NCBI GenBank assembly: GCA_030524585.1
Contig: JAUNGJ010000026.1
Coordinates: 1-40,926, forward strand
Origin: Eubacteriales bacterium
GTDB lineage: Bacteria > Bacillota > Clostridia > Lachnospirales > Lachnospiraceae
Length of the DNA stretch: 40,926 nt
Direction: 5' to 3'
The notes beneath the pieces were generated by a model, which saw only the letters and a program-made list of their open reading frames with translations, was not told the DNA's origin and searched no databases. Positions 1 through 40,926 of this stretch are shown here, piece after piece (within the stretch, counting starts at the first letter, position 1; every line of letters starts with the position of its first letter). A program made the position numbers and the translations under genes.

Positions 1-410
1 ATATAGATTTGAAGCCGGTTTTGTCATTGAAAGCAAGAATAGAATGCGTAAAGCAGCTGCATGTGGGAGAAGCAGCCGGGTATGGGCAGACTTATACTGC
101 AGCAAAAGAGATGAAAATAGCGGCTGTATCGATTGGATATGCAGACGGAGTTCCCCGTGAACTGTCAAATAAAGGGTATGCACTTGTAAATAGGCATAAA
201 GTTCCCGTGATTGGACGGATCTGTATGGATCAGCTTTTGATAGATGTATCCGGGCTTCCTCATGTATCACCGGGAGATGAAGTTATATTTATCGGTAAAT
301 GTGGAACTGAGCAGATTACGGCCAGTGAATTTGCAGGTATGGCGGGTACCATTTCAAATGAAATTCTGAGTCGATTAGGGAGTCGCTTAGAGCGGATAGC
401 ATTTACATAG
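1..410 (+). CDS. Alanine/serine racemase, C-terminal part (VanT-like), cut by the window edge
   Basis: The reading frame is open to the left edge, so only the C-terminal ~135 residues of a larger protein are visible. They match the beta-barrel domain of fold-III PLP alanine racemases: KPVLSLKARI, VGEAAGYGQTY, a conserved SIGYADGVPR block and GRICMDQLLIDVSG, which holds the substrate-side Cys-Met-Asp motif. The family interconverts L- and D-alanine, or L- and D-serine in VanT proteins, to supply D-amino acids for peptidoglycan. The ending EILSRLGSRLERI resembles the racemase domain of membrane-bound VanT, the last gene of vanG-type clusters, but the N-terminal membrane domain that would decide this lies outside the window. 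A stand-alone Alr is the alternative. The stop codon at 408-410 abuts directly a fragment of an unrelated permease gene, so this 3' end is a rearrangement boundary. Confidence 0.85.
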   Translation, partial: IDLKPVLSLKARIECVKQLHVGEAAGYGQTYTAAKEMKIAAVSIGYADGVPRELSNKGYALVNRHKVPVIGRICMDQLLIDVSGLPHVSPGDEVIFIGKCGTEQITASEFAGMAGTISNEILSRLGSRLERIAFT

Positions 411-771
411 TTGGCAGCGGCGGTTACGCTGGTAACCGTTTATTTGTCACTGCCTTATCCTGTATTAATCCTGTAGAAAGCGCGAATAATGACATCTATG
501 GGCAGTATGAGATTAGTCTAAACGCAAAAAGCGGGAATATGGAACATCCGGAGAGAAAGTGGAAGCATTTACTTGTCTCCTGGGAGAAACCGATCTGGAA
601 TATGGTGGGGTAAAAGCGACAGTGGTTAGAAATCTGGAAGTTATAGAAATCGGGGATTACCGTTTTGGACTAGGTGAGTACAATTATATGATCATGTCCA
701 AAGAAGCCCGGCATTTCTGTAAAGAAGGAATCTCTGATTGACAGGATACGTTTCAGTGAATAGAATAAAAT
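411..771 (+). pseudogene. Patchwork remnant of an FtsX-type ABC permease, decayed copy of the gene at 3753-6212
   Basis: This stretch carries no intact gene. It consists of six short pieces of the intact permease, in the original order, separated by internal deletions. Approximate matches are 411-453 to 4857-4899 (43 identical bases), 448-562 to 5105-5222, 556-620 to 5294-5360, 618-709 to 5542-5635, about 708-720 to 6033-6045, and about 716-771 to 6168-6224 including the stop codon and the bases after it. The joints fall on short shared sequences such as CACTGC, AGTGGA-G and GACAG, as expected for deletions between microhomologies. Several matched pieces are more than 90 percent identical by eye, so the copy is fairly recent. 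The short open frame at 559-741 inside it is a by-product and not a gene. Confidence 0.85.
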
Positions 772-835
772 TTGCATTGTAAAGTATGTTATCTGTGATA
801 TACAATATGTAAATAACCAACGGGATGGGTGTCTA

Positions 836-1025
836 TGCATTCTTTGGCGATAGAACTGCTGCTTCGGTCCGCTGTGGAAGAAGATGCGCAGATGCTTTTA
901 GATTTTCTGCAAGTGACCTGTGGTGAGAGAAAACAGCCTAATGTTATTGGGGTTCCTAGCTAAAGAAGCTGATTGCGGAGGCAAAAGAAATATATACGGG
1001 AAATGCGAGGAGAGAGTGCATGAGA
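836..1025 (+). pseudogene. Remnants of an acetyltransferase gene and of the GNAT/brnQ junction
   Basis: From 836 a short frame reads MHSLAIELLLRSAVEEDAQM and on to about residue 42. It looks like the first strand and helix of a GNAT acetyltransferase (LR.A.EEDA..LL.FL) but ends at a stop near 963. Further on, about 985-1022 is nearly identical to 6783-6820, the end of the intact acetyltransferase gene plus the start of brnQ: both read ATATACGGGAAATGCGAGG followed by a GCATGA overlap. The region therefore continues the decayed duplicate that begins at 411. The first acetyltransferase fragment is not an obvious copy of the gene at 6261, so it may come from another source. Confidence 0.6.
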
Positions 1026-1083
1026 ATAGAGATAATATGTTGGGTATTTTTTGCACCTGCGATATTATCGGGAAGGAGAAATA

Positions 1084-1758
1084 TTGGCGCGTATTTTGGT
1101 TTTGGAGGATGATAAAAGTTTAAACAGAGGAATCACGTTAACCTTATCCAGAGAGGGATATATGGTGGATGCGGCGGAGTGTATGGCAGAGGCGGGAAAG
1201 CTTTTGGAGCAGCATAATTATGAGCTGGTGCTGTGTGATATTACACTTCCGGATGGAAGTGGTCTGGATTTCGGACGGAGGGTACGGATGCAGAGGGACA
1301 GTTATCTTGTCTATCTTACAGCACTGGATACGGAAACTGATATGGTAAATGGATATGAGTCCGGGGCAGATGATTATATTACCAAGCCTTTTTCCCTGAT
1401 GGTGCTGGTGTCAAAAGTGGCGGCGCTGATGCGGAGAATGGATGAATCTTTGGGACAGAGACTGTGTTCAGGAGGGGTACAGGTGTCGCTGAAAGATATG
1501 AGTGTTACAAAGGACGGACAGAGTATTCTTTTAAGCAAGAAGGAGCTTCAGCTTCTGATTTATCTGATGGATCATGCGGGACGGATTGTGACCAAGGAGA
1601 ATATTGCGGAGCATGTCTGGGAATATGACGGACAGTTTCTGGACGATAATACGGTGCCGGTCAATATCAGCCGGCTAAAGAATAAGTTGGGGACAGACAG
1701 GATTGCTAATGTAAGGGGCTTAGGGTATCTATGGACGGGAAAAGTAGACAGGAAGTAA
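1084..1758 (+). CDS. OmpR/PhoB-family response regulator, module 1
   Basis: This is a DNA-binding response regulator of 224 residues. The receiver domain (about 1-115) has the acidic pair E8/D9-D10, the phospho-acceptor D52 in LVLCDITLPDG, T79 and K101 in YITKPFS. The C-terminal winged helix (about 125-222) has SKKELQLLIYL, the VTKENIAEHVWE helix and the ending NVRGLGYLW. I chose the TTG at 1084: AAGGAG lies at 1073-1078 with a 5-base gap, and the protein then begins MARILVLEDD as the family should. The longer frame from 1051 would add a non-conserved extension derived from the decayed region. The gene overlaps the kinase gene by 28 bases. It probably activates the ABC genes at 3082-6212 through repeats at 3018-3035. 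Its own promoter is not evident. Confidence 0.93.
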   Translation: MARILVLEDDKSLNRGITLTLSREGYMVDAAECMAEAGKLLEQHNYELVLCDITLPDGSGLDFGRRVRMQRDSYLVYLTALDTETDMVNGYESGADDYITKPFSLMVLVSKVAALMRRMDESLGQRLCSGGVQVSLKDMSVTKDGQSILLSKKELQLLIYLMDHAGRIVTKENIAEHVWEYDGQFLDDNTVPVNISRLKNKLGTDRIANVRGLGYLWTGKVDRK

Positions 1759-2888
1759 AAAAATATATACTGAGCTTTTTCGTGTGGGTACTTTGTATTA
1801 CCACTGGCGTTTATATGTTTGCAAGATACGAGGAACGTATGCAACGGAATCAGATTGCCGAACTGGCAGAGCTGCATCCGGAATTGGAAGCAGATATTAT
1901 CCGAATTATGGAAAAAAGCGATTGGGACGCCAGCCGTGAGACTGACCAGCTTTCGGAGGAAGAAAAGCAGATACTTACCAGATTGGAGGAAACCTACGGA
2001 TATCATTATACCAGAAGCATCACCAATCACCGGGTATGGAGGTTTGGAATTTTCAGTGTTGCGATAACAGGCATGATGGTTATGATACTCTGGATACTGT
2101 CCGGAAGAAAAAAGGAGACACAGGAGAAAGAGTCTGAGGAACAGCGGATGAAGCTGGAGGAGGCTCTGAAGGAAGCAAACACGCATCTTGCAGACTTGAA
2201 AGAGAGATATGGGAGGGAAGAGGAGAAGACAAAGGCGCTTATTACAGATATTTCCCATCAATTGAAGACGCCGTTAGCTTCCCTGCGAATGAGCCATGAG
2301 CTTGCCGCCAGCGATTATCTGACAGAGGAGGAACGGAAAGAATTTGCTGAGCAAGTAGAGACGGAGATTGAAAGGCTGCAGATCCTTCTGGATGAAATGA
2401 TCAAGCTGTCACGGCTTGAAAAGAATATGATAGAACTAAAGCCGGAGAGGAGCCGTATCAAAGACACACTTTCGGAAGCTGTTTCGGTTATTTATCCCAA
2501 AGCTCTGGCAAAATCCATGAATATTCTGGTAGAGATGAAAGAAGAACTTATCGTGAAGCATGATGTTCACTGGACAGTGGAGGTATTTACCAATATTTTG
2601 GATAATGCGGTGAAGTATTCGCCTGAAAACACAGAGATCAAAATATGCATAAAACCTCTTGCCCGATATGCGATGATAGAATTTATGGATGAGGGCACAG
2701 GGATTCCTGATGAAGAGAAGCATAGAATTTACCAGAGATTTTATCGTGGAAAGAATAGTGAAGGGATAGAAGGAACCGGCGTCGGTCTATTTCTTGCCAG
2801 ACAGATTCTGGAAGCAGAGGATGGAAATATTATGGTAAAAAACCGGCATCCCAAGGGAAATGTTTTCCGAGTTATGCTGCCATTATAA
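1731..2888 (+). CDS. Sensor histidine kinase, module 1
   Basis: This is a membrane sensor kinase of 385 residues, partner of the overlapping regulator. Membrane segments lie at about 12-31 and 106-123 and enclose an external, acidic region of some 75 residues (charged helices with ELEADIIRIMEK). A charged coiled coil (127-168) leads to the H box ITDISHQLKTP with phospho-acceptor H176. The ATPase part follows, with N box NILDNAVKYS, G1 DEGTGIP, F box YQRFYRG and G2 GTGVGLFLAR. All catalytic motifs are intact. Unlike Bce-type kinases it has a real extracytoplasmic domain, so it could sense a ligand directly. The gene starts at an ATG inside the regulator's 3' end, which suggests translational coupling. 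The signal is unknown; the linked ABC transporter suggests an envelope-active compound. Confidence 0.93.
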   Translation: MDGKSRQEVKKYILSFFVWVLCITTGVYMFARYEERMQRNQIAELAELHPELEADIIRIMEKSDWDASRETDQLSEEEKQILTRLEETYGYHYTRSITNHRVWRFGIFSVAITGMMVMILWILSGRKKETQEKESEEQRMKLEEALKEANTHLADLKERYGREEEKTKALITDISHQLKTPLASLRMSHELAASDYLTEEERKEFAEQVETEIERLQILLDEMIKLSRLEKNMIELKPERSRIKDTLSEAVSVIYPKALAKSMNILVEMKEELIVKHDVHWTVEVFTNILDNAVKYSPENTEIKICIKPLARYAMIEFMDEGTGIPDEEKHRIYQRFYRGKNSEGIEGTGVGLFLARQILEAEDGNIMVKNRHPKGNVFRVMLPL

Positions 2889-2996
2889 GATAAAATATCC
2901 GACGAACAGTGATTTTATTGATTCGGCTGCGTATTACAAGAATAGAACCTGTAGACAGAAAAGAAGCATGGGAATAGGGATTCTCCTGCTTTTTTT

Positions 2997-3051
2997 CTTA
3001 CAAAACTGTTATGATTATTGTAAGGGAGTTGTAATTTCCTGATGCTATGCT
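2997..3051 (+). promoter_or_regulatory. Candidate response-regulator-dependent promoter of the module 1 ABC genes
   Basis: Two 7-base direct repeats, TTGTAAG (3018-3024) and TTGTAAT (3029-3035), are spaced 11 bases start to start. That is one helical turn and typical for OmpR-family binding. A CTTACAA copy at 2997-3003 forms an inverted repeat with the first. A -10-like TATGCT (3046-3051) follows and no good -35 is present, which suits an activator-dependent promoter. The ABC start codon is 31 bases downstream. The link to the regulator at 1084 is inference. Confidence 0.5.
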
Positions 3052-3081
3052 TGTTACATCAAAAACAGGAGGGAACAGGAC

Positions 3082-3756
3082 ATGAGTATTATTGTTGAAG
3101 TACAGGATCTGGTGAAATATTATGGCGCCGGGGACAATCTGGTGAGAGCAATTGATCATACCAGTTTAAAAATAGAAAGCGGGAGGTTTACGGCAATCGT
3201 GGGACGTTCCGGTTCAGGAAAGTCTACGCTGCTCCACATGATCGGAGGCCTTGACAGACCGGATTCCGGGAAGGTTCTGATTGATGGCAGGGACATTTTT
3301 GCTCTGAAGGATGATAAGCTGGCACAGTTTCGGAGGAAAAAGATTGGGTTTATCTTTCAGGATTTCAACCTGATTCCGGCTTTAAATGTGTGGGAAAATA
3401 TTGTTCTTCCCTTAGGATTGGACGGTAAAAAGGTAGATGTGAAAGAAGTAAAAAGAGTTCTGGAACAGCTTGGTATATTAGACAAGCTTCATGCAATGCC
3501 GAACACTCTGTCCGGGGGACAGAAGCAGAGGGCGGCGATTGCCCGGGCGATAGTGACGAATCCTGCAATTATCTGTGCAGATGAGCCTACTGGTAATCTG
3601 GATTCCAAGTCAGAAATGGAAGTGGTGAGCCTGATGAAGAAATGCGTCAGTGATTATGGGCAGACACTGGTTATGATTACGCATGATGAAACGATTGCCC
3701 AGATGGCGGATAACGTTGTCCTGATTGAAGACGGTAAGGTGGTGAGTCAGTCATGA
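3082..3756 (+). CDS. ABC transporter ATP-binding protein (MacB/LolD/BceA-type), module 1
   Basis: This is a 224-residue ATPase with all nucleotide-binding motifs: Walker [11 protein letters not shown] loop [10 protein letters not shown], signature LSGGQKQR, Walker [14 protein letters not shown] and the switch histidine in MITHDE. The N-terminal [15 protein letters not shown] and the TGNLDS form place it in the MacB/LolD/BceA group, which partners FtsX-type permeases and works mechanically on the outer face of the membrane rather than by simple transport. The start is supported by AGGAGGG at 3068-3074. Its stop overlaps the permease start in ATGA at 3753-3756, so the two are co-translated. Likely role: extrusion, or removal from membrane targets, of a peptide or lipid-linked compound. 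The substrate cannot be read from the sequence. Confidence 0.95.
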
Positions 3757-6212
3757 AAATGGTAACCAGAACTGCTTTTGCCAATATGAAATACCATAAA
3801 AGTAAGAATATTCTGACCGGAATTGCAATTTTTTTGACTACGGTGCTTTTATTCATCGTTCCGTCCGTGGGAATGAATATAATCGACGCCCAGTTTGCCA
3901 TGGTAAATAAAGTGTATCCCACCTGGCATGCTTTGTACCGCAGCGTAGATATGGAAACTGTGGCAGGGCTGGCGGCCCACAGTAATGTTGGTATTTACGG
4001 ACTGCGAAGCGATATGGGGATGATTCCCAGTGAAAATGCTGAGATCTCCATGTGTTATATGGATGAGACCGGGCTGGAATTATACAGAATAAAGCTGCAG
4101 GAAGGAACTTTTCCCAGTGAGGAAAATGAAATTGTGGTTTCCGAGGGGATGCTTAAGGATCTGGAGATCACGGCAGATATCGGAGATACAGTCATACTGC
4201 CATTTCAGAGATATACGAAGGATGGCATGGACTATGCGAGGGAGAAAGAGTTTCGAATCTGCGGATTCCTGCCGGATGGCGATACTGCGCTGAAAAAACA
4301 CACGTATACAGCTCTGATTTCCGAGCAGTTTCTGAAAGAAGAGATACCGGAAGAAGAGATTACCTACCGTTTTTTGTTCCGGGTAGCCGGAGATGACCGT
4401 GCAAGCGTAGATGAAGTTGAAAAAAAGATTAAGGATACCGCGGAAGATTTTGGCATTTCGCAGACAGATATTGGAATCAATGATGACTACCTGATCGCAA
4501 ATTATACGGACCCTTCCGCTGTGCCGATTATTGTTATGATTATGCTTGTTGTTATGCTGGCAGGTATTATTACGATCTATAGTATATATTATGTATCCAT
4601 GACACAGCGGGTACAGGAATTTGGCAGAATGAAGGCAATTGGTGCAACCAGAAGACAGATTCGCCAGATTGTATTAAGAGAAGGACTATGTGTAGCGGCG
4701 GTTGCTGTCCCTCTGGGATTGATTGCCTCTACAATTCTGATCAGACCAATTTTGCTGTTTTTTACTGCAAGGGCAGATGATAATTCTATGGTTCAGATTT
4801 ACCGGGAAATTATTCTGAATCATGAAATATTTCTCTATAAATGGTGGATTTATCTGTTGGCAGCGGCGGTTACGCTGGTAACCGTTTATTTGTCACTGCT
4901 TATCCCCATGCGGAAAGCGTCCGCAATTTCAGAGGTGGAAGCTATGCGTTTTCAGGGAAATCAGGTGAAGGGAAAGGTCAGAAAGGGATACCGGGAGCTT
5001 ACCATTGGAAGGCTGACCAGAACCAGTATTGCAGGGAACAAGAAAAAAAGCCTGATTACGATTCTGTCCATGAGCATTACGGGAGTTTTTGTAATGGTAG
5101 TTGCCACTGCCTTATCCTGTATTAATCCTGTAGAAAGCGCGAATAATGACATCTATGGGCAGTATGAGATCAGTCTGAATGCAGAAAGCGGGAATATGGA
5201 ACATCCGGAGAGGGAGTGGAAGAATCTTATCCGGAATAATCCCCTGTCAGAGGAATTAAAAGAACAGATTGAGGGGCTGGAAGGAGTCAGAAAAGTGGAG
5301 GCATTTACCTTTCTCCTGGGAGAAACCAATCTGGAATATGGCGGGGAAAAAGCGACAGAGACAATTGCAGGGCTTCCGGAGAGCTGTTTTCAGGAGCTGA
5401 AGGCGGGAATTGTGGAAGGGGATGCGGTCTGGGAAGATCTTCTTGAAGGGGATAAGATCATAGTAAAGAAAGAGATGCTGTACTGGTATCCGGATATAAA
5501 AGTCGGTGATATGATTCGGTTCCAGTGCAGTGACGGAGTGCGGACAGAGACCAGAAATCTGGAAGTTATAGCAATCGGGGATTATCGTTTTGGACTAGGT
5601 GAGTACAATTATATGATCATGTCCAAAGAAGCGGCGGATCAGTTTCTGGATGAGGATTGTACCGGATATTTCCAAGTGATTGCAGAAGAGAATTATGATG
5701 AAGACTTGGAGGCTAAGATCAGGCAATTGACAGACAGTTCAGAGCTATTAGTGGTGGGAACCTGGAAAGAACATTTTGACGAATGGAAGCAGTCTATGAG
5801 TCTGACGCGGGGCGCATGTTATGCATTCTTAAGTATTCTCAGCATCATCTGTGTGATGAATCTGATCAATACGATGATTAACAGCATTCATGTAAGAAAG
5901 AAGGAGCTGGGCATGATGCAGGCCATTGGAATGACCGAGGCACAGCTAAAGAAAATGCTGAGATTGGAAGGAATGTTCTATACAGTGGGAACACTCTTGG
6001 TTTCCATCGGTCTGGGAAGCGCGTTAGGTTATCCGGCATTTCTGTGGATGAAGAGCGGACACTGGTTCAGCGTACAAAATTACCATTATCCGGCGGCAGC
6101 AGCAATCATTGTGGCGGTGGTGCTGGTGGCGGTACAGCTATTTCTGACGGCAGTATTATCCCATTCTGTGCAGAAAGAATCTCTGATTGACAGGATACGG
6201 TTCAGTGAATAG
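3753..6212 (+). CDS. FtsX-type ABC permease with two FtsX domains, module 1
   Basis: This 819-residue membrane protein starts in the ATGA overlap with its ATPase gene. A first membrane helix (about 20-42) is followed by a ~200-residue extracytoplasmic region. The first FtsX core (about 255-390) contains QRVQEFGRMKAIGATRRQIR. A linker, another membrane helix near 440 and a second large external region follow, then a second FtsX core (about 690-815) with VRKKELGMMQAIGMTEAQLK. The duplicated motif of the type ELG.M.AIG.T shows that the two halves are related; this is the long two-domain form and not the shorter Bce type. Together with the ATPase it forms an envelope-acting transporter under the adjacent two-component system. 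Pieces of an almost identical second copy survive at 411-771. Confidence 0.93.
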   Translation: MKMVTRTAFANMKYHKSKNILTGIAIFLTTVLLFIVPSVGMNIIDAQFAMVNKVYPTWHALYRSVDMETVAGLAAHSNVGIYGLRSDMGMIPSENAEISMCYMDETGLELYRIKLQEGTFPSEENEIVVSEGMLKDLEITADIGDTVILPFQRYTKDGMDYAREKEFRICGFLPDGDTALKKHTYTALISEQFLKEEIPEEEITYRFLFRVAGDDRASVDEVEKKIKDTAEDFGISQTDIGINDDYLIANYTDPSAVPIIVMIMLVVMLAGIITIYSIYYVSMTQRVQEFGRMKAIGATRRQIRQIVLREGLCVAAVAVPLGLIASTILIRPILLFFTARADDNSMVQIYREIILNHEIFLYKWWIYLLAAAVTLVTVYLSLLIPMRKASAISEVEAMRFQGNQVKGKVRKGYRELTIGRLTRTSIAGNKKKSLITILSMSITGVFVMVVATALSCINPVESANNDIYGQYEISLNAESGNMEHPEREWKNLIRNNPLSEELKEQIEGLEGVRKVEAFTFLLGETNLEYGGEKATETIAGLPESCFQELKAGIVEGDAVWEDLLEGDKIIVKKEMLYWYPDIKVGDMIRFQCSDGVRTETRNLEVIAIGDYRFGLGEYNYMIMSKEAADQFLDEDCTGYFQVIAEENYDEDLEAKIRQLTDSSELLVVGTWKEHFDEWKQSMSLTRGACYAFLSILSIICVMNLINTMINSIHVRKKELGMMQAIGMTEAQLKKMLRLEGMFYTVGTLLVSIGLGSALGYPAFLWMKSGHWFSVQNYHYPAAAAIIVAVVLVAVQLFLTAVLSHSVQKESLIDRIRFSE

Positions 6213-6260
6213 AATAAAATTTATAATGGATGATGATGAGACGTTAATCAGGAGGATGTT

Positions 6261-6821
6261 ATGTGGGAGAAGGACGGATATACTATGAGGTTAGCAGTTA
6301 AGGAGGATGCAGAAGCGTATTATTCCTGTAATTTTAACCCACTTGATCCGGAGATTGTCCGTCTGACCGGATGCAAAGCAGAGTTTACCCATGATGAGGT
6401 GGTTGATTTTTTCTGTCGGTGTATAGAGTCGAAGGATCGCTATGATTTTGTGATTGCAGCGCCGGACGGACAAATCATAGGGGAAAGTGTGATCAATGAA
6501 ATTGATGAGCTCACAAAAAGTGCGAATTTCCGCATTGCTTTATTTCACGAGGAAGGATGCGGAAAGGGAATCGGTTCATGGGCGATTAGGCAGACCATGC
6601 GGTTTGCTTTTGAAGAAATCGGGCTGCACCGCCTTTCGCTGGACGTGTTTTCTTTTAATGTCAGAGCAATCAGGGCTTATGAGAAGGCCGGTTTTAGGAG
6701 GGAAGGCGTTTTTCGGGACGCTGTCAGAGACGGCGGGCGGTATGCGGACGATATCTTAATGTCCATTTTGGAGACGGAATGGCGGGAATTATATACGGGA
6801 AATGCGAGGGGAGATGCATGA
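6261..6821 (+). CDS. GNAT-family N-acetyltransferase (RimJ/RimL-like)
   Basis: This 186-residue protein has the GNAT fold: N-terminal strand TMRLAVKEDAEAYY, a central strand around IIGESVINEID, the acetyl-CoA binding loop EEGCGKGIGSWAIRQ (a Q/RxxGxG/A variant) and the C-terminal block LSLDVFSFNVRAIRAYEKAGF, characteristic of the RimJ/RimL-like acetyltransferase_3 group. These enzymes acetylate N-termini of ribosomal proteins, or small amines including antibiotics; the substrate here is unknown. AGGAGG at 6251-6256 supports the start. It lies 48 bases after the permease gene, probably in the same transcript, and its stop overlaps the brnQ start (ATGA at 6818-6821). The same gene end is duplicated at about 985-1025. 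Confidence 0.9.
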   Translation: MWEKDGYTMRLAVKEDAEAYYSCNFNPLDPEIVRLTGCKAEFTHDEVVDFFCRCIESKDRYDFVIAAPDGQIIGESVINEIDELTKSANFRIALFHEEGCGKGIGSWAIRQTMRFAFEEIGLHRLSLDVFSFNVRAIRAYEKAGFRREGVFRDAVRDGGRYADDILMSILETEWRELYTGNARGDA

Positions 6822-8188
6822 AGAAAAATCTGTCTGTAAAAGAAGCAATCGGTATTACAAGTATGCTGTTCGGTATGTTTTTCGGGGCAGGGAATCTGAT
6901 TTTTCCGGCAAAGCTGGGAATAGATGCCGGGCGGAATCTGTGGTTCGCGTACGCCGGGCTGGTTATAACGGCTGTCGGTCTGCCGCTGCTTGCGGTGGCG
7001 GCGCTGGGAATCAGCCGGAGTGAGGGAGTGCTGGAGCTTGCAGGCAAGGTTGGAAAGAAGTACGGCATGTTTTTTACAACCTTGCTTTATCTGACCATAG
7101 GCCCTTTGTTTGCAATACCGCGCTGTGCCAGCACTTCCTTTGTTGTTGGGGCGGTACATTTGCTTCCCGCGGAATGCCTTTTAGCAGCACAGGTGATTTT
7201 TTCGCTGCTCTTTTTTATTATGGTATTGGTATTTTCCCTGAAACCGGGCGGTATCATGACGTGGATTGGAAAGATTCTCAACCCGGTTTTCCTGGTGTTT
7301 TTGGGAATGCTTGTGGTTGCGGTTCTCATGAATCCCATAAATTCTATTGCAGAAGCAGTTCCGGCAAATAGTTTCTTAGGCTCAGGGGATGCATTTATCA
7401 ATGGATTTCTGGAAGGATATAATACGTTGGACGCGCTGGCCGGTCTGGCCTTTGGTATTGTAGTTGTGGATGTGGTTCGCAGACAGGGAATTGAAGAACC
7501 CGGAAGAATTGCAGCAAATACGGTAAGATCGGGAATCTTTAGCTGTGTTCTTATGGGAATGATTTATCTTTTTGTGGTGATTATTTCGGCTCAGTGTGCG
7601 GATATTTGCGCGGAGTGTACGGACGGCAGCGCGGTATTGGCTACCATTGCCAACGCTTATTTTAAGTCAGTAGGATCCGTCTTTATGCTGTTGATCGTGA
7701 CCATTGCCTGCTTAAAGACGGCAATTGGGCTGGTTACAAGCTGTTCGGAGGCTTTTGCCGGCCTGTTTCCCGGAGGCCCTTCCTATAAAATATGGACGGT
7801 TGTCTTTTGTGCCATCTCTTTTGGCATTGCAAACTTTGGACTATCGTCTATTGTGGCTTTTTGTGTACCGGTATTGCGGTTCCTCTACCCGTTAGCCATT
7901 ACATTGATTCTGCTGGCGCTGTTTGGGAAATTCTTTCATGACAGCCGGAGAGTCTATATCTGGACTACCGGTTTTACACTGATTGCGGCGGCGCTTGACT
8001 TTATGAATGCTCTGTCGGGGATATTGAAAGAGCGTCAGCTTGTGCAGGGTTCCATACTGGATGTGATTACGGATGCCGCATCACAGTATCTGCCTCTTTT
8101 TGAGTATGGCCTGGGCTGGGTGAGTCTGGCGGGAGCAGGATGTATCATTGGTCTGATATTAAACGGTATCCTGAAAGATGGAGCTTAA
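6818..8188 (+). CDS. brnQ: Branched-chain amino acid:cation symporter BrnQ
   Basis: This 456-residue integral membrane protein belongs to the LIVCS family and takes up leucine, isoleucine and valine with Na+ or H+. The family-specific N-terminus is clear: IGITSMLFGMFFGAGNLIFP, then FAYAGLVITAVGLPLLAV and GPLFAIPRCASTSF. About twelve hydrophobic segments run through to the end, and the length is normal for the family. I chose the ATG at 6818, preceded by GAGGGGAG and overlapping the acetyltransferase stop, over an in-frame ATG 39 bases upstream that lacks a good ribosome binding site. It is the last gene of the first block and converges with the LysR gene at 8231; no strong terminator is obvious in the 42 bases between them. 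Confidence 0.95.
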   Translation: MKKNLSVKEAIGITSMLFGMFFGAGNLIFPAKLGIDAGRNLWFAYAGLVITAVGLPLLAVAALGISRSEGVLELAGKVGKKYGMFFTTLLYLTIGPLFAIPRCASTSFVVGAVHLLPAECLLAAQVIFSLLFFIMVLVFSLKPGGIMTWIGKILNPVFLVFLGMLVVAVLMNPINSIAEAVPANSFLGSGDAFINGFLEGYNTLDALAGLAFGIVVVDVVRRQGIEEPGRIAANTVRSGIFSCVLMGMIYLFVVIISAQCADICAECTDGSAVLATIANAYFKSVGSVFMLLIVTIACLKTAIGLVTSCSEAFAGLFPGGPSYKIWTVVFCAISFGIANFGLSSIVAFCVPVLRFLYPLAITLILLALFGKFFHDSRRVYIWTTGFTLIAAALDFMNALSGILKERQLVQGSILDVITDAASQYLPLFEYGLGWVSLAGAGCIIGLILNGILKDGA

Positions 8189-8230
8189 GGGCGAAAATCA
8201 AAGGTAAACTTTGCTCCCGTTTCTTTGAGC

Positions 8231-9100
8231 TTATGGCAGCCTGTCTGCATTTTCCAGAAGATATTTGATGAAGTATTTACTGGCAATGGGCAGGCTGTCT
8301 TTTTCTTTGTAACCGATTGCCAGCTCCCGATAGATGGGAGGATCGGTTGGAAGACACACGATATCATAATTGGTACGGCGGAGTATCAGCTTTGCCAGAA
8401 TACCTATACCAAGTCCTGCTTCTACCATAGTCATGATCGCAAAATCATCGTGAACCGTGTATTTAATATTAGGCTCTAATCCGGCGGCATGAAAGCTTTC
8501 CAGCGGTTCGTTGTAGTGTCCTTCTTCCAGCAGGATAAAGGGATCCGTTGTCAGGGAACGCAAGGGAATCACTGTATTTTCTGCCAAAGGGTGGTTTTTC
8601 GGCAGAACCGCCAGCATTTCACCATCCTTTATTTTCACCGTCTCTATCCCTGTGACGGCAGCAGGAGTAATGAATCCAAAGTCAACAAGCCCGGTTTTTA
8701 TCCATTCTTGTATCGAAGAATAATCTCCGTCATGAAAAACAAATTGAACATTGGGATAAAGCTGTTGGAAGCCTTTGATGAGCATAGGCATCCAGTGGCA
8801 GGTGACGCTTGTGATAGTTCCTACCCGTATGATCCCGGTTTCTAATCCTTTGATTTCCAGTGCTTTCTCCTGCATTGCCCGATACTGGAGAATAGTTCTT
8901 TCAATAAACGGATATAGTTCTTTCCCTTCTAAAGTAAGCCTGGCTCCGGTACGTGAACGGACCAGCAGCTTCATGGACAGTTCATTTTCCAAAGACGCAA
9001 TCATCTGGCTGACGGAAGACTGGGTGTATCCAAGTGCTTCAGCGGCTTTTGTAAAACTTTTCATTTCAACAATCTTCTGTAGAGCGAGATAACGTTCCAT
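8231..9100 (-). CDS. LysR-family transcriptional regulator
   Basis: This 289-residue regulator has an N-terminal winged helix (about 1-60) with the LysR pattern KSFTKAAEALGYTQSSVSQM and LENELSMKLLVRSRTGARLT, followed by a type-2 periplasmic-binding-like effector domain (GIIRVGTITSVTCHWMPMLI, ENTVIPLRSLTTDPFILLEE). The start ATG at 9098-9100 is preceded on the minus strand by AAGAAAGG. It is divergent from the YbaK gene at 9224 across a 123-base region containing the element that reappears before the genes at 19936 and 20062. LysR proteins usually control the divergent gene and themselves, so these promoters are its likely targets. The effector is unknown. Confidence 0.95.
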   Translation of the reverse strand: MERYLALQKIVEMKSFTKAAEALGYTQSSVSQMIASLENELSMKLLVRSRTGARLTLEGKELYPFIERTILQYRAMQEKALEIKGLETGIIRVGTITSVTCHWMPMLIKGFQQLYPNVQFVFHDGDYSSIQEWIKTGLVDFGFITPAAVTGIETVKIKDGEMLAVLPKNHPLAENTVIPLRSLTTDPFILLEEGHYNEPLESFHAAGLEPNIKYTVHDDFAIMTMVEAGLGIGILAKLILRRTNYDIVCLPTDPPIYRELAIGYKEKDSLPIASKYFIKYLLENADRLP

Positions 9101-9106
9101 ATGACA

Positions 9107-9185
9107 AATCGCCTTTCTTAATGATAATATTAGAATTATTTGTTTTACTTATTATATATTGACGCCTATAATAAGGTCAAGAAAA
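9107..9185. promoter_or_regulatory. Divergent promoter region, copy A of a shared element
   Basis: Rightward promoter: TTTACT (9144-9149), 17 bases, TATAAT (9167-9172), serving the YbaK gene. Leftward, the region carries the leader and ribosome binding site of the LysR gene. Almost the same sequence, with the same core TATTTGTTTTACTTATT and the same promoter spacing, recurs at 19939-20016. Shared blocks, on the plus strand, are AATCGCCTTTCTTAAT, ATTAGAA-TATTTGTTTTACT, TATAAT and GTCAAGAA. It is a likely LysR-type binding region. Confidence 0.65.
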
Positions 9186-9223
9186 AGCTGACAAATACCA
9201 AAAAGACCAGGAGGTAAAGACAG

Positions 9224-9706
9224 ATGTCATATGAAAATGTAAAAAAATATTTTGATCAGGCAGGCTTGGGAGACCGGGTTGTTGTAAGGGAGCATATCGG
9301 AGATACGGTGGAGCATGCTGCACAGGCCATTGGATGTAAACCGGAGCATATTGTGAAAACCATGTCCTTTGTGCTGGACGGGAAGCCGGCGCTGATCTGT
9401 ATGGCCGGCGATGCGAAAGTCAATAACACAAAATATAAAGCCTGCTTTCATCAAAAGGCTGTCATGGTCCCGGGAAATCAGGTAGAAGAACTGGTCGGAC
9501 ATGTACCTGGGGCAGTATGCCCGTTTGCAATCTGTGAGGGAGTAAAAGTCTATCTTGATATTTCCTTAAAGCGCTTTTCTACTGTATATACAGCGGGAGG
9601 AAGCGTGAACAGTACTGTGAAGCTGTCTCTGGAAGAATTGGAGAGATTCGCAGCGCCAGAAGGCTGGATTGACGTCTGCAAAGGCTGGTTTGTAAATGGA
9701 GAATAA
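9224..9706 (+). CDS. YbaK/EbsC-type aminoacyl-tRNA deacylase-like protein
   Basis: This 160-residue protein covers the whole YbaK/aminoacyl-tRNA editing domain. Recognisable blocks are HAAQAIGCKPEHIVKTMSF (with the conserved lysine of the family), KPALICMAGDAKVN, PGAVCPFAI and VYLDISLKRFSTVYTAGGS. Relatives hydrolyse mischarged tRNA (for example Cys-tRNA-Pro or Ala-tRNA-Pro) in trans, or act on related adducts; the substrate of this clostridial branch is not readable. AGGAGGT lies just upstream of the ATG. It is a single-gene unit: its own promoter at 9144-9172 and a terminator at 9741-9787 enclose it. The divergent LysR gene probably regulates it. Confidence 0.9.
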   Translation: MSYENVKKYFDQAGLGDRVVVREHIGDTVEHAAQAIGCKPEHIVKTMSFVLDGKPALICMAGDAKVNNTKYKACFHQKAVMVPGNQVEELVGHVPGAVCPFAICEGVKVYLDISLKRFSTVYTAGGSVNSTVKLSLEELERFAAPEGWIDVCKGWFVNGE

Positions 9707-9740
9707 TCGTAGAGAAATCAATCTTTAAGATTAAAGAGAT

Positions 9741-9787
9741 TGCGGGATAAAGGAGTGTAAGTGAAAGTCCTAATCCCGCATTTTTTA
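9741..9787 (+). terminator. Rho-independent terminator after the YbaK gene
   Basis: The outer stem TGCGGGAT (9741-9748) pairs with ATCCCGCA (9773-9780), with further inner pairing AGGA/TCCT, and is followed by TTTTTT. It closes the YbaK transcript and isolates the envelope operon that starts at 9983. The remaining ~100 bases up to the operator boxes at 9889 show nothing recognisable. Confidence 0.85.
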
Positions 9788-9888
9788 TATGCGCCGAGTG
9801 CGCAGTTATTCCATTTTTTTGAATTCACCACTTGATATTGTGAGGGATGAAGATGCAGAGTACAGGAGAATGGCGCAAGGCTGGTAAG

Positions 9889-9941
9889 TGACGAAATTCT
9901 CACCGAAAAGTCACCGAAATGTAAGCGTAATACTCTAACAT
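9889..9941 (+). promoter_or_regulatory. Three tandem 11-bp boxes plus -10: regulated promoter of the polyprenyl synthase operon
   Basis: Boxes TGACGAAATTC (9889-9899), TCACCGAAAAG (9900-9910) and TCACCGAAATG (9911-9921) lie end to end. They are followed by TAAGC, nine variable bases and a -10 TAACAT (9936-9941). There is no separate -35; the boxes occupy it. The same arrangement with identical spacing occurs at 14410-14462. Eleven-base direct repeats are the usual layout for OmpR-family regulators, and the regulator at 12750 is encoded in this operon, so autoregulation is likely. Confidence 0.75.
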
Positions 9942-9982
9942 ATAAGCTAAAATGATCACTGAGCTTTCAGAGGAGGAGTATT

Positions 9983-10963
9983 ATGATAAACGTTGAGGAT
10001 GTGCCGGGACTTAAGCGAGACTTGCAGATGGTAAATATGCATATGGAGCATTTGTGCCGGTCAAATAACAGGTACATACAGGAAATGCTGAACTGGGTCT
10101 TGCGGCAGCGGGGCAAGCAGATCCGTCCAATTCTGACTCTGCTTTGCGCGAGGCTGAAGGGCAGAGCTGCCGATGCGACGGAGATTGCGGCGGTGGTTGA
10201 ACTGTGTCATACGGCTTCTTTGATCCACGATGACGTGATCGATGAAGCGGACACCCGCAGGGGGCAGTTATCCGTGCAGAAAAAGTTCGGAAAAGAAATG
10301 GCAATTTATGCCGGAGATTATATCATTTTTTCGGCGATCCAGAAGAATGAGCTGAGGAACAGATCCCGGTATGGCAGGGTGTTTGGTAAACTGGAAGCAA
10401 TGTTTGATGGAGAAATCAATCAGTTTGTTTACCGCTACAATACGGAAATTACGGAAGAGATCTATCTTGAAAATATCCGCGGCAAGACTTCGGCGCTGTT
10501 TTGCATTGCCTGTGAAGCCGGAGCCTGTGCGGGAAAATGTGACGAGAATGAAATGCTTGCGGTGGAGCAGTTTGCAGAAAAATTCGGCCTGATGTTTCAG
10601 CTTCGGGATGATCTGCTGGACTTTGTGTCTACGGAGGAGTTGTCTAAAAAGACGATTCACAATGATTTCTGGTGCGGATATTATACCCTTCCGGTCATCC
10701 ATGCATTTTCCGACGCCGATAATGGAGCAAGATTAAAGGAAATTGCAGGGAATATTAAGAACGGCCTGCAGGATGAAGATACCGACAAAAGAATCACGGA
10801 ATTGATCCGGGGGTCCAATGGATTTCAGTACACCCTGACAGAAATAGACCGATATGCCAGTGAGGCAAAGAGAAGTCTGGCCGTGTTTCCAGGCTCTGCT
10901 GCACGAAAAAAGCTGCTGAATCTGGTGGATTCGCTGCAGGCGAGCGCCCATGGGACCGTGTGA
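9983..10963 (+). CDS. Long-chain polyprenyl (heptaprenyl/octaprenyl-type) diphosphate synthase
   Basis: This 326-residue trans-prenyltransferase has both aspartate-rich motifs: DDVID (83-87) in LIHDDVIDEADTRRG and DDLLD (about 209-213) in FQLRDDLLDF. The GKQIRP isopentenyl-diphosphate binding site lies near residue 44. It condenses isopentenyl diphosphate units into a long all-trans polyprenyl diphosphate, normally for menaquinone side chains or other lipid carriers. AGAGGAGGAG precedes the ATG. It leads an operon with a membrane protein, a phosphoesterase and a two-component system, and its promoter carries boxes shared with an ABC exporter. This points to a dedicated, stress-induced isoprenoid lipid rather than a housekeeping quinone. 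Chain length and product are inference. Confidence 0.92.
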   Translation: MINVEDVPGLKRDLQMVNMHMEHLCRSNNRYIQEMLNWVLRQRGKQIRPILTLLCARLKGRAADATEIAAVVELCHTASLIHDDVIDEADTRRGQLSVQKKFGKEMAIYAGDYIIFSAIQKNELRNRSRYGRVFGKLEAMFDGEINQFVYRYNTEITEEIYLENIRGKTSALFCIACEAGACAGKCDENEMLAVEQFAEKFGLMFQLRDDLLDFVSTEELSKKTIHNDFWCGYYTLPVIHAFSDADNGARLKEIAGNIKNGLQDEDTDKRITELIRGSNGFQYTLTEIDRYASEAKRSLAVFPGSAARKKLLNLVDSLQASAHGTV

Positions 10964-11514
10964 TGAAGAGCGAAAAAAGGTACTCATTCTGGTCGCTGGC
11001 GGTGATCTTTTTCGGAATGAGTCTGGCGGGATGGCTGTGGGAGGTCAGCCTTCATCTGTTTGCAGGGGGAGGTTTTGTGAACCGGGGATTTCTTCATGGC
11101 CCGTGGCTTCCTATCTATGGCTTCGGCAGCGTACTGATCGTAACGCTTTTTTACAGACTGCGCTGCAAGCCGCTCCTGGAATTTCTGGCGATCATCCTTC
11201 TTTGCGGAGGCATTGAATATTGCATCTCATGGCTGCTGGAAAAGCTGTACCATGGAATGAAGTGGTGGGATTACAGCGGTTATTTTTTGAATGTAAACGG
11301 GAGGATCTGTGCAGAAGGGCTGCTGGCCTTTGGAGCGGGAGGAATGCTGCTGGTGTATGTTCTGGCGCCGTTTCTGGATCAGTGTTCGAAGCGGATACCC
11401 CGAAAAGTCCTGGTGCCGGTATGTCTGGCTCTGACTTTTGTTTTCTGCGTAGATTTGATCTATTCTGTGGGGATTCCCAACACTGGAAATGGGATCACCA
11501 GACATGGTTTGTGA
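10963..11514 (+). CDS. CmpB-like integral membrane protein (putative ABC-transporter type IV family)
   Basis: This 183-residue membrane protein has about five hydrophobic segments and the conserved features of the PF06541-type family: N-terminal SLAGWLWEVSLHLF, GGGFVNRGFLHGPWLPIYGFGS, and GGIEYCISWLLEKLYHGMKWWDYSGYFLNVNGRIC. The family is common in clostridia and its function is unproven despite the transporter label. Conserved Trp, Glu and Arg residues facing the membrane suggest a lipid or enzyme role. The start ATG overlaps the stop of the synthase gene (TGATG at 10961-10965), with no clear ribosome binding site, so translation is probably coupled. Placement between a polyprenyl synthase and a phosphoesterase makes involvement in polyprenyl-lipid handling plausible, as inference. 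Confidence 0.85.
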   Translation: MKSEKRYSFWSLAVIFFGMSLAGWLWEVSLHLFAGGGFVNRGFLHGPWLPIYGFGSVLIVTLFYRLRCKPLLEFLAIILLCGGIEYCISWLLEKLYHGMKWWDYSGYFLNVNGRICAEGLLAFGAGGMLLVYVLAPFLDQCSKRIPRKVLVPVCLALTFVFCVDLIYSVGIPNTGNGITRHGL

Positions 11515-11533
11515 ATGAAGGTGGGAAAAGATT

Positions 11534-12706
11534 ATGCTTGCTGTTTATCTGGCGCCGTTTTATATTATAGTAAACAGTTATCTGCTGTTTCGGATCCACA
11601 AATGGCTTGGCGTGTGTCATGTGCTGTTTGGAAAATTATGGATGCGGATGATCATTAGTCTGGTTTATGTATTTCTGGCGGTTACTCCGCTGATCGCCTT
11701 TTTCCTGCCGGCAGGAGGGCTAAGAAGAATCCTGATGCTGACCGGCAACTACTGGCTGGGGTTCCTTCTTTATCTGGTTCTGGCAGTTCTTGCCGCTGAT
11801 GTGGTCTGCCTGTTCCGGTTCCTGATTACCAGAAAGAGGATCAGGCGCTCTGCTTTGTGGGGAGGAATCTGCGCGGGACTTGTAATCCTGGTCAGTCTGT
11901 GGGGGATCTGGCAGGCCCGGGACATCCATGTGACGCCCTATGAGATCACGGTTGCAAAGGACGGGGGAGCCCTGGATGATCTGAATGTGGTACTGATTGC
12001 GGACCTGCATCTGGGATATAATATTGGCACCGCCCGGATGGCTGATATGGTAGAGAAGATCAATGAACAGAATGCGGATCTGGTGGTGATTGCCGGGGAT
12101 ATCTTTGACAATGAGTATGAGGCCCTTGACGATCCGGATAAGCTGGCGGATATTCTGCAGGGGATCCAATCGAAATATGGTGTCTATGCCTGTTACGGGA
12201 ATCATGATGTGGAAGAAAAAATTCTGGCCGGCTTTACCTTCGGCGGAAGCGGAAAGAAAGAGAGCAGCAGACAGATGGATGGGTTTCTGGAAAAAGCGGG
12301 CATCCGTCTGCTGAGAGATGAAGCGGTATGGATCGCCGACAGCTTCTATCTGTGTGGCAGGGCGGACGCGCAGAAGCCGGGGAGGGGAATCCGCACAAGA
12401 AAAACCGCTGACCGGCTGGCAGAAGAGCTTGACACCGGGCGTCCGGTTATTGTGGCAGAGCATGAGCCGCAGGACTTTCAGGAGTTAGCTGAGTGCGGCA
12501 TAGATGTGGCTTTGTGCGGACATACTCACGACGGACAGATGTTTCCGGCCAATCTGATCATGAAATTTCTATGGGAAAATTCCTATGGATATCTGAAGAA
12601 GGATACCCTGCATACGATTGTGACTTCAGGCGTCGGCCTTTTCGGACCGAATATGCGGGTCGGTACGATCGCAGAAATCTGCCGGATCAAAATTCACTTT
12701 CAATAG
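11534..12706 (+). CDS. Membrane-anchored calcineurin-like metallophosphoesterase
   Basis: This 390-residue protein begins with four or five hydrophobic helices (about 1-140) and continues with a complete calcineurin-like catalytic domain. The metal-ligand blocks are IADLHLG, AGDIFDN, GNHDVE, VAEHEP and CGHTHDGQMFP, ending with SGVGLFGPNMRVG, as in the YkuE/YaeI-like group. Related enzymes hydrolyse phosphoester or pyrophosphate bonds, some of them on lipid-linked substrates. The operon position after a polyprenyl diphosphate synthase makes dephosphorylation of a polyprenyl pyrophosphate an attractive guess, but nothing in the sequence proves it. The active site would sit close to the membrane; the side depends on topology. 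AAGGTGGG is near the ATG. Confidence 0.92.
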   Translation: MLAVYLAPFYIIVNSYLLFRIHKWLGVCHVLFGKLWMRMIISLVYVFLAVTPLIAFFLPAGGLRRILMLTGNYWLGFLLYLVLAVLAADVVCLFRFLITRKRIRRSALWGGICAGLVILVSLWGIWQARDIHVTPYEITVAKDGGALDDLNVVLIADLHLGYNIGTARMADMVEKINEQNADLVVIAGDIFDNEYEALDDPDKLADILQGIQSKYGVYACYGNHDVEEKILAGFTFGGSGKKESSRQMDGFLEKAGIRLLRDEAVWIADSFYLCGRADAQKPGRGIRTRKTADRLAEELDTGRPVIVAEHEPQDFQELAECGIDVALCGHTHDGQMFPANLIMKFLWENSYGYLKKDTLHTIVTSGVGLFGPNMRVGTIAEICRIKIHFQ

Positions 12707-12749
12707 GCGGTATTCTGACCGGATCAAATATAGAGGATGGTGAAGATCA

Positions 12750-13436
12750 ATGAAACAGATTTTTTTAGTGGAGGATGACAAGGAGATTGCAAGGAATCTG
12801 GCGCGGCTGCTTCATTCGGAAGGGTTTACTGTCATTCATGCTGCAACCCAGCGGGAGGCCATTTCCCTGATCGCCGGACAGCCCTGCGATCTGGCGCTGG
12901 TAGATATTTCCCTGCCGGATGGCAATGGGTTTACGATTTGCACAGAGATTAAGCAGACATGGAAGATTCCGGTCATATTTCTGACGGCGTCGGGAGATGA
13001 GTCCAGCGTGGTTACCGGGTTGAATATGGGAGCGGAGGATTATGTGGTCAAGCCCTTTCGTCCCCGGGAACTGATCGCCAGGATCCGGGCCGCTCTGAGG
13101 AAATCGGAGCCCTCTTTATCTGTATTTGAAATCGGAGGACTTCAGGTGGATACGGCCAGCGGCGTTGTGAAAAAGGACGGCAGAGAGGTGTATCTTTCCG
13201 CGCTGGAATACCGTCTGCTGCTGGTATTTGTCAACAATCCGAGAAATATTATAACGCGGGATCAGCTTTTAAATGAGTTATGGGATGCGGCAGGCGAATT
13301 TGTTACGGATAATACGCTGACCGTATATATTAAGCGTCTCAGGGAGAAGATTGAGGATCATCCGGCCAGACCGCAGATCATTTTGACCGTCCGCGGAACC
13401 GGATACCGGTTAGGAGGCGGCCATGTTTCGGAATAG
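12750..13436 (+). CDS. OmpR/PhoB-family response regulator, module 2
   Basis: This 228-residue regulator has a complete receiver: E8-D9-D10, phospho-acceptor D52 in LALVDISLPDG, FLTASGDE, and the lysine in YVVKPFRP. The winged-helix domain (about 128-223) has SALEYRLLLVFV, ITRDQLLNELWD, the recognition-helix block TDNTLTVYIKRLREKIED and ILTVRGTGYRLG. It follows the phosphoesterase gene by 43 bases within the same operon and overlaps the kinase start by 14 bases. The tandem 11-bp boxes at 9889 and 14410 are its most likely targets: one precedes its own operon, and the other precedes the ABC genes just downstream. Close relatives occur in Bce-like peptide resistance systems. Confidence 0.95.
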   Translation: MKQIFLVEDDKEIARNLARLLHSEGFTVIHAATQREAISLIAGQPCDLALVDISLPDGNGFTICTEIKQTWKIPVIFLTASGDESSVVTGLNMGAEDYVVKPFRPRELIARIRAALRKSEPSLSVFEIGGLQVDTASGVVKKDGREVYLSALEYRLLLVFVNNPRNIITRDQLLNELWDAAGEFVTDNTLTVYIKRLREKIEDHPARPQIILTVRGTGYRLGGGHVSE

Positions 13437-14412
13437 AGAGATTTGGCGGTTTTTCGTGGTGTTTATGATAATAGCTGCTGTCATGGCCGCCGCCGGATTT
13501 GTGATCCATCCGGCAGCCGGAGTCATGGCGCTTATTGCCGCCGCCGTTTTTGGGGCGGTATTTTTTATATTTACCAGAGCCAGATACCAGCGCATTGCTG
13601 GGATCGCAGAGCAGATTGACCTTGTGCTTCACAATGCGGAGCATTTGTATATCAGTGAAGCGGAGGAAGGAGAGCTTGCCATTCTGGAAAGTGAGATTAC
13701 GAAGATGACACAGCGCATCCGGCAGCAGAACGAGGCGCTCAGGAGGGAAAAGGAGCACCTTGCAGAGTCCCTTGCCGATATTGCGCATCAGCTCCGGACT
13801 CCGCTGACCTCGGCGAACCTGATTTTGTCCCTGCTGGAGAAGAATCCTGACGAGGACGAGAGAAAGGAGCTTCTGTGGGAAACGGAAGAATTGTTTGCCC
13901 AGATGGAATGGCTGATCAATTCACTGTTGAAGCTGTCCCGTCTGGATGCGGGGATCGTGGTTTTTCAGAATGTACAGGTGGATGTAAAGAGTCTGATCGC
14001 CGCTGCCGTGCATCCGCTCCGGATTCCCATGGAGCTGCACGATATTACCCTGCGGACAGAGGTGCCGGAGGGCATGTCTTTACAGGGGGATTTCAGCTGG
14101 CTTTCGGAGGCGGTGTCAAACATTCTCAAGAATTGCATTCAAAGCATTGGTGATCATGGGAGTATTGAAATTCACTGTGAGGATAACCTGCTGTTTGATG
14201 AGATTACCATTCATGACAGCGGAGAGGGATTTAAAAAGGAGGACCTGCCGCATCTGTTTGAACGGTTTTACCGGGGAGAAAACAGCGGGGCCGCCGGATA
14301 TGGAATCGGACTTGCACTCTGCAAAACGATTATTCTGCGGCAGGGAGGCACGATCACGGCAAAAAACCATCCTCAGGGAGGCGCCGTCTTTTGTATTCGT
14401 TTCCTAAAGTGA
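13423..14412 (+). CDS. Sensor histidine kinase with two adjacent membrane helices, module 2
   Basis: This 329-residue kinase has two membrane helices (about 8-28 and 32-51) with almost nothing between them, so it has no external sensor domain. This is the intramembrane-sensing layout, in which the kinase usually reads the state of a partner ABC transporter. A HAMP-like linker and coiled coil (52-115) precede the H box ADIAHQLRTPLTS with H122. The ATP-binding domain shows SNILKNCIQSIGDHG, HDSGEGF, LFERFYRG and AGYGIGLALCKT. The stop codon (14410-14412) lies inside the first regulatory box of the next promoter. The partner transporter is probably the ABC pair at 14545-17774. Confidence 0.94.
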   Translation: MFRNREIWRFFVVFMIIAAVMAAAGFVIHPAAGVMALIAAAVFGAVFFIFTRARYQRIAGIAEQIDLVLHNAEHLYISEAEEGELAILESEITKMTQRIRQQNEALRREKEHLAESLADIAHQLRTPLTSANLILSLLEKNPDEDERKELLWETEELFAQMEWLINSLLKLSRLDAGIVVFQNVQVDVKSLIAAAVHPLRIPMELHDITLRTEVPEGMSLQGDFSWLSEAVSNILKNCIQSIGDHGSIEIHCEDNLLFDEITIHDSGEGFKKEDLPHLFERFYRGENSGAAGYGIGLALCKTIILRQGGTITAKNHPQGGAVFCIRFLK

Positions 14413-14462
14413 CGAATCTCTCATGGAAAAGTCACGGAAATGTAAGCAGAAGATTATATCAT
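14410..14462 (+). promoter_or_regulatory. Second copy of the three-box promoter, upstream of the module 2 ABC genes
   Basis: Boxes TGACGAATCTC (14410-14420), TCATGGAAAAG (14421-14431) and TCACGGAAATG (14432-14442) are followed by TAAGC, nine variable bases and a -10 TATCAT (14457-14462). This is position for position the same layout as 9889-9941. The first box begins within the stop codon of the kinase gene. A GC-rich inverted repeat (14483-14501) lies in the leader before the ATG at 14545 and could influence expression, but its loop is too small to call an attenuator. Confidence 0.75.
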
Positions 14463-14544
14463 GTGAGTAGGTTCGGAGGAAGGGCTTTCCCCGGGGAAGC
14501 CGGGAGGTACTCTGAACAGGATCAAAAGCAAGGAGGCTCACATT

Positions 14545-15234
14545 ATGGATTTTTTAAAGGTTGAAAATTTGTGTAAAGTCTATGGCAAGGCGGAGAATCA
14601 GGTGATTGCCCTGAATCATGTTTCCCTTACGATTGAGAAAGGGGAGTTTACGGCGATTATCGGTCCTTCCGGTTCCGGTAAATCCACACTTCTGCATGCC
14701 ATTGCCGGGGTGGATATGCCCACAAGCGGAAAGATTTATCTGGACGGGCAGGATATATACGCCGGGAACAGCGAAAAGCTTGCCATTTTCCGCAGACGCC
14801 AGGTAGGGCTGATCTATCAGTTCCACAACCTGATCCCCACATTGAATGTGGTGGAAAATATTACCCTGCCGATTCTGATGGACAAACGGAAGGTCAACAA
14901 AGAGCGGCTGAATGATCTGCTGGATCTGCTTGGGCTGCAGGAGCGAAAAGACCATCTGCCCAACCAGCTTTCCGGAGGCCAGCAACAGCGTGTGGCCATC
15001 GGGCGGGCGCTGATGAATGCGCCTCAGGTATGCCTGGCCGATGAACCCACCGGAAGTCTGGACAGCAAGAATGGACACGAGATTATCCGGCTGCTGAAAG
15101 AGAGCAATAAAAAGTATGGACAGACGCTGCTTTTAGTAACCCACGATGAGAATATTGCGCTGCAGGCAGACCGTATCATTACCATCGCAGATGGAAAAGT
15201 GGTGCGTGACGAGAGGCAGGTGGCGCGGTCATGA
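14545..15234 (+). CDS. ABC transporter ATP-binding protein (BceA/MacB-type), module 2
   Basis: This 229-residue ATPase contains Walker [11 protein letters not shown] loop [11 protein letters not shown], signature [15 protein letters not shown], Walker [14 protein letters not shown] and switch LVTHDE. The Q-loop region and the LDSKNG extension match transporters that work with FtsX-type permeases against antimicrobial peptides or lipid-targeting compounds. AAGGAGG supports the start. The stop overlaps the permease start (ATGA, 15231-15234). Expression probably depends on the three-box promoter 80-135 bases upstream, placing it with the polyprenyl synthase operon. Confidence 0.95.
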
Positions 15235-17774
15235 ACATCTTTAAAAAGGTTGCCCTGCAGGGACTAAAAAAGAACCGTACCCGCACGCTGGTTACCATTG
15301 TGGGCGTTATGCTGTCGGCGGCATTATTTACAGGCGTATCTACATTTGCTGTTTCCCTGCAGGATTATATGATAAAGGGCGCGGCTGACAAGTACGGCGG
15401 ATGGCATGTGGAACTGCCGGAGGGAGATGCGGAGATGGCGGCACAGGCAGAGCAGGATGACCGCGTGGCGGAGGTGGTGTCCCTTCAAAATCTGGGCTAT
15501 GCCAGATTGGAGGATGGAAAAAATGAGAATAAACCCTATCTGTTTCTTTCCGGGTGGGACCAGAAAGCTTTTGATACGCTGCCGGTGAAGCTGATCTCCG
15601 GAAGACTTCCGGAAAACAGTGGAGAGGTACTGGTCCCCGCTCATCTTGCGGCAAACGGCGGGGTAGAAATCGCTGTGGGAGATACCATCAGCCTTGCGGT
15701 TGGCAGGCGTATCAGCGGAGGCGAAGTGCTGGGACAGCACAATCCCTTTCCCGTTAAAGAAGAGACCCTGGTGACCACAGAGAACAGGACATATACGGTG
15801 GTGGGAATCTGCCAGCGCCCGGCAATTGAGGAATTTAGCGCTCCCGGTTATACGCTGGTCACAACGGCAGATACTGCTGATGCGGACAGCCTTTCGGTAT
15901 TTATTACCTTAAAAAATCCCTATCAGCTTCACGCTTATCTGAAAGATCTGGGAGCGGATGTGGATTCTGTTTTGAATGATGATCTTTTGCGTTTTATGGG
16001 GCTTTCCGGAGAAAAAACGATAACGATCCTGTTATTTGCCATCTGTGGGATTCTCATAGCGCTGGTAGTGGTTGGTTCCGTATTCCTGATCTACAATGCG
16101 TTTCATATTTCCCTGAGCGAACGGACCCACCAGTTTGGGATTCTTATGTCAGTGGGAGCCACGGCAAGGCAGCTTCGGGGATCGGTTCTGTTCGAGGGAC
16201 TTTGTATTGGCGCTGTGGGGATTCCCCTTGGGATTCTGGTGGGACTTCCGGGCATTAAGCTGGTACTGTTTTTGGTGGAAAAGAATTTTAAAAATGTCAT
16301 GTATGACAATGTGCAGCTTGAGCTGGTGGTGTCAGCGCCGGCTATCGCGGCGGCTGTCGTCTTAAGTCTTGTCACGATCCTGATTTCCGCATATATTCCG
16401 GCAAGGAAGGCGGCGGGGATGCCGGTTATGGAGTGTATCCGCCAGACCAATGAGATCAAGGTGGAGGCAAAGAAGCTGAAGACCTCGCGGCTGGCGCAGC
16501 GCCTCCTGGGATTGGAAGAAATGCTGGCGCTTAAGAATTTTAAACGGAATAAGCAGCGCTACCGCAGTATTATTTTGTCGCTGACCTTTAGTGTCGTGCT
16601 GTTTGTTTCCGCCAGCAATTTCAGCAGTTATCTGAATCAGGTGGCAGATCGTTCTGTTGAGGTAGTGGAAAATTATGATCTTGTTTTTTCTTCTGGTGAC
16701 ATGGAGGAAAGCGAGATGCTTCAGCTTTATGATGAGCTCAAAGATACGGATGGGGTTACGGCAAGCGCCTATCAGGCGGATGTGACCTATCCCTGCAGGA
16801 TTGACGCCGGTAAGCTTCCGGAACAATTCTTTGATACGTTCGGCGAATTTCTGGATTATGACGGCGAAAGCCAGCAGATCGACGCGATGCTGGATGCGGT
16901 GTTTGTAGATGAGGGCACGTATGAGAGCTTTCTGAAAAGTCTGGGTCTGTCCGAGGATGAATATAACGGGCAGGATGACCGGATCATCATGGCAGGATGG
17001 GTGGAAGGGTATTTGTATATGCAGGAAGAACCGATGCAGATCACGCTTTCCAGTGACAGCGGAGACAGGGTAAAGAATGTCTGGGCAACCTTTGTAAATG
17101 ACTATCCGGATCTGCTGCCGGCAGAGGCGGGGAGTGAGTTCCGGGGATATTCGCTGATGCTGATTGTGCCGTATGAGTACAAATCAGGATTTGATGAGCT
17201 GGGTGTGACCGCAGCGTCCACGCTGGGCATGACCTTTGAATCGGATAATCCAGGCGGGACCAAATCCCAGATGAAGTCCATCCTTGATGCAAGCGGCATT
17301 ACCGTAAGTTACAGCTTTTACAATCTCTATGAGATCCTGGAGCAGAACCGCAATATGGAATTTGTTGTCAATCTGTTTGCAGCAGTATTTACGGTGATGA
17401 TCACACTGATTTCCATTGCGAATGTCTTTAACACGATCTCCACCAATATCAGGCTGCGAAGGCGCGAGCTTGCCATGCTGCGTTCCGTAGGAATGTCTGA
17501 GCGCGGATTTAATAAAATGCTGCGTTTTGAATGTGTGCTGTATGGAGCCAGGACCATGCTGTGGAGCCTGCCGCTTTCTTTGCTGATGACCGGCCTGATC
17601 TACGAAGGCATGTCTGCCGGGGCAGACTTTGAGATCCGTTTTATCTTTCCATGGGAAAGCATCGGTATCAGTATCCTTGGCGTATTTCTGATCGTATTTA
17701 TTACCATGCTGTACGCCGCCGGCAAAGTGAAAAAAGAAAACATTATTGACGCTCTGCGGGATGAGATGACGTAA
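15231..17774 (+). CDS. FtsX-type ABC permease with two FtsX domains, module 2
   Basis: This 847-residue permease is organised like the one at 3753: an N-terminal membrane helix (about 20-42), an external region of ~200 residues, a first FtsX core (about 260-400) with LSERTHQFGILMSVGATARQ, a helix near 450, a second large external region (about 475-700) and a second FtsX core (about 710-840) with LRRRELAMLRSVGMSERGF. It is a distant paralogue, not a recent copy, of the module 1 permease. The external regions may bind the antibiotic or the lipid-linked precursor. It probably signals to the helix-only kinase at 13423. The next gene, a glycan polymerase, follows after 28 bases. Confidence 0.93.
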   Translation: MNIFKKVALQGLKKNRTRTLVTIVGVMLSAALFTGVSTFAVSLQDYMIKGAADKYGGWHVELPEGDAEMAAQAEQDDRVAEVVSLQNLGYARLEDGKNENKPYLFLSGWDQKAFDTLPVKLISGRLPENSGEVLVPAHLAANGGVEIAVGDTISLAVGRRISGGEVLGQHNPFPVKEETLVTTENRTYTVVGICQRPAIEEFSAPGYTLVTTADTADADSLSVFITLKNPYQLHAYLKDLGADVDSVLNDDLLRFMGLSGEKTITILLFAICGILIALVVVGSVFLIYNAFHISLSERTHQFGILMSVGATARQLRGSVLFEGLCIGAVGIPLGILVGLPGIKLVLFLVEKNFKNVMYDNVQLELVVSAPAIAAAVVLSLVTILISAYIPARKAAGMPVMECIRQTNEIKVEAKKLKTSRLAQRLLGLEEMLALKNFKRNKQRYRSIILSLTFSVVLFVSASNFSSYLNQVADRSVEVVENYDLVFSSGDMEESEMLQLYDELKDTDGVTASAYQADVTYPCRIDAGKLPEQFFDTFGEFLDYDGESQQIDAMLDAVFVDEGTYESFLKSLGLSEDEYNGQDDRIIMAGWVEGYLYMQEEPMQITLSSDSGDRVKNVWATFVNDYPDLLPAEAGSEFRGYSLMLIVPYEYKSGFDELGVTAASTLGMTFESDNPGGTKSQMKSILDASGITVSYSFYNLYEILEQNRNMEFVVNLFAAVFTVMITLISIANVFNTISTNIRLRRRELAMLRSVGMSERGFNKMLRFECVLYGARTMLWSLPLSLLMTGLIYEGMSAGADFEIRFIFPWESIGISILGVFLIVFITMLYAAGKVKKENIIDALRDEMT

Positions 17775-17802
17775 TCAGAGCAGGAAGGGAGTGGAACAGT
17801 AG

Positions 17803-18534
17803 ATGAAAAGGAAGCACCCTGTCAGAAGATTCATAAAAAGTATGCTTGCGATTTTGCTGCTCATAGCAGTTGCCGCCGCCGTATTCTTCGGGGTCAAAGG
17901 CTATCGGATGTATCAGGATGCCATTGCCGCGGCTTCACTGGAAGACAGAGTGAACCAGGTTCGCAGTGAAGAATATTTTACGGATTATTCGGAATTGCCG
18001 GAATTTTATGTGGATGCGGTCATTTCCGTGGAGGATCACAGATTCAGGGAGCATCCGGGAATCGATCCGATTGCTGTGGGACGCGCCCTGTGGACGGATC
18101 TTAAGACGCTGTCTTTCAGGGAAGGCGGAAGCACGATTACCCAGCAGCTTATGAAAAATCTGCTGTTTACACAGGAGAAAACCATAGAACGGAAAGCGGC
18201 GGAGGTATTTGCCGCGCTGGATATGGAAGCAAACTACAGCAAAGACGAGATTTTTGAACTGTATGCAAATACTGCTTACTTTGGCTGTGGTTATTACGGG
18301 ATCTACGCGGCGGCGGACGGATATTTTGGTAAACCACCGGCAGAATTGACGGACTATGAGTCGGCAATGCTGGCAGGGGTTCCCAATGCGCCGTCAGAAT
18401 ATTCGCCGGAGGTGAATTTAGAACTGGCTTCCCAGCGGGTAGTGCAGGTGCTTGAGAGTATGGTGAGAAACAAAATTCTCACACAGGAAGAAGCAGACCG
18501 GATACAAGACAGCGGGCCGGTATCCGGTCAATAA
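17803..18534 (+). CDS. Monofunctional peptidoglycan glycosyltransferase (GT51)
   Basis: This 243-residue protein has an N-terminal membrane anchor (about 12-32) and a GT51 domain with every diagnostic motif: VISVEDHRFREHPGID with the catalytic Glu, GGSTITQQLMKNLLF, ERKAAEVFAALDME, KDEIFELYANTAYFG with the second catalytic Glu, and GYFGKPPAELT. It polymerises lipid II into glycan strands on the outer face of the membrane. There is no transpeptidase domain, and the length fits monofunctional MtgA/SgtB enzymes. It follows the permease gene by 28 bases, with AGGGAG upstream, and is probably co-transcribed with the ABC genes. A stress-induced polymerase would help finish wall synthesis when lipid II is attacked. 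Confidence 0.94.
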   Translation: MKRKHPVRRFIKSMLAILLLIAVAAAVFFGVKGYRMYQDAIAAASLEDRVNQVRSEEYFTDYSELPEFYVDAVISVEDHRFREHPGIDPIAVGRALWTDLKTLSFREGGSTITQQLMKNLLFTQEKTIERKAAEVFAALDMEANYSKDEIFELYANTAYFGCGYYGIYAAADGYFGKPPAELTDYESAMLAGVPNAPSEYSPEVNLELASQRVVQVLESMVRNKILTQEEADRIQDSGPVSGQ

Positions 18535-18552
18535 TCATCTGTTCCCATACGT

Positions 18553-18570
18553 CAGCCGCATTTGCGGCTG
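18553..18570. terminator. Hairpin between convergent genes
   Basis: CAGCCGCA (18553-18560) and TGCGGCTG (18563-18570) are perfectly complementary and separated by two bases. The hairpin lies between the glycan polymerase gene and the oppositely oriented glycosyltransferase gene. No clear T-run follows directly on either strand, so termination is plausible but not strong. Confidence 0.45.
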
Positions 18571-18574
18571 GCGC

Positions 18575-19936
18575 TTACGACAGCATCTGAATGATGTTGT
18601 CTTTTTTTCTTTCGGAAAGCTCTTCGTATGCAGATATTTCGGATTCCGTAAAGCCTGAAAAGATGATCTGATGGTAATTTTCCTGAGCTTTCTGCAATTC
18701 ACACAGAATCGGATCGGCGGCAGGAAGAAACTGAATGTCTAACAGCCTGCCTGTGGATTTCTGCCCGGCAGAGGTATGTTCTGTCCAGTTAATGTAACCG
18801 TGGGCTTTTAATTTTTGTAATGCTCCGTCCAGCTTCCGTTTTGGCTGTCCAATGAAATCAGCCAGTTCTTTCCGGGTATGCATGTGGTGGTTCCTGCTTA
18901 AAAACAGCAGGATATTCACCTCCTCCACGGACAGGTCGTAGCGGTAGGTAATGGGCAGCAGACACAGTTCCAGACATTTTCGCTCCAGATAGATGTTCAG
19001 CAGAGTGGTTTCATTTTCCAGAACCTTTGGATTGAGTCTGGTCCGCTCTTCACCCAGATGGATTCCGCCGGGAAGGATTGCCGGAGGAACAATGCCGTCA
19101 TTTGCGGCGTCCAGAAGGAAGCGGTATACCTGCAGCCTGCTTTTCTCATAATCTTCTTCGTCGAACACTTCTTTGTAGAAATTATTATAGTATTCAAATA
19201 CCGTTGTTTTCATCTTGATCGTCTTTGTGAGACTGATCCCCTGAGTGGACAGAGAATGTCTGGTCTTCACATAGTAGTAGATGGGAACCCGGAGCACGTA
19301 AATCTGATCCGCGTGGCAGATATATTCCAGATTGAACATAAAATCCTCGCACCAGCTGATCTCCGTATCCATTTTTAAGTGGTACTGTTCTACCAGTGTT
19401 TTTTTGTATAATTTGTTCCACAGGACGCCGTAATAGAAATCGGCAGGATTTTCCATCATATAGGAAGCAAATTCTTTCCTGCTTAAAAGTCCGTTTTCCT
19501 GAATATCTCCCTTATGAGCGATCCGATCGTCCACAACACGGTAGAAATCAGAGATCACAAGATCGCAGGAATGGGCTTCGGCGGAAGAAAGCAATAGCTC
19601 CGTTGCCTCCGGGGCGAGCCAATCGTCGCTGTCAGCAAACTGAAGCCAGGCTCCCCGCGCCTGCCGGATCGCCAGATTCCGGCTGTCGGAAACGCCGGTG
19701 TTTTCCTTATGGATCACACGGACTCTGGCATCCTTCGCGGCATATGCGTCACAGATATCGCCGGAGGCATCCTGACTTCCGTCGTCCACCAGGATCAGCT
19801 CAAAGTCCTTGTAAGTCTGCTTTAAAATACTGTCAACACAGCGTCCGATCACCGTTTCCGCATTGTAAACCGGAACAATGATGCTGACAGCGGGGGATGG
19901 AGCGCTGGTTGGTTCGTTTTTGTTTTCGTAAATCAT
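18575..19936 (-). CDS. Family 2 glycosyltransferase fused to a MarR-like winged-helix domain
   Basis: This 453-residue protein has two parts. Residues about 15-330 are a GT-A glycosyltransferase: SIIVPVYNAETVIGRCVDSI, LILVDDGSQDASGDIC, NTGVSDSRNLAI, the DxD-type FADSDDW (102-105) and CEDFMF, an acidic site near 196. No membrane helix is evident. Residues about 333-453 look like a MarR-type DNA-binding domain: LSVEEVNILLFLSRNHHMHT, RKELADFIGQPKRKLDGALQ with a helix-turn-helix, a beta-wing (NWTEHTSAGQ, TGRLLDIQF), then a long helix QKAQENYHQIIFSGFTESEI typical of MarR dimerisation. A MarR-type tail on a glycosyltransferase is unusual. It is divergent from the MFS gene. I could not find a frameshift or internal start that would separate the parts. 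Confidence 0.85.
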   Translation of the reverse strand: MIYENKNEPTSAPSPAVSIIVPVYNAETVIGRCVDSILKQTYKDFELILVDDGSQDASGDICDAYAAKDARVRVIHKENTGVSDSRNLAIRQARGAWLQFADSDDWLAPEATELLLSSAEAHSCDLVISDFYRVVDDRIAHKGDIQENGLLSRKEFASYMMENPADFYYGVLWNKLYKKTLVEQYHLKMDTEISWCEDFMFNLEYICHADQIYVLRVPIYYYVKTRHSLSTQGISLTKTIKMKTTVFEYYNNFYKEVFDEEDYEKSRLQVYRFLLDAANDGIVPPAILPGGIHLGEERTRLNPKVLENETTLLNIYLERKCLELCLLPITYRYDLSVEEVNILLFLSRNHHMHTRKELADFIGQPKRKLDGALQKLKAHGYINWTEHTSAGQKSTGRLLDIQFLPAADPILCELQKAQENYHQIIFSGFTESEISAYEELSERKKDNIIQMLS

Positions 19937-19938
19937 TT

Positions 19939-20016
19939 CAATCGCCTTTCTTAATATTAGGATTAGAAATATTTGTTTTACTTATTCTATCATGGGAGCT
20001 ATAATGCAGTCAAGAA
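19939..20016. promoter_or_regulatory. Divergent promoter region, copy B of the shared element
   Basis: Rightward promoter TTTACT (19977-19982), 17 bases, TATAAT (20000-20005) serves the MFS gene; leftward lies the ribosome binding site of the glycosyltransferase gene. It parallels 9107-9185 over nearly its whole length, including ATCGCCTTTCTTAAT, TATTTGTTTTACTTATT, TATAAT and GTCAAGAA. Common control with the YbaK and LysR genes is likely. Confidence 0.65.
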
Positions 20017-20061
20017 GTCATTGCTGAATGAAGATGGAAGGAAAAAGAGAGGAGAATGTGA

Positions 20062-21306
20062 ATGAGTAATCGTGGGAAGATTAAGAATACGAGGGAGAAG
20101 AGGCGCCCGCTTCCGCTTTTGATCCTGGCCGCCTGCCTGTTGTTCGGCCTGTCTCTGGGAGTCCGGATGAATTATGGGATTATACTGAACGCCTTTGCAG
20201 ATCATGCGGGACTGATGTACTCCAAAATCAGTCTGGTGATTGCCATAGGGGAACTGGTCTATGGAGTGACCCAGCCGGCCTTTGGAGTGCTGGCGCTGAA
20301 AAAGTCCAATGGCTTTGTGCTGATGACGGGGCTGCTTCTGCTGGCTGTTGGCTTTGCACTGTCAGCATTTGCAAGAACCCCTCTGCTTCTTACGCTGACC
20401 CTTGGTATGTGCATTTCTGCAGGCACCGGGGCGCTGAGCTTTGGAATTATTATGGGAGGACTTTCGCCTTTTGTGGGTAAAAGTAAAGCGTCGGCGGTTT
20501 CCGGCATTGTCAATGCCAGCAGCGGAATCGGAAGCTCTATCATGTCGCCGTTAGTGGAAAGGCTGATCGCGGCGGCAGGCATTACCAAAGGGATGCTGGT
20601 ACTCAGCCTTCCGGCTTTGGTATTTCTGCCTCTGGCTTTGCTTCTGTCAAAGGCGGGGGAGACGAAGTCCGGAGATGGGGGCTGCGAAGAAGAGAGAAAG
20701 GGCGTACCTGTCAGAGAAAGGCTGAAGGCTGCCCTGTCCAGCAGGACTTACCGCTATCTTATGATGGGGTTCGGAACCTGCGGATTTCATATGTCGCTGA
20801 TACAGAATCATCTGTATTCTCAGATTGTGTCCTACGGAATTGATAAGTCTACGGCGGCTTTTGCCTATACCACATTCGGTATCGGGACAATGCTGGGAGC
20901 TCTTGCCTGTGGATTGATATGCCTGAAAGTTCCGCTCAAACGTGTGCTGGGTTCTATCTATGGACTGAGAGTTTTGCTGATCGCAGTATTTCTTTTTATA
21001 TTACCGAAGAATGTATATTCGGTGGTTTTCTTTGGGATTGCGCTGGGATTGACAGGAGACGCCACGGTTACGCCTACTTCGGAGATCGTAAGCCGGAAAT
21101 TCGGAGCGGAAAGTATGGGATTATTGTTTGGGTTTGTGTTCGTCTGCCATCAGATCGGAAGCTTTATCAGCACCTGGCTGGCAGGATATTTATTTCAGAT
21201 TACAGGGGAATATCAGGTAATCTGGATGGTCAATCTGTGTCTGTGTGGGCTGGCATCCCTAGTCAGCTATCGGATTCGTGTTTCGGATTATGAGACTTTG
21301 GCGTGA
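20062..21306 (+). CDS. Major facilitator superfamily transporter
   Basis: This 414-residue, twelve-helix carrier has two six-helix halves separated by a charged loop (about 195-225, KAGETKSGDGGCEEERKG). The family pattern is visible in FGLSLGVRMNYGIILNAFADH, GELVYGVTQPAFGVLALKK, the glycine-rich GMCISAGTGALSFGI and, in the second half, GLTGDATVTPTSEIVSRKFG. The overall look is that of monocarboxylate/oxalate-formate-type MFS proteins; the substrate cannot be named. GAGAGGAG supports the ATG. It is transcribed away from the glycosyltransferase gene from copy B of the shared promoter, and it may share a transcript with the oxidoreductase gene 62 bases downstream. Confidence 0.9.
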   Translation: MSNRGKIKNTREKRRPLPLLILAACLLFGLSLGVRMNYGIILNAFADHAGLMYSKISLVIAIGELVYGVTQPAFGVLALKKSNGFVLMTGLLLLAVGFALSAFARTPLLLTLTLGMCISAGTGALSFGIIMGGLSPFVGKSKASAVSGIVNASSGIGSSIMSPLVERLIAAAGITKGMLVLSLPALVFLPLALLLSKAGETKSGDGGCEEERKGVPVRERLKAALSSRTYRYLMMGFGTCGFHMSLIQNHLYSQIVSYGIDKSTAAFAYTTFGIGTMLGALACGLICLKVPLKRVLGSIYGLRVLLIAVFLFILPKNVYSVVFFGIALGLTGDATVTPTSEIVSRKFGAESMGLLFGFVFVCHQIGSFISTWLAGYLFQITGEYQVIWMVNLCLCGLASLVSYRIRVSDYETLA

Positions 21307-21368
21307 TTGAAGAATAGAGAGCTCCCTGCCGGGAAAGAATAAGAAAAACGCGGTGGGGAGGAAGTTCC

Positions 21369-22673
21369 ATGTCAAAATCAATCTGGTCAGAAGGGCAAAA
21401 GCTGCCTGCATTTGGGAAGCTGCAGGGAAAGGTAACAACGGATGTATTAATTATTGGAGGCGGTCTGTGCGGTGTTCTGTGCGCTTATATGCTGCGGAAT
21501 GCCGGAGTGGACTGCCTTTTAGTTGAAGCAGATACTGTGGGCGGCGGCATTACCTGCAATACCACTGCCAAAATCACTTCTCAGCACGGTCTGATCTATG
21601 ATAAGCTTGTGAGAAGCCGTGGGAATGAGGTGGCGGCAGGATACCTTCGGGCGAATCAGGAGGCCCTGGCAAAGTACCGGGAGCTTGCAGGCATGGTGGA
21701 GTGTGAGTTCGAAGAAAGGGACGCTTTTGTGTATACGCTGTCTGACCGGGAGAAGATCAAACGGGAAGTCAATACGGTTAATGAGCTTGGATTTCCGGCC
21801 TCCTTCGTGGAAGAAGTACCGCTTCCGCTGGATGTAAAGGGGGCAATACGTTTTCCGGATCAGGCCCAGTTCCACCCCTTAAAGTTCCTGAATGGAATCG
21901 TCACGGGACTTCCCATCTGTGAACATACCTTTATCCGTGATCTTGCGCCCCATAAAGCATGGAGTGACAGCGGAGAGATTACCGCGGATAAGATCATTGT
22001 CGCAACCCATTTTCCGTTCTTAAATAAACATGGCGGTTATTTTCTCAAATTATACCAGCACCGGTCCTATGTGATCGCACTGGAGCAGGCGCCGGATGTT
22101 CAGGGAATGTATCTGGATGAGGCCCAGACCGGACTCTCTTTCCGGAACTACCGGAATCTGCTGCTTGTGGGCGGAGGAAGCCACCGTACCGGGAAACAGG
22201 GAGGAAACTGGCAGGAGCTTCGGAATTTTGTAAATCTTCATTATCCGGCTGCCAGAGAAGTCACTGCCTGGGCGACCCAGGACTGCATGAGCCTGGACGG
22301 GATCCCGTATATTGGACAGTATTCTGTGCGTACCCCGGATCTGTATGTGGCGTCCGGCTTCAATAAGTGGGGAATGACTTCCTCCATGGTGGCCGCCATG
22401 CTGCTGCGGGATCTGGTAACGGGGACGGAAAATCCCTGGGAAAGAATATTCTCCCCAGGCCGAAGCATCTGGAAGCCGCAGCTTTTTCTGAATGGAGCCG
22501 AAGCGGTAACCAATTTGCTGACGCCTGCCAAAAGACGGTGTCCCCATATGGGCTGCGCATTAAAATGGAATCCGCATGAGCGCACCTGGGATTGTCCCTG
22601 CCACGGTTCCCGCTTTACCGGGGACGGAAAAATCATCGACAATCCGGCCACAGGAAATGCAAAGTTTGATTGA
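21369..22673 (+). CDS. FAD-dependent oxidoreductase (DadA-like) with C-terminal Rieske [2Fe-2S] domain
   Basis: This is a 434-residue flavoprotein. The N-terminal dinucleotide-binding motif VLIIGGGLCGVLCAYMLRNA with the acidic VEAD end binds FAD. The DAO fold continues to about residue 370 (LLVGGGSHRTG, LDGIPYIGQY, YVASGFNKWGMTSSM). Residues about 390-430 form a Rieske cluster-binding region, RCPHMGCALKWNPHERTWDC followed by PCHGSRF, with both C-x-H and C-x-x-H ligand pairs present. Such fusions are widespread in Firmicutes and thought to oxidise an amine or amino acid with electron transfer through the iron-sulfur cluster; the substrate is unknown. The Rieske tail is short but complete. GGGGAGGAAG lies just before the start. 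Confidence 0.9.
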   Translation: MSKSIWSEGQKLPAFGKLQGKVTTDVLIIGGGLCGVLCAYMLRNAGVDCLLVEADTVGGGITCNTTAKITSQHGLIYDKLVRSRGNEVAAGYLRANQEALAKYRELAGMVECEFEERDAFVYTLSDREKIKREVNTVNELGFPASFVEEVPLPLDVKGAIRFPDQAQFHPLKFLNGIVTGLPICEHTFIRDLAPHKAWSDSGEITADKIIVATHFPFLNKHGGYFLKLYQHRSYVIALEQAPDVQGMYLDEAQTGLSFRNYRNLLLVGGGSHRTGKQGGNWQELRNFVNLHYPAAREVTAWATQDCMSLDGIPYIGQYSVRTPDLYVASGFNKWGMTSSMVAAMLLRDLVTGTENPWERIFSPGRSIWKPQLFLNGAEAVTNLLTPAKRRCPHMGCALKWNPHERTWDCPCHGSRFTGDGKIIDNPATGNAKFD

Positions 22674-22693
22674 TTACTTAATATAAATCTTAT

Positions 22694-22722
22694 TTTACAG
22701 GAAGGAAACCGTGGGGTATAAT
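22694..22722 (+). promoter_or_regulatory. Promoter of the LysR gene at 22755
   Basis: TTTACA (22694-22699), a 17-base spacer and TATAAT (22717-22722) form a near-consensus vegetative promoter 33 bases upstream of the start codon. Confidence 0.75.
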
Positions 22723-22754
22723 GGTACTGTAGAAAAAGAGGTATTAACAGTATT

Positions 22755-23684
22755 ATGATTAATCATTTGAATTTGGTCTATTTTATCACGGCCGCGCGCG
22801 AGCTGAATTTTACGAAGGCGGCCGAGAAGCTTTATATTAGTCAGCAGGCGCTGAGCAATCATATTGCCTCCCTGGAAAAGGAAGTGGGGCTTACGCTGAT
22901 TGACCGGAAAGCGCCCATGAAGCTGACCTATGCCGGGGAGATCTTTTATAAATACGCCGTGCAGATGGAGGACAGCTATCATGCGATGATGCAGGAATTA
23001 AGCGATGTGAGGGAAGAAAAGCGGGGCGAGCTGACCGTGGGAATCTCCCACACCAGAGGGCGTTTGATCCTGCCAAAGGTGCTGCCTGTTTTTATGAAGG
23101 CATATCCGCTTATGGAAGTACATGTGCTGGAGGGGAATACAGAAGAATTGACACGGGCTTTACAGGATGGGACCGTGGATATGGCGGTAGGACCCTGTCT
23201 TCAGGAAAATCCGGAGATGGTCTATACCGGACTTATGACGGAAGAGGTGGTGCTTGCGGTTTCGGAAGAACTGTTTGCGCGCTATGGGGAAGAAGAGCAG
23301 AGAAGTATGAAAGCAGAGCTGTCGGAGACCGGTAAGATCACCTGTTTGAAGCATATCCCGTTTTTGCTGAATAAGAAGGGCAATATTTCCAGGGATATTG
23401 CAGATACCATATTTCAGGAAGAGGGAATGAAGCCCCACACATTGATTGAGACGGAGAACATAGAGACAGTAGGAGAGATGTGTGCCGGTGGAATTGGAGC
23501 GGCATTTTATCCGACCTCTCTTTTACAGACGGTTATGATGGACGACGGATTGGGAGAATTGCAGCTATTTGGACTCAGCTATCCCTGCACACATATGGAG
23601 ATTTCGGTGGTTTACCGGAAAAACCGCTATCTGACAGCGGCCATGAAAGAGATGATCCGGATCATGCGGGAAGTAATAAAGTAA
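22755..23684 (+). CDS. LysR-family transcriptional regulator
   Basis: This 309-residue LysR regulator has the DNA-binding domain at about 1-65 (FITAARELNFTKAAEKLYIS, QQALSNHIASLEKEVGLTLI, DRKAPMKLTYAGE) and the effector-binding domain at about 90-305 (GELTVGISHTRGRLILPKVL, DMAVGPCLQENPEMVY, CAGGIGAAFYPTSLL). It is a different subgroup from the protein at 8231. It has its own promoter and lies between the oxidoreductase and YitT genes, all on the same strand, so the target cannot be deduced from orientation. Confidence 0.95.
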   Translation: MINHLNLVYFITAARELNFTKAAEKLYISQQALSNHIASLEKEVGLTLIDRKAPMKLTYAGEIFYKYAVQMEDSYHAMMQELSDVREEKRGELTVGISHTRGRLILPKVLPVFMKAYPLMEVHVLEGNTEELTRALQDGTVDMAVGPCLQENPEMVYTGLMTEEVVLAVSEELFARYGEEEQRSMKAELSETGKITCLKHIPFLLNKKGNISRDIADTIFQEEGMKPHTLIETENIETVGEMCAGGIGAAFYPTSLLQTVMMDDGLGELQLFGLSYPCTHMEISVVYRKNRYLTAAMKEMIRIMREVIK

Positions 23685-23810
23685 TGCCATGTGATTTTAC
23701 CACAATAAAAAGGTTGTGGAAAAGACCATGAGAAAACTGTTTCACATTGTACCTGGTTTGTATTACCTTGATAGTAGAAGGGTGTAACATACACGGGTAT
23801 GGAGATAGGG

Positions 23811-24671
23811 ATGGAACAGAAAAGTTTAAAAACAATAATTACAGAGTATGGTATTATCACACTGGCAGTAATTCTCATGGATATTGGAATCCATGCATTT
23901 CAGTTTACCAATCACTTTTCCTTTGGAGGAGTGTCCGGTCTGTCGGTGGTTCTGCATCAATTATCGGGAATTTCGGCAGCACAGATCAATATGGTGATTA
24001 ACGTGCTGCTTCTTATTATGGGATTCGCAGTACTGGGAAAGGGGTTTGGATTTAAGACGGCTTATGCGGTGATCCTGTCCTCTGCTATTCTGAATATAAT
24101 GGAAAAGGCAATACCGATTCAGGGAACCCTGACCAATCAGCCGGTTCTGGAACTGGCTTATGCCATTGCATGTTCGGCTGCCGCCGCCGCCCTCTATTTT
24201 CATGTGAACGCATCAGGAGGCGGAACGGATATTATTGCTATGGTGTTAAAAAAATATACTACCGTAGATATTGCGACGGCATTGCTTCTTACGGACGCAC
24301 TGATCGCGGCATCTTCATTCTTTGTTTTCGACGTCCGGACAGGTCTGTTTTCTGTCTGCGGCCTGGTAGCCAAATCCATCTTTGTAGACCGGACGATGGA
24401 GAAAATGCGGCTGTGTAAATACTTTACTATTATCTGTACGAATCCGGAACCGATCTGTGATTTTATTAAGAATGTTCTGAACCGGAGCGCTACGATTTAC
24501 AATGCTGAGGGAGGCTATTCCCACGAGAATAAAACGGTTATTTTGTGTGCCCTTGATTGCCGTCAGGCGGTGATTCTTCAGAGATTTATCCGCCGGGAGG
24601 ACTCCAAGGCATTTATCATGGTTACCAAGAGCAGCGAGATTATTGGGAAAGGATTCCGGTTTAGTGTATAA
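23811..24671 (+). CDS. YitT-family membrane protein (DUF161 plus DUF2179)
   Basis: This 286-residue protein has five or six membrane helices (about 15-200), including FQFTNHFSFGGVSGLSVVLH and the glycine-rich HVNASGGGTDIIAMVL, followed by a soluble C-terminal DUF2179 domain (about 200-286) with RSATIYNAEGGYSHENKTVI and a FIMVTKSSEIIGKGF ending. The family is frequent in Firmicutes and its function is not established. I chose the ATG at 23811 because GGAG (23801-23804) lies six bases before it; an upstream in-frame ATG at 23799 lacks a well-placed ribosome binding site. The 126-base gap to the LysR gene holds no convincing terminator. Confidence 0.88.
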   Translation: MEQKSLKTIITEYGIITLAVILMDIGIHAFQFTNHFSFGGVSGLSVVLHQLSGISAAQINMVINVLLLIMGFAVLGKGFGFKTAYAVILSSAILNIMEKAIPIQGTLTNQPVLELAYAIACSAAAAALYFHVNASGGGTDIIAMVLKKYTTVDIATALLLTDALIAASSFFVFDVRTGLFSVCGLVAKSIFVDRTMEKMRLCKYFTIICTNPEPICDFIKNVLNRSATIYNAEGGYSHENKTVILCALDCRQAVILQRFIRREDSKAFIMVTKSSEIIGKGFRFSV

Positions 24672-24757
24672 GGATGACCGACTATAAGAGATGAAAGAAA
24701 TAAAGGTGGTATAATCCGGGCAAATCGTCTATAATGGTCTCTATAGGAGAGATTATC

Positions 24758-25426
24758 ATGCATATATTGGTTGTAGAAGATGAACCGGTTATACGGAATG
24801 AATTAAAAATATTATTAGAGAACGCCCTGTATCGGGTGTCTGTGCTGGACAGGTTTGATGCTGTTTTAGAGCAGGTTAAGAGTAAGAAGCCGGATTTGGT
24901 GCTGATGGATGTAAATCTTCCAGGCATATCCGGCTTTGATATTTGTACGCAGATTCGCGGTCAGATGGACGTCCCGGTGATTTTTTTGACCAGCAGGACA
25001 GATTCTATGGATGAACTGACAGGAATTTTAAAAGGCGGAGATGACTATATTACGAAACCTTATCAGGCGCCGATTCTGTTGGCGCGGATCGGCGCAGTCC
25101 TGAAACGGACAAAGGGCGCAAAGACAAAGGAAGTGACACAGTTTACCCGGAAGGGAGTGGAGTTAGACGTTTCCGGGTGCCGTCTGTCATATCAAGGAGC
25201 AAACGTGGAGCTTACAAAGAATGAGATGAAGATACTGTATCTGTTGTTCTGTCATAAGGGAGAATTCGTTGCCCGGATGGATCTGATCGAATATCTGTGG
25301 GAGAACCAGATATTTATCGATGACAATACCTTAAGCGTGCATATTACCAGAATCCGGGACAAGATGAAGCAGATTGGAGTTTATGATTTTATTGAGACCA
25401 GGAGAGGAATGGGGTATCGGATATGA
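24758..25426 (+). CDS. BceR-like response regulator, module 3
   Basis: This 222-residue OmpR-family regulator has E7-D8 in the acidic pocket, D51 as phospho-acceptor in LVLMDVNLPG, FLTSRTDSMDE and the lysine in YITKPYQAP. The winged helix is at about 125-220 (LTKNEMKILYLLFCHKGEFV, LIEYLWENQIF, DDNTLSVHITRIRDKM, TRRGMGYRI). The DNTLSVH recognition-helix sequence and the partner kinase type make it BceR-like. I chose the ATG at 24758 because TAGGAGAG precedes it; an in-frame ATG at 24734 has no site. Two TATAAT boxes (24710-24715 and 24730-24735) lie just upstream as possible promoter elements, with weak -35 regions. The gene overlaps the kinase gene by four bases. Confidence 0.93.
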   Translation: MHILVVEDEPVIRNELKILLENALYRVSVLDRFDAVLEQVKSKKPDLVLMDVNLPGISGFDICTQIRGQMDVPVIFLTSRTDSMDELTGILKGGDDYITKPYQAPILLARIGAVLKRTKGAKTKEVTQFTRKGVELDVSGCRLSYQGANVELTKNEMKILYLLFCHKGEFVARMDLIEYLWENQIFIDDNTLSVHITRIRDKMKQIGVYDFIETRRGMGYRI

Positions 25427-26466
25427 ATCTGAAGAATTATCTGAAAGACAAATGCCTGCTTCTCATTCTTCATCTGGTGTGTATGGGTGTGCTGGCAGGT
25501 TTCCTGCGCATGACAGGATACAACAGCGGGAACGTCATACTGATCGTGATCTGCTGGCTGATGATTCTGTGTGCGTGGCTTACCGTTACCTATTTGCAGA
25601 GAAAGAAGTATTTTCAGGAGGTGGAGCAGATTCTGGAACAGATGGATCAAAGGTATCTTTTAGGTGAGCTTCTGCCGGATTCTTTTCGGCTGGAAGATCA
25701 GCTGTACCGGGATATGATCCGCCGTTCTAATAAGTCGGTCATTGAGCGGATCCATCAGATTGAGGATGCACAGAAGGACTATAAAGAATATATCGAGAGC
25801 TGGGTCCATGAGATCAAAGCGCCGATCACCAGTATTGGCCTGCTTGGCGAAAACGGCAGAAAACAGAGAAATAAGGCAGATGCAGATGCTTTGTACAGAG
25901 AATCTTTTCGTATTCTCAGTCTGGAGAATCAGAAGATTGAAAACTATGTGGATATGGCGCTTTATTATGCCCGGTCGGAGGAGGTCTATAAGGATTATCT
26001 GATTCGGGAGACCGATCTTCAGTCGGTGGCATATGAGGTGCTGGAAAAGAACCGGCTGTTGTTAATTCAGAATAAGGTAAAAGCAGAGGTGGATTGCAAA
26101 GATATGGTTTATACTGACCGGAAATGGATTGCATTTATCCTGAATCAGATGATTTTGAATAGTGTGAAGTATAAGAATGACTCACCGGAATTTCACATTT
26201 ATACGGAGAGAGGGGAGCACGGAGTCATACTGGTACTGGAGGATAACGGAGTCGGTATCCGCCAGGAAGAGCTTTCCCGCATTTTTGAAAAAGGCTTTAC
26301 CGGAAGCAATGGAAGAAACCATGAGCGGTCAACGGGCATGGGGCTGTATTTGTGCAGAAAACTCTGTGAGAAATTAGGAATCGGCATCAGGGCAGAATCC
26401 GAATATGGACAGGGCACGAAAATGATGCTGGAATTTCCGGTCAGCAATTATATAAGCAGAGAATAA
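25423..26466 (+). CDS. BceS-like intramembrane-sensing histidine kinase, module 3
   Basis: This 347-residue kinase has two membrane helices (about 10-28 and 37-57) joined by only a few external residues, with no sensor domain, as in BceS kinases that detect antimicrobial peptides through their cognate ABC transporter. The H box is ESWVHEIKAPITSIGLLGEN with H129. ATP-binding motifs are LNQMILNSVKYKND, LEDNGVGI, RIFEKGFTGSNGR and STGMGLYLCRKL. The H-E-I-K-x-P form is typical for the Bce group. It is co-translated with the regulator through an ATGA overlap. A perfect 15-bp hairpin follows the stop codon. Confidence 0.94.
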   Translation: MNLKNYLKDKCLLLILHLVCMGVLAGFLRMTGYNSGNVILIVICWLMILCAWLTVTYLQRKKYFQEVEQILEQMDQRYLLGELLPDSFRLEDQLYRDMIRRSNKSVIERIHQIEDAQKDYKEYIESWVHEIKAPITSIGLLGENGRKQRNKADADALYRESFRILSLENQKIENYVDMALYYARSEEVYKDYLIRETDLQSVAYEVLEKNRLLLIQNKVKAEVDCKDMVYTDRKWIAFILNQMILNSVKYKNDSPEFHIYTERGEHGVILVLEDNGVGIRQEELSRIFEKGFTGSNGRNHERSTGMGLYLCRKLCEKLGIGIRAESEYGQGTKMMLEFPVSNYISRE

Positions 26467-26474
26467 AACGGACA

Positions 26475-26526
26475 GATTGAAGTTATCTTTCGAAAATGTA
26501 AGATAACTTCAATCTACTTTTATACA
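26475..26526 (+). terminator. Perfect 15-bp inverted repeat between kinase and ABC genes: terminator and/or operator
   Basis: GATTGAAGTTATCTT (26475-26489) is exactly complementary to AAGATAACTTCAATC (26500-26514), with the 10-base loop TCGAAAATGT. TACTTTTAT follows, so it may end the regulator-kinase transcript. A TATACA (26521-26526) directly downstream could be the -10 of the ABC genes, in which case the repeat covers the -35 and could be the regulator's binding site. The T-run is weak for a terminator. Confidence 0.6.
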
Positions 26527-26591
26527 AAGAAAAAGGCACAGATAGTAAAATCACACTGTAACAAAAAGATACTAAGGTAGGAGTGATGGAG

Positions 26592-27359
26592 ATGAGCAAT
26601 TATATCAGGGTATGTGATGTGGAAAAATATTATGGCAATGGTTCCAATGTAACGAAGGCGGTGGACCGGGTTAGCTTTTCCGTGGAAAAAGGAGAGTTCG
26701 TGGGCGTGATGGGAGCCTCCGGTTCGGGAAAGACGACGCTTCTGAATATGCTTGCCACGATTGACCGTGTGACTGCGGGACATATTTATTATGAGGATAC
26801 GGATATTACGGAGCTTAAGGAGGATGCATTATCAGAATTTCGTAAGAGCAACCTGGGATTTGTGTTTCAGGAGTACAACCTTTTGGATACTTTGACCATT
26901 GAAGAGAATATTATTCTTGCGCTGACCTTGCAGGGCGGAAAGAAGAAGCAGATACAGGAGGAATGTGAGCAGATGCTGCGTTTGCTGGGAATCGGGGATG
27001 TCAGAGAGAAGTTTCCCTATCAGGTCTCAGGAGGGCAGAAACAGCGCTGCGCCTGTGCAAGAGCTATGGTGAATCATCCGAAGCTTCTTCTGGCAGATGA
27101 GCCCACCGGAGCGCTGGATTCCCGCTCCGCACAGATTCTGTTGGAGACCTTTACGAATTTGAACCGGACTATGGGGGCTACCATTCTGATGGTGACCCAC
27201 GACGCCTTTTCTGCAAGCTATTGCAGCCGTATTCTGTTTCTGAAGGACGGCAGGATATTCCATGAGCTGGTAAGAGGACAGAAAAGCAGGAAAGTATTCT
27301 TGCAGGAAATTCTGGATGTGCTGTCTTTGACGGGAGGTGAGCTGTCCGATGCTCGGTAA
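26592..27359 (+). CDS. BceA-like ABC transporter ATP-binding protein, module 3
   Basis: This 255-residue ATPase contains Walker A GASGSGKTT, Q loop FVFQEYNLLDT, signature VSGGQKQRCACARAM, Walker B LLLADEPTGALDS and switch MVTHDAFSASYC. The AFSAS sequence after the switch histidine and the C-terminal extension (about 225-255) are hallmarks of BceA proteins of peptide-resistance transporters. I chose the ATG at 26592, nine bases after AGGAG; GTG and ATG codons at 26583 and 26586 are too close to that site. It overlaps the permease gene by 11 bases. The expected role is ATP-driven removal of antimicrobial peptides from lipid-linked cell wall precursors. Confidence 0.95.
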   Translation: MSNYIRVCDVEKYYGNGSNVTKAVDRVSFSVEKGEFVGVMGASGSGKTTLLNMLATIDRVTAGHIYYEDTDITELKEDALSEFRKSNLGFVFQEYNLLDTLTIEENIILALTLQGGKKKQIQEECEQMLRLLGIGDVREKFPYQVSGGQKQRCACARAMVNHPKLLLADEPTGALDSRSAQILLETFTNLNRTMGATILMVTHDAFSASYCSRILFLKDGRIFHELVRGQKSRKVFLQEILDVLSLTGGELSDAR

Positions 27360-29427
27360 ACTTGCATGGCGTAATATGAAGCGGTCTGCCAGAGATTATC
27401 TGGTCTATATTCTTACCATGACGGTGGTAACGGCGCTGATGTATGCATTTAACAGTCTGATTTTCCAGAATGTCCTGACCGGGTATTTTGAACTGGAAGG
27501 CATGATGGAGATGATGATAGGGCTTGCCACATTTTTTATTGTACTGATCGTGGCCTGGCTGATCAACTACATGGTGAAATTCATGCTGGAAAAGCGAAGC
27601 AGTGAATTTGGAATCTATCTTCTGCTTGGTATGAAGAAAAAAACGGTTTCCAGGCTTTATATGCGGGAAAATCTTCTGCTGGGCGGCGCTTCGTTTCTCC
27701 TTGGGATTCTGTTTGGCCTTCTGGTTCAGCAGGTGCTTATGGCGGTCATGTTTGCCATGGTAAGGATGGAGTATCATCTGAGTGTTTCTTTGAATAAGTG
27801 GACGATACTGATGACGGTGCTCTGCTATATGGGATGTTATCTGCTGGCATTATTTCGCTGTAAACGGAAGTTTAAAAAAATGAATATTCATGATCTGATG
27901 AATGCAAAGAGGCGGAATGAGGAAATAAAGGAAAAGCGGGAGGGCGCCAAGCGTATCCTGTTTCCGCTGTCTGTTTTGTTCATCTTTGCATTCTGGACCA
28001 TCTTTTCAATGATGAATAATGCAGGGGAGATCGCCCTCTTCCTGATAGGGCTGGTGCTCACCATCTATCTTTTTTACATGGGGATCTCCGCGTGGATCAT
28101 CTGCTATGTGAGAAAGAAGGGAAACGGAATCTACCGGGGGCAGAATTTGTTTCTCCTGAGACAGTTTGCCTCTAAGGTGCGGACGATGCAGTTTACCATG
28201 GGAACGCTGACCGCGTTGTTTACCATTGCGCTGATGGGAGCGTCGGTTGCCCTGATGTTCAGTGACTACGAAAATACGGTGCTGGATGACAAGTTCCCTT
28301 TCGACGTGCAGGTGTACAGTTCCCAGGTGCAGGATGATTTTGCAGACGAGATCGCGGTGTTGAAAGAGAATACGGAACCACTGGACATTTATCCATATCA
28401 TATTTATACGGACCAGGAGAACCAGGTGAATACCTGGATGCTGACCCATTTAAGAGCCTGGGGAGCCATGTACCGGAATGAGGACGGAAGTCCTGATATG
28501 GCGGAAATTGAAGAGGAGTTGAAATCTGGCGGCACATATTGTACCTACGATACCTATATGGGACTTTCGGACTATAATCATCTCCGGCAGATGCTGGGGC
28601 GTGAGAAGGCGGTTCTGGGAGCCGGAGAATACCTGGTACAGATTAAACCAAGGCTTGCGGATGAGGTGAAGGATATAGGAAAGGATTTGAAGATTGCGGA
28701 CGCCTCCGGGAAAGGATACCTTTCCTGTGCCGGAATCTGTTCCGATCCTTTTTCACAGGACGGCCATAACGGCGGCGACTATGTGATTATAGTTCCGGAT
28801 GAAGTGCTGGGAAGGATGCAGCCCTATTATTCAGAACTGGCAGCGGACATCAGGGGAGACGCGCCGGGAGACCTTTGTAGAAAGCTGGATGATCTGACCG
28901 AGGAGGGCGAACGGGATTTTGTTGGTCATGCAGTACCGGAGCTGGCAGGAAACAGCTGCTGCGGCTCAGATAATATCATTTCTTATACTGCGGACAATCT
29001 GGTGAGAGACAACCTGATCCCGGAGGTGAAATATATGCTGGCGTCTTTGATCATTCCTCTGTTCTATATCGGATTGGTATTCGTATGTGTGGCGGTGACG
29101 GTGCTGTCAGTACAGCAGCTAAGTGATTCGGCAAAATATAAATTCCGGTATGACGTGCTGGCCAAGCTGGGTCTGGAACGCAGGGAGATCCGTCATATGA
29201 TTTTAAAGCAGCTTGCGGCCTACTATCTCTGCCCGGCGCTGTTTGCCATCGTTATCAGCGGTAAGATGATCCTGTCTATGAGTAAGGGATTCGTAGTGAT
29301 GACGGGAGTTCCTGTTCCGTCCGGAACGTTCTTTATCAAAAGCATTGCGTTATTTTTCGGGATCTACCTCGTGTACTATGTGGTGACCTATATTGGGTTT
29401 AGACGAAATGTGGAGGAGATGCGATGA
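27349..29427 (+). CDS. BceB-like ABC permease, module 3
   Basis: This 692-residue permease has the BceB layout: an N-terminal helix pair (KLAWRNMKRSARDYLVYILT), several helices before about residue 310, a first FtsX-like core with SSEFGIYLLLGMKKKTVSRL, a ~210-residue external domain (about 315-540) with YVIIVPDEVLGRM, and a final group of helices with YDVLAKLGLERREIRHMI. The domain preceding the last helices is thought in this family to bind the peptide or its lipid II-type target. GGAGGTG ten bases upstream supports the ATG at 27349 over a GTG 12 bases earlier. With the kinase it should form a flux-sensing complex. Confidence 0.93.
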   Translation: MLGKLAWRNMKRSARDYLVYILTMTVVTALMYAFNSLIFQNVLTGYFELEGMMEMMIGLATFFIVLIVAWLINYMVKFMLEKRSSEFGIYLLLGMKKKTVSRLYMRENLLLGGASFLLGILFGLLVQQVLMAVMFAMVRMEYHLSVSLNKWTILMTVLCYMGCYLLALFRCKRKFKKMNIHDLMNAKRRNEEIKEKREGAKRILFPLSVLFIFAFWTIFSMMNNAGEIALFLIGLVLTIYLFYMGISAWIICYVRKKGNGIYRGQNLFLLRQFASKVRTMQFTMGTLTALFTIALMGASVALMFSDYENTVLDDKFPFDVQVYSSQVQDDFADEIAVLKENTEPLDIYPYHIYTDQENQVNTWMLTHLRAWGAMYRNEDGSPDMAEIEEELKSGGTYCTYDTYMGLSDYNHLRQMLGREKAVLGAGEYLVQIKPRLADEVKDIGKDLKIADASGKGYLSCAGICSDPFSQDGHNGGDYVIIVPDEVLGRMQPYYSELAADIRGDAPGDLCRKLDDLTEEGERDFVGHAVPELAGNSCCGSDNIISYTADNLVRDNLIPEVKYMLASLIIPLFYIGLVFVCVAVTVLSVQQLSDSAKYKFRYDVLAKLGLERREIRHMILKQLAAYYLCPALFAIVISGKMILSMSKGFVVMTGVPVPSGTFFIKSIALFFGIYLVYYVVTYIGFRRNVEEMR

Positions 29428-29468
29428 AAGAAATCGCTCATTGTGGTCTGGTTATTTGCGGGAGGCTT

Positions 29469-29477
29469 TGCTATAAT
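29469..29477 (+). promoter_or_regulatory. Extended -10 promoter of the transaldolase-like gene
   Basis: TGC followed by TATAAT (29472-29477) forms an extended -10 that can work without a good -35. It lies 49 bases before the start codon and separates this gene from the Bce module. Confidence 0.6.
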
Positions 29478-29525
29478 AGTTGTCGTGGAAGTCTATAGAA
29501 TTTTTAGGATAAGGAAGCGAAGAAC

Positions 29526-30206
29526 ATGAGACTATTAATTGATGATGCAAATATGAATGATATCCGCAGATTATATGACTTGTATCCGATTGACGGAGTG
29601 ACCACAAATCCGTCGATTTTGGCGAAAACCGGGAAACAGCCATACGAAGTACTGAAGGAAATCCGTGCATTTATTGGGAAAGATGCGGACCTTCATGTGC
29701 AGGTGACGGCCAAAGAAGCGGAAGGAATGGCGGAGGATGCCCGTGCGATCATAAAAGAGCTTGGCGAGGCAACCTTTGTAAAGATTCCATGTATTCCGGA
29801 AGGATTTCGGGCAATGAAAGCATTGAGGAAAGAGGGGATCCGGATTACGGGTACTGCGATCTATACGCCGATGCAGGCATATCTGGCGGCCAGGAGCGGT
29901 GCGTCCTATGCGGCTCCTTATATCAATCGAATTGATAATATGGGATATGATGGGATCCGTGTGGCGAAAGAGATCCAGGATATCTTTGAAGTAAATCATT
30001 ACGAGACGGGAATACTTGCAGCCAGCTTTAAAAATTCCCAGCAGGTGCTGGAACTGTGCAAATATGGCGTGGCAGCGGCGACGGTGGCCCCGGCAGTCAT
30101 TGACGGTTTTGTAAACAATGTGGCGATTACGGCGGCAGTGGATGCCTTTGTGAAGGATTTTGAAGGATTGGCCGGCGAGGGAGTCACCATGAAGAATTGC
30201 AGGTAA
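29526..30206 (+). CDS. Transaldolase-like / fructose-6-phosphate aldolase family protein
   Basis: This 226-residue class I aldolase barrel belongs to the short TalC/FSA group. Evidence is MRLLIDDANMNDIRRL at the start, GVTTNPSIL, the Schiff-base lysine K86 in TFVKIPC, TGTAIYTPMQAYLAARSGAS, PYINRIDNMG and LAASFKNSQQVLELCKYGVA. The family cleaves or forms C3-C3 bonds between dihydroxyacetone or its carrier sugar and glyceraldehyde-3-phosphate. FSA and short transaldolases cannot be separated safely by eye. The length is standard. It appears to be a single-gene unit with an extended -10 promoter, followed by the copper operon. Confidence 0.92.
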   Translation: MRLLIDDANMNDIRRLYDLYPIDGVTTNPSILAKTGKQPYEVLKEIRAFIGKDADLHVQVTAKEAEGMAEDARAIIKELGEATFVKIPCIPEGFRAMKALRKEGIRITGTAIYTPMQAYLAARSGASYAAPYINRIDNMGYDGIRVAKEIQDIFEVNHYETGILAASFKNSQQVLELCKYGVAAATVAPAVIDGFVNNVAITAAVDAFVKDFEGLAGEGVTMKNCR

Positions 30207-30243
30207 AGACCGGAAAATGATAAAAAATGGCAGATAATGCATA

Positions 30244-30295
30244 TTGACAAATACCCCATCCAGGTATATAGTACATATATACCCCGATGGGGTAT
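30244..30295 (+). promoter_or_regulatory. csoR-copA promoter with two CsoR-type operators
   Basis: Promoter TTGACA (30244-30249), 17 bases, TATAGT (30267-30272). In the spacer lies ATACCCCATCCAGGTAT (30251-30267), an imperfect inverted repeat. Just after the -10 lies the perfect ATACCCC-GAT-GGGGTAT (30279-30295). G/C-run palindromes flanked by AT are the known operator form of CsoR-family repressors. A CsoR tetramer bound there would block RNA polymerase until Cu(I) binds. Confidence 0.85.
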
Positions 30296-30311
30296 CGGTG
30301 CTTTCAGGTAT

Positions 30312-30350
30312 CCGAAGGAAGCTGCCAGCGGCAGGCCCGGCGGACTTCGG
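30312..30350 (+). other. Hairpin in the csoR leader
   Basis: Outer arms CCGAAG (30312-30317) and CTTCGG (30345-30350) enclose an inner stem CTGCC/GGCAG (30322-30326 and 30330-30334). It lies in the 5' untranslated region after the CsoR operators; its role is unknown, and there is no T-run after it. Confidence 0.45.
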
Positions 30351-30394
30351 AACGAGTGATATGCATAATTGAGTAGATATGGGAGAATTTAGAT

Positions 30395-30700
30395 ATGGAA
30401 GAGGAAAAGAAGTGTTGTTGTTCAAAGACCACGGAGCGTCCGGAGGAACAGCGAAGGAAGCTTCTGAACCGGCTTCGGAGAATCGAAGGCCAGGTGCGGG
30501 GACTGCAGACCATGATTGAGAATGATGCTTACTGTAACGATATTCTGATTCAATCATCGGCAGTGAATGCAGCCATGCATGCATTTAATAAAGAGCTGCT
30601 TGCCAGTCATATTCACACCTGTGTGGCGAGGGACATCCGGGAAGGTAAGGATGAAGTGATCGATGAGCTGGTTGCGACAATTCAGAAGCTAATGAGATAG
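30395..30700 (+). CDS. csoR: Copper-sensing transcriptional repressor CsoR
   Basis: This 101-residue all-helical DUF156 regulator has the family core RLRRIEGQVRGLQTMIENDA and the Cu(I) ligand set Cys-His-Cys: the Cys in DAYCNDIL, then the His and Cys in SHIHTCVA. An additional CCC near the N-terminus (EEKKCCCSKTT) might add thiol sensitivity or metal binding. It represses the operon until Cu(I) releases it from the palindromes at 30251-30295. GGGAG lies upstream of the ATG. copA follows 28 bases after the stop. Other DUF156 members sense nickel, formaldehyde or persulfide, but the C-H-C set and the neighbour support copper. Confidence 0.94.
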   Translation: MEEEKKCCCSKTTERPEEQRRKLLNRLRRIEGQVRGLQTMIENDAYCNDILIQSSAVNAAMHAFNKELLASHIHTCVARDIREGKDEVIDELVATIQKLMR

Positions 30701-30728
30701 TATCTAAAAGATATTGGAGGGATTGCTT

Positions 30729-33266
30729 ATGAAACAATATACAGTAACAGGCATGAGCTGTGCGGCCTGCAGTGCCCGCGTGGAAAAAGCGGTTTCCAGG
30801 GTGCCGGGGGTTACGTCCTGCTCCGTCAGCCTGTTGACAAATTCCATGGGAGTGGAAGGCGATGCATCGGTACAGAGTATTATTTCTGCAGTAGAGGAGG
30901 CCGGATATGGAGCTTCCGTAAAGGGAGAGCACACAGCGGCGCCGGGGCAGAGCGCCGGGGAAGATTCGCTTAAGGACAGGGAGACTCCGGTATTAAAGCG
31001 GCGGCTGATCGCGTCTCTTGGATTCCTGATAGTGCTTATGTATTTTTCCATGGGGCATATGATGTGGTCCTGGCCGATTCCTGCATGGTTTGAAGGAAAC
31101 CATGTGGCGATGGGGCTTTTGCAGCTTGTCCTGGCCGGAATCATTATGGTGATCAACCAGAAATTTTTCGTAAATGGTTTTAAGAGCCTGTGGCATCGGG
31201 CCCCCAATATGGATACACTGGTTGCCCTTGGCTCTATGGCTTCTTTTGTGTGGAGTGTATTTGCGCTGTTTCTGATGACAGATGCCCAGGTGAATATGGA
31301 TATGGACGGCGTCATGAAATATATGGATGAATTCTATTTTGAATCGGCGGCCATGATTCTTACGCTGATTACGGTGGGCAAGATGCTGGAAGCCAGATCC
31401 AAGGGAAAGACTACGGACGCTCTGAAAAGTCTTATGAAGCTGGCGCCGAAGACAGCAGTTCTCGTTCGGGAGGGCAGGGAGGTTACGGTGCCGATCGAGC
31501 AGGTGCGAAAAGGAGATATCTTTGTAGTCCGTCCCGGCGAGAATATACCCGTAGACGGTATTGTCTTAGAAGGTTCCAGCGCAGTAAATGAGGCGGCGCT
31601 GACCGGTGAGAGTATCCCGGTAGACAAAGCGGCAGGAGATCTGGTGTCGGCGGCAACTATAAACCAATCGGGATTTATTCGCTGTGAAGCCTCACGGGTC
31701 GGAGAAGATACGACGCTGTCCCAGATTATTAAAATGGTCAGCGACGCAGCGGCCACCAAGGCGCCGATCGCTAAGATCGCAGACCGGGTTTCCGGCGTGT
31801 TTGTACCGATTGTGATCACCATTGCAGTGGTGACGACCATCATCTGGCTGCTGCTTGGCAGGGAATTTGCTTATGCGCTGGCAAGAGGTATTTCCGTTCT
31901 GGTCATCAGCTGTCCGTGTGCGCTGGGACTTGCGACTCCGGTTGCTATCATGGTGGGAAATGGACTTGGCGCTAAGAATGGTATCCTGTTTAAGACGGCA
32001 GTGTCTCTTGAGGAGACCGGAAAAGTGCAGATCGTCGCACTGGATAAGACCGGAACTATTACCAGCGGCGAACCGGAGGTGACGGATGTACTGCCTGCTT
32101 CCGGAGTGACAGAAGCGGAACTGATCCGGATGGCTCTTGCACTGGAGGCAAAGAGTGAGCATCCTCTTGCAAAGGCAATTCTGAAAAAAGGAAAAGAATT
32201 ATCGATGCCATCCGAAGAAGTGACGGATTTTACTGCCCTGCCCGGCAACGGACTTTCCGCCGTGCTGGACGGTCAGATACTTCTTGGCGGAAGTATGGCA
32301 TTTATCGGAAGTAAGACTGCCCTTTCCAGGGAAATGAAAGAGAAAGCGGAAGCCCTGGCGGAAAACGGTAAGACGCCGCTGCTGTTTATGAGAGAAGATC
32401 AATTGATCGGTATTATCGCAGTTGCGGATACCATTAAGGAGGACAGCAGAGAAGCGGTAAAACAGCTTCAGGGCATGGGAATCCATGTGGTGATGCTGAC
32501 CGGAGATAATGAGCGCACCGCAAAGGCCATTGGCCGTCAGGCGGGAGTGGATGAAGTGATCGCAGGTGTGCTTCCGGACGGAAAAGAGAATGTGATCCGC
32601 AGGCTGAAAGAGCAGGGAAAGACCGCCATGGTGGGCGATGGAATCAATGATGCCCCGGCGCTTACCAGGGCGGATATGGGAATCGCCATTGGCGCCGGTG
32701 CGGACGTGGCTGTGGATGCGGCGGATGTGGTGCTGATGAAGAGTACCTTAAGTGACGTGCCGGCAGCGATTCGGCTGAGTCGGGCAACACTCCGGAATAT
32801 TCATGAAAATCTGTTCTGGGCGTTTATCTATAATATTATCGGAATTCCGCTGGCGGCAGGAGTATTTGTGCATTTTGGCTTAACCTTAAATCCGATGTTT
32901 GGCGCGGCAGCTATGAGTCTCTCAAGTTTTTGCGTAGTTTCGAATGCGTTGAGGCTGAATTTCTGTAAGCTGTATGATGCCAGACGGGACAAGAAGGTAA
33001 AGCCTGCAAATATAAAACATTATAAGGAACAATCAGGAAAGGAAGGAAATCAGGCAATGACAAAGACAATGAAGATTGAGGGAATGATGTGCGGACACTG
33101 TGAGGCAAGAGTAAAGAAGGTTCTTGAGGCCCTTGCACAGGTGGAATCTGCAGAAGTAAGCCATGAGGCAGGAAGCGCAGTCGTAACTTTAAACGGAGAA
33201 ATTGCAGACGATGTGCTGAAGAAAACCGTAGAGGATCAGGATTACAAGGTTATTTCCATTCAATAA
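30729..33266 (+). CDS. copA: Copper-exporting P1B-type ATPase CopA with a C-terminal CopZ-like domain
   Basis: This 845-residue copper pump starts with a heavy-metal-associated domain (TVTGMSCAACSARVEKAVSR), then eight membrane helices. The ion-path motif is SCPCALGLATPV (about 395), the phosphorylation site DKTGTIT (about 438), with TGES, SEHPLAKAI and GDGINDAP (about 636). It exports Cu(I) from the cytoplasm. After the last helix and a linker, residues 777-845 form a second HMA domain, MKIEGMMCGHCEARVKKVL. Placing a chaperone-like domain at the C-terminus is uncommon. An ATG at 33057, preceded by GGAAGG, could start the domain separately. I chose the ATG at 30729, with GGAGGG seven bases upstream. 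Confidence 0.95.
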   Translation: MKQYTVTGMSCAACSARVEKAVSRVPGVTSCSVSLLTNSMGVEGDASVQSIISAVEEAGYGASVKGEHTAAPGQSAGEDSLKDRETPVLKRRLIASLGFLIVLMYFSMGHMMWSWPIPAWFEGNHVAMGLLQLVLAGIIMVINQKFFVNGFKSLWHRAPNMDTLVALGSMASFVWSVFALFLMTDAQVNMDMDGVMKYMDEFYFESAAMILTLITVGKMLEARSKGKTTDALKSLMKLAPKTAVLVREGREVTVPIEQVRKGDIFVVRPGENIPVDGIVLEGSSAVNEAALTGESIPVDKAAGDLVSAATINQSGFIRCEASRVGEDTTLSQIIKMVSDAAATKAPIAKIADRVSGVFVPIVITIAVVTTIIWLLLGREFAYALARGISVLVISCPCALGLATPVAIMVGNGLGAKNGILFKTAVSLEETGKVQIVALDKTGTITSGEPEVTDVLPASGVTEAELIRMALALEAKSEHPLAKAILKKGKELSMPSEEVTDFTALPGNGLSAVLDGQILLGGSMAFIGSKTALSREMKEKAEALAENGKTPLLFMREDQLIGIIAVADTIKEDSREAVKQLQGMGIHVVMLTGDNERTAKAIGRQAGVDEVIAGVLPDGKENVIRRLKEQGKTAMVGDGINDAPALTRADMGIAIGAGADVAVDAADVVLMKSTLSDVPAAIRLSRATLRNIHENLFWAFIYNIIGIPLAAGVFVHFGLTLNPMFGAAAMSLSSFCVVSNALRLNFCKLYDARRDKKVKPANIKHYKEQSGKEGNQAMTKTMKIEGMMCGHCEARVKKVLEALAQVESAEVSHEAGSAVVTLNGEIADDVLKKTVEDQDYKVISIQ
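33057..33266 (+). CDS. Possible internally initiated CopZ-like copper chaperone within copA
   Basis: An in-frame ATG at 33057, ten bases after the purine-rich GGAAGG (33041-33046), would give a free 69-residue HMA protein: TKTMKIEGMMCGHCEARV with the Cu(I)-binding CxxC at residues 12 and 15, and normal CopZ length. CopZ carries Cu(I) to CopA and CsoR, and no separate copZ is visible in this locus. The fused domain may therefore serve as both tether and free chaperone. Internal initiation is inference from the sequence only. Confidence 0.4.
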   Translation: MTKTMKIEGMMCGHCEARVKKVLEALAQVESAEVSHEAGSAVVTLNGEIADDVLKKTVEDQDYKVISIQ

Positions 33267-33333
33267 TCTATTCAATAAATCTGATATTTAAAAATCTGAA
33301 AGATTAAAATTTGACAGGTAATTAAAAAAAGTC

Positions 33334-33363
33334 TTGACAGCATTGGCAAGTGCATGGTAGTGT
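33334..33363 (+). promoter_or_regulatory. Promoter of the PTS operon
   Basis: TTGACA (33334-33339), 18 bases, TAGTGT (33358-33363). Transcription would start just upstream of the antiterminator target and terminator at 33375-33453. A second TTGACA at 33311 has no matching -10. Confidence 0.55.
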
Positions 33364-33374
33364 TGTTAATAGAT

Positions 33375-33453
33375 AGTATGTTACTTGTGATGAACGAGGC
33401 ATTAACTATACATAAGTCTTATTGAGAGTTTATGTGGGTTAGTGCCTTTTTTT
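33375..33453 (+). promoter_or_regulatory. RAT-type antiterminator target and leader terminator of the PTS gene
   Basis: GGCATTAAC (33398-33406) pairs with GTTAGTGCC (33438-33446), allowing one G-U pair. An inner CATAA/TTATG stem and a run of seven T follow, forming an intrinsic terminator in front of the PTS gene. Overlapping its 5' arm is TATGTTACTTGTGATGAACG with the following AGGC, which resembles the RNA hairpin bound by BglG/LicT/GlcT proteins. The regulator is probably the gene at 35722. Confidence 0.75.
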
Positions 33454-33542
33454 ATCATATTGGGAAACACTCCTGATTTCAAAGAAGGGAATGCGCATCA
33501 CTGCCTGTATAAATTCAAAAATCTAAAAAAGGAGAAAGAGAA

Positions 33543-35696
33543 ATGAAAGATAAGATTTTTGGAGTTTTACAACGTGTGGGACGAAGCTTTATGCTCCCAA
33601 TCGCAATCCTTCCGGTAGCGGGTCTTCTGCTGGGAGTCGGCGGATCATTTTCCAATGAGACTATGCTGGCTACTTATGGTCTTCTTGATGTTATGGGACC
33701 TGGTACGGTGTTCAATGCGATTTTTCAGGTTATGAATGATGCAGGTAATATTGTGTTTGCAAATCTGCCGATTATTTTTGCAATGGGTGTTGCGATCGGT
33801 ATGGCAAAGAAAGAGAAAGAGGTTGCGGCTCTTGCGGCGGCGATTTCCTTCTTTATCATGCACGCATCCATCAGTGCGATGATTACGATCAACGGCGGGG
33901 CTGATCAGATGCTGAGCGGAGCAACTGCTTCTGTATGTGGTATCACATCCCTTCAGATGGGTGTGTTTGGCGGTATTATCGTAGGACTTGGTGTTGCGGC
34001 GCTTCACAATAAGTTTTACAAAATCCAGCTTCCCCAGGTGCTGTCCTTCTTTGGAGGAACCAGATTTGTACCGATTATCTCAGCGGTTGTTTATACAATT
34101 GTTGGTATTCTGATGTTCTTTATCTGGCCGGTGATCCAGAGCGGTATCTATGCGGTAGGTAATGTGGTTCTGAGCTCCGGATATGCAGGAACCTGGATAT
34201 ATGGTTTTATGGAGCGTCTGCTGATCCCGTTCGGACTTCACCATGTGTTCTATCTTCCATTCTGGCAGACAGGTCTGGGCGGAAGCATGGAGGTTGCAGG
34301 ACAGATGGTCGAGGGAGCACAGAACATTTTCTTTGCACAGCTTGCAGATCCGAACACGACCAAGTTTGCAGTATCCGCAACCAGATTTATGTCCGGTAAG
34401 TTCCCACTTATGATTTTTGGACTTCCGGGAGCAGCTCTTGCAATGTACCGTACTGCGAAGCCTGAGAAGAGACAGGCTGTCGGCGGTCTGCTTATGTCAG
34501 CAGCACTTACTTCTATGCTGACTGGTATTACGGAGCCTATTGAATTTACATTCCTGTTTGTAGCTCCGTTGCTTTATGGAATTCACTGCGTATTTGCCGG
34601 AGCAGCCTATATGCTGATGCATATCTTCAAGGTTGGCGTCGGTATGACATTCTCCGGTGGATTTATCGATATGTTCCTGTTCGGTATTCTTCAGGGCAAT
34701 GCAAAGACGAACTGGATTTGGATCGTAATTGTTGGTATTGTTTACTTTGTTGTATACTATTTCCTGTTCAGTTTCCTGATTAAGAAGATGGATCTGAAAA
34801 CGCCGGGACGCGATGACAGTGAAGAGGTTAAGCTGTACAGAAGAAGTGATGTGGATGCTAAGAAGAAGGGCGGAAACAGTGGCGCGGCAGCTTCTGCCGA
34901 GGATGAAGTGTCCAGACAGATTTGTTTGGGACTTGGCGGAAAGAAGAACATTTCCGATGTGGATTGCTGTGCAACCAGACTTCGCTGCACCGTTCATGAT
35001 TCCGCAAGAGTCAATGACGCGCTGCTGAAATCAACCGGAGCATCCGGCGTTATTCACAAAGGAAATGGCGTCCAGGTTATTTATGGACCGCAGGTTGCAG
35101 TTATCAAGTCCAATCTGGAAGATTATTTGGACACAGCGCCGGATGAGTATGCGGATGAAGCTGAGAGTGCGCCGGCAGAGACGGAGACAGCAAAAGCTTC
35201 TGAGGCAAAATCCACAGAGGATAAGAAAGTGGCTAAATCTATCCTGGTAGGAAGCCCGGTTAAGGGAATCGCTGCAGATCTTTCCAAGGTGCCGGATGAG
35301 GCGTTTGCAGGCCGTCTGATGGGTGACGGCGCCGCAGTAACTCCTACGGACCCGATTGTGTGCGCGCCGGAGGATGGTTCCGTTATCTTTGTATTTGATA
35401 CAAAACATGCAGTTGGATTTACCATGGATAATGGAATCAGCGTATTGATTCACATGGGTGTTGATACTGTGAAACTGGAAGGAAAGGGATTTGAAGTTCT
35501 TACAGAGCAGGGTGCGAAGGTAAAGAAGGGCGATCCGCTTTTGAAACTTGACCTGGAGTATCTGAATGCGAATGCACCATCTATGATGTCTCCGATTCTT
35601 TGCACAGAGTTAACGGAGAATCAGAAGGTTCGTCTCTTAAAGGAAGGCGAGATTGAGAAAGGAGAGGCCTTATTTGCGGTAGATATCTACGAATAA
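33543..35696 (+). CDS. PTS transporter EIICBA, glucose/N-acetylglucosamine type
   Basis: This 717-residue sugar permease of the phosphotransferase system has domain order C-B-A. EIIC (about 1-420) opens with LQRVGRSFMLPIAILPVAGL and contains LTSMLTGITEPIEFTFLF, the sugar-binding ITEPIEF motif. EIIB (about 455-535) has VDCCATRLRC, with the phospho-cysteine at about 476. A flexible, Ala/Glu-rich linker (about 535-560) leads to EIIA (about 565-717) with FDTKHAVGF and the phospho-histidine near 636 in LIHMGVDTVKL. It imports and phosphorylates glucose or a related hexose such as GlcNAc; the exact sugar cannot be settled by eye. The leader carries an antitermination switch. AAGGAGAAAGAG precedes the ATG. 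Confidence 0.94.
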   Translation: MKDKIFGVLQRVGRSFMLPIAILPVAGLLLGVGGSFSNETMLATYGLLDVMGPGTVFNAIFQVMNDAGNIVFANLPIIFAMGVAIGMAKKEKEVAALAAAISFFIMHASISAMITINGGADQMLSGATASVCGITSLQMGVFGGIIVGLGVAALHNKFYKIQLPQVLSFFGGTRFVPIISAVVYTIVGILMFFIWPVIQSGIYAVGNVVLSSGYAGTWIYGFMERLLIPFGLHHVFYLPFWQTGLGGSMEVAGQMVEGAQNIFFAQLADPNTTKFAVSATRFMSGKFPLMIFGLPGAALAMYRTAKPEKRQAVGGLLMSAALTSMLTGITEPIEFTFLFVAPLLYGIHCVFAGAAYMLMHIFKVGVGMTFSGGFIDMFLFGILQGNAKTNWIWIVIVGIVYFVVYYFLFSFLIKKMDLKTPGRDDSEEVKLYRRSDVDAKKKGGNSGAAASAEDEVSRQICLGLGGKKNISDVDCCATRLRCTVHDSARVNDALLKSTGASGVIHKGNGVQVIYGPQVAVIKSNLEDYLDTAPDEYADEAESAPAETETAKASEAKSTEDKKVAKSILVGSPVKGIAADLSKVPDEAFAGRLMGDGAAVTPTDPIVCAPEDGSVIFVFDTKHAVGFTMDNGISVLIHMGVDTVKLEGKGFEVLTEQGAKVKKGDPLLKLDLEYLNANAPSMMSPILCTELTENQKVRLLKEGEIEKGEALFAVDIYE

Positions 35697-35721
35697 GACA
35701 CAATATGAGGTTGGGAAAGGT

Positions 35722-36558
35722 ATGTACAGAATTAGTAAAGTGTTGAATCATAATACAGTTATTGCTGTGTCGGTGGACGACAATCAGGAATATCTGATTA
35801 TGGCAAGGGGTATTGGCTTTGGCAGAAAGGTGGCTGAGCGTATTGAGCTGCCACAGAAAGCTTCCGTCTATTCCCTGAAGGAGACAACAAAGAGGGGAAA
35901 CGCCAGGGAGCTGGTCGCAAGCATAGCGCCGGAATGCCTGGAAATTGCCAATATTGTTTTGCAGGAAGCGGAGAAGGAATTTGAAAGGATTGACCGTAAT
36001 ATACTTTTCCCGATGGCGGATCATATCGAATACGCGATTAAGCGAATCCGCAACCATGAAGCCATCAGCAATCCTTTGACGGATGATATCAGACTTCTGT
36101 TTCACACAGAATATAAGGTGGCACTATGTATCGTCCCCATCCTGAAAAGCAGAATGGGAATCGATATTGATGAGGATGAAGTAGGATATGTAGCGCTGCA
36201 TGTACATACCGCAATCGAGAAGGAAGAGCTGTCACAGGCCATGCAGATGGCACAGGCGGTCCGGGATTGTGTGTCCTATGTAGAAAAGGTACTTGGCAAG
36301 AAGCTGAATATCATGTCGCTGTCCTACAATCGTCTGATGAATCATATCCGTTATATGGTTGCCAGAGGACTAGCCGGGGAGGATATTAAGCTCAATATGA
36401 ATGATTATATGGAGTTTAAATTTCCAAGGGAATTTGAGATGGCAAGAACCGTCTGCGACCAGCTGGGGAAGAAGCTGCACTGTGTATTTACAGAAGCAGA
36501 GATCGGATATTTGGCTATGCATTTGCAGCGGGTATTGGCAGATGAGGAAAAGTCCTAA
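35722..36558 (+). CDS. BglG/LicT/GlcT-family transcriptional antiterminator
   Basis: This 278-residue regulator has an RNA-binding CAT domain (about 1-56: YRISKVLNHNTVIAVSVDDN, GIGFGRKVAERIEL) and two PTS regulation domains. PRD1 (about 65-170) has the conserved His in DHIEYAIKRI and ALHVHTAIE. PRD2 (about 171-278) has SYNRLMNHIRYM and YLAMHLQRVL. Non-phosphorylated EII releases it to bind the RNA hairpin at 33375 and prevent leader termination, so the PTS gene is expressed when its sugar is present. It follows the PTS gene by 25 bases and ends at a strong terminator. Confidence 0.95.
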   Translation: MYRISKVLNHNTVIAVSVDDNQEYLIMARGIGFGRKVAERIELPQKASVYSLKETTKRGNARELVASIAPECLEIANIVLQEAEKEFERIDRNILFPMADHIEYAIKRIRNHEAISNPLTDDIRLLFHTEYKVALCIVPILKSRMGIDIDEDEVGYVALHVHTAIEKEELSQAMQMAQAVRDCVSYVEKVLGKKLNIMSLSYNRLMNHIRYMVARGLAGEDIKLNMNDYMEFKFPREFEMARTVCDQLGKKLHCVFTEAEIGYLAMHLQRVLADEEKS

Positions 36559-36572
36559 GAAGAACAGATCAT

Positions 36573-36622
36573 AACAGAGCTGATGCGGGAGTATACGTAC
36601 TTTTGCATCAGCTCTGTTTTTG
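36573..36622 (+). terminator. Strong rho-independent terminator
   Basis: AACAGAGCTGATGC (36573-36586) is perfectly complementary to GCATCAGCTCTGTT (36605-36618), giving a 14-bp stem with an 18-base loop, and a T-run follows. It ends the PTS operon ahead of the convergent DUF554 gene. Confidence 0.93.
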
Positions 36623-36647
36623 TATGCAGATATGTATTTTTATGTCC

Positions 36648-37379
36648 CTATGAAACCAGTGGCAGGATATAGCTTGTCCAGAACCAGCTTAGAGGCATGA
36701 CCAGAACCATAGCCGGAAGCATGTCCGCAATTGGAAACATCTTGATCTTGGCGATCCGAAAGCCGGTGGCAATCATCAGGATACCGCCGCAGGCCTTGAA
36801 ATCTGCGATCATGTCCGGCGTGGTAAGCGGAAAGATCATCTTAGCACACATGAATAAAATCAAAAAGATAATAAACTGCGGTATGGCAATAATGGATGTT
36901 ACATACCCCAGACTGCATGCGAATACCAGAGCAGTAAATAAATCCAGAATGGATTTGGAGATCAGAATGCTGTGGTCTCCGGTCATACCAGAATCCAGAC
37001 ATCCGTAAATACCGGTTCCGCTTGCACAGAACAGTACAAGGGCAGTGACCAGCAGCGCCTGAAATTCGGATTCCGGCATCTTTCGGTTAGTCCCTTTAAA
37101 TAATTTGGATATCGGTTTTTCTAATAGTAAAGCGGCGCTGTTGATCTTATCGCCAAGATTGGTCAGAAGACCGATACTGCTTCCGATAACTGCTGCAAAA
37201 ATAACAGCTGGCATATTCTTCATTAATACGATTGAACTGATTCCGATACACATGGCACATGAACCAAATACCAGATTCAGGTCATTTTTAAACTTGTCCG
37301 GAAGCTTTTCCCCGGCTACGGCGCCCAGGATGCCGCCTATGGCTACGGCAAGTACATTAGCAATTACACCTATCGGCAT
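36648..37379 (-). CDS. DUF554 (YqgA-like) integral membrane protein
   Basis: This 243-residue membrane protein has seven or so helices. Family features are MPIGVIANVLAVAIGGILGA at the start, LNLVFGSCAMCIGISSIVLM, AVIFAAVIGSSIGLLTNLGD and GTGIYGCLDSGMTGDHSILI followed by SKSILDLFTALVFACSLGYV. The function of DUF554 proteins is not established; a transport role is assumed. I chose the ATG at 37377-37379, with GAGGAGGG six bases upstream, over an in-frame ATG 18 bases earlier. It is a single gene on the minus strand, with a possible -10 TATAAT at 37446-37451 (minus strand) and a leader hairpin at 37403-37432. Confidence 0.92.
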   Translation of the reverse strand: MPIGVIANVLAVAIGGILGAVAGEKLPDKFKNDLNLVFGSCAMCIGISSIVLMKNMPAVIFAAVIGSSIGLLTNLGDKINSAALLLEKPISKLFKGTNRKMPESEFQALLVTALVLFCASGTGIYGCLDSGMTGDHSILISKSILDLFTALVFACSLGYVTSIIAIPQFIIFLILFMCAKMIFPLTTPDMIADFKACGGILMIATGFRIAKIKMFPIADMLPAMVLVMPLSWFWTSYILPLVS

Positions 37380-37402
37380 AAATGTCCCTCCTCTCATTGT
37401 GC

Positions 37403-37451
37403 GGCGAAACGGTGTCCGAATACGGATTCGCCGACTATCTTTTATATTATA
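37403..37451 (-). promoter_or_regulatory. Promoter -10 and leader hairpin of the DUF554 gene
   Basis: On the minus strand TATAAT lies at 37446-37451 with a poor -35 (TGGATT). Downstream of it GGCGAA (37403-37408) pairs with TTCGCC (37427-37432), with an inner TCCG/CGGA stem. The hairpin sits between promoter and ribosome binding site; its role is unknown. Confidence 0.4.
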
Positions 37452-37485
37452 GCGAAAAAGTGGCCTGGAATCCAGTGTTTTATAT

Positions 37486-37630
37486 ATGGAGATTGTGAAG
37501 GAATCGTATGATGTGGCAGACGGGTTTTATCTGATGATCCCATTTCACAGAGCAGGTCTGGTAAGATAGTTCGTTGCGATCATAGTTGCCATACCACATC
37601 CGTTTCGTTCATTAATATGTACTTGTCCAC
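37486..37630. pseudogene. Short gene fragments on both strands
   Basis: On the plus strand 37486-37569 reads MEIVKESYDVADGFYLMIPF plus seven residues and stops. On the minus strand a GTG at 37628-37630, preceded by TGGAGG and a TATTAT box, starts VDKYILMNETDVVWQL and stops after 16 residues. That beginning resembles the N-terminus of HipA-like proteins (DKYILMN). Both look like truncated gene ends left in a rearranged region; identification is weak. Confidence 0.35.
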
Positions 37631-37696
37631 TTTGAAATCCTCCAGTATAATATATTTACACATGCATACACGCAAAGTTCTGTGAGGTGTGATAAA

Positions 37697-37789
37697 CACT
37701 TTTAATCATAGTAGAAGAGCTTCCAGTTAGTGGAAAGAGTACAACAGCGGCGAGGATTGCTGATGAACTGAATAAAAAAGGGGAAAATA
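37697..37789 (+). pseudogene. Remnant of a P-loop nucleoside/antibiotic kinase-like gene
   Basis: The frame through 37697-37789 reads LLIIVEELPVSGKSTTAARI, continues ADELNKKG and then enters the start of the methyltransferase gene in another frame. VEELPVSGKSTTA is a Walker A motif with a V in place of the usual G in GLPGSGKST. Stops (TGA TAA) lie directly upstream, and no proper start codon is present, so only the first ~25 residues of a former gene survive. The end of the remnant supplies the ribosome binding site region (AAAAGGGG) of the next gene. Confidence 0.6.
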
Positions 37790-37792
37790 AAA

Positions 37793-38563
37793 ATGCGCAG
37801 AGATGAAATATTAAAAACAAATAAGGATTATTGGGATACGTATGCTGATCTGTGGTTTGGGACTACGGCGCTTCCTACATATGGAGTACACTTTGTAACC
37901 GAGAATGAATTGCACCTGTTTGGTGATGTTACAGGCAAGAAAATGCTTGAAATTTGCTGTGGCAGCGGTCATTCACTGAAGTATCATCTGGACAGAAATG
38001 CCGGCGAATTATGGGGCGTAGATCTTTCTCATAAGCAACTGGAAAATGCCAAACGATATTTGAGTGAAAACGGTTATACTGCCAATCTCATCTGCTCCCC
38101 GATGGAAGAGGAGATGGATATTCCCAAAGATTATTTTGATTTCGTATATTCGATTTATGGGATTGGTTGGACGACTAATCTGGACGGTACTTTCCAGAAG
38201 ATTGCTTCATACCTTAAAAAAGACGGTATCTTCATTTTCAGTTGGCATCATACACTGAATTATTGCATCGCATGGTCCTGTGATGAACGGAAAGATGTGA
38301 TTGAGAATAACGCTTTAGTGATGAACAAAAGTTATTTTGATGAATCCTACTTCAGAATGCCGGTGGACGGCAGTGAGATCTTGCTGTGTAACCGGAAAAT
38401 ATCCACCTATGTTAACGCTTTGGCGAAAGCGGGATTTGTAATCGAGCAAATGGTTGAGCAGACCGATGAGGCGACGATGCAGGCCGAAGGCGATATCAGC
38501 GACAAAGCAAAAAAAGCGAAAATGATCCCTATTTCGGTTGTATTTAAAGCAAGAAAGTTATGA
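37793..38563 (+). CDS. Class I SAM-dependent methyltransferase
   Basis: This 256-residue methyltransferase has motif I GKKMLEICCGSGHSLKYHLD (glycine loop E-x-C-C-G-S-G), the acidic motif II in ELWGVDLSHKQLENAKRYLS, motif III in LICSPMEEEMDIPKDYFDFV, and the post-motif KDGIFIFSWHHTL. The N-terminal TNKDYWDTYADLWFGTTALP is typical for small-molecule methyltransferases of the UbiE/Methyltransf_11 type in Firmicutes. The substrate is unknown. AAAAGGGGAAAA lies before the ATG. It is the first of several stand-alone enzymes in an AT-richer tail, each with its own start signal and separated by 30-100 bases. Confidence 0.92.
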   Translation: MRRDEILKTNKDYWDTYADLWFGTTALPTYGVHFVTENELHLFGDVTGKKMLEICCGSGHSLKYHLDRNAGELWGVDLSHKQLENAKRYLSENGYTANLICSPMEEEMDIPKDYFDFVYSIYGIGWTTNLDGTFQKIASYLKKDGIFIFSWHHTLNYCIAWSCDERKDVIENNALVMNKSYFDESYFRMPVDGSEILLCNRKISTYVNALAKAGFVIEQMVEQTDEATMQAEGDISDKAKKAKMIPISVVFKARKL

Positions 38564-38663
38564 AAGAGAACTCGGCAGGACGGCAGGATGATTGTATTTC
38601 GTTTGCAAACACAGCGTTTTTAGAAAGTTAGATAGAAAAATGAAAATTTGTGAGGAAAAGCAT

Positions 38664-39149
38664 ATGATTAGAATAAGACCATATAAAGATTCGGATGTAG
38701 ATACAATACTATCGTGGTGTCAAGACGAAAAAGCATTTTATCAATGGACAGCAGGTATACTTGGCAGTTATCCTATAACGCAAAATGAATTTTGTTTTGT
38801 TGAATCTCTAATGCCGTTTACTGCATTTGACGAAACGGGAATCATTGGATTTTTTACGCTACGAAACCCTGATGAATCATTGGATGAATTACGCTTTGGA
38901 TTTGTTATTGTAAATCCTCACAAAAGAGGAAAAGGCTATGGAAAATCTATGCTCCAGTTAGGTCTAAAATTTGTGTTTGAAATATATGGGGCAAGAAAAG
39001 CGTCATTGGGTGTTTTTGAAAATAATCTTCCAGCTTATTACTGTTATAAAGCAGTCGGTTTTAGCGAGGTAGTTCTTGATACAACGGAAAAATATTGTAT
39101 TCTAGGTGAAGAATGGAAGTGCAAAGAATTGATTATGGAAAACATATAA
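38664..39149 (+). CDS. GNAT-family N-acetyltransferase
   Basis: This 161-residue acetyltransferase has the N-terminal strand MIRIRPYKDSDVDTILSWCQ, central strand IIGFFTLRNPDESLDELRFG, acetyl-CoA loop VNPHKRGKGYGKSMLQLGL with the R-G-K-G-Y-G signature, and the C-terminal LGVFENNLPAYYCYKAVGF. The substrate could be a small molecule or a protein amine. I chose the ATG at 38664, preceded by TGAGGAAAAG; an earlier in-frame start at 38592 adds a non-conserved stretch. Codon use is visibly more AT-rich than in the genes before 37,400, in line with recent acquisition. Confidence 0.9.
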   Translation: MIRIRPYKDSDVDTILSWCQDEKAFYQWTAGILGSYPITQNEFCFVESLMPFTAFDETGIIGFFTLRNPDESLDELRFGFVIVNPHKRGKGYGKSMLQLGLKFVFEIYGARKASLGVFENNLPAYYCYKAVGFSEVVLDTTEKYCILGEEWKCKELIMENI

Positions 39150-39197
39150 CTTCCAGTTTGGGCGAGATGAACAAATCGGAATTTGAAAGGGATAAGT

Positions 39198-39635
39198 ATG
39201 AGATATGGTTCAGTTTATTTAATTGTGAAAGACTTTGATAAGTCAGTTTCATTTTATGAAAAAGTATTCGACATGAAGGTAAGTGCCACAAACGGAAAAC
39301 GATTTGCTATGTTTCATAGTGAAGGGTTGAATCTTTGCCTGATGAATGGTTATTATGATGATGAAAATAGCAATCAGGTAATAACAAAAGGAGATTATTG
39401 GGAGATATATGATAATCAAAGAGGGATTGCGGATAATGCAAATTCCCGTAAGGTATTCATTAACTTAGGAGTTGAGGATTTAAAAGCAGAATATAATCGC
39501 ATAAAAGAATTAGGAATCGCAGAGCAGTTGACAGAAATCCGTTTCATTCATGTTTTTTCGCCGTACTGGTATTTTACTTTTATGGACCCTGACGGAAATC
39601 CTATAGAAATCACAGGCGGTTATAAAGAAGAATGA
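39198..39635 (+). CDS. VOC-family (glyoxalase/bleomycin-resistance/dioxygenase) protein
   Basis: This 145-residue protein has two beta-alpha-beta-beta-beta units: VYLIVKDFDKSVSFYEKVF with RFAMFHSEGLNLCLMNGYY, then KVFINLGVEDLKAEYNRIKE with FTFMDPDGNPIEITGGY. The FMDPDGNPIEI ending is the usual VOC signature; its Glu is a metal ligand in this superfamily. Members act as glyoxalases or dioxygenases, or bind antibiotics such as bleomycin or fosfomycin; which applies here is open. I chose the ATG at 39198, after GAAAGGG. It belongs to the AT-rich accessory tail. Confidence 0.9.
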   Translation: MRYGSVYLIVKDFDKSVSFYEKVFDMKVSATNGKRFAMFHSEGLNLCLMNGYYDDENSNQVITKGDYWEIYDNQRGIADNANSRKVFINLGVEDLKAEYNRIKELGIAEQLTEIRFIHVFSPYWYFTFMDPDGNPIEITGGYKEE

Positions 39636-39652
39636 AATGACAGGGGGATTGT

Positions 39653-40330
39653 ATGGACAGAATTGTTAAGGAGGCTATCACTAAAATACAAGAGTTAGAA
39701 AAAAATGCTCCAAATGGGAAACATGTTGTTACTGGGGACATTAGAAAGCTATCATCCAAATTATTCAAATCAATTAATGATAAAAGTATTGAACATATAT
39801 TGGGGTTGTGCGAAGAATTGTTGAATCAGCGTACATGGGCATTAGGGGTGATTGCATATGATTTTGCATATCGGGTTAAAAATCAATATGGTGAGTCAAC
39901 GTATGATGTTTTCTTTCGATGGCTGAAAGATTATGTCAGCGGCTGGGGAGATTGTGATGATTTTTGTACGCATGCATTTGGTGAATTACTCAGGCAGGAT
40001 AAATCTTTATTTGCGAAGGTTATTCTGTGGACAAATGATCATGATTTTTGGGTGAGAAGGGCTTCTGCGGTCATTCTGATTCCAGCTATTAAAAAAAATG
40101 ATTACAATGGTATTGAACCGTTGGAGATAGCGAATAGGCTGATGTTGGATGAGCATGATTTGGTTTTAAAAGGATATGGTTGGATGTTGAAATCTTTGTC
40201 ACAAATAGATCAACGTTGTGTTATGGAGTATTTAATTGAAAATTATGAGCGAATGCCACGAGTGGCGTATCGCTATGCACTTGAAAAATTTGATAAAGAG
40301 ACGCGAAACAAGTTAATGAAAATGAAATAA
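39653..40330 (+). CDS. AlkD-like DNA alkylation repair (HEAT-repeat) protein
   Basis: This 225-residue all-helical protein matches the DNA_alkylation/AlkC-AlkD type of HEAT-like glycosylases. The features are repeated amphipathic helices, RTWALGVIAYDFAYRVKNQY, the conserved SGWGDCDDFCTHAFGELLRQ, WTNDHDFWVRRASAVILIPA and YGWMLKSLSQIDQRCVMEYL. Relatives remove N3- and N7-alkylated purines. The Trp, Asp and Arg residues expected in the lesion-binding cleft (W-x-D-C-D, W-V-R-R-A) are present. GGGGG lies before the ATG. It may be a minor paralogue rather than the housekeeping enzyme. Confidence 0.85.
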   Translation: MDRIVKEAITKIQELEKNAPNGKHVVTGDIRKLSSKLFKSINDKSIEHILGLCEELLNQRTWALGVIAYDFAYRVKNQYGESTYDVFFRWLKDYVSGWGDCDDFCTHAFGELLRQDKSLFAKVILWTNDHDFWVRRASAVILIPAIKKNDYNGIEPLEIANRLMLDEHDLVLKGYGWMLKSLSQIDQRCVMEYLIENYERMPRVAYRYALEKFDKETRNKLMKMK

Positions 40331-40380
40331 CAGATTGTTTGAAACGAATCTGACAGATTCCAGTTTACGGAGAAGAAACT

Positions 40381-40475
40381 ATGAAAAAATAATTAGAATA
40401 CTTTTGATAACACTGGTGTTATTTAGTCTGTTTAGATGTTCTCAAAAAGAATCATCAGTGGTTGAGGTAATATGA
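40381..40475 (+). pseudogene. Frameshifted, truncated lipoprotein gene start
   Basis: From the ATG at 40381 the frame is ATG AAA AAA TAA. Adding one A to the six-A run restores MKKIIRILLITLVLFSLFRC followed by SQKESSVVEVI and a stop at 40473-40475. This is a clean lipoprotein signal peptide with a lipobox cysteine, so a single-base deletion has inactivated it. The surviving coding part is only about 31 residues, so the body of the gene is also lost, and the next gene begins at once. Confidence 0.65.
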
Positions 40476-40476
40476 A

Positions 40477-40875
40477 ATGGAAAGTTGGTTCACTGTTGAA
40501 GAAATTGATTGTGAAACATTTGCTATCAGCGAATATAAGCACTGGGAAGAAACACACTGCTATCTATTATGCGGAGAAAAAAGTGCCGTTTTAATTGATA
40601 CAGGATTAGGCGTTTCCAATATCAAACAGATAGTAGATAGATTGACAAAGCTACCGATTACAGTGGTTACTACGCATGTCCATTGGGATCACATTGGTGG
40701 ACACAAATATTTTGATAATATAGCGGTATATGAAGCAGAAAAAGAATGGTTGTCATGTAATTTTCCGATACCTTTGCAAGTTGTTCAACATAATTTGGAA
40801 AAGCAGTTATATATAGAGAAAGAAGATAATCTATGCTATAATACTCACGAAGTCAGCAGGAACAGGAGCATAATT
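40477..40875 (+). pseudogene. Metallo-beta-lactamase-fold hydrolase, 3'-truncated
   Basis: The ATG at 40477, with GAGGT eight bases upstream, starts a protein MESWFTVEEIDCETFAISEY with the MBL-fold core: SAVLIDTGLGVSNI and VTTHVHWDHIGGHKYF, which contains the HxHxDH zinc motif. After about residue 108 (IPLQVVQHNLEK) similarity to the family stops, whereas full proteins run to roughly 250 residues or more with further zinc ligands. What follows is promoter-like DNA and the start of another gene. The frame stays open and runs in phase into that gene, but a working hydrolase is not expected. Confidence 0.75.
40834..40868 (+). promoter_or_regulatory. Extended -10 promoter and ribosome binding site of the last gene
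   Basis: TGC followed by TATAAT (40837-40842) forms an extended -10. AGGAG (40864-40868) lies seven bases before the ATG at 40876. Both lie inside the open frame of the truncated hydrolase gene. Confidence 0.65.
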
Positions 40876-40926
40876 ATGAATTTTACTGATAAGTTAAAAG
40901 AGAGCATTTTATTGATGGATGGTGCG
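40876..40926 (+). CDS. Start of a homocysteine S-methyltransferase-type protein (partial)
   Basis: Only 17 residues are visible before the window ends: MNFTDKLKESILLMDGA. The ILLMDGA ending matches the N-terminal start of the homocysteine-binding barrel in MetH, BHMT and MmuM enzymes (typically followed by MGT), which transfer a methyl group to homocysteine to form methionine. A promoter and ribosome binding site lie directly upstream. Whether it is the short MmuM type or full-length MetH cannot be seen. Confidence 0.6.
   Translation, partial: MNFTDKLKESILLMDGA

Follow-up and report, generated by a model that had tools for sequence, protein, structure and literature searches.

The described systems closest to the locus analysed here are the Bce-type detoxification modules, which besides BceRSAB include PsdRSAB and NsrRK-NsrFP, and the stress responses governed by VraSR in S. 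aureus, by CroRS in E. faecalis and by sigma-M in B. subtilis. The VraSR regulon is, as far as we are aware, scattered, with neither a dedicated transporter nor isoprenoid genes in one operon with VraSR. In the portions of the literature cited here, a Bce-type intramembrane kinase is defined by two helices with a linker of 3–11 residues and a Bce-type permease by ten helices and a single large loop, which lies between TM7 and TM8 (PMC3023708). Signalling to the kinase in such modules also depends on the transporter. According to further excerpts, two wall-stress two-component systems reach partly similar outputs, in that VraR raises the monofunctional glycosyltransferase MGT, a GT51 enzyme (PMC9380581), and CroRS regulates isoprenoid and wall genes and is linked to isoprenoid flux (PMC10952268), the genes raised by CroRS being those of the mevalonate pathway. 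In B. subtilis the envelope stress response reaches trans-C35 isoprenoid lipids via the sigma-M-dependent ytpAB genes, and heptaprenyl diphosphate is already connected with bacitracin and BceAB, as given in parts of two reports (PMC8144471; PMC7038271).

The window, i.e. the whole stretch of DNA that was analysed (40,926 nucleotides), belongs to a bacterium of the Lachnospiraceae that is probably gut-dwelling and whose assembly comprises 2.8 Mb and is 91.8% complete. The initial annotation had read eight genes under shared box promoters, and this observation was confirmed by the positions of the open reading frames, all on the plus strand, by Pfam domains above cut-off for all eight (polyprenyl_synt, ABC_trans_CmpB, Metallophos, Response_reg with Trans_reg_C, HisKA with HATPase_c, ABC_tran, FtsX with MacB_PCD, and Transgly) and by the boxes (Table 1). 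Adjacent genes overlap or lie at most 43 bases apart, with the exception of a 132-base gap 5' of the ABC ATPase gene, which contains promoter 2. No account recognised as describing such an operon was found in the open-licence literature of PubMed Central.

Table 1. Features of the module, with positions in the window.
Feature	Position	Strand	Evidence and remarks
Promoter 1	9886..9926	+	Block common with promoter 2; regulator box TCACCGAAA-AG-TCACCGAAA-TGTAAGC at 9900-9926
Trans-type, long-chain-like polyprenyl diphosphate synthase (IDS)	9983..10963	+	PF00348, E 6.5e-56
CmpB-family membrane protein	10960..11514	+	PF06541, E 2.5e-44
Membrane metallophosphoesterase	11534..12706	+	PF00149, E 1.9e-13
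OmpR-type response regulator (RR)	12750..13436	+	PF00072 and PF00486
Intramembrane-sensing histidine kinase (HK)	13423..14412	+	HisKA and HATPase_c; hydropathy
Promoter 2, 5' of the ABC genes	14407..14447	+	Starts at the last codon and stop of the kinase; box 14421-14447
ABC transporter ATPase, MacB/LolD-like	14545..15234	+	PF00005, E 7.4e-38
Duplicated FtsX/MacB-type permease	15231..17774	+	FtsX in two stretches and MacB_PCD; hydropathy
Monofunctional GT51 peptidoglycan polymerase	17803..18534	+	PF00912, E 2.7e-59

Both promoters are identical at 36 of 41 bases, with an alignment score of 57 that none of 1000 dinucleotide shuffles reached (best score 25). A 27-base box pattern written from the two box sites matched the whole assembly, with up to three mismatches allowed, at these two promoters only, a search in which weaker sites would be missed as the boxes of relatives differ by up to 7 mismatches; read backwards, the pattern gave no match in the assembly. 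A shorter pattern was found three times in the window with 0.01 matches expected, one of the three being the first box again, in an overlapping register. In addition, 20 of 21 related loci of type A carry the box 5' of the ABC gene. Judging from these promoter sequences, co-regulation of the synthase group and the ABC group is well supported, as is the proposal of a single regulon in which an intramembrane kinase and an ABC exporter are linked with synthase, CmpB, phosphoesterase and GT51.

The sensor part of the module resembles BceRSAB in its OmpR-type regulator, intramembrane kinase, ABC ATPase, FtsX-family permease and box before the ABC genes. Hydropathy predicts kinase helices at residues 10–28 and 32–50, separated by a linker of 3 residues, which bears out the helix-only sensor initially described and places the kinase within the Bce-type definition; BceS was the 27th of the 31 solved kinases that it matched (E 7.6e-10). 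The permease, in contrast, has about eight helices and two large outer domains instead of ten helices and one loop between TM7 and TM8. In detail, seven segments were called in the window permease and eight in that of a second lineage (see below), the outer domains comprise about 222 (TM1-2) and 245 residues, and the only solved structures matched at E <= 0.01 were YtrF and MacB, with BceB not among them. A canonical Bce module further along the window served as control, since the same prediction gave ten helices for its BceB (27337-29427), the seventh followed by a loop of 263 residues, and this protein matched BceB 7tcg (E 7e-19). The ABC ATPase scored highest against LolD and MacB in NCBIfam, both under cut-off. 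The view of the locus as an enlarged Bce-type module was therefore abandoned, and it differs from such modules further by the GT51 and by the trio of synthase, CmpB and phosphoesterase. The GT51 consists of a Transgly domain alone, without a transpeptidase domain, and one N-terminal helix as membrane anchor; it aligns to the glycosyltransferase domains of PBP1A and stays under the curated equivalog TIGR02070 (119.4 bits, cut-off 182.65).

Long-chain synthases have a first motif DDxxD, instead of DDxxxxD, with a small residue five positions before it. The window synthase, whose two DDxxD motifs start at residues 83 and 209, follows this rule (HTASLIHDDVID; the other synthase of the assembly has HTYSLVHDDLPAMD), and the solved structures that it matches best carry the names of octa-, hepta- and decaprenyl synthases. 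It lies under every NCBIfam cut-off listed, including that of HepT (TIGR02748, 189.4 bits, cut-off 456.55). By these sequence features it is a trans-type, long-chain-like enzyme; long-chain synthases are defined by products of C25–C50. Since UppS, the cis enzyme for the undecaprenyl carrier, is encoded by a separate gene on another contig (C80), it does not follow that the module makes the lipid carrier, as had been suggested. It had also been considered that this might be the sole menaquinone synthase, which is contradicted by the search for a UbiA-type prenyltransferase (MenA): PF01040 had no match in the 91.8%-complete assembly and matched all 14 control genomes. In the tree, the synthases linked to sensor sets cluster in one supported group that excludes the three orphan synthases. 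The arrangement differs from that of the B. subtilis regulon, which raises a consumer of heptaprenyl diphosphate, whereas here the synthase itself stands under the stress box.

Four hydrophobic segments were called in the CmpB-family protein, and 67 of 184 positions are invariant in an alignment of 10 sequences, the window included, three of which are near-identical. Its alignment profile gave chance matches only to solved structures (best E 1.4), and the protein may have a role in lipid handling. The phosphoesterase has four N-terminal helices, and its catalytic domain is predicted to lie outside from hydropathy and loop charges; D157-x-H159, GD188-189, GNHD222-225, H310 and GHTH329-332 are invariant in 22 aligned rows. 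Its profile matched the solved SbcD (E 2.5e-6), LMO2642 and Mre11 entries weakly. Unlike the undecaprenyl diphosphate phosphatases BacA/UppP and PAP2/BcrC, it contains neither a BacA nor a PAP2 domain, the only domains matched being Metallophos and Metallophos_2. A sample of 397 genomes from the host family contained this membrane metallophosphoesterase in 74 cases. Among 20 phosphoesterase loci, six show CmpB paired with the phosphoesterase but no matching synthase or kinase in the vicinity; a further locus carries the complete trio, and one has a phosphoesterase-GT51 pair.

None of 20 related type-A systems carries the trio, and none has an intact GT51 in view (there is one remnant, and one contig stops directly behind the permease gene). 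The usual form among relatives is thus the core alone, with GT51 and trio as add-ons, and the core evidently works without them. A second lineage, whose culturable commensal carriers include Mediterraneibacter agrestimuris DSM 111629 and Blautia caecimuris DSM 29492, has this trio too, about 70% identical and in the same order, 5' of a distantly related sensor-ABC set (identity to the window about 41% for RR, 29% for HK, 53% for ABC and 22% for the permease). The synthase promoter of this lineage is a copy of that set's own, different ABC promoter (125 bp, 81.6%), including a remnant of the kinase tail and a box unlike that of the window. The combination of trio and sensor set is therefore no accident of one strain, although the second-lineage copies represent one near-identical element (L033 and L034 share 97.8% identity over 17.7 kb), so that two independent cases are counted. 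Of the five second-lineage sets, a single one shows an intact GT51 within the sequence covered: L033 and L038 have trio and transporter with no GT51 within 1.7 kb beyond the permease, and the GT51 of L035 and L056 is a C-terminal fragment lacking the first 110 residues. Some copies have broken genes, about 7.7 kb separate phosphoesterase and regulator in L035, and L039 (L064 is the same contig) has the trio with no sensor-ABC set. Hence, of the initial interpretation the regulon and the recurrence of the trio with a sensor-ABC set outside this strain stand, while carrier synthesis, the Bce-type label and a fixed eight-gene unit do not, and the proposed replacement or bypass of a sequestered carrier is a hypothesis.

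A GT51 travelling with the trio was also considered and dropped, as type-A- and type-B-associated GT51s do not form separate tree groups. In L086, the type-A set is preceded by a gene for a GGDEF protein, whose assignment as DUF218 was rejected; DUF218 genes occur near the type-B loci L037, L040 and L087. GC content is 0.49–0.515 over the module and 0.44–0.48 upstream; it was dropped as a sign of transfer since other parts of the window reach 0.518. For the empty-site comparison, 8 of 11 genomes of the genus, the window's own genome among them, proved to have ybaK-like genes; as the congeners' copies are only 48–50% identical, they were not taken as the same site. Plasmids gave no match to the synthase at E <= 1e-60, the 16 phage records matching it at E <= 1e-30 all show less than 60% identity, and viral contigs held no close relative of the phosphoesterase.

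Our tentatively preferred reading is an inducible peptide-stress module to which lipid-II use and a branch for an all-trans polyprenyl lipid have been added. A peptide that acts on lipids of the lipid-II cycle would be detected by the intramembrane kinase, probably jointly with the two-domain ABC transporter, and the kinase would activate the regulator, which would bind the TCAC-repeat boxes at the two promoters and raise two outputs. ABC, FtsX and GT51 would free the lipid target of the peptide and channel lipid II into wall synthesis; with IDS, CmpB and phosphoesterase, made together with RR and HK, FPP/IPP would be converted to an all-trans polyprenyl diphosphate of long chain length, to be dephosphorylated at the outer face by the phosphoesterase and handled or moved by CmpB. 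What we infer here are the signalling peptide, the binding of the regulator, the length of the product, the substrate of the phosphoesterase, the part played by CmpB, and the benefit and role of the lipid. Parts of the cited reports weigh against this scheme, as accumulated heptaprenyl diphosphate sensitises B. subtilis to bacitracin (PMC8144471; PMC7038271) and E. faecalis with croRS deleted regains tolerance when the heptaprenyl synthase is lost (PMC10952268), so that extra trans-prenyl diphosphate by itself should harm. A bolder version, which we think quite improbable, is that a quinone-less host under peptide attack makes an all-trans long-chain polyprenyl lipid replacing or shielding the undecaprenyl carrier. 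CmpB (PF06541) would translocate this lipid, and the outward-facing metallophosphoesterase would act on polyprenyl diphosphates as a phosphatase with no relation to the BacA and PAP2 classes.

The synthase product might, instead of being a carrier, be the precursor of a stress lipid with a stiffening or repairing effect on the membrane (a prenyl ether lipid, a cyclised terpenoid or free polyprenol), with CmpB and phosphoesterase acting in later steps. This would agree with the missing UbiA match and with B. subtilis, where, according to parts of one report, heptaprenyl diphosphate leads to sesquarterpenes (YtpB, encoded in a sigma-M operon) and heptaprenylglyceryl lipids (PMC8144471), yet no cyclase, PcrB-like or acyltransferase gene is among the eight, and we regard it as rather unlikely. 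Slightly less probable still is ordinary peptide resistance by RR, HK, ABC and permease, with GT51 and trio merely carried along and weakly co-transcribed: the bare core of most relatives, the recent spread of the second-lineage element and its lost, truncated or broken genes would fit, but two lineages whose boxes differ each have a dedicated box copy 5' of the synthase, the window's box matched the assembly at up to three mismatches only at the two module promoters, and the catalytic motifs of synthase and phosphoesterase are intact in the window. Finally, an outer-leaflet trans-polyprenyl (di)phosphate might absorb pyrophosphate-binding peptides or substitute as MraY carrier, with recycling by the phosphoesterase. 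The position of CmpB and an apparently outward-facing phosphoesterase beside the synthase would suit such a spare or decoy lipid, but we know of no flippase activity for CmpB. Bacitracin, as described in part of one report, grips only the pyrophosphate and the first isoprene unit and would bind such a lipid too (PMC7038271), but the sensitisation of B. subtilis noted above speaks for the opposite of protection, and we regard this explanation as very unlikely.

If the bolder version, a dedicated stress-lipid pathway, is real, the exchange of sensor sets together with matching promoter copies would mean that selection keeps the pathway under wall-stress control. Induction of the synthase by a stress system contrasts with the lessons on heptaprenyl diphosphate and its synthase from B. 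subtilis and E. faecalis; if it occurs, either the lipid has a new protective use or phosphoesterase and CmpB alter its fate, which would provide testable functions for PF06541 and for the membrane metallophosphoesterase.

The eight genes of the module were all found where the initial annotation had placed them, in the order synthase, CmpB (PF06541) protein and metallophosphoesterase (together the trio), response regulator, kinase and, after a 132-base gap, ABC ATPase, permease and the monofunctional peptidoglycan polymerase GT51. The window is contig C97 of a 2.82 Mb assembly in 115 contigs, 91.8% complete. The synthase and ABC promoters have a 41-base block in common with 36 identities (alignment score 57, maximum 25 in 1000 dinucleotide shuffles). 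At the ABC promoter this block opens with the final codon and the stop of the kinase gene, which makes the synthase promoter look as if copied from the junction of kinase and ABC genes. With up to three mismatches allowed, a limit that weaker sites would escape, a box pattern built from both sites had two matches in the assembly, both of them within the module, and the reversed pattern had none; the promoter match and this restriction bear out the claim of common box promoters.

Among relatives with a regulator-kinase-ABC-permease set of the window's kind (type A), the box precedes the ABC gene in 20 of 21, with 2–7 mismatches to the synthase box, and each of these matches was equalled by none of 200 shuffles. 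The exception is L124, the most divergent relative, with 11 mismatches, equalled by 16 of 200 shuffles. The 21 systems are 19 of the 20 loci L105–L124, plus L086 and L059; L118, with a contig that starts only at the ABC gene, was excluded for that reason. As judged from sequence, this conservation is a phylogenetic footprint of a putative regulator site, to which we infer that the regulator binds, and control of the trio by the module's own regulator is very probable.

Scanning bacterial genome contigs at the protein level yielded seven loci with a synthase 70–72% identical. Six carry the trio in the window's order (68–72% identity); the seventh, L036, combines the synthase with an ABC ATPase and a permease broken into pieces. 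Behind the trio, five of these six loci (L033, L034, L035, L037, L038) have a regulator-kinase-ABC set of a distantly related kind, type B (regulator about 41%, kinase 29%, ABC ATPase 53% and permease 22% against the window). L039, which shares its contig with L064, carries the trio without this set. Trio and set are separated by a stand-alone receiver domain and a gene for a lipoprotein-like protein, both whole in L033, L034, L037 and L038; in L035, whose transporter part was read from L056 on the same contig, phosphoesterase and regulator are about 7.7 kb apart. A reading-frame change occurs near the phosphoesterase C-terminus in L037, L038 and L039. Since the copies are nearly identical (L033 and L034: 97.8% over 17.7 kb), they were counted as one lineage, the window being the other. 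The window, the second lineage, L036 and L040 cluster in the synthase tree (support 100/99); outside this set-linked group fall the orphan synthases L041 and L042 and the apparently orphan L104.

In the second lineage the set's own ABC promoter recurs before the synthase as a 125-base copy (81.6% identical in L034), which retains a remnant of the kinase's C-terminus and carries the box TTACAGTAATATTACAGTAAGG, different from the window's. A third copy with the kinase-tail remnant precedes a glyoxalase-like gene in L034, apparently a case of a regulon growing through copied promoters. In genome G136 (L040) the synthase and lipoprotein genes accompany a type-B set with the same promoter type, and neither CmpB nor phosphoesterase was found in the 16 kb covered. 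Genes for DUF218 membrane proteins (ElyC/SanA-like) occur near three type-B loci, in L040 directly upstream of the synthase and in L087 separating the kinase from the ABC genes.

Coordinates of features in the window and in related loci
Locus	Positions	Feature
Window	9886-9926	Synthase promoter block
Window	14407-14447	ABC promoter block
Window	24734-29427	Canonical Bce-type module: regulator, kinase, ABC, BceB
Window	27337-29427	BceB of that module
Window	1051-6212	Third regulator-kinase-ABC-permease set
L034	681-780	Third promoter copy
L034	12971-14131	Receiver domain (118 aa) and lipoprotein-like gene (187 aa, no Pfam match)
L035	7650-14285	More than 6 kb of other DNA between receiver-domain gene and lipoprotein gene (Blautia caecimuris)
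L036	11262-13120	Decayed permease, in pieces
L037	6469-7500	DUF218 gene
L040	1279-2301	DUF218 gene
L087	4934-6028	DUF218 gene
L117	8450-8620	GT51 remnant

Within 397 sampled genomes of the family, matches were found to the permease in 99 (E <= 1e-60), the phosphoesterase in 74 (E <= 1e-60), GT51 of this kind in 43 (E <= 1e-50) and the synthase in six (E <= 1e-70); one of 11 genomes of the genus has the synthase (E <= 1e-60). The best 20 permease loci, window and G133 left out, comprise 15 with regulator, kinase, ABC ATPase and permease and five with ABC ATPase and permease alone by this test. Because the trio occurs in none of the 20 and GT51 as one remnant (L117), the four-gene core is, on these neighbourhoods, the usual system, and GT51 and trio are add-ons. 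L107 of genome G248 breaks off directly after the permease, and another contig of G248 carries a GT51 at one end (L084).

Outside the window and the duplicate L061, the fetched loci gave 16 distinct GT51 matches of at least 60% identity, among them the N-terminally truncated fragments L055 and L056. Seven have a type-A or type-B component no more than 4 kb away, as has L059 at 57% identity; of the nine others, L055 and L084 have at most 1.6 kb of contig upstream. GT51 adjoins type-A sets in L059, L086 and L088 (without ABC genes) and type-B genes in L034, L052 (same sequence as L034), L053 and L087. Of the five trio-plus-set loci, L034 alone shows an intact GT51 (67% identity) in the sequence covered. 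In L035/L056 there is a C-terminal fragment lacking the first 110 residues, no GT51 was found in the 1.7 kb beyond the permease of L033 and L038, and L037 stops at the contig end, with the same fragment type on a short contig (L055) of its genome. The proposed eight-gene unit therefore recurs as trio plus set in the second lineage, but its composition is not fixed.

The phosphoesterase has an invariant pattern across the alignment, which we take to be the metal-ligand pattern of its superfamily, and four N-terminal helices with positively charged inner loops; by the positive-inside rule its catalytic domain would lie outside. CmpB is a small membrane protein with strongly conserved polar residues. 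In 20 fetched phosphoesterase neighbourhoods (the window's own left out; partners by tblastn, E <= 1e-6), a CmpB-bearing protein of 587–641 aa adjoins in six (L065, L067, L068, L073, L075, L076; order reversed in L068), making this a recurrent pair; L065 and L076, the two scanned with Pfam, have a DUF975-CmpB fusion. One neighbourhood is the L064 trio, one has an adjoining GT51 (L071), and the remaining 12 gave no trio partner or GT51 at this threshold.

The module had been compared with Bce-type modules, to which it would add extra genes, and its kinase, with two helices and a 3-residue linker, has the short-linker layout of Bce kinases; its sequence match to BceS is weak. The Bce-type module in the window served as internal control: its kinase has two helices and a 9-residue linker, its BceB ten helices and a 263-residue loop. 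The module permease differs from this BceB in having two outer domains, MacB/YtrF-like, which argues against an enlarged Bce-type module. The permease of the window's third set also has the two-outer-domain layout, and its kinase a 73-residue loop separating the helices.

The synthase (PF00348) contains both DDxxD motifs with an alanine five residues before the first, and the assembly's other synthase has DDxxxxD; the chain-length rule on these positions is applied here as our assumption. Its closest solved structures are named octa-, hepta- and decaprenyl synthases, and every NCBIfam model scored under the cut-offs listed. UppS (PF01255) is a separate single gene elsewhere in the assembly, which speaks against the trio's synthase as maker of the wall lipid carrier, and UbiA (PF01040) was not found in the 91.8% complete assembly, a result that also goes against a role as sole menaquinone synthase. 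Its product is thus probably neither wall carrier nor quinone tail.

Control of a monofunctional glycosyltransferase by VraR (PMC9380581) and of isoprenoid genes by CroRS (PMC10952268) makes wall-stress control of such genes a known theme; no account of such an operon was found in the open-licence papers searched. Heptaprenyl diphosphate sensitises B. subtilis to bacitracin (PMC7038271, PMC8144471), and an E. faecalis croRS deletion strain regains tolerance by losing heptaprenyl synthase (PMC10952268), so one would expect an inducible synthase to be harmful on its own. The arrangement of the trio hints that the product may be converted at once. That the trio makes a spare or shielding lipid is the boldest reading and an unlikely one. 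Of the original interpretation, co-regulation of the trio stands, and carrier-making and the Bce-type framing do not. The account that best fits the evidence from sequence, held tentatively at a little under even chances, is that of a regulator-controlled peptide-stress core which would have gained GT51 and a polyprenyl-lipid trio, the latter acquired under two boxes differing in sequence.
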